Virus record (IMG/VR): IMGVR_UViG_3300027805_000089
Location: 1 to 23,480 of that record
Length of the DNA: 23,480 nucleotides
Direction: 5' to 3' (one strand)
DNA from: a virus
Positions 1-23,480 of this stretch are shown piece after piece. Both the position numbers and the translations under genes were made by a program. Numbering within the stretch: the stretch's first letter is position 1; each line of letters starts with the position of its first letter. The notes beneath the pieces were generated by a model. It was not told the DNA's origin. It saw only the letters and a list, made by a program, of their open reading frames with translations, and made no database searches.

Positions 1-2
1 AG

Positions 3-1193
3 AAGTTGTTCGTAACTGAAGGTGAGCTAGACGCAGTAGCTCTCTATCAAATCTTCAAAGACCATAATAAAGGAACTCCTTATGCTGATCTAAATCCGAG
101 TATTGTATCTCTCGCCAACGGAGCAGGCAGTGCTTCCAAAGATTTAGTAAGGCTACTTCCAGAAATTCGCAAGGTCTTTAAAGAAATCATCCTAGTCTTC
201 GACATGGATGACGTTGGCAAGAAAGCCGCTGAGGATGTAGCAAAGCTCATTCCCGATGTGCTCATCGCTACTCTTCCTTCTAAAGATGCAAATCAGTGTT
301 TGATTGATGGACGTAGCAAAGCGTGTTACAACGCTGTGCAGTTCAATTCACAGAAGCCTAAGAACACACGTATTGTGTCAGCTAGTGAGCTTCATGAGGC
401 TGCTAAAGAACCTCCTCGGTTCGGTGTTAGTTGGCCCTGGGATCACATTACAAGAGCCACTCGTGGAATTCGTACAGGTGAAACAATCTATATCGGTGCC
501 GGTCAAAAGCAGGGCAAGAGTGAAATTGTTAACACCTTGGCGTCACACTTCATGAAAGTTCATGGGTGGAAAGTGTTCCTAGCAAAGCCGGAAGAATCGA
601 ATAAGAAAACTTACAAACTCGTAGCAGGTAAGCTAGTGGGTAAGATTTTTCATGATCCGAATATTCCATTTGATGAGGTAGCATACGATGAGGCAGGTAA
701 GATTATGGACGACAAGTTGTTCATGCTTAACCTGTATCAACACGTTGGTTGGGAAAGTCTGAAGACCGATATCCGTTTGGCAGCTGCTAACGGATGTAAA
801 GCCATCATCATTGACCCAATCACTAATTTAACCAATGGATTAGAGGCAGCAGCAGCTAATGTTAAACTCCAAGAAATCGCTCAGGAACTCTCCGCAATGG
901 CCCTGGACCTTGATGTGGTTATCTTTATCTTCTGTCACCTACGTAATCCTGACTCTGGACCACCTCATGAACGGGGAGGGGAAGTCCTTTCCTCTCAATT
1001 TGCAGGCAGCCGCGCTATGGCTCGCTCTTGTAATCTCATGCTTGGTCTTGAAGGTAATCGTGATCCTAATCTCACAGTGGAAGAGCGAAATCTGAGAACA
1101 CTTGTGTTGTTAGAGGATCGTGAATATGGCGAAGTTGGTAGGTTCCGATTGTATTGGGATCATCGTACAGGATTGTTTCAGGAGATTCATTAA
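3..1193 (+). CDS. Primase-helicase, C-terminal part (5' truncated by window)
   Basis: T7 gp4-like replicative helicase-primase. It unwinds DNA at the fork and makes primers for the neighbouring polymerase. The window opens inside the TOPRIM primase domain: VTEGELDA at about residues 3-10 and FDMDD at about 65-69 (the metal-binding DxD). The RecA-like DnaB-family helicase follows: Walker A GAGQKQGKS at about 164-172, Walker B AIIIDP with Asp270, the H3 element FIFCHLRNP with His311, and a late Arg (R372 in LLEDREYG) where T7 has its arginine finger. The first ATG-like codon in this frame is an internal TTG, so the true start and the zinc-finger primase domain lie upstream. The protein ends in TGLFQEIH and lacks the long acidic, Phe-terminated tail that T7 gp4 uses to contact the polymerase. 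The stop overlaps the next ATG (TAATG). Confidence 0.95.
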   Translation, partial: KLFVTEGELDAVALYQIFKDHNKGTPYADLNPSIVSLANGAGSASKDLVRLLPEIRKVFKEIILVFDMDDVGKKAAEDVAKLIPDVLIATLPSKDANQCLIDGRSKACYNAVQFNSQKPKNTRIVSASELHEAAKEPPRFGVSWPWDHITRATRGIRTGETIYIGAGQKQGKSEIVNTLASHFMKVHGWKVFLAKPEESNKKTYKLVAGKLVGKIFHDPNIPFDEVAYDEAGKIMDDKLFMLNLYQHVGWESLKTDIRLAAANGCKAIIIDPITNLTNGLEAAAANVKLQEIAQELSAMALDLDVVIFIFCHLRNPDSGPPHERGGEVLSSQFAGSRAMARSCNLMLGLEGNRDPNLTVEERNLRTLVLLEDREYGEVGRFRLYWDHRTGLFQEIH

Positions 1194-1375
1194 TGTTAGT
1201 TTGTTGTGAATACAATGGATGTGAAAATGTTGGGGAAGCAGAAGACTTTGAAGACTTAGGCACGCCTTCTAATCACATCTATGTTTGCCAATCTTGTATT
1301 GACAAGGTTGAAAATCAATCAGGATATTGTAGCATGGATTGTCAGTTAGGGTATGGTTGTGATCACAGCTGTTAA
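1193..1375 (+). CDS. Cys-rich small protein, probable zinc binder
   Basis: A 60-residue protein. I chose the ATG that overlaps the helicase stop (TAATG) because AGGAG lies 8 nt upstream (1180-1184). The reading frame is open further upstream, but only inside the helicase gene. It has nine cysteines (residues 4, 5, 10, 32, 35, 46, 50, 56, 60), including a CxxC (CQSC) and two CxxxC pairs near the end (CSMDC, CDHSC), plus His28 and His58. Such spacing suggests two zinc sites or a treble-clef-like knot. I do not recognise the family. Its place between the helicase and a sigma factor makes a role in replication or transcription possible, but that is inference from position only. Confidence 0.7.
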   Translation: MLVCCEYNGCENVGEAEDFEDLGTPSNHIYVCQSCIDKVENQSGYCSMDCQLGYGCDHSC

Positions 1376-1403
1376 TGTCGATATTTAGGAATAAATCAGA
1401 TAT

Positions 1404-1883
1404 ATGAACATTCCTGATATCGAAAAACACTACATTGAAAACAAAGATAGGCTGATTAAGCGTACTTCTTTTCGTATCGGTGGTAATTTCCACGGTGCAG
1501 AAGATATCGTTCAGACAGCTTATGAGCGTAGCATTCGTTACGCTTCAAGTTTCAATGGTGAAGTGTTTGACAAATGGTTCAATACGATATTGAACAATTG
1601 CCTTCGTGAATATCAAAATGAAGAACGGGGGTATGTTGGTATAGACGAGGAAGCTGAAGAAGAAGCGGAATCCCTAGCATGCCCCCATTTTCCTACTCAC
1701 GTCATGAGGGAAATCTTCGAACTGATTGAGACGAAGAGTGTTATTCAGATTGAAGTGTTAACATTATACTTCCGTCATGAATACTCAGCAATTGATATCA
1801 GTCGTATTACCAACATACCATATAAGACGGCTCATCAAATCATTCAAAGGTTCCGTAACGAACTAAAAGAATTGTACAAATGA
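1404..1883 (+). CDS. ECF-like RNA polymerase sigma factor
   Basis: A 159-residue two-domain protein with the layout of group 4 (extracytoplasmic function) sigma factors. Region 2 spans about residues 10-75, with GAEDIVQTAYERSIRY (the usual -10/core-binding helix, DAEDLVQETF in typical members) and FDKWFNTILNNCLREYQNEER. A very acidic linker follows (about 80-90). A region 4 helix-turn-helix spans about 113-157 (VLTLYFRHEYSAIDISRITNIPYKTA, then IIQRFRNELKELYK). It would bind host RNA polymerase core and select phage promoters. The gene sits between the primase-helicase and polymerase genes and its TGA overlaps the polymerase ATG (ATGA). AGGA at 1390-1393 is a possible ribosome site. The target promoters cannot be seen, because both operons start outside the window. 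A plain DNA-binding HTH protein is the alternative. Confidence 0.8.
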   Translation: MNIPDIEKHYIENKDRLIKRTSFRIGGNFHGAEDIVQTAYERSIRYASSFNGEVFDKWFNTILNNCLREYQNEERGYVGIDEEAEEEAESLACPHFPTHVMREIFELIETKSVIQIEVLTLYFRHEYSAIDISRITNIPYKTAHQIIQRFRNELKELYK

Positions 1884-3760
1884 AAATAGCATTGTTCGAC
1901 CTAGAAGCCAACGGATTTCTCGATGTAGCAACTCGCGTTCATTGCGGTGTTGTTAAGACGAAGGGTGCAGGGGTCAAACAATTTCGCCCTAATGAAATCC
2001 AGGCATTACTTGACCATCTAGGAACATTCGATGTTCTTATTGCTCACAACGGGATTGGTTATGACTTTCCGTTGTTAAAGAAGCTCTATGGTTGGGAGTT
2101 TAAAGGTAAAGTAGTAGATACGCTCATCATGAGTAGGTTACTAGACCCTAATAGACTACTACCTTTTCACTGTCCAAATCGTAGAGCCGGCCCACATTCT
2201 ATTGAGGCATGGGGCTATCGGGTTGGTAGAGGTAAACCCGAACATGATGACTGGGAGAATTTCTCCGAGGAAATGCTTCATCGTTGTACTGAGGATGTAG
2301 AGATTCTCGACCTAGTATACGATGAACTACTAAAGGAAGCCAAGGGTGGTAACTGGCGTAACGCATTCCTCCTCTCATTCGAACTGTTCACAAATCTCCA
2401 GAAGCAAGAAGAGTATGGATGGAAGGTTGATATTGAGCACATGGAGATGTGTATCAGACAACTTACCAAATGGATTGAGCGAATCGACAGGGTGATTACA
2501 CCCAAACTCCCCGATATTTTGGAGATAAATGAACAAAAAGTCTCAGGTAAAATCAAGTACATCAAAAAACCTTTCCTCAAGTCCGGGCAATATTCGGCGT
2601 CTGTTCTTAACTGGTGTATTGATAACGGTATTGACCCTTCTCTTCGTCCCGTCGTTGGCTGTTATTCTCGTGTCTCTTTTCGCAAAGTAGACCTAAACTC
2701 CAACGAAGAAACAAAGAACTTCCTCTTATCTTTAGGATGGGAACCTATTGAATGGAACACCAATGATGCTGGCGAGCGAACTAGCCCTAAGCTCAGCAAA
2801 GACGACCCTTTTGAAGGGATTGAAGGCAAGCTTGGAAAGCTTGTTGCTAGACGGGTGCAATGCCGACAAAGGCGTGGAATTATTGAGGGTTTACGTGAAC
2901 TTGTTCGACCGGATGGACGAATTGCAAGTGTCGTTAACACTCTTGCAGTTACCGGACGTGCAACCCACCGTAACATCGTCAACATCCCTAAGCCATCTAG
3001 CTTCTACGGAAAGCAGATGCGGAGAATCTTCACCAGTGCCGACGGCTATACCCTGGTCGGATGTGATTCAGCAGGTAATCAACTAAGACAACTTGCTGCA
3101 CGGATGAACAATCCTGAGTTCATCTATGCGATGGTGTCTGGAAAGAAAGAAGATGGTACTGACCCTCACACTCTCACCCAGCGAGCTGGTGACCTTGAAT
3201 CAAGAGACATTGCTAAGAACACAATGTATTGTCTCTTGTTCGGAGGAGGAGATGCAAAGCTTGCAAAAACAGCTAAGAAACCCCCAGGATCAGGCGCTGA
3301 TCTCCGTGATCGGCTCTATCGAGGTCTTGACGGTCTTGGCGCATTGATGGAGCGTTTGACAAAAGAATGGCGATCAACGGCTAAGCAACGTTTCAATCCT
3401 AAGTTCAATCGAATGGAATATTTCGATGGACGTATCACTGGTCTAGACGGTAGACCAATCCGTGTTCCTTCAGAACATCAGCTTTTAGTTTATCTCTTAC
3501 AATCTGACGAGGCCATTCACATGGCAAAAGCATACAACATTATGTGTGCTGACTTATCTAAGAAGTATCGTTGGGAAATAGACTACGGCGTTGTTTGTTG
3601 GTACCACGACGAATATACCGTTGAGTGCCGTCCTGAAATTGCAGAAGATGTTAAACACATCATGGAAGATGCAATACGTAAGGCTGGCGAATTCTTTAAT
3701 ATCTCATGTCCTCATGCTGGAGAAGGCTCCATCGGAAAGAACTGGTATGAAATTCACTAA
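1880..3760 (+). CDS. Family A DNA polymerase with 3'-5' proofreading exonuclease
   Basis: A 626-residue replicative polymerase like T7 gp5. The exonuclease motifs are FDLEANG (D7, E9), AHNGIGYDFPLLK (D62) and CTEDVEIL (D139). Polymerase motif A is VGCDSAGNQLRQLAARM with catalytic D396. Motif B is RDIAKNTMYCLLFGGG with R442, K446, Y450 and F454. Motif C is WYHDEYTVE with H576, D577 and E578. It ends in NWYEIH, resembling the T7 end. It is about 78 residues shorter than T7 gp5 (704), consistent with no thioredoxin-binding insertion in the thumb. There are two unusual residues. Gln401 stands where T7 E480 and E. coli Pol I E710 sit. Phe454 stands where Pol I Y766 sits, while the 762-equivalent is Tyr450. 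The start overlaps the sigma stop (ATGA) and the stop overlaps the next ATG (TAATG). Confidence 0.97.
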   Translation: MKIALFDLEANGFLDVATRVHCGVVKTKGAGVKQFRPNEIQALLDHLGTFDVLIAHNGIGYDFPLLKKLYGWEFKGKVVDTLIMSRLLDPNRLLPFHCPNRRAGPHSIEAWGYRVGRGKPEHDDWENFSEEMLHRCTEDVEILDLVYDELLKEAKGGNWRNAFLLSFELFTNLQKQEEYGWKVDIEHMEMCIRQLTKWIERIDRVITPKLPDILEINEQKVSGKIKYIKKPFLKSGQYSASVLNWCIDNGIDPSLRPVVGCYSRVSFRKVDLNSNEETKNFLLSLGWEPIEWNTNDAGERTSPKLSKDDPFEGIEGKLGKLVARRVQCRQRRGIIEGLRELVRPDGRIASVVNTLAVTGRATHRNIVNIPKPSSFYGKQMRRIFTSADGYTLVGCDSAGNQLRQLAARMNNPEFIYAMVSGKKEDGTDPHTLTQRAGDLESRDIAKNTMYCLLFGGGDAKLAKTAKKPPGSGADLRDRLYRGLDGLGALMERLTKEWRSTAKQRFNPKFNRMEYFDGRITGLDGRPIRVPSEHQLLVYLLQSDEAIHMAKAYNIMCADLSKKYRWEIDYGVVCWYHDEYTVECRPEIAEDVKHIMEDAIRKAGEFFNISCPHAGEGSIGKNWYEIH

Positions 3761-3954
3761 TGTCTGAAGAAGCAGAACAACCAAAATCTGTTAATGTAGA
3801 AGTTAACATGGTGAACGGAGGCTTGAGCCTCAGTAAAGCGGTGCGCGGCTATAAGGTGCACGATAACGTCCTAGCTGTATTTGAAAGCACTGGCGACGTT
3901 ACAATCTACCCCCTATTTCAAATTCAATTTGCAACAATCTCTTTTAATAATTAA
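3760..3954 (+). CDS. Small hypothetical protein
   Basis: A 64-residue protein whose ATG overlaps the polymerase TAA (TAATG), so translation is probably coupled. The N-terminus is acidic (MSEEAEQ) and is followed by a segment rich in beta-formers (VNVEVNMVNGGLSLS, DNVLAVFESTGDVTIYPLFQIQFATIS). No transmembrane helix, cysteine cluster or known motif is visible. It ends 2 nt before the ssDNA-binding protein gene. I do not recognise it. Its position between polymerase and SSB suggests an accessory replication role, by inference only. Confidence 0.6.
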   Translation: MSEEAEQPKSVNVEVNMVNGGLSLSKAVRGYKVHDNVLAVFESTGDVTIYPLFQIQFATISFNN

Positions 3955-3956
3955 TC

Positions 3957-4658
3957 ATGGGTCTTAACGCTAAGAATGCCGGCAATGCCGGTGGTAATCG
4001 AATCGCTCAACCGATCATTGAGCCGGGTGTCTATCCCGCACGTCTCGTTCAAATCCTCGATCTGGGTGTCCAAGCTCAACGTCCTTACAAGGGGCAAGAG
4101 AAGCCTCCGGCTCAAGAACTGATGCTGACGTATGAACTGGTTGATGTGTTCATGGTGGACGAAGAAGGTAACGAAGTCGAGGACAAACCTCGGTGGGTTA
4201 GCGAAACTTTCGTTCTGCACAATCTGAAAGCTGACAAGGCCAAAAGTACAGTGCGCTATCATGCCTTCGATCCTCAAGAAAACTTTGAGGGTGACTGGTC
4301 GCAATGTATTGGTATGCCTATCAATGTCACCTTGGTGAATAACGCCTCTGGTGATAAAGTGTATACGAATGTGGCTAGTGTGGCTGCTATGCGTCCCAAG
4401 GATGCGGACAAGTGTCCGGAACTGAAGAACCCTAGTAAGGTGTTTGACCTGATGAATCCTGATGTGGAAGTGTTCAACGCTCTGCCTCAGTGGCTCCAGG
4501 ACAAGATCAAGTCCAATCTAAACTACCAGGGTTCTCCTCTGGAAGCTGCCTTGGCTGGCGGTAAGCCTGCTAAAGCTCCTGCTAAACAAGCCGAGAAGCC
4601 TAAGCAAGCTAAAGACCCTGCACAGCAAGCTTTTGAAGAAGACGATCTGCCGTATTGA
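3957..4658 (+). CDS. Single-stranded DNA-binding protein (phage type)
   Basis: A 233-residue protein. The core (about residues 20-185) is rich in beta strands and carries PGVYPARLVQILDLGVQ, YELVDVFMVDEEG and KDADKCPELKNPSKVF. I recognise this pattern from the ssDNA-binding proteins of T7-like aquatic phages. An Ala/Pro/Lys-rich flexible linker (about 195-225) leads to a short acidic, aromatic-ended tail, EEDDLPY. This is the hallmark of SSB and T7 gp2.5-type proteins, where the tail recruits polymerase and helicase. The location between polymerase and 5'-3' exonuclease fits. Its TGA overlaps the ATG at 4658 (TGATG), the original start of the exonuclease. No clear Shine-Dalgarno is seen before 3957. 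Confidence 0.8.
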   Translation: MGLNAKNAGNAGGNRIAQPIIEPGVYPARLVQILDLGVQAQRPYKGQEKPPAQELMLTYELVDVFMVDEEGNEVEDKPRWVSETFVLHNLKADKAKSTVRYHAFDPQENFEGDWSQCIGMPINVTLVNNASGDKVYTNVASVAAMRPKDADKCPELKNPSKVFDLMNPDVEVFNALPQWLQDKIKSNLNYQGSPLEAALAGGKPAKAPAKQAEKPKQAKDPAQQAFEEDDLPY

Positions 4659-4696
4659 TGCGACAGCCACTTCTAGATGCTGATAATACATATTAA
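4658..4696 (+). pseudogene. Orphaned 5' end of the exonuclease gene (first nine codons)
   Basis: The short frame ATG-CGA-CAG-CCA-CTT-CTA-GAT-GCT-GAT reads MRQPLLDAD, then NTY and TAA. It starts inside the SSB stop (TGATG), the same coupling seen between other genes of this operon. The text MRQPLLDAD matches the expected N-terminus of the downstream 5'-3' exonuclease, including the metal-binding DAD. Joining codon 9 (GAT, ending 4684) to ATT at 5199 gives MRQPLLDADILLYEIGY in frame. This is therefore the ancestral start, cut from the rest of the gene by the 514-bp insert at 4685-5198. Confidence 0.75.
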
Positions 4697-4715
4697 AATG
4701 TCGAATTAATAAGAT

Positions 4716-4747
4716 AATGAGAGTATAATATATTTTATACTCTCATT
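4716..4747 (+). promoter_or_regulatory. Perfect 13-bp hairpin just upstream of the HNH gene
   Basis: The arms AATGAGAGTATAA (4716-4728) and TTATACTCTCATT (4735-4747) are perfectly complementary, with a 6-nt loop TATATT. The right arm ends 4 nt before the HNH ATG (4752), so folding would cover the region where the ribosome loads. Hairpins that hold back translation of free-standing homing endonucleases are known in T-even phages. The left arm and loop also contain TATAAT (4724-4729), a consensus -10 hexamer, but I see only a weak -35 match. No U-tract follows, so it is a poor intrinsic terminator. Confidence 0.6.
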
Positions 4748-4751
4748 AAGT

Positions 4752-5186
4752 ATGATTTTAACTAAAATATGTAAAAAATGTGGCATTGAGAAGCCAATAT
4801 CTGAATACCATAAAAACAAACAATGCACTTATGGTGTCGTTGGAACTTGTAAACCATGTTATTCTGAACGAATAAATAAATGGTATTCAGATAACAGACG
4901 TAAAAGGCAAGAGATTGCTAATAAACGTAATAGAAGTAAGAAACAACAAGCTGTTGATTATTTCGGTGGAAAATGTCACGATTGTGGTAAAACATTCCAG
5001 AATTGTGTATTTCAATTTCATCACTTAAATCCTAAAGAAAAGGATGTGAATCCGAGCTATGCTATGGCCGGGAGTGAAGAAAGAATGTGGATTGAATTGA
5101 AAAAATGTATCATGTTATGTGCAAATTGTCATATTATCAGGCACAGTATCGGAAAGGAGGGCGTCGATGAGAATTCCACTTATTGA
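4752..5186 (+). CDS. HNH homing-type endonuclease
   Basis: A 144-residue protein with two zinc modules. The N-terminal one (C7-x2-C10 and C33-x2-C36, CKKCGIEKPISEY...CKPC) is the DNA-binding zinc ribbon common in phage homing endonucleases, followed by a basic stretch (NRRKRQEIANKRNRSKKQ). The catalytic HNH module has C75-x2-C78, FQFHHLNP (H90, H91, N93), C123-x2-C126 and H127. It would nick or cut exonuclease alleles that lack the insert. Base use is AT-rich compared with neighbours. There is no good Shine-Dalgarno before the ATG, and a hairpin sits directly upstream. The last 12 codons overlap, in another frame, the Shine-Dalgarno and start of the second exonuclease copy. Confidence 0.88.
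   Translation: MILTKICKKCGIEKPISEYHKNKQCTYGVVGTCKPCYSERINKWYSDNRRKRQEIANKRNRSKKQQAVDYFGGKCHDCGKTFQNCVFQFHHLNPKEKDVNPSYAMAGSEERMWIELKKCIMLCANCHIIRHSIGKEGVDENSTY
5153..5166 (+). promoter_or_regulatory. Near-consensus ribosome binding site for the exonuclease second start
   Basis: AAAGGAGG at 5153-5160 lies 6 nt before the ATG at 5167, one of the strongest Shine-Dalgarno sequences in the window. It is embedded in HNH codons for GKEGVD. Its quality and spacing argue that the ATG at 5167 is really used for initiation, replacing the stranded start at 4658. Confidence 0.75.
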
Positions 5187-5960
5187 CGCAGATTAGATAT
5201 TCTCTTATATGAGATTGGTTATGCAGCGGAAGCTGGCTGGCAAGAAGCAGGATTTCCTTCGTTTGATTACGTAGAAGAACTGCTGACAAATCGAATCAAC
5301 AATATCTGTGCAATGGTAGAGGCTACGGAACCTCCTATCCTCTACCTAACAGGTAAGAACAATTTTCGATTTGAACTTGCCAAAACCACTCCTTATAAAG
5401 AACGTCCAGGCCTAAAGCCGTGGCATTACAAGAACATCAAAGCATATATCAAAGGGGTATACGATTATGTCGAAACCGATGGATATGAGGCTGATGATGC
5501 TATGGCAATCGAACAGACGAAACGTCCAGAATCAACCATCATATGCACTCGTGATAAAGACTTACGCTCAGTGCCAGGATGGCATTATGGATGGGAACTT
5601 GGAAACCAACCTCAGTTCGGCCCATTGTTGGTTGACGAAGTTGGAAAGGTTGAGCTTAGTGAAAAGAAAGACAAGATCAAGGGATATGGTGGACTCTTCT
5701 TCTATGCCCAATGTTTAACAGGTGATCCAGTGGATAGTATTCCTGGACTTGGTGGTAAAACTGGGCCTGTTAAAGCAATGAAAATCCTTGATGGTGTCAC
5801 TACCCTTGCTGAAGCATTTAAACGCGTCAGAGAGGCATACAGAGCCCTTCATGGGGATTTAGGTGATGAACGTTTGCTTGAGCAAGGACGTCTATTACAT
5901 ATGACTCGTCAATTAGACGAAAATGGTAAACCTATTTTGTGGGAATTTCCAAATGAGTAA
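5167..5960 (+). CDS. 5'-3' exonuclease (T7 gp6/FEN-like), N-terminus offset by 5 nt
   Basis: Flap/exonuclease family enzyme that would remove RNA primers and degrade DNA 5'-3'. The main frame (open from 5187, first ATG at 5313) contains ILLYEIGYAAEAGW, TPYKERPGLKPWHYKN, the acidic motif YEADDAM, ICTRDKDLRSVPGWHY and GDPVDSIPGLGGKTG (the helix-hairpin-helix and last metal site). The missing first residues are supplied by ATG 5167 (MRIPLIDAD, with the metal-binding DAD) behind an excellent Shine-Dalgarno. That frame hits TAG (5194-5196) directly after GAT (5191-5193). A second GAT (5196-5198) overlaps the stop and leads into the main frame. Skipping TAGAT (5194-5198) gives a 262-residue protein starting MRIPLIDADILLYEIGY. 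So the gene is either frameshifted or read by a short ribosome hop. Starting at 5313 would lose the catalytic DAD. Confidence 0.75.
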
Positions 5961-6090
5961 AACAAAATTCATTGAATATCTAACCGATGCAGGTTACTCC
6001 TTACATGAAGCAATGGAGTTTTGGAGTAAGTTAGATTACGATGATGTAGACATGGTTAGACGTGTGATCGAATCAATTCAGAATGCCTAA
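5953..6090 (+). CDS. Small hypothetical protein
   Basis: A 45-residue protein starting ATG-AGT-AAA, overlapping the exonuclease stop by 8 nt and ending 8 nt inside the next gene. The sequence (MSKTKFIEYLTDAGYSLHEA, then MEFWSKLDYDDVDMVRRVIE) looks like two or three short helices, with a compact acidic patch DYDDVD. The spacing and overlaps match those of real genes in this operon. I do not recognise a family. Confidence 0.55.
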   Translation: MSKTKFIEYLTDAGYSLHEAMEFWSKLDYDDVDMVRRVIESIQNA

Positions 6091-6472
6091 AGAGAAAACA
6101 AGGAATAACGGAGAGTGGACCGAAAGTAGATTTCATTCCTTTGTCAAAGGAGGACTACGAAGTATCAGTCAGAGATGGCCTCCAAAATATCGGGTACTTA
6201 GCCGCGCAAAAGTTGGTAGCAGGGTCAATCCAGAGTCAGGAAGAGTTGCTACATTCTATAAGTGTGCAAATTGCCAGAACGAGTTCACACTTAAGAATGT
6301 TGAAGTCAATCACATCCAACCTGTAATCCCAATTACTGGCTTTGACAGTTGGGATGAGACAATTAACCGACTATTCTGTGAAGAAGACGGTCTAGAGGTA
6401 TTGTGTAAGCCATGTCACAAATCTCTTACAAAACAAGAAAACGAACAAAGGAAATTTAATGAACGACGATAA
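6083..6472 (+). CDS. HNH endonuclease (replication-module type)
   Basis: A 129-residue nuclease. The N-terminal half is basic (RWPPKYRVLSRAKVG). The HNH fold follows: C61-x2-C64, VEVNHIQPV with H77, FDSWDETINRLFCEEDGLEVLCKPCHKSLTKQE with C108-x2-C111 and H112. This pattern is familiar from HNH proteins built into the replication operons of T7-like aquatic phages. Unlike the 4752 gene it has neighbour-like base use, tight overlaps on both sides and no N-terminal zinc ribbon, so it is probably a resident nuclease and not a mobile one. It might do the job of T7 endonuclease I (branched-DNA resolution or host DNA breakdown), which is not seen in this window. That assignment is inference. Confidence 0.85.
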   Translation: MPKEKTRNNGEWTESRFHSFVKGGLRSISQRWPPKYRVLSRAKVGSRVNPESGRVATFYKCANCQNEFTLKNVEVNHIQPVIPITGFDSWDETINRLFCEEDGLEVLCKPCHKSLTKQENEQRKFNERR

Positions 6473-6713
6473 TTACAAAGGTTTTTCTCTATTCAACGAT
6501 ATTGAAGATGTAGCTCTTCGTACTCGTAATCGTAGCGTAGTGTTAGCAAACATTGCTGAAGACTATTGCAACAAGGAACGTCGTATTAGTCCTAAAGGGG
6601 CTTCTCTAATCCTAGGTTATTTTACACAAGTACCGCTAGATGAGCGTCATATTGTCAAGAATGCCTTTGCAGAGCAAATGAAACAACGGGGGTTCCATCT
6701 TGTCGCAGCTTAA
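6459..6713 (+). CDS. Small conserved-looking phage protein of unknown function
   Basis: An 84-residue protein whose ATG overlaps the end of the HNH gene by 14 nt, with AAAGGAAA just upstream (6447-6454). The core reads RSVVLANIAEDYCNKERRISP and then KGASLILGYFTQVPLDERHIV. I have the impression of having seen similar strings in other phage replication modules, but I cannot name a family. It is probably all-helical and cytoplasmic, with no cysteine pairs or membrane segment. Confidence 0.65.
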   Translation: MNDDNYKGFSLFNDIEDVALRTRNRSVVLANIAEDYCNKERRISPKGASLILGYFTQVPLDERHIVKNAFAEQMKQRGFHLVAA

Positions 6714-7032
6714 TTCAGGAACTAAATATGACCAAGATAAAGCACCTGTTGCTCTTGTTGATCCAGACTTTATTGAAGAGGTTGCTCGTGTTCTGGGGTT
6801 TGGTGCTGCTAAGTACGCTGCTGATAATTGGCGCAACGGTATTAGTTATCGTCGCCTTATCTCTGCCGCTTATCGACATCTTGGCGCCATCAATCGTGGT
6901 GAAGATACAGACCTAGAATCGGGACTTCCTCATACAGGTCATTTAGCCTGTTGTGTGATGTTCTTGGATTGGATGCAAAAGAATCGTCCTGATCTTGATG
7001 ATCGTTGGTATCCTAAAGATGAAAGTAAGTGA
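6700..7032 (+). CDS. DUF5664-type dATP/dGTP pyrophosphohydrolase-like protein
   Basis: A 110-residue protein with the pattern of the family once called DUF5664 (now described as dATP/dGTP diphosphohydrolase N-terminal). The matching parts are GTKYDQDKAPVALVDPDFIEEVARVLGFGAAKYAADNW, NGISYRRLISAAYRHLGAINRGEDTDLESGLPHTGHLACCVMFL. These all-helical proteins are related to MazG nucleotide pyrophosphohydrolases and would trim specific (d)NTPs. The start is TTG at 6700, preceded by GGGGG (6688-6692), and overlaps the previous gene by 14 nt. No ATG exists in the first part of the frame. It lies directly before ThyX in the nucleotide-metabolism block. The exact substrate cannot be read from the sequence. 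Confidence 0.75.
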   Translation: MSQLNSGTKYDQDKAPVALVDPDFIEEVARVLGFGAAKYAADNWRNGISYRRLISAAYRHLGAINRGEDTDLESGLPHTGHLACCVMFLDWMQKNRPDLDDRWYPKDESK

Positions 7033-7711
7033 TATTGAAGTAACTTACCTTGGTGGCTACGGCAGTGATCTTACTGTAGTAAATGCTGCTAGGGTGAGTT
7101 TTCATAAAGAATCTTCGTTTGCCTGGGATGAACAGTATCAAGAATATAGAGAAGGTGTTTTAAAAGATGGAGATGTTAAACTCATCAACTATCTCGCTAA
7201 ACATAAGCACTTCTCTCCATTCAATCACGCATTCCTCTCCTTTCGTGTGAAGGCTCCTATCTTCGTTGCTCGTCAGCTTGTTAAACACAAGTTCATGCCG
7301 TGGAACGAAGTGAGTAGACGTTATGTGGATGAAGAACCTGAATTCTATGTCCATAAACATCAATGGAGACTTAGAGCTGAGAATGTAAAACAAGGTAGTT
7401 CCGATGGATTTGTAGATGCTGATACGTCAGTGTATGTTCAATCTGATATTGAACAATCAACAGAAGTAGCACTCTCTACATATAAATTCCTATTAAGTCA
7501 GAATGTTGCACCTGAACAGGCTCGTATGGTGCTTCCGCAGAATACTATGACTGAATGGATTTGGTCTGGAACTCTTGGTGCTTTCCTTGATATGCTGGTC
7601 TTAAGACTAGACCTTCACACACAACACGAAAGTCGTATCGTAGCTCAGAAAATTGCTAAGGTAGTTGAAGAGCTTTTCCCTATATCCTATACAGCAAGGA
7701 TTAAAGTTTGA
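7019..7711 (+). CDS. thyX: Flavin-dependent thymidylate synthase ThyX
   Basis: Makes dTMP from dUMP using FAD and NADPH with methylene-tetrahydrofolate. The family signature RHRx7S appears as KHKFMPWNEVS (K89, H90, K91, S99) followed by RRY. APEQARMVLPQNTMTEWIWSG (R169) and LRLDLHTQHESR hold the remaining dUMP and FAD contacts. I chose ATG 7019 (MKVSDIEVTYLG), giving 230 residues. The frame is open eight codons further upstream, but that stretch lies in the previous gene and has no better ribosome site. The KHK in place of RHR is a conservative variant. The gene overlaps DUF5664 by 14 nt, and its TGA overlaps the TTG start of the next gene (TTGA). Confidence 0.95.
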   Translation: MKVSDIEVTYLGGYGSDLTVVNAARVSFHKESSFAWDEQYQEYREGVLKDGDVKLINYLAKHKHFSPFNHAFLSFRVKAPIFVARQLVKHKFMPWNEVSRRYVDEEPEFYVHKHQWRLRAENVKQGSSDGFVDADTSVYVQSDIEQSTEVALSTYKFLLSQNVAPEQARMVLPQNTMTEWIWSGTLGAFLDMLVLRLDLHTQHESRIVAQKIAKVVEELFPISYTARIKV

Positions 7712-8049
7712 AAGTCATCATTGCCGGAAGCCGTAGTATAGAAGATTACAACATTGTCAGTCAAATCATCAACGATTATGAAGATGAAATTACTGAAGTT
7801 GTTTCTGGTACGGCTAAGGGTGTAGATAGGTTTGGTGAAATGTGGGCAAAAGCTCGTAACATACCTATAAAACAATTTCCTGCAGATTGGGACAGCAACG
7901 GTAGAGGTGCTGGTTACATTCGTAATCGACAAATGGCTAAATATGCTGACGCACTGATTGCAATTCATGACGGTGTCTCCCGAGGTACTAAAAACATGAT
8001 TGAAGAAATGCAAAAACTTAACAAGAAAGTTGTGGTTATTAAAGTATGA
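7708..8049 (+). CDS. SLOG-domain protein (DUF2493/YspA-like)
   Basis: A 113-residue Rossmann-like protein: MKVIIAGSRSIEDY (glycine-rich first loop), EVVSGTAKGVDRFGEMWAKARNIPIKQFPADW, then GAGYIRNRQMAKYADALIAIHDGVSRGTKNMI. This is the SLOG pattern of DUF2493 proteins, thought to bind nucleotides or nucleotide-derived ligands. The start is TTG 7708 overlapping the ThyX TGA, with AAGGA at 7697-7701. The stop overlaps the next ATG (ATGA). In this operon it could sense or process a nucleotide, but no activity can be claimed from sequence. The assignment to the superfamily is firm; the function is not. Confidence 0.85.
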   Translation: MKVIIAGSRSIEDYNIVSQIINDYEDEITEVVSGTAKGVDRFGEMWAKARNIPIKQFPADWDSNGRGAGYIRNRQMAKYADALIAIHDGVSRGTKNMIEEMQKLNKKVVVIKV

Positions 8050-8807
8050 AAATTCTCGTAATTCCTGATATGCAAGTCAAGCCGGGTGTTGATCTGGCTT
8101 ATGTAGACAAAATTGGTCAATACATCATCGACAAGCAACCTGATGTGGTCGTGAACCTTGGTGACATGGCTGACATGCCTAGTTTGTCTTCCTATGACGT
8201 AGGTAAGAAATCCTTCGAAGGTCGTCGATATGTCAACGATGTTCGAAGTGTGATTGAAGCACAAGAGGTGTTATTTGCTCCTCTGACTGCCCTTCAATTC
8301 CAACAAGCTCGTAACAAGAAGAAGATTTACAATCCTCGTACTGTTATGCTGATTGGTAATCATGAAAATCGCATTAATCGTGCGGTGAATAGTGATCCGA
8401 AACTAGAAGGTATGCTGAAGGTTGAAGACCTGAAGTACAACTCGTTCTGGGATGAAGTGTATGACTTCCTGGATGTAGTGGTAATTGAAGGTGTTGCTTT
8501 CAGTCACTACTTCGTCACTGGTGTTGCTGGTCGTCCTGCTTCCACTGCTGCTGCTCAGTTCCGTAAGACGAATATGAGCTGTATCTCTGGTCATCAACAA
8601 GGCTTACAGATTCACACTGGTGGTCGTGCTGATGGTAAACGTCTCACTTCCATTATCGCTGGTAGTTGCTATGAGCATGATGAAGACTATCTTGGCGCTC
8701 AAGGTAATAAGCACTGGCGTGGCATCCTGATGCTTCACGAAGTGAATGATGGCCAGTTCGATCTGATGCCTGTCTCGCTGGACTATCTGAATAAGAAGTA
8801 CGCATAA
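8046..8807 (+). CDS. Calcineurin-like metallophosphoesterase
   Basis: A 253-residue phosphoesterase. The metal-binding motifs are in order but altered. IPDMQ has D8 and Q10 where DxH is usual. NLGDMAD has D40. LIGNHEN has N105-H106-E107. FSHYF has H154. SGHQQG has H183 with Gln185 where GHxH is usual. The two His-to-Gln changes suggest a modified metal site; similar PDMQ starts are, to my memory, common in phage members. The substrate may be a phosphomonoester, cyclic nucleotide or nucleic acid end. It is coupled on both sides (ATGA at the start, TAATG at the end) inside the nucleotide-metabolism block. Confidence 0.88.
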   Translation: MKILVIPDMQVKPGVDLAYVDKIGQYIIDKQPDVVVNLGDMADMPSLSSYDVGKKSFEGRRYVNDVRSVIEAQEVLFAPLTALQFQQARNKKKIYNPRTVMLIGNHENRINRAVNSDPKLEGMLKVEDLKYNSFWDEVYDFLDVVVIEGVAFSHYFVTGVAGRPASTAAAQFRKTNMSCISGHQQGLQIHTGGRADGKRLTSIIAGSCYEHDEDYLGAQGNKHWRGILMLHEVNDGQFDLMPVSLDYLNKKYA

Positions 8808-9130
8808 TGAGTGAAGGTTTTACTCTTAATCAATACCAAGCGGAGGCAATGAGCTTCCGTTTGGAATCGGCTACTGAAATGTATGCGTTGACAGGTCTAG
8901 TAGGTGAAGTTGGTGAGCTATTTAGCCTACTGGCTAAAAGTGTACGAGATGGTCAACCTGTTGACTTTGATCTGCTGGTTAAAAAAGAACTGGGTGATAT
9001 TCTATGGTTTGTTGCAGCAATTGCAGCAGATGCAGGATACACCTTAGAAGATATTGCGGAAAACAATATCGCCAAACTTACTAAACGTAAGAAAGACAAC
9101 ACTATCCAAGGTAGTGGTGATAATCGATAA
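8807..9130 (+). CDS. MazG-like nucleotide pyrophosphohydrolase
   Basis: A 107-residue single-domain MazG-family protein. The Mg-binding pairs are visible: E34xxE37 in LTGLVGEVGELFSLL and E61xxD64 in KKELGDILWFVAAIA. The tail DIAENNIAKLTKRK is also typical, but the family's usual final RhGDG-like strand is short here (TIQGSGDNR). It would hydrolyse (d)NTPs or related nucleotides to monophosphates, either to clear unwanted nucleotides or to feed ThyX and NrdJ; phage MazG has also been linked to host (p)ppGpp. The start overlaps the phosphoesterase TAA. It is a second, different MazG-superfamily-like enzyme besides the 6700 gene. Confidence 0.88.
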   Translation: MSEGFTLNQYQAEAMSFRLESATEMYALTGLVGEVGELFSLLAKSVRDGQPVDFDLLVKKELGDILWFVAAIAADAGYTLEDIAENNIAKLTKRKKDNTIQGSGDNR

Positions 9131-9148
9131 TAATAAGAAAGGAACTAA

Positions 9149-11122
9149 ATGACTGAACAAAGCCTTCGTAGTAAACTCCTCGCACGTCGTACATACAATC
9201 GTCCACTTGACGATCAAGGTAAACGATTTGAGACGTGGGAACAAACTATTGATCGTGTAATCGGCCATCAAAAATGGCTATGGGAACGTGCAAAAGGAAA
9301 AGGGCTTAATGCCGATGAACATCGAGAACTTAGCGAACTCCGCTCGCTCATGCTGGACCGTAAAGTCCTTATGTCTGGCCGAACCCTCTGGCTCGGTGGT
9401 ACTGAGGTCGCCCAACGACGGGAAGCTTCTCAGTTTAACTGCTCCTTTACCAACGCTGAAACAGTTTATGACATTGTTGATATCCTCTGGCTGCTTATGC
9501 AAGGATGCGGTGTTGGATTCAAACCTGTTGTCGGACAACTCACCGGCTTCAAACGACGAATTGAAGAAGTTGAAATCATCCGATCTACCCGTACCACCAA
9601 GGGTGGACGAGAAACAAACCTTGAATCCTATGATCCCGAAACTAATGTCTGGACTATCTCGATTGGAGATTCCGCAGAAGCCTGGAGTAAATCAATCGGT
9701 AAACTGGTCGCTCATAAATTCCCCGCCCGTAAGCTTGTACTCGATTTCTCCGAGATTCGTCCCGCAGGTGAAAGATTAAAAGGTTATGGCTGGATTAGTT
9801 CTGGTGATGCGTCTCTTGTTACTGCTTATACTGCAATTGTTGAGCTTCTCAATAAACGTACTGATTCACTGCTTACACGCATTGATATCCTTGATCTTGT
9901 TAACTGGTTGGGTACTGTCCTATCCTCTCGAAGGAGTGCTGAAATTGCTCTATTCGAGTATGGAGAAGCTGAATGGGAAGAATTCGCAGTAGCAAAGAAA
10001 GATTATTGGATTGATAATGTACAACGTGCTCAATCAAATAACAGCCTTGTGTTTAAGCAAAAGCCGACTCGTGAGGAATTGGCTCACATCTTTAAACTCA
10101 TGGTTGACAGTGGAGGTAGCGAACCTGGTTTCATCAACGGGCAAGTCGCTGCTAAACGAGCCCCGTGGTTCAAAGGAGTCAATCCCTGTGCAGAGATTCT
10201 CCTCGGAAATAAGTCCTTCTGTAATTTATCCGAAGTGGACGTCGCAAAATTCCGAGGTGATTCGTCTGGACTTCGTAGAGCATTGCACATCGCAGCAAGA
10301 GCTAATTACCGTCAGACTTGTGTTAACCTCCTTGACGGAATTCTGCAAGAGGCATGGCATCTCAATAATGAGTTTCTACGACTATGTGGGGTGGGCCTCA
10401 CTGGAATTGTTAGGCGACCGGACTTATCGGTGTACGATTACGCTGAGTTGCAACGAACAGCAACAGCAGCAGCTTATGGAATGGCTGATGAACTCGGGAC
10501 GCCCCGTCCGAAGAATGTCACTACAGTCAAACCATCTGGCACACTGAGTAAAATCATGGACACTACTGAGGGTGTTCACAAACCGCTAGGTAAGTATGTA
10601 TTTAACAATGTCAATTTTGGCAAGCATGATCCTCTTGTCCCCCTATGTCGTGCTGCTGGCTATAAGGTGGTTGACAATCCCCTTGATCCAGATGCTGTTC
10701 TCATCACGTTCCCGGTAAAATGGGAAGACGTTCCGTTCGACAATTGGAATGGAATGGAGGTGAATCTTGAGAGTGCAGTGAGTCAATTGGAACGTTATAA
10801 GATGCTGATGAACAGTTGGTGTCAACAGAATGTGTCTGCTACTATTAGTTATTCTGCTGACGAAGTGGAAGATATTGTGGAATGGCTCCTGGAGAATTGG
10901 GATGACTACGTAGGTGTGTCGTTCCTGTTCCGTACTGATCCTACGAAAACTGCCAAAGACCTTGGCTATCTCTATCTTCCTCAAGAGGTTGTGAGCAAGC
11001 AAACATACGACGAGTATGTTGCCCATCTGCTTCCTATTGATCTAGATAAGACCAATGACATTGACGCTGATCTTGATATGAGTGCAGAAGCTTGTATCGG
11101 AGGTGTCTGTCCGGTTCGTTAA
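9149..11122 (+). CDS. nrdJ: Class II (adenosylcobalamin-dependent) ribonucleotide reductase
   Basis: A 657-residue monomeric reductase of the Lactobacillus RTPR type. FNCSF holds C98 (the C119 equivalent). NPCAEILLGNKSFCNL holds radical C347, E349 and C358 (C408, E410 and C419 equivalents). The C-terminus ACIGGVCPVR holds the C-x4-C redox pair C649/C654 (C731/C736 equivalents). It reduces ribonucleotides to deoxyribonucleotides using B12 from the host or medium, needs no oxygen, and has no small subunit. MSGRTLWLGG, GCGVGFKP and TVKPSGTLSK are further family blocks. It is shorter than RTPR (739). AAAGGA (9137-9142) lies 6 nt before the ATG. It is the last gene of the + strand operon. Confidence 0.95.
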   Translation: MTEQSLRSKLLARRTYNRPLDDQGKRFETWEQTIDRVIGHQKWLWERAKGKGLNADEHRELSELRSLMLDRKVLMSGRTLWLGGTEVAQRREASQFNCSFTNAETVYDIVDILWLLMQGCGVGFKPVVGQLTGFKRRIEEVEIIRSTRTTKGGRETNLESYDPETNVWTISIGDSAEAWSKSIGKLVAHKFPARKLVLDFSEIRPAGERLKGYGWISSGDASLVTAYTAIVELLNKRTDSLLTRIDILDLVNWLGTVLSSRRSAEIALFEYGEAEWEEFAVAKKDYWIDNVQRAQSNNSLVFKQKPTREELAHIFKLMVDSGGSEPGFINGQVAAKRAPWFKGVNPCAEILLGNKSFCNLSEVDVAKFRGDSSGLRRALHIAARANYRQTCVNLLDGILQEAWHLNNEFLRLCGVGLTGIVRRPDLSVYDYAELQRTATAAAYGMADELGTPRPKNVTTVKPSGTLSKIMDTTEGVHKPLGKYVFNNVNFGKHDPLVPLCRAAGYKVVDNPLDPDAVLITFPVKWEDVPFDNWNGMEVNLESAVSQLERYKMLMNSWCQQNVSATISYSADEVEDIVEWLLENWDDYVGVSFLFRTDPTKTAKDLGYLYLPQEVVSKQTYDEYVAHLLPIDLDKTNDIDADLDMSAEACIGGVCPVR

Positions 11123-11126
11123 GGCA

Positions 11127-11163
11127 ATAAAAAAAGCCCCTAGGGATTTCTCTCTAGGGGCTT
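11127..11163 (-). terminator. Intrinsic terminator for the - strand structural operon
   Basis: The arms AAGCCCCTAG (11134-11143) and CTAGGGGCTT (11154-11163) form a 10-bp GC-rich stem with a 10-nt loop. Read on the - strand the stem is followed by seven T and then ATT, a textbook Rho-independent terminator placed 12 nt after the last - strand gene. On the + strand only CTTAATC follows, so + transcripts from nrdJ would be stopped less well, if at all. Confidence 0.9.
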
Positions 11164-11175
11164 AATCTGGTAAGT

Positions 11176-11304
11176 TTACTTACTCTTTTTCTTTTTCTTC
11201 GAGGCTGCTTTCTGCTTGGCTTCGACAGCATAGTAAACGTCTTTGCCTTTCTTGGCACCGTACCGTTTCTTCATGTCCTTCATCATAGACTGATTGACAG
11301 GCAT
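11176..11304 (-). CDS. Small basic protein, last gene of structural operon
   Basis: A 42-residue protein reading MPVNQSMMKDMKKRYGAKKG, KDVYYAVEAKQ and then a Lys-rich tail (KKKKKSK). AGAGGAAG lies 5-12 nt upstream on the - strand, and the start is 1 nt from the stop of the preceding gene. The pattern of KxxYGxxKGxxVYYAxE is one I recall from tiny proteins in the structural operons of many phages. Its function is unknown. The tail of 7 Lys in 9 residues suggests nucleic-acid contact. It ends just before the terminator. Confidence 0.7.
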   Translation of the reverse strand: MPVNQSMMKDMKKRYGAKKGKDVYYAVEAKQKAASKKKKKSK

Positions 11305-11305
11305 A

Positions 11306-11581
11306 CTACTTCCTCTTTTTTCGTGGATCGTGTTGATTCAATGCACGATTCTTACTCTTAGACATTACGCTGAGGTTCTTGGCACTCTTGTCCGAGGTGT
11401 TGTGGTTACGATGATCAACATCTTTACCATCCCCTTTTCGTACATGCCCCTTACGCTCCATTATCGCCCGTGCATGATTACGTTCAGCACGACGCTTCTT
11501 CTGCTCAGGCTGAGAATTATACTTTCGCTGACGAATCGAATCAGCCTTAGCGTTCTTTTTAAATTCACCCTTCTTTGCCAT
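11306..11581 (-). CDS. Small basic HNH-like protein
   Basis: A 91-residue, very basic protein. The C-terminal half has GDGKDVDHRNHNTSDKSAKNLSVMSKSKNRA, which matches the DH..(N)..NLxxxSxxxNR core of HNH-fold proteins, and the N-terminal half has KYNSQPEQKKRRAERNHARAIMERKG. No CxxC zinc pairs are present. Such small proteins are frequent in phage structural operons and may be minimal HNH nucleases or DNA-binding relics; activity cannot be decided here. The ATG overlaps the stop of the previous gene (TAATG on the - strand). An HNH of this kind near packaging or structural genes might aid DNA packaging, by inference. Confidence 0.75.
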   Translation of the reverse strand: MAKKGEFKKNAKADSIRQRKYNSQPEQKKRRAERNHARAIMERKGHVRKGDGKDVDHRNHNTSDKSAKNLSVMSKSKNRALNQHDPRKKRK

Positions 11582-12024
11582 TATTTTCCTAGTGCTTGTG
11601 CTAGTGCTTCCTCAAGTGCTTTGCGAGCCACTGCGTGAGGAGCTTTCTTGATTTCGTCTCGTAGTTCAGCGATATACTTAGGACTCTTCATATACGCTTG
11701 TCTAGCAGCTTCTTCTTGTGGAGTGAACTTCACTGCTTCTCTCATACTCTTTTCAGTAGGATAGTGAGCCTGGAATGGTTCTTTAGGTGTAGATTCCTGT
11801 GTAGGCTCTTTAGAAGGCTTTGGAGCTTGTTTTTCAGCTTCCCTAGCAATCACCCCCCAGTCCATCAACCAGGGCTTTACAGCGCGTTTAATCGTCTCCA
11901 CAACTCCAGTTGGTTGCTTAGGAGAAGCTTCAGGGATTTCAGTCCCCGAAGCCTTAGCAACTTCTTGCCATCCTAATTTCCAAGGAGCATTAGGATCATC
12001 TGCTGGCTTTTGCTCTTCAGCCAT
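11581..12024 (-). CDS. Hypothetical structural-operon protein, Pro/Lys/Glu-rich
   Basis: A 147-residue protein. I chose ATG 12024 (MAEEQKPADDPNAPWKLGWQ), 1 nt after the stop of the 596-aa gene and behind GGTGGAGTGAG. A longer frame to 12192 would run 56 codons into that gene and is unlikely. The N-terminal part has PWKLGWQEVAKASG and VKPWLMDWGVIARE. The middle is Pro/Lys/Glu-rich and probably disordered (QAPKPSKEPTQESTPKEP), and the C-terminal 45 residues are helical (KSPKYIAELRDEIKKAPHAV). No family is recognised. It may be a minor virion protein by position. Confidence 0.65.
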   Translation of the reverse strand: MAEEQKPADDPNAPWKLGWQEVAKASGTEIPEASPKQPTGVVETIKRAVKPWLMDWGVIAREAEKQAPKPSKEPTQESTPKEPFQAHYPTEKSMREAVKFTPQEEAARQAYMKSPKYIAELRDEIKKAPHAVARKALEEALAQALGK

Positions 12025-12025
12025 C

Positions 12026-13816
12026 TCACTCCACCTTTTCCCAGTTCTTAGGATCGTCGAATCGTCCACCCTTAGACTTATAGCCGTTAACGATAACGCC
12101 AGCACGAGCAGGATAGATTTGAGGCAGGTAGAGATACTTATTCTCTTCCCAATACTTAGCATAGTCCGTATGACCTTCCATATGAGCACCAATACGAACT
12201 AATTGATTGATACCTGCTTTGACAGAGTTGAGTTCGTTAACAAGCTTAGTCTGTTGACCAACTTCATACGTTTCCATTGCTGGCTGTTGGCGTACATCAA
12301 ATGTAATACCAGAACCAGAAAATCGTACATCGATAAGAGAACCAATCTTCTTAGCTGATACTCCCCCACCCCCCTGGAAGTTCTGCTGAGCCGTGTCTAG
12401 ACGATTTGTAATACTCTGCTGAACAGCAGGGATATACAAGGACTGGAACGTCATCTTAGCAGCTTGTGCAGCTTCTGGATTTAATTTACCAGAGCCAGCA
12501 AACTTACCATATTCAGGACTGGCGAAGAACTTAGCTATATCAGTCATCTTAGAGGCATCTAAGCCTCCCACCTTCAGAGCATCACCTGTTTGTTTCAACA
12601 CTTGGTTGATAGAACTAGTGAGTTCTTGTGTAGCCTTCCCATTATCTTTGAACCCACCTTCGTTAACCTTCTGTAAGGAACGCCCAAGGAAGTTCAACAC
12701 GTCTTTTTCCGCTGTAGGATTACCTACAACTTGCGGAACATACTCACCCGGCTGTGCATCTGCATTCGACATACGACTGATAAAGTCAGCAATCGGAGCA
12801 GAGGCATTCAACGCCGTAATAGCCTGTCCCCCTAATAGTTCATTCGCTACAACAACTGCCTTCATCTTAGGATCAGTTGTAATACCAACAAGCTTTGCTT
12901 TGTTGATAATCGCCTTAAATTCTGCTTCAGTCGCTTCATTACGCGTTTTTGGATCAGCAATCTTAGTACCTAGGGTACGAAGCTCGGTGAACAGAGAGCG
13001 ATATGGAGAAGCTAATTCAGGATTGATACCAGCAGCAGATTGGAGAGCAGCTTCAATCTGAGAGAATTCATTGGTAATTACCAAAGCAGCTTCTTCATAT
13101 GTCATCTTACCTGCTCCAAGGTTTTGAGAAACATTGGTTAGGAAGCTTGACATACGATTCAAATTAGCTCCAGCAATATCAGTAATCATTGCTGATGCAC
13201 GAGCTTTAACTTCTCGGTCATTCACCTCTCGCTCTTCACGAGATAGAGCCATCCGATGAGACTGCTGTTTGATGATACGATCTAGATCACGTTCGTGACG
13301 TTCAGACAACTCCGAAGCTTCAAGTGTTTGATTCAGAGTGTTCTGATCCATCCAGGCATATACAGTTGCTCCACGAGACTGAGCACGACTGATACGTCCT
13401 TTTTGAATTTCTTCAGCAGCAGCTACACTCTTCTCAATAGCACCAAGTTCACTGCCACCAGAAAGTGCAGTACGAGCTTTAGAAATAGCTTCGATGTACG
13501 GAGCATATCCAGCCGCATACTCACCAAACAAGGCACGGCTCATTGTAGCAGCACGATCAGGACGAAGCTCACCATTAGCTACAGCACGATTAATTTTCTC
13601 TTGTCGTTGCACATATGACTGAACGACAGTGTTCTCAGCATCGATCTTCGCTTGCTTTCGAGCCTCACCAAGGCCCTTTACAAAGATATTGCCAACGTCA
13701 GCAACGACAGGCATAATGCTTGTATCAACAAATTGTTGTTTTACCGGAGCTACAGGAGTGGCTCCCGCAGCTTGTGGCTGCGAGAGTTCCGTAGCTTGAG
13801 GGCCAAATTCAGCCAT
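12026..13816 (-). CDS. Internal virion (ejection) protein, gp15-like position
   Basis: A 596-residue protein, largely helical and Ala/Gln-rich, with N-terminal low complexity (ELSQPQAAGATPVAPVKQQF) and long predicted helices at about 120-220 (many Glu/Arg heptad-like runs such as SELSERHERDLDRIIKQQSHR). The C-terminus is richer in Tyr/Trp (YAKYWEENKYLYLPQIYPAR). Position and composition fit the second large internal-core protein of T7-like phages (gp15), which is ejected into the host envelope to form the DNA conduit. AAGGA lies 8 nt upstream of the ATG. It begins 4 nt after the stop of the 1706-aa gene. No enzymatic domain is seen; the role is assigned by context. Confidence 0.65.
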   Translation of the reverse strand: MAEFGPQATELSQPQAAGATPVAPVKQQFVDTSIMPVVADVGNIFVKGLGEARKQAKIDAENTVVQSYVQRQEKINRAVANGELRPDRAATMSRALFGEYAAGYAPYIEAISKARTALSGGSELGAIEKSVAAAEEIQKGRISRAQSRGATVYAWMDQNTLNQTLEASELSERHERDLDRIIKQQSHRMALSREEREVNDREVKARASAMITDIAGANLNRMSSFLTNVSQNLGAGKMTYEEAALVITNEFSQIEAALQSAAGINPELASPYRSLFTELRTLGTKIADPKTRNEATEAEFKAIINKAKLVGITTDPKMKAVVVANELLGGQAITALNASAPIADFISRMSNADAQPGEYVPQVVGNPTAEKDVLNFLGRSLQKVNEGGFKDNGKATQELTSSINQVLKQTGDALKVGGLDASKMTDIAKFFASPEYGKFAGSGKLNPEAAQAAKMTFQSLYIPAVQQSITNRLDTAQQNFQGGGGVSAKKIGSLIDVRFSGSGITFDVRQQPAMETYEVGQQTKLVNELNSVKAGINQLVRIGAHMEGHTDYAKYWEENKYLYLPQIYPARAGVIVNGYKSKGGRFDDPKNWEKVE

Positions 13817-13820
13817 CTTA

Positions 13821-16800
13821 CTATTCCTTAATTATTGCAGAACGAGCGTTCCGCGCGTCTTCAAGACGTTTGATATACATTTCTTTCTGCTCATCAGAGA
13901 TAGGAGCATTCCTAATTTGATCAACAGTTGCACCGAATTCAGGCAGATCAACCCACTTCATCATCATCCTCATCAGTTGATTATCCTTACCAGATAGGTC
14001 TTTGTTCAACTCAGTACGGATAATATCCATAGCGATAGTACTATCCTTGTACGCATACAGGATGTGACCAGTTACCATCTGAAGCTGTTTAGAATCGGTG
14101 ATGCCTTGTTGGAAAGCGTTCTGATAATACTGCTTGATCTCTTTGTAAACTTGCTTTACTTCTTCTTCATACTTCTTTGTACCTTCAGCAGCAAGCATTT
14201 GAGTCTTGTACAGATCATTTGCTGTTTGCGTACCAAAGCCAAATAGCTGCATGATAGCTTCTAGTTTGTTTACATTTGGATCAATTGTATTACCATATTT
14301 GTCCATCAATCTACCTTGTTCAAGTACTTGACGGGACTTCATGGCATTATTCCAACCGGATGCAATCTTGGCGATTTCGTTCACAACAGCGATTGCTTCT
14401 TCGTTAGTACGAGTACCAGGGGTCCACGGACTGAAGAACTTAGCTGTCTGACTAATTGCACTTTGGATACGACCACCATCAGCAAAGAACATTTGACCAG
14501 ACGGACTGTTAATCAACATCTGCTCAATACCGCCGCTGAACATAGCTTTGAAGAACTTAGCCCATCCATCCATGCTATATGGAGCCAGAGATGAGTAGTC
14601 AATTTGAACTGTCTCGCCTAGCATATCAGACCAGAATTGATTCAGCACGAACGATTGTAAACCATCGGTCACAATCTCATGAAGCTTCGGGTCTTCAGGT
14701 GTAATGTCTCCACTCATCACAGAGCTAATCAGCGCAACAGGGGCACCCCACATCACCATATCAGCCACCACCATACGAGCACGTAGGTCAGCAGGAATAC
14801 GACGATTAGTAGCTTGTAAGAAAGCCTTGTGAGGAATCTGCATGAATTGCAGCAGAGCAGCAGCGGCTGTCTGGTTATATGGCATGTCACCAGCAAAGTT
14901 CATGTCGTAGCTAATTGCTCGAACTTCCGACTGTGCTTCACGAAGTACAGTAACATCATCCATATTCTTCCCTGCTCGCTTGTATTTATCGAATACAGCA
15001 GCAGCGTGTCCCAGTAGGTTGATACTTTCGCCTACGTCAAAGCCAGCTTTACGCGGCAATTCCAATCCACCTTTTACAATACGTCCTGCGCGGCTAGTAC
15101 TTTCAGCAGCAGCTAACAGACTTCCTCTAACGAGGTTCTGTTTATCCACGGCAGTAAGCAAACCACTCTCATCAACAAATCGTGTGAACTGGCGAATCTC
15201 ATTAGAGACGTTAGACAGTGTTCCACCAATGTTACCTAGATAACCCCCAGTCAGCACAGGCATCTTACCTGTTAACCAAACTTGAGGATTATACGCAAGG
15301 GTGCGGACAATCTGGTTGGTTTGAACAAGCCAGTTACGCAGAATGTTTGTTCCGATGTATGCTTGGAATACGAAGTTCTTAGCAATACCTGTTGGACCTT
15401 GAGGCATATCAGCTAAAGCGCCAGTGACACGTTCAGCTTTCGAAGCACCAAGTTCACCCATCTTCGTGCTGAGAGAATTTAATCCAGCCTTGACCATCTC
15501 ATCAATCGTGTTGATATATCCGTTCTCAAGGTAATGGATGTATTCCCATGTAGTGCGAGCATCAGCAACGTGTGTATCAAATTGCTTACCCTTGGCACCA
15601 ATCTGACTCACTTCACTTGGAAATACTTTATTTCCCATTCCATTAGATTGCAGCACATCACCATACTGTTGAATGAATCGTGCCTTAGCAGATTCGAGCA
15701 TAGGACGATTTACTGTACGACCAGAGATGCTCTTAGCTGCACGAATAGCACTCTCAACAGGGTTAGCAATATAGCTGCCATCTCCTAGATGGTTCAGGCC
15801 CGAAGCTTCTTCCAGGAATTTACCACGATGCTTTTGAGCAATACGTCCACGGACAGTGTTGAGGTCAAACCAATCATCACTACCACGACTTACGGCTTTG
15901 TCGTCTCCACGTACATCATATGCCTTATCAGGGTTTAGACGTTTTTGACGTTCTGCAAAGTGTTGTGCCTCTTTTGTATCACCAGCAACAGCAATGGCTT
16001 TACGCATCACTTCCTTACCGTTTGTGTCATACGAGATTTCATCAATGAAGCGAGGAGCTTTATATTGAATCTGGTAGTAACCATTACGGTAGTTGAGCAC
16101 TTCATCAGTGTCACGGAATTTACGCAGATACTCAGTAGGAGTATTGCGTACAATCATGTACTCTGTTGTATCTGTTACTGTACTAACGCCTGACTTAGAA
16201 GGCATCCCAAAACTAAATTCTGTGGGCCTACGAAGTTTAGCAATTGTACCACCTTGGTTATAAAGGTCATCAATTGTGTCGGCAGATAGTGTGACAACCA
16301 TTCCGGTTGAGGGATCATAGATTTTTCCAAGTTGTCTATTCTTTGCAATAGGACGAGCATACAATTCAGTTTGCCCGTTCTTGAAGAGTTGAAATCCTTG
16401 AGCATTCAGGGTACGAACAACGTCTTGGTTCTCAAGAACGTAATGTACATCCCAGAAGTCTCGCCAATATTTAAGTACATCAGCTTCCGTATCAGTAAAG
16501 CCTCGTGCCATCAGGTCAGCACGGTCATACGCGATTTCCTTGAAGTTAGCTTCCTTGATGTAGTCATCGACCTTGGCTTTACGAGCTTTAGGAAGTTTGA
16601 CATATCCATCTGAGAAGCGAGTAGCAATGTCAAGCATTTGCTTCTCAAATTTAGAAGTGATGTCAGTAGCAACAACAGCAGACCCACTTAGACGCTTAGG
16701 AAGCATCGAAGCAGCATCAGCCAAGTGACGACTAACGCTTCCAGTACGATTCCAAACAGCAAAAGGAATTCGATCAAAGAAGTTCAGACGTACTGTATCT

Positions 16801-18941
16801 TTGTCATCGAATCGTCCAATTGTTGTAGGATCAACTTCATGTCGCGTATTGATACGAACTAAATAGCTACCTTCCTTACCTGCAACATCTGCAAGATTAA
16901 CTGGAACATAGTCTAGCCCTTGCTTAGACAGAACCTCGATTTCATCATCGCGAATTCCATAATTACGCAGGGCATACTTAGCTTGATCAACAGCTTGCTG
17001 TGCATTAGAGAATGCACCTTCTTTCGTACCATAAACGGCACTGATTTCAATGTTCGAACCATCAATCTTAAAGCCGCTCTCAAAACTACCCATTGCATCA
17101 TTAGGCACTAGGTCAGTTGAATCAGAGAAATCTTTAACGATGTTCGAACGAGCACGAATCATCTCATCCTTCGAATAGTGCATAGCTACGTCACTTGTAC
17201 GCAGCATGCTCTGAATCTCAGAGGCTAATTCAGGATCAAGACGTAAGCCACGTTGAATATCAACAGGCTTGGCTGCAACAGCACGAGAGGCTGTTTTGGC
17301 TTGAGGATACACGTCATTAATCAAAGCTTGGGCTTTGTTAACTCCGTACAACCCTTCAGCAACTGCATCATCAACAGACTTAAACACTGCTTCGTGCAAG
17401 CGACGAGCTTGAGCAGGATTTGCTTGTTGGATGATGTTTGCAACAGATGCAGGGTTCTCAATACGCACCACCGAGTTTACGTCAATACGACGAATAGCAT
17501 CAACGATAGGATTAAGAGGAGCTAGTACAGGAGTGTTTCCTTTGTTTAGCTCTGCAATTTGTTTCTGGAGATTGTCAATACGTTGACCAACCGTAGCTGC
17601 TTTGGCATTAGCAGCAATTTGATCATCAATACGTTTAACCGAATCTTGATATGCAGCAAAGGCATCATCAAGCTCTTTATTAGCTTGAGTCAAGGAAGCT
17701 TTGTATGACTTTCCTGAATCAGCTTGAATTTCTTTAGCTCGTGCTTTACGACCAGCATCTGTAACATCAGGTGCGACAAGTTCTTTGCGTTCTTGACGTA
17801 GAGTACGAATATCCCCCTTACCAGCAAGATTACCAGCTTCGCCAATTAATCCTGCCACTTCTTCTTGAAGCTTTGCAATCTGAGCGTCATTCTTTCCCGT
17901 CATCGGAGGAGACACTTTAGATACTTCAACGGGAGGAAGATTAGGACGTGTCTCTGTTGCTACTGTACCAGCTTTACCTGCTGCAGCAACTTTGGTTGCT
18001 TGACGTCCTTTAGACACTTCACGCAACACTTGACCAATACCGATAATGTCCAAAAGGAACGAAGCATTGTCAATGAATGCATCTACACTGTCATATCCAT
18101 TCTCAGCAAACACAGCTTGTGCTTTTTGGAATTGATTGAACTGATTGTCATTAGTAAACAGAATACCACTGTTATTCTTGATAATGCCAAGAATTTTATT
18201 AGTGTATTCTACTTGACCTTCAGGAGGGATAGAAGCAAGTTGCTTACGCATATCCAAAACGGTTGTTCCAGCTTGGAAGGTAAGTGCTTTAATGGAATCC
18301 CATACAGACAATTTACGACCTTCAGCTTCAGCTTTGGATTTAGCAATCTTATAAGACGATACACCAGCTCCAAACGGGGCTAAGACAGCTTCTAAGAAGT
18401 TAAGGGCTACCCCGGTATCTAAATCGCTTAAAGTGGCTCCATGAGCGTTTACGAGGGCTTGTACACGATCTCTAGCTTCGTACATTTCTCGCAAAGCATC
18501 AGCAGTGCTAATACGAGCGTCCTCAGCTTCAAATGTTTCATTGTCACTGGCCGCTTCTAACGCACGAGTAAGCAGAGCTGTACCAGAATCTTTCAGGACT
18601 GGATCAGTACGTAAAGCGTTCATTGCTCTACGCTTCTGGTCAACTGAAATTGAAGGATCAGAGAGCACATTCATAATGGCTCTCATGTCCCGCGTATTAT
18701 CTTGTTTAAAGAAGTTACTAAACGAATTTTCAACTGGGCTTTGATCACCAGATTCGCTTTGCGCTAACGTTGCCTGATATCGCTCAACAACATTTTCAGG
18801 TTCTCCAGATAGCAAAACTGCAGATGCCGAACGATTACGCAGTGTAGCTAATGGAACAGGGTTTAATTGTGTTTGAGGAGCTACCGCCTCAAGTTGTACT
18901 GGTTCGCTAGGAACTTCTGCAATTTGATCTAGAATATCCAT
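13821..18941 (-). CDS. Very large internal virion (ejection) protein, gp16-like
   Basis: A 1706-residue protein, the largest gene here. The N-terminal 100 residues are Pro/Gln-rich. A coiled-coil-like stretch occupies about 345-470 (AQIAKLQEEVAGLIGEAGNL, TVGQRIDNLQKQIAELN). The C-terminal half has semi-hydrophobic helical segments (for example near 1250-1290 and 1420-1450) that could insert in a membrane. The position after gp13- and gp14-like genes, and the size, fit the T7 gp16 class of ejection proteins. T7 gp16 has an N-terminal lytic transglycosylase; I see no such catalytic motif here. Gene order is large-then-small, opposite to T7 15-16. No good ribosome site is visible at 18941; coupling to the gene ending at 18943 is likely. 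Confidence 0.7.
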   Translation of the reverse strand: MDILDQIAEVPSEPVQLEAVAPQTQLNPVPLATLRNRSASAVLLSGEPENVVERYQATLAQSESGDQSPVENSFSNFFKQDNTRDMRAIMNVLSDPSISVDQKRRAMNALRTDPVLKDSGTALLTRALEAASDNETFEAEDARISTADALREMYEARDRVQALVNAHGATLSDLDTGVALNFLEAVLAPFGAGVSSYKIAKSKAEAEGRKLSVWDSIKALTFQAGTTVLDMRKQLASIPPEGQVEYTNKILGIIKNNSGILFTNDNQFNQFQKAQAVFAENGYDSVDAFIDNASFLLDIIGIGQVLREVSKGRQATKVAAAGKAGTVATETRPNLPPVEVSKVSPPMTGKNDAQIAKLQEEVAGLIGEAGNLAGKGDIRTLRQERKELVAPDVTDAGRKARAKEIQADSGKSYKASLTQANKELDDAFAAYQDSVKRIDDQIAANAKAATVGQRIDNLQKQIAELNKGNTPVLAPLNPIVDAIRRIDVNSVVRIENPASVANIIQQANPAQARRLHEAVFKSVDDAVAEGLYGVNKAQALINDVYPQAKTASRAVAAKPVDIQRGLRLDPELASEIQSMLRTSDVAMHYSKDEMIRARSNIVKDFSDSTDLVPNDAMGSFESGFKIDGSNIEISAVYGTKEGAFSNAQQAVDQAKYALRNYGIRDDEIEVLSKQGLDYVPVNLADVAGKEGSYLVRINTRHEVDPTTIGRFDDKDTVRLNFFDRIPFAVWNRTGSVSRHLADAASMLPKRLSGSAVVATDITSKFEKQMLDIATRFSDGYVKLPKARKAKVDDYIKEANFKEIAYDRADLMARGFTDTEADVLKYWRDFWDVHYVLENQDVVRTLNAQGFQLFKNGQTELYARPIAKNRQLGKIYDPSTGMVVTLSADTIDDLYNQGGTIAKLRRPTEFSFGMPSKSGVSTVTDTTEYMIVRNTPTEYLRKFRDTDEVLNYRNGYYQIQYKAPRFIDEISYDTNGKEVMRKAIAVAGDTKEAQHFAERQKRLNPDKAYDVRGDDKAVSRGSDDWFDLNTVRGRIAQKHRGKFLEEASGLNHLGDGSYIANPVESAIRAAKSISGRTVNRPMLESAKARFIQQYGDVLQSNGMGNKVFPSEVSQIGAKGKQFDTHVADARTTWEYIHYLENGYINTIDEMVKAGLNSLSTKMGELGASKAERVTGALADMPQGPTGIAKNFVFQAYIGTNILRNWLVQTNQIVRTLAYNPQVWLTGKMPVLTGGYLGNIGGTLSNVSNEIRQFTRFVDESGLLTAVDKQNLVRGSLLAAAESTSRAGRIVKGGLELPRKAGFDVGESINLLGHAAAVFDKYKRAGKNMDDVTVLREAQSEVRAISYDMNFAGDMPYNQTAAAALLQFMQIPHKAFLQATNRRIPADLRARMVVADMVMWGAPVALISSVMSGDITPEDPKLHEIVTDGLQSFVLNQFWSDMLGETVQIDYSSLAPYSMDGWAKFFKAMFSGGIEQMLINSPSGQMFFADGGRIQSAISQTAKFFSPWTPGTRTNEEAIAVVNEIAKIASGWNNAMKSRQVLEQGRLMDKYGNTIDPNVNKLEAIMQLFGFGTQTANDLYKTQMLAAEGTKKYEEEVKQVYKEIKQYYQNAFQQGITDSKQLQMVTGHILYAYKDSTIAMDIIRTELNKDLSGKDNQLMRMMMKWVDLPEFGATVDQIRNAPISDEQKEMYIKRLEDARNARSAIIKE

Positions 18942-18942
18942 A

Positions 18943-19473
18943 TTATTGAATTACTGAATCGTAATTAACGATGTTAGGTTTTGGTGTTGTTGTGGCTGGC
19001 GTCTTTTGGAATCCCCCACTTGCACTGAAAATATTTAATGCAAGTCCACCAAGAGAACGGAACGATTCGGAATCAGCCATAGATTGTTGAGATTGGAAAC
19101 TAAAATCAGCAGCGCGTTGATTAAAATCACTAATAGCAACAGACTTTTGTTGCATACCTGCATTAAATCCCATGTTAGAACCTAGTTGTGTAGAAAGACT
19201 TGCAATACCGCCTGTCTCACCAGAACTTCCAACAGTTCCTGTATTCTGGGATGATTGAAGGATACGTGCTCGACGAATACGCTCTTCTCTAACTTGTCGT
19301 CTGCGTTCTGCAGCAGCCTGGGAAGCATTAACCGCTTTTTGCTCGGCTTGAGCATTTCTTTGTTGTGCTGCTGCTGCCCCGGCTGCTGATTTAGCTTCTC
19401 GACGAGATTCTTCTCCTTGGTAGTAACTTGCAGCAGCTACTACGGCGGCAATAGTCGTTGTTAACGCTGCCAT
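18943..19473 (-). CDS. Internal virion protein, gp14-like
   Basis: A 176-residue protein. A short hydrophobic Ala-rich N-terminus (MAALTTTIAAVVAAASYYQG) precedes a long charged helix rich in Ala/Gln/Arg (REAKSAAGAAAAQQRNAQAE, RRRQVREERIRRARILQ). A Gly/Ser/Gln-rich region (TGTVGSSGETGGIASLSTQL) and a second short hydrophobic segment (SLGGLALNIFSASGGF) follow. Length and layout resemble T7 gp14 (196 residues), the smallest ejection protein, which forms the outer-membrane part of the DNA channel. The ATG overlaps the stop of the GNAT gene (TAATG). The assignment rests on position and composition. Confidence 0.7.
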   Translation of the reverse strand: MAALTTTIAAVVAAASYYQGEESRREAKSAAGAAAAQQRNAQAEQKAVNASQAAAERRRQVREERIRRARILQSSQNTGTVGSSGETGGIASLSTQLGSNMGFNAGMQQKSVAISDFNQRAADFSFQSQQSMADSESFRSLGGLALNIFSASGGFQKTPATTTPKPNIVNYDSVIQ

Positions 19474-19937
19474 TATTTTTCCTTTTCTTTAATATATCCA
19501 GTCTCGCCCATACGAAAACCTCGTTTTTCAAGTGTTCTAGCGTTAATATTACTTGACGGAAGAAGAGAAAATGTAATTACATCTTCTCTTTCTCCCCTTT
19601 CAATAAACGCATTAAGTAACAAAACACCTGCGCGACTTTTTCTATATTGTGGTAATATATACCAGAATAATTCTATACATTCGACAATACTAGGATTATA
19701 TAGGTTTGGAGCAATTATCCCAGCAATAGCCCCTATAGGAACACCATTATATTTGGCTATAAAAATGGATTCTTGTTCCATACACCGTACTGTAAGACTA
19801 TATAAATGATTTATATTGATGAGCTCTGGTCGTTTTAGTTCATGTTCTAACATGGAAGTTGCAGCTACTTCTACAAACCACTCAACATTTTCTAAACGAA
19901 GATTTTCAACAGTATATTTATGTAACTGAGTTTCCAT
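19473..19937 (-). CDS. GNAT-like acetyltransferase-fold protein, gp13-like position
   Basis: A 154-residue GNAT-fold protein. IFIAKYNGVPIGAIAGIIAP matches the strand 2-4 region, ELFWYILPQYRKSRAGVLLL carries the acetyl-CoA loop (Q/R-x-x-G-x-G/A read here as RKSRAG), and SSNINARTLEKRGFRMGETGY matches the last conserved block. T7 gp13 sits at the same place and shares the GNAT fold, where it helps virion assembly. The loop lacks the second Gly of the classic motif, so activity is uncertain. The start overlaps the nozzle gene by 20 nt and there is only a weak ribosome site (GGAA 12 nt upstream). Confidence 0.78.
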   Translation of the reverse strand: METQLHKYTVENLRLENVEWFVEVAATSMLEHELKRPELININHLYSLTVRCMEQESIFIAKYNGVPIGAIAGIIAPNLYNPSIVECIELFWYILPQYRKSRAGVLLLNAFIERGEREDVITFSLLPSSNINARTLEKRGFRMGETGYIKEKEK

Positions 19938-22215
19938 TGATAGAAATATTCCATCCTACGGGTTGACAATCCTTACCGGGTTGCGTCTCCATGTGGAAAG
20001 CAAATGCCCTTCCTCGTCCACGAAGTTTATTACGTGTCGTGATAATCTCAAAACCCATGTCGTATGCGTCTTCAGAATTATTCACAAGATAAACCTGCTT
20101 TAAACGATATCCTTGAAATTGACTTGACCATTTATTAGAATTTACGCTATTTGCAAAATCCCACTGAGTACGTACTAAACATCCCGACTGATTCTCAGGA
20201 ATCATTTCATCATCTACACCATTCTCGGTTCGATTAAAGTGAAGAATGAGATAAGGAGTTTGTTTAACTGCAGAAGAATCTCCTGCTGTAACAGCCCCTG
20301 TCGTGAAATATCCAAATGCGTCAGTTCCAACATTATCAACAGACTCCCAATCAATCCAACGGGTATTGTTGTAATACCCGAATGTAATTTTAGGAACACC
20401 TGCTACCAGTACGATACAAAGATATCGCGTACTAAGAATTGACGAACCTTGACTTGCAACTTCAACCACAACCGTATCCAAACCTACTACAACTTCGTCA
20501 GTTCCTACAACCACCACATTTGGAACAAAGTCAGCAGTAAAAGGAGTTGCAGCAAAAGGAGCGGAAGCAATAGCTTCGTTATCAGGAGAATTGTAAATTC
20601 TGAACTTATAAAAAGCACTAATAACAACGTCAAGGATTAGTTCGTAAGTTATATGATCCGCAGTAAATGGAGTTCCTGTAGAGTAAAGCCAACGAATAGT
20701 TTTACCAGCCGAATCAAACACACCAACAGCTTGTTCACGAGACGCTGTAGGAATTTCTTCATACAATGTCTGAATAGTTGTTTGAGTTAGATTACGAGCA
20801 GCAAAATCACCAATCTGATTGCGCTCTAAGATGTAGATGCCATCAGTAGCCCAATATAAAGCAGTACCACCGTCATCTACAATAGATGAACGAGACAGTG
20901 CACCGAACGAGGTAATCTTGTTAACTTTGTAGTTTGTTGCTGTAAAGCCATAGTCACTACCTCCCGTTACAGACCAAACACCATTGGAAGCAAACACAAT
21001 TAAGTGAGTACCTAAATTTACCATTGAAACAATGTTATCTGCTCCAGCTATACGAATGTATCCACCGTCAGTATCAATAATATCACTGCCATCTCTAGAT
21101 GTAGGATCACCTTCTTGGTAGCACTTCACAATGTCTTCAGTGTTTTTAACCAACTGAGAGAATAGAATGTGATTAGACAGATTAGGGCTTCGTTTATCCC
21201 CATCTACCACAATACCACCAAAACCAGCAAAAAACACCCGCCCTGCAAACTCACAAATGATCTTGGCGCCACCTTGAGTGGCATCAGTATTTGTTGTAAA
21301 TGATGCTAGAGCAACAGCAGGATGTTTAGCCTTGTTTGTAGAAACAACAGCAGAACGAGATTGTCCACGATTTAATACATCAATAATGAAATAGCCCTTA
21401 GCTGCTTTCACTTTAGAACCGAATGTATCAGTATATAGATTTGGATATTGACGTTCAAAAGGAGTACCACCAACAACTGCTTGGAAATCCAATCCAGACC
21501 AAACAACTTCCGAATTACTCGGATATTTACTTAATCCCGAAAAGTAGTTGTTTACCGCATCTACAAGTGTACCAGAAGAGTTACTTCTTGGGATTCCCCA
21601 CGATTGATTGTAGAGATTGTAGAAATGATCATTACGAGAAACTGTTCCTCGATATTGATCGTCGGTTTCATATGCGGATTCATCAGTAACTTCCACTCCC
21701 CATACATCTCGTACAAGAAGTGTTCTACCTGTTACTGTAAATCCAGTACCATTGTAACTAACAACAGCAATTTGATTTTGACCAGCAGCAACTACCAGCT
21801 TACCATCAACCGCAGCAAAAGAATACTGAACAGTTGTAGGAAAAGATAAACTTGTTAAATCAATCGTATCAATAAGTCCACCAGTGGACAGAGATTGATT
21901 AGCTAAATCAAAAATATAAAGTTTGTTACGAACTTGAACAACTAGATAATTACGACTACCATTACCCCCTACATTCATCCATCTAAATGTAATTGGTTTA
22001 GTGTTTTGTATGTCATCAAGCGTAGCATCAATATCAAACAATGTATAACCAGGTTCTAGGTCCATACCAAGACGGCGATTACGCGTGCCATTTCGATTAA
22101 GAACAAAGTTCTGTTCATCCACTGTTGCGTTGCCCGGAAAGTTTAACGGGCTTGCTTCAGTAATTAAGCCTTGTACAAAGCTATTAACTTCTGCCTTTGT
22201 TGACGTCTTTGTCAT
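19918..22215 (-). CDS. Tail tubular protein B / nozzle protein (gp12-like)
   Basis: A 765-residue protein. I chose ATG 22215 (MTKTSTKAEVNSFVQGLITE) because AAGGA lies 8 nt upstream; the frame extends 14 codons further without a better site. EVNSFVQGLITEASPLNF, VDEQNFVLNRNGTRNRRLGM and IVSMVNLGTHLIVFASNGVW are typical of the beta-propeller nozzle proteins of T7-like phages. The downstream part is beta-rich. It would form the distal end of the short tail, through which DNA leaves. It lies directly after tail tubular protein A and one small gene, as expected for 11-12 order. It overlaps the small gene by 32 nt. Confidence 0.85.
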   Translation of the reverse strand: MTKTSTKAEVNSFVQGLITEASPLNFPGNATVDEQNFVLNRNGTRNRRLGMDLEPGYTLFDIDATLDDIQNTKPITFRWMNVGGNGSRNYLVVQVRNKLYIFDLANQSLSTGGLIDTIDLTSLSFPTTVQYSFAAVDGKLVVAAGQNQIAVVSYNGTGFTVTGRTLLVRDVWGVEVTDESAYETDDQYRGTVSRNDHFYNLYNQSWGIPRSNSSGTLVDAVNNYFSGLSKYPSNSEVVWSGLDFQAVVGGTPFERQYPNLYTDTFGSKVKAAKGYFIIDVLNRGQSRSAVVSTNKAKHPAVALASFTTNTDATQGGAKIICEFAGRVFFAGFGGIVVDGDKRSPNLSNHILFSQLVKNTEDIVKCYQEGDPTSRDGSDIIDTDGGYIRIAGADNIVSMVNLGTHLIVFASNGVWSVTGGSDYGFTATNYKVNKITSFGALSRSSIVDDGGTALYWATDGIYILERNQIGDFAARNLTQTTIQTLYEEIPTASREQAVGVFDSAGKTIRWLYSTGTPFTADHITYELILDVVISAFYKFRIYNSPDNEAIASAPFAATPFTADFVPNVVVVGTDEVVVGLDTVVVEVASQGSSILSTRYLCIVLVAGVPKITFGYYNNTRWIDWESVDNVGTDAFGYFTTGAVTAGDSSAVKQTPYLILHFNRTENGVDDEMIPENQSGCLVRTQWDFANSVNSNKWSSQFQGYRLKQVYLVNNSEDAYDMGFEIITTRNKLRGRGRAFAFHMETQPGKDCQPVGWNISINGNSVT

Positions 22216-22405
22216 TATTGTTATCCTTAGAAGGTTTACCGTCCAAATACATGTCAATTAACGTTTTAACAAATGTAGGAGAAGTAAACATTCCTGCCAT
22301 AACATCAGGGATTTTTCCTCCCCGACCTGCTGTAACAACAATATAGCTTGTTGGGAATTGTGCGTGGGGCTTAATTTGGTAGCCCTTATATTCAATTACG
22401 TGCAT
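22184..22405 (-). CDS. Small hypothetical protein between tail tube genes
   Basis: A 73-residue protein. MHVIEYKGYQIKPHAQFPTS and YIVVTAGRGGKIPDVMAGMF form a compact, probably beta-alpha domain (the phrase EYKGYQIKPH...YxVxxxGRGGKIP looks like a small recurring phage family). A hydrophilic tail (DGKPSKDNNNDKDVNKGRS) follows. The ATG overlaps the tail tubular A stop (TAATG). The last 32 nt overlap the nozzle gene and include that gene's ribosome site. Function unknown; perhaps a minor tail or assembly protein. Confidence 0.7.
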   Translation of the reverse strand: MHVIEYKGYQIKPHAQFPTSYIVVTAGRGGKIPDVMAGMFTSPTFVKTLIDMYLDGKPSKDNNNDKDVNKGRS

Positions 22406-23163
22406 TAGCGACGACCTTTTCTACCGAAGTCTTGGTAACGCACACCACCGTGTGCTCTCCAAGCTTTACGAGAAAGCCAGCGTTGTTGACGACTAGATTT
22501 CTGTTCGGCTTTTTGATTAACCATTTGCTTTAACGTGATAAACGCTGTACTCTTTGCTTCTTCCAGGAAAGCAGGGAATGCTTCAATAGGAAGATCAGGA
22601 ACAAAATCATCTTGTTTTGTCCATGTCGGATACAGATATGCCAGACATTGTGTTTTAGATGATTGTAGCGTTGTATCTAAAGTCTTATTATATGAATCAG
22701 TAACGATATATTCATCATCAAACGAAGTCCAGTATGTAGGAGCTTGATCATTTTGAATCAAAAGCACTACACCACTAAAATCAGTTACGGATTCAATGTT
22801 TGTATGTAAACTGTTTCGATGAGCCAAATACACCAAGAATTCATCTGGGTGTTTATACTTCAGCTCTTTCATATCACTCTTGTCAGCTACGTCTTTCTTA
22901 GCTTCATACTTTAGAAATTCCATTTCCTTTAGATTTTCAGGAAGCTTTAGATAATTGGGTTTTGTAACACTACCGGATGCTTCAAGCTGAACAAGATTTT
23001 TCATATGCGGCCAATTACGATTGGTCAGCATCTCGAAATAGCACGTTTTCAGAATTTGTGCTATTTGTGCAGATTCAACAGTGTCATTGATGCTGTTAAC
23101 TTCATCAGCATCCATGTCATTGAGAATGTCTTGCACCATTTCAAGAAGAGTCATCTTAGCCAT
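22405..23163 (-). CDS. Tail tubular protein A (gp11-like head-tail adaptor)
   Basis: A 252-residue protein. The N-terminus MAKMTLLEMVQDILNDMDAD and EVNSINDTVESAQIAQILKTCYFEMLTNRNWPH are the hallmark of the T7 gp11/P22 gp4-like adaptor family that binds below the portal. Other features are the central beta segment (FSGVVLLIQNDQAPTYWTSFDDEYIVTDSY) and a highly basic C-terminus (QQRWLSRKAWRAHGGVRYQDFGRKGRR). It is longer than T7 gp11 (196). It would seal the portal and start the tail tube. The start and stop both overlap neighbours by TAATG. Confidence 0.88.
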   Translation of the reverse strand: MAKMTLLEMVQDILNDMDADEVNSINDTVESAQIAQILKTCYFEMLTNRNWPHMKNLVQLEASGSVTKPNYLKLPENLKEMEFLKYEAKKDVADKSDMKELKYKHPDEFLVYLAHRNSLHTNIESVTDFSGVVLLIQNDQAPTYWTSFDDEYIVTDSYNKTLDTTLQSSKTQCLAYLYPTWTKQDDFVPDLPIEAFPAFLEEAKSTAFITLKQMVNQKAEQKSSRQQRWLSRKAWRAHGGVRYQDFGRKGRR

Positions 23164-23480
23164 TATTTCACCATGTGCATTACAACAGCTAAATCGCTCA
23201 TGATAATACTTCCTGTCGTATCAGAAGCAACCACAAGTTGAATGTAATTATTAGCAGCTAATGAAATTAATCCCGTAGCAAATACTTGTTTTACATCACC
23301 AGCCGATGTAGATTTATTCATCACTTTTTGCGAAGAAACAGTAGTTCCATTAACGCGGTAGCGAAAAGCAATTTTAGCTGTATTAGATGGAAACCCTGTT
23401 ACAACACCCCACATAGAAATGGAATAAACTCCCGTTTTTGAAACGGTTAGTCGGTCAGTAGAAAAAGTAATTCCTTCTAA
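23163..23480 (-). CDS. Virion protein with jelly-roll-like C-terminus (5' part outside window)
   Basis: The last 105 residues of a gene that continues beyond the window on the - strand; the frame is open to the edge. The visible part (LTVSKTGVYSISMWGVVTG, IAFRYRVNGTTVSSQKV, NNYIQLVVASDTTGSIIMSD) is a series of short beta strands with the C1q/TNF-like pattern of phage head-fibre, decoration or tail-fibre tips. It is just upstream of tail tubular protein A in transcription order, where capsid-related genes are expected, so a head decoration or fibre role is plausible. The identity of the missing N-terminus is unknown. Confidence 0.7.
   Translation of the reverse strand, partial: LEGITFSTDRLTVSKTGVYSISMWGVVTGFPSNTAKIAFRYRVNGTTVSSQKVMNKSTSAGDVKQVFATGLISLAANNYIQLVVASDTTGSIIMSDLAVVMHMVK

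Follow-up and report, generated by a model that had tools for sequence, protein, structure and literature searches.

The stretch of DNA analysed here (the window) comprises all 23,480 bp of its IMG/VR record, which consists of a single contig and no others. It derives from a Zobellviridae-like podophage, of which it represents a 23-kb fragment, and its tail and sigma genes show 24-40% identity to those of Zobellviridae (PA11, O4, GP100, CVT22, CW02 and oyster metagenome phages). The replication genes lie on the + strand and reach position 11122, and the virion genes run on the - strand from 23480 to 11306, so that the two blocks converge (Table 1), as the sequence-only reading of this DNA had described for the structural genes. 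The same reading had placed a sigma factor gene between the helicase and the polymerase; the gene is indeed found there, together with a Cys-rich ORF in the helicase/sigma interval, and its stop (1883) is overlapped by the start of the DNA polymerase ORF (1880). The + strand further holds a PHROG_862 protein, HNH-like nucleases, an exonuclease-like ORF, ThyX and a B12-type ribonucleotide reductase. The - strand encodes tail proteins and a protein of 1,706 aa at the place where relatives have an internal virion protein. The capsid genes and their promoter are located beyond the contig end, and the main late promoter would thus be outside the window.

An adjacent gene for a cognate anti-sigma is common, though not universal, among ECF sigma factors. 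No anti-sigma was recognised in any of the annotated neighbourhoods of the sigma gene, and here the gene is immediately preceded by the Cys-rich ORF. Its letters read MLVCCEYNGCEN...CQSC...CSMDCQLGYGCDHSC, ORFs with the same ending precede the sigma gene in L084 and L085, and the product is possibly a small zinc protein.

Table 1. Features of the window, with coordinates, strand and the evidence on which each assignment is based.
Feature	Coordinates	Strand	Evidence
Primase-helicase, truncated at the left contig end	3..1193	+	PHROG_239, E 1.4e-115
60-aa Cys-rich ORF in the helicase/sigma interval	1193..1375	+	relatives in L084, L085
Predicted site TGTCGA-17-GATATATG, -10 box overlapping the sigma start codon	1376..1406	+	motif scan, relatives
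Phage ECF-type sigma factor, 159 aa (region 2, flexible linker, region 4)	1404..1883	+	
Sigma region 2, residues 12-75, AEDIVQ...WF..ILNN; core binding and -10 recognition	1437..1628	+	Pfam Sigma70_r2 residues 16-70; RpoE region 2 structural match
Sigma region 4, residues 98-157, helix-turn-helix for the -35 box	1695..1874	+	alignment, profile, structural match
Recognition helix HQIIQRFRNELKEL, residues 144-157	1833..1874	+	near or identical to the helix of relatives with a TGTCGA box
Family A DNA polymerase	1880..3760	+	PHROG_17, E 3.1e-105; PF00476
Predicted site TGTCGA-17-AGTATAAT, gap before the HNH gene	4699..4729	+	motif scan; own score P 0.065
Late (virion) block, convergent with the replication block	11306..23480	-	ORF map, PHROG matches
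Weak candidate site TGTCGA-17-GGTATATA within the acetyltransferase ORF, late strand	19656..19686	-	motif match

The sigma ORF starts with ATG. As a single sequence, it matched Pfam Sigma70_r2 near the curated cut-off (24.6 bits in six-frame translation and 23.4 bits for the protein alone, with the cut-off at 24), and the signal for region 4 was weak (Sigma70_r4_2, 15.1 bits, cut-off 25.7). PHROG_1740, 'RNA polymerase sigma factor', aligned with residues 3-158 (E 2e-15). A single-protein search of IMG/VR gave no relatives and an alignment-based search was needed; the resulting family alignment contains the window protein and 35 IMG/VR relatives with 28-73% identity. This 36-member alignment and its profile remove the doubt left by the threshold-level scores. 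All 36 members matched Sigma70_r2 and 11/36 matched Sigma70_r4_2, and the family profile recovered SigW (5wuq, E 2.4e-16), E. coli RpoE (1or7, E 2.2e-10) and AlgU-type sigma-H (E about 3e-11), each over both domains. Both the region 2 helix and the region 4 helix-turn-helix noticed from the letters alone are kept. The conserved columns of region 2 in the family alignment are A32, E33, D34, Q37 and W58.

The AlphaFold model of the protein (pLDDT 84.8) displays two helical domains joined by a disordered linker (residues 80-95), and the top of the Foldseek list against PDB consists exclusively of ECF sigmas. Comparison with RpoE and SigW had been proposed as a check, and the two domains of the model fit the RpoE complexes separately, region 2 matching RpoE-R2 with -10 DNA (4lup, 2.1 A) and region 4 matching RpoE-R4 with -35 DNA (2h27, 3.0 A). 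Whole-chain TM-scores are low because the orientation of the domains is free. The protein is made up of regions 2 and 4 with a short linker, regions 1.1 and 3 are absent, and the chain terminates two residues past region 4. In sequence as well as in fold, the best matches are ECF sigmas and not other sigma groups. These data confirm ORF 1404-1883 as a true relative of bacterial ECF sigma factors.

Searching 21 named Zobellviridae-type records with a 13-member sigma profile, we found the sigma in 16 of them; the profile had no match in VpV262, SIO1, ICBM2, MEP402 and T5S1_444551. In VpV262 there is no room for a sigma gene between helicase and polymerase, and the ORFs inside the corresponding SIO1 gap are not sigma-like, the profile being negative in both. 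T5S1_444551 was dropped as a sigma-negative case, as the break of its 'circular' assembly falls exactly between helicase and polymerase. This record (PQ867842.1, T5S1-k141_444551) is labelled complete and circular, yet it is broken between the polymerase and helicase ends and the sigma region is missing. In OX241559.1 the profile matched positions 28087-28640 (-) in two separate stretches covering profile positions 1-81 and 79-160, so that the sigma gene of Vibrio phage 468E53-1 may be split or frameshifted. Wherever the annotation was examined, the gene is flanked by the primase-helicase and the polymerase, sometimes with a small ORF intervening. Exactly one sigma was present in 19/19 IMG/VR records of at least 39 kb that were found independently via the capsid protein.

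We also searched for the T7-type single-subunit RNA polymerase (PF00940), with T7 polymerase itself as a control, which was found at 1e-110. The sequence-only reading had seen no such enzyme in the window and had named a phage RNA polymerase elsewhere in the genome as the finding that would speak against it. PF00940 matched neither the window nor any of the 24 + 23 related records, and in this respect these phages differ from T7-type phages.

In sigma carriers, a gap, often AT-rich, separates the short linker ORF behind the portal gene from the scaffold gene. Word searches such as CTNAAAN{3,8}GTATATA caught the motif in this gap only partly, and an unsupervised, ungapped model was used instead on 43 non-redundant gaps before scaffold genes. 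The model converged on TGTmgAAAA-n-CTAAAA-n-GGTAT at the gap start (43 loci), with a log-likelihood of 264.7 versus 89-111 in eight dinucleotide-preserving shuffles. Written as boxes, the motif is TGT(C/A)GA, 17 nt and G(G/A)TAT(T/A)A(G), with -10 sequences like GGTATTAG, and computationally it has the two-part layout typical of promoters of ECF sigma factors, in which separate -35 and -10 boxes stand about 15-17 nt apart. It occurs in coding DNA (the linker ORF end) as well as in non-coding DNA, so coding constraint fails to explain it. Nearly every genome examined has predicted sites upstream of its scaffold and capsid genes, and such sites often also stand before the late operon and before helicase-sigma-polymerase or the sigma gene itself. 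The pooled motif found no capsid site in T4S1_502, Vib468 and T5S1_181, and PA11 and Klyazma fit it poorly. The promoter motif had been called unknown and possibly new, to be sought in the full genome; a motif can now be predicted from the capsid gaps of relatives. In L120-L191, the stretch from the capsid promoter to the scaffold gene often contains inserted tRNA-like sequences, which would ride on the late transcript.

Individual genomes use the same -35 letters repeatedly: G039 has three copies of TGTAGAGA, G013 three of TGTATAG, T4S1_462 three of GTAACAAAAT, G053 two of TGTATCCGATTGT and CW02 two of TGTAGAGATT. Ten genomes have, besides the capsid site, another late-strand site within the early region, and we compared the two. 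The -35 identity was 9.3/10 within the same genome versus 5.39 between different genomes (0 of 200,000 permutations) and the -10 identity was 7.2 versus 5.53 (147 of 200,000), whereas the spacer identity of 6.1 versus 5.42 of 11 was not significant (33,154 of 200,000). The compared sites of one genome are kilobases apart, and recent duplication is ruled out as the source of the shared -35 boxes, as the similarity does not extend to the spacers. When the capsid site was masked and the genome's own 7-letter -35 word was searched together with a -10 box at the right distance, 36 further sites were recovered in 18 genomes. With words swapped between genomes 8.0 would be expected, and 0 of 100,000 swaps reached 36. 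At least one further own-word site was present in 17/18 genomes, though some of the single matches are surely due to chance.

The own-word sites lie upstream of the primase-helicase in T4S1_462, Vib1253, G010 and G037, directly before the sigma gene in G013 (196 nt), over the sigma start in G054, and also elsewhere on the early strand. The late-strand site in the early region of Vib1253 is positioned 564 nt before the first late gene. Such sites are often kilobases upstream of the late genes, toward which they point, and antisense to early genes, and they may also silence early genes or yield short RNA. Second late-strand sites in the early region were seen, for example, at 46118 (-) of the CW02 record, at 9803 (+) of T5S1_444551 and at 5502 (-) of GP100; downstream of the T5S1_444551 site there is a strong hairpin, GGGGGCC-TTGT-GCCCCC. 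Among the lineages, the -35 words include TGTCGA, TGTAGA, TGTCCA, TGTATA, TGTATC, GTAACA, TGGTGA and others.

These differences between the -35 boxes follow differences in the sigma protein. Across 28 genomes, -35 distance correlated with the distance of region 4 (r 0.40) and of the recognition helix (r 0.49), both at 0 of 5,000 permutations. The correlations persisted when region 2 was removed (0.35 for region 4 and 0.45 for the recognition helix), and region 2 given region 4 retained only -0.08. Mantel tests remove shared ancestry incompletely, and these values are protected mainly by the control that uses region 2 of the same protein. The pattern was reproduced with 25 genomes, where the spacer, serving as an internal control, did not correlate with any sigma region. 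Because the -35 box tracks region 4 and its helix and the spacer does not, the analysis argues that the box is read by the sigma itself and not by an unrelated activator.

The recognition helix of the window protein, HQIIQRFRNELKEL, is near or identical to those of G029, G054, G009 and G040, whose -35 word is TGTCGA. The pattern TGTCGA-17-[G/A]nTAT has three matches in the window. The sites at the sigma start and before the HNH gene are the two best window motif matches, both with the exact 17-nt spacing. Two sites scoring at least 13.8 have P 0.005 in first-order simulated sequences of 23 kb, and the best one alone has P 0.065. The third match, found on the late strand, is inside coding sequence and may be due to chance. 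Sites overlapping the sigma start codon were likewise seen in L076, L077, L079 and L081 and in the complete genome G054, where the -35 word is the same as in the capsid promoter of that genome. In L076 the start codon is placed elsewhere and the site is nevertheless kept; an ATT start codon considered for this gene was dropped in favour of an in-frame ATG 9 nt upstream. Just before the HNH gene, an inverted repeat, ATGAGAGTATAA-tatatt-TTATACTCTCAT (4717-4746), overlaps the -10 box of the predicted site and could be an operator or a hairpin.

A sister clade offers a comparison. No sigma profile match was obtained in MEP402 and 12 related records, most of them partial. In this clade, TTGACt/a, 17 nt and TATAAT (one TATACT) precede the linker and scaffold genes at 14/15 non-redundant loci, and sigma70 scores are 12.1-14.3, compared with at most 9.9 near the gap in sigma carriers. 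The position differs too, the promoter being before the linker ORF in the MEP402 clade and after it in sigma carriers. The capsid region thus carries a promoter in both branches, of the phage type where the sigma is present and of the sigma70 type where no sigma is detected.

Taken together, these results make it very probable that the ECF-type sigma directs the RNA polymerase of the host to phage promoters of the middle and late classes; in several relatives it would also feed back on the operon that encodes it. The sigma would be transcribed together with the replication genes, and its region 2 would bind the host RNA polymerase core and take it to TGTCGA - 17 nt - G(G/A)TAT(T/A)A promoters, where region 4 would read the -35 box and region 2 the -10 box. 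From sites before helicase-sigma-polymerase, the sigma would feed its own operon, and the late genes would be switched on afterwards; for the window phage, the corresponding late promoter would lie outside the contig. RNA started at the sigma-start site would encode the polymerase and downstream genes without a full-length sigma, and the sigma would thus be capped. The earlier proposal that a phage ECF-like sigma redirects host polymerase to the late genes finds support in the fold and sequence of the protein and in predicted late and capsid sites that track its recognition helix. As for its role as a late switch, the late and capsid sites agree with it, but an exclusively late role does not fit, given the early-strand sites before helicase-sigma-polymerase or the sigma gene in several relatives.

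A different division of labour is known from T4, whose middle promoters use an activator (MotA) together with host sigma70. A separate MotA-like phage activator could bind the -35 box here and recruit the host sigma70 holoenzyme, leaving another role to the ECF-like protein, and the -10 box GGTATTAG does retain TAT-A letters in common with TATAAT. We consider this improbable, since the -35 letters follow the sigma's recognition helix beyond region 2, the -10 box is also shared within genomes, and sigma carriers have no sigma70-consensus promoters at the capsid gap. The absence of such promoters, where the phage-type motif is found before the capsid genes instead, bears equally on the idea that the sigma serves middle genes only and that late genes are read by the host sigma70 holoenzyme or an undetected phage RNA polymerase. 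The sigma70 consensus promoters near the capsid genes of the sigma-less MEP402 clade and the predicted sites on the early strand would be compatible with that idea, but with PF00940 matchless in 47 related records it appears highly improbable.

Phage core binders of the inhibitor kind exist, and a sigma fold encoded within the replication operon would also suit a sigma-derived inhibitor that occupies the host core and shuts off host transcription and does not start phage transcription. Of the explanations considered, this one is the hardest to maintain, and we give it hardly any credence: the protein retains region 4, including the helix that reads DNA, and promoters of matching specificity are present in 17/18 genomes. 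Steering of host polymerase by the sigma remains our preferred reading.

The protein resembles E. coli RpoE and B. subtilis SigW in fold and in both DNA-binding domains; no anti-sigma partner was recognised near its gene, and its -35 letters differ from the GGAAC of RpoE. The Zobellviridae sigmas of PHROG_1740 (PA11, O4, TC6, CVT22 and CW02) belong to the same family, with a full-length profile match and the same position between helicase and polymerase. These relatives are usually annotated 'RNA polymerase sigma factor' already, by similarity only, and the CVT22 sigma is mentioned in PMC4505115. Another phage-encoded protein of this type is gp36 of phiEco32, a Kuravirus ECF-type sigma which is reported to bind E. 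coli RNA polymerase (Savalia 2008, as cited in PMC7881722); the phiEco32 record likewise has no T7-type polymerase match. However, gp36 matched our family profile weakly and over region 2 only (E 0.003) and not over the two domains, and its gene lies among other genes, apart from the polymerase. With gp36 as a precedent and the family already annotated in five phages, a small phage sigma is not the first of its kind.

For phiEco32 and its relative 7-11, promoter models describe short elements of 9 bp that resemble an extended -10 (PMC4331800), whereas the Zobellviridae-type sites have a clear -35 box. ECF41 promoters, TGTCACA-n16-CGTC (PMC3426412), share the spacing and have a very similar -35 box, and the two-domain sigma core is alike as well. 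ECF41 is nevertheless cellular and carries a fused C-terminal regulatory domain, while the phage protein has no C-terminal extension, and the -10 boxes differ (phage G(G/A)TAT versus CGTC in ECF41). In the databases and literature searched, subscription papers excepted, we found no Zobellviridae promoters, mechanism or co-varying sigma/-35 pairs. The phage ECF-type sigma is thus known as a kind of protein, and the predicted promoters and the sigma-matched -35 words are new to these sources.

On this basis the family might form a natural collection of sigma/promoter pairs that differ from one another, with a private -35 word and a matching recognition helix in every lineage. Within a genome the words would change in concert at several sites, which would provide a readable code and insulate the promoters from host and rival phages, and in the window clade the start-codon site would serve self-limitation of the sigma. 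We regard this wider proposal as evenly balanced. From the co-varying pairs one could derive the code by which ECF region 4 recognises DNA, and they could supply the laboratory with orthogonal promoters. The virions of SIO1- and VpV262-like phages are T7-like although these phages have no T7-type RNA polymerase, and the literature searched gave no answer to how the late genes are switched on in these relatives. In the MEP402 clade, which has no detectable sigma, sigma70 consensus promoters stand at the same genes. For the large sigma-carrying branch, the answer offered here is a private ECF-type sigma with defined predicted promoters.
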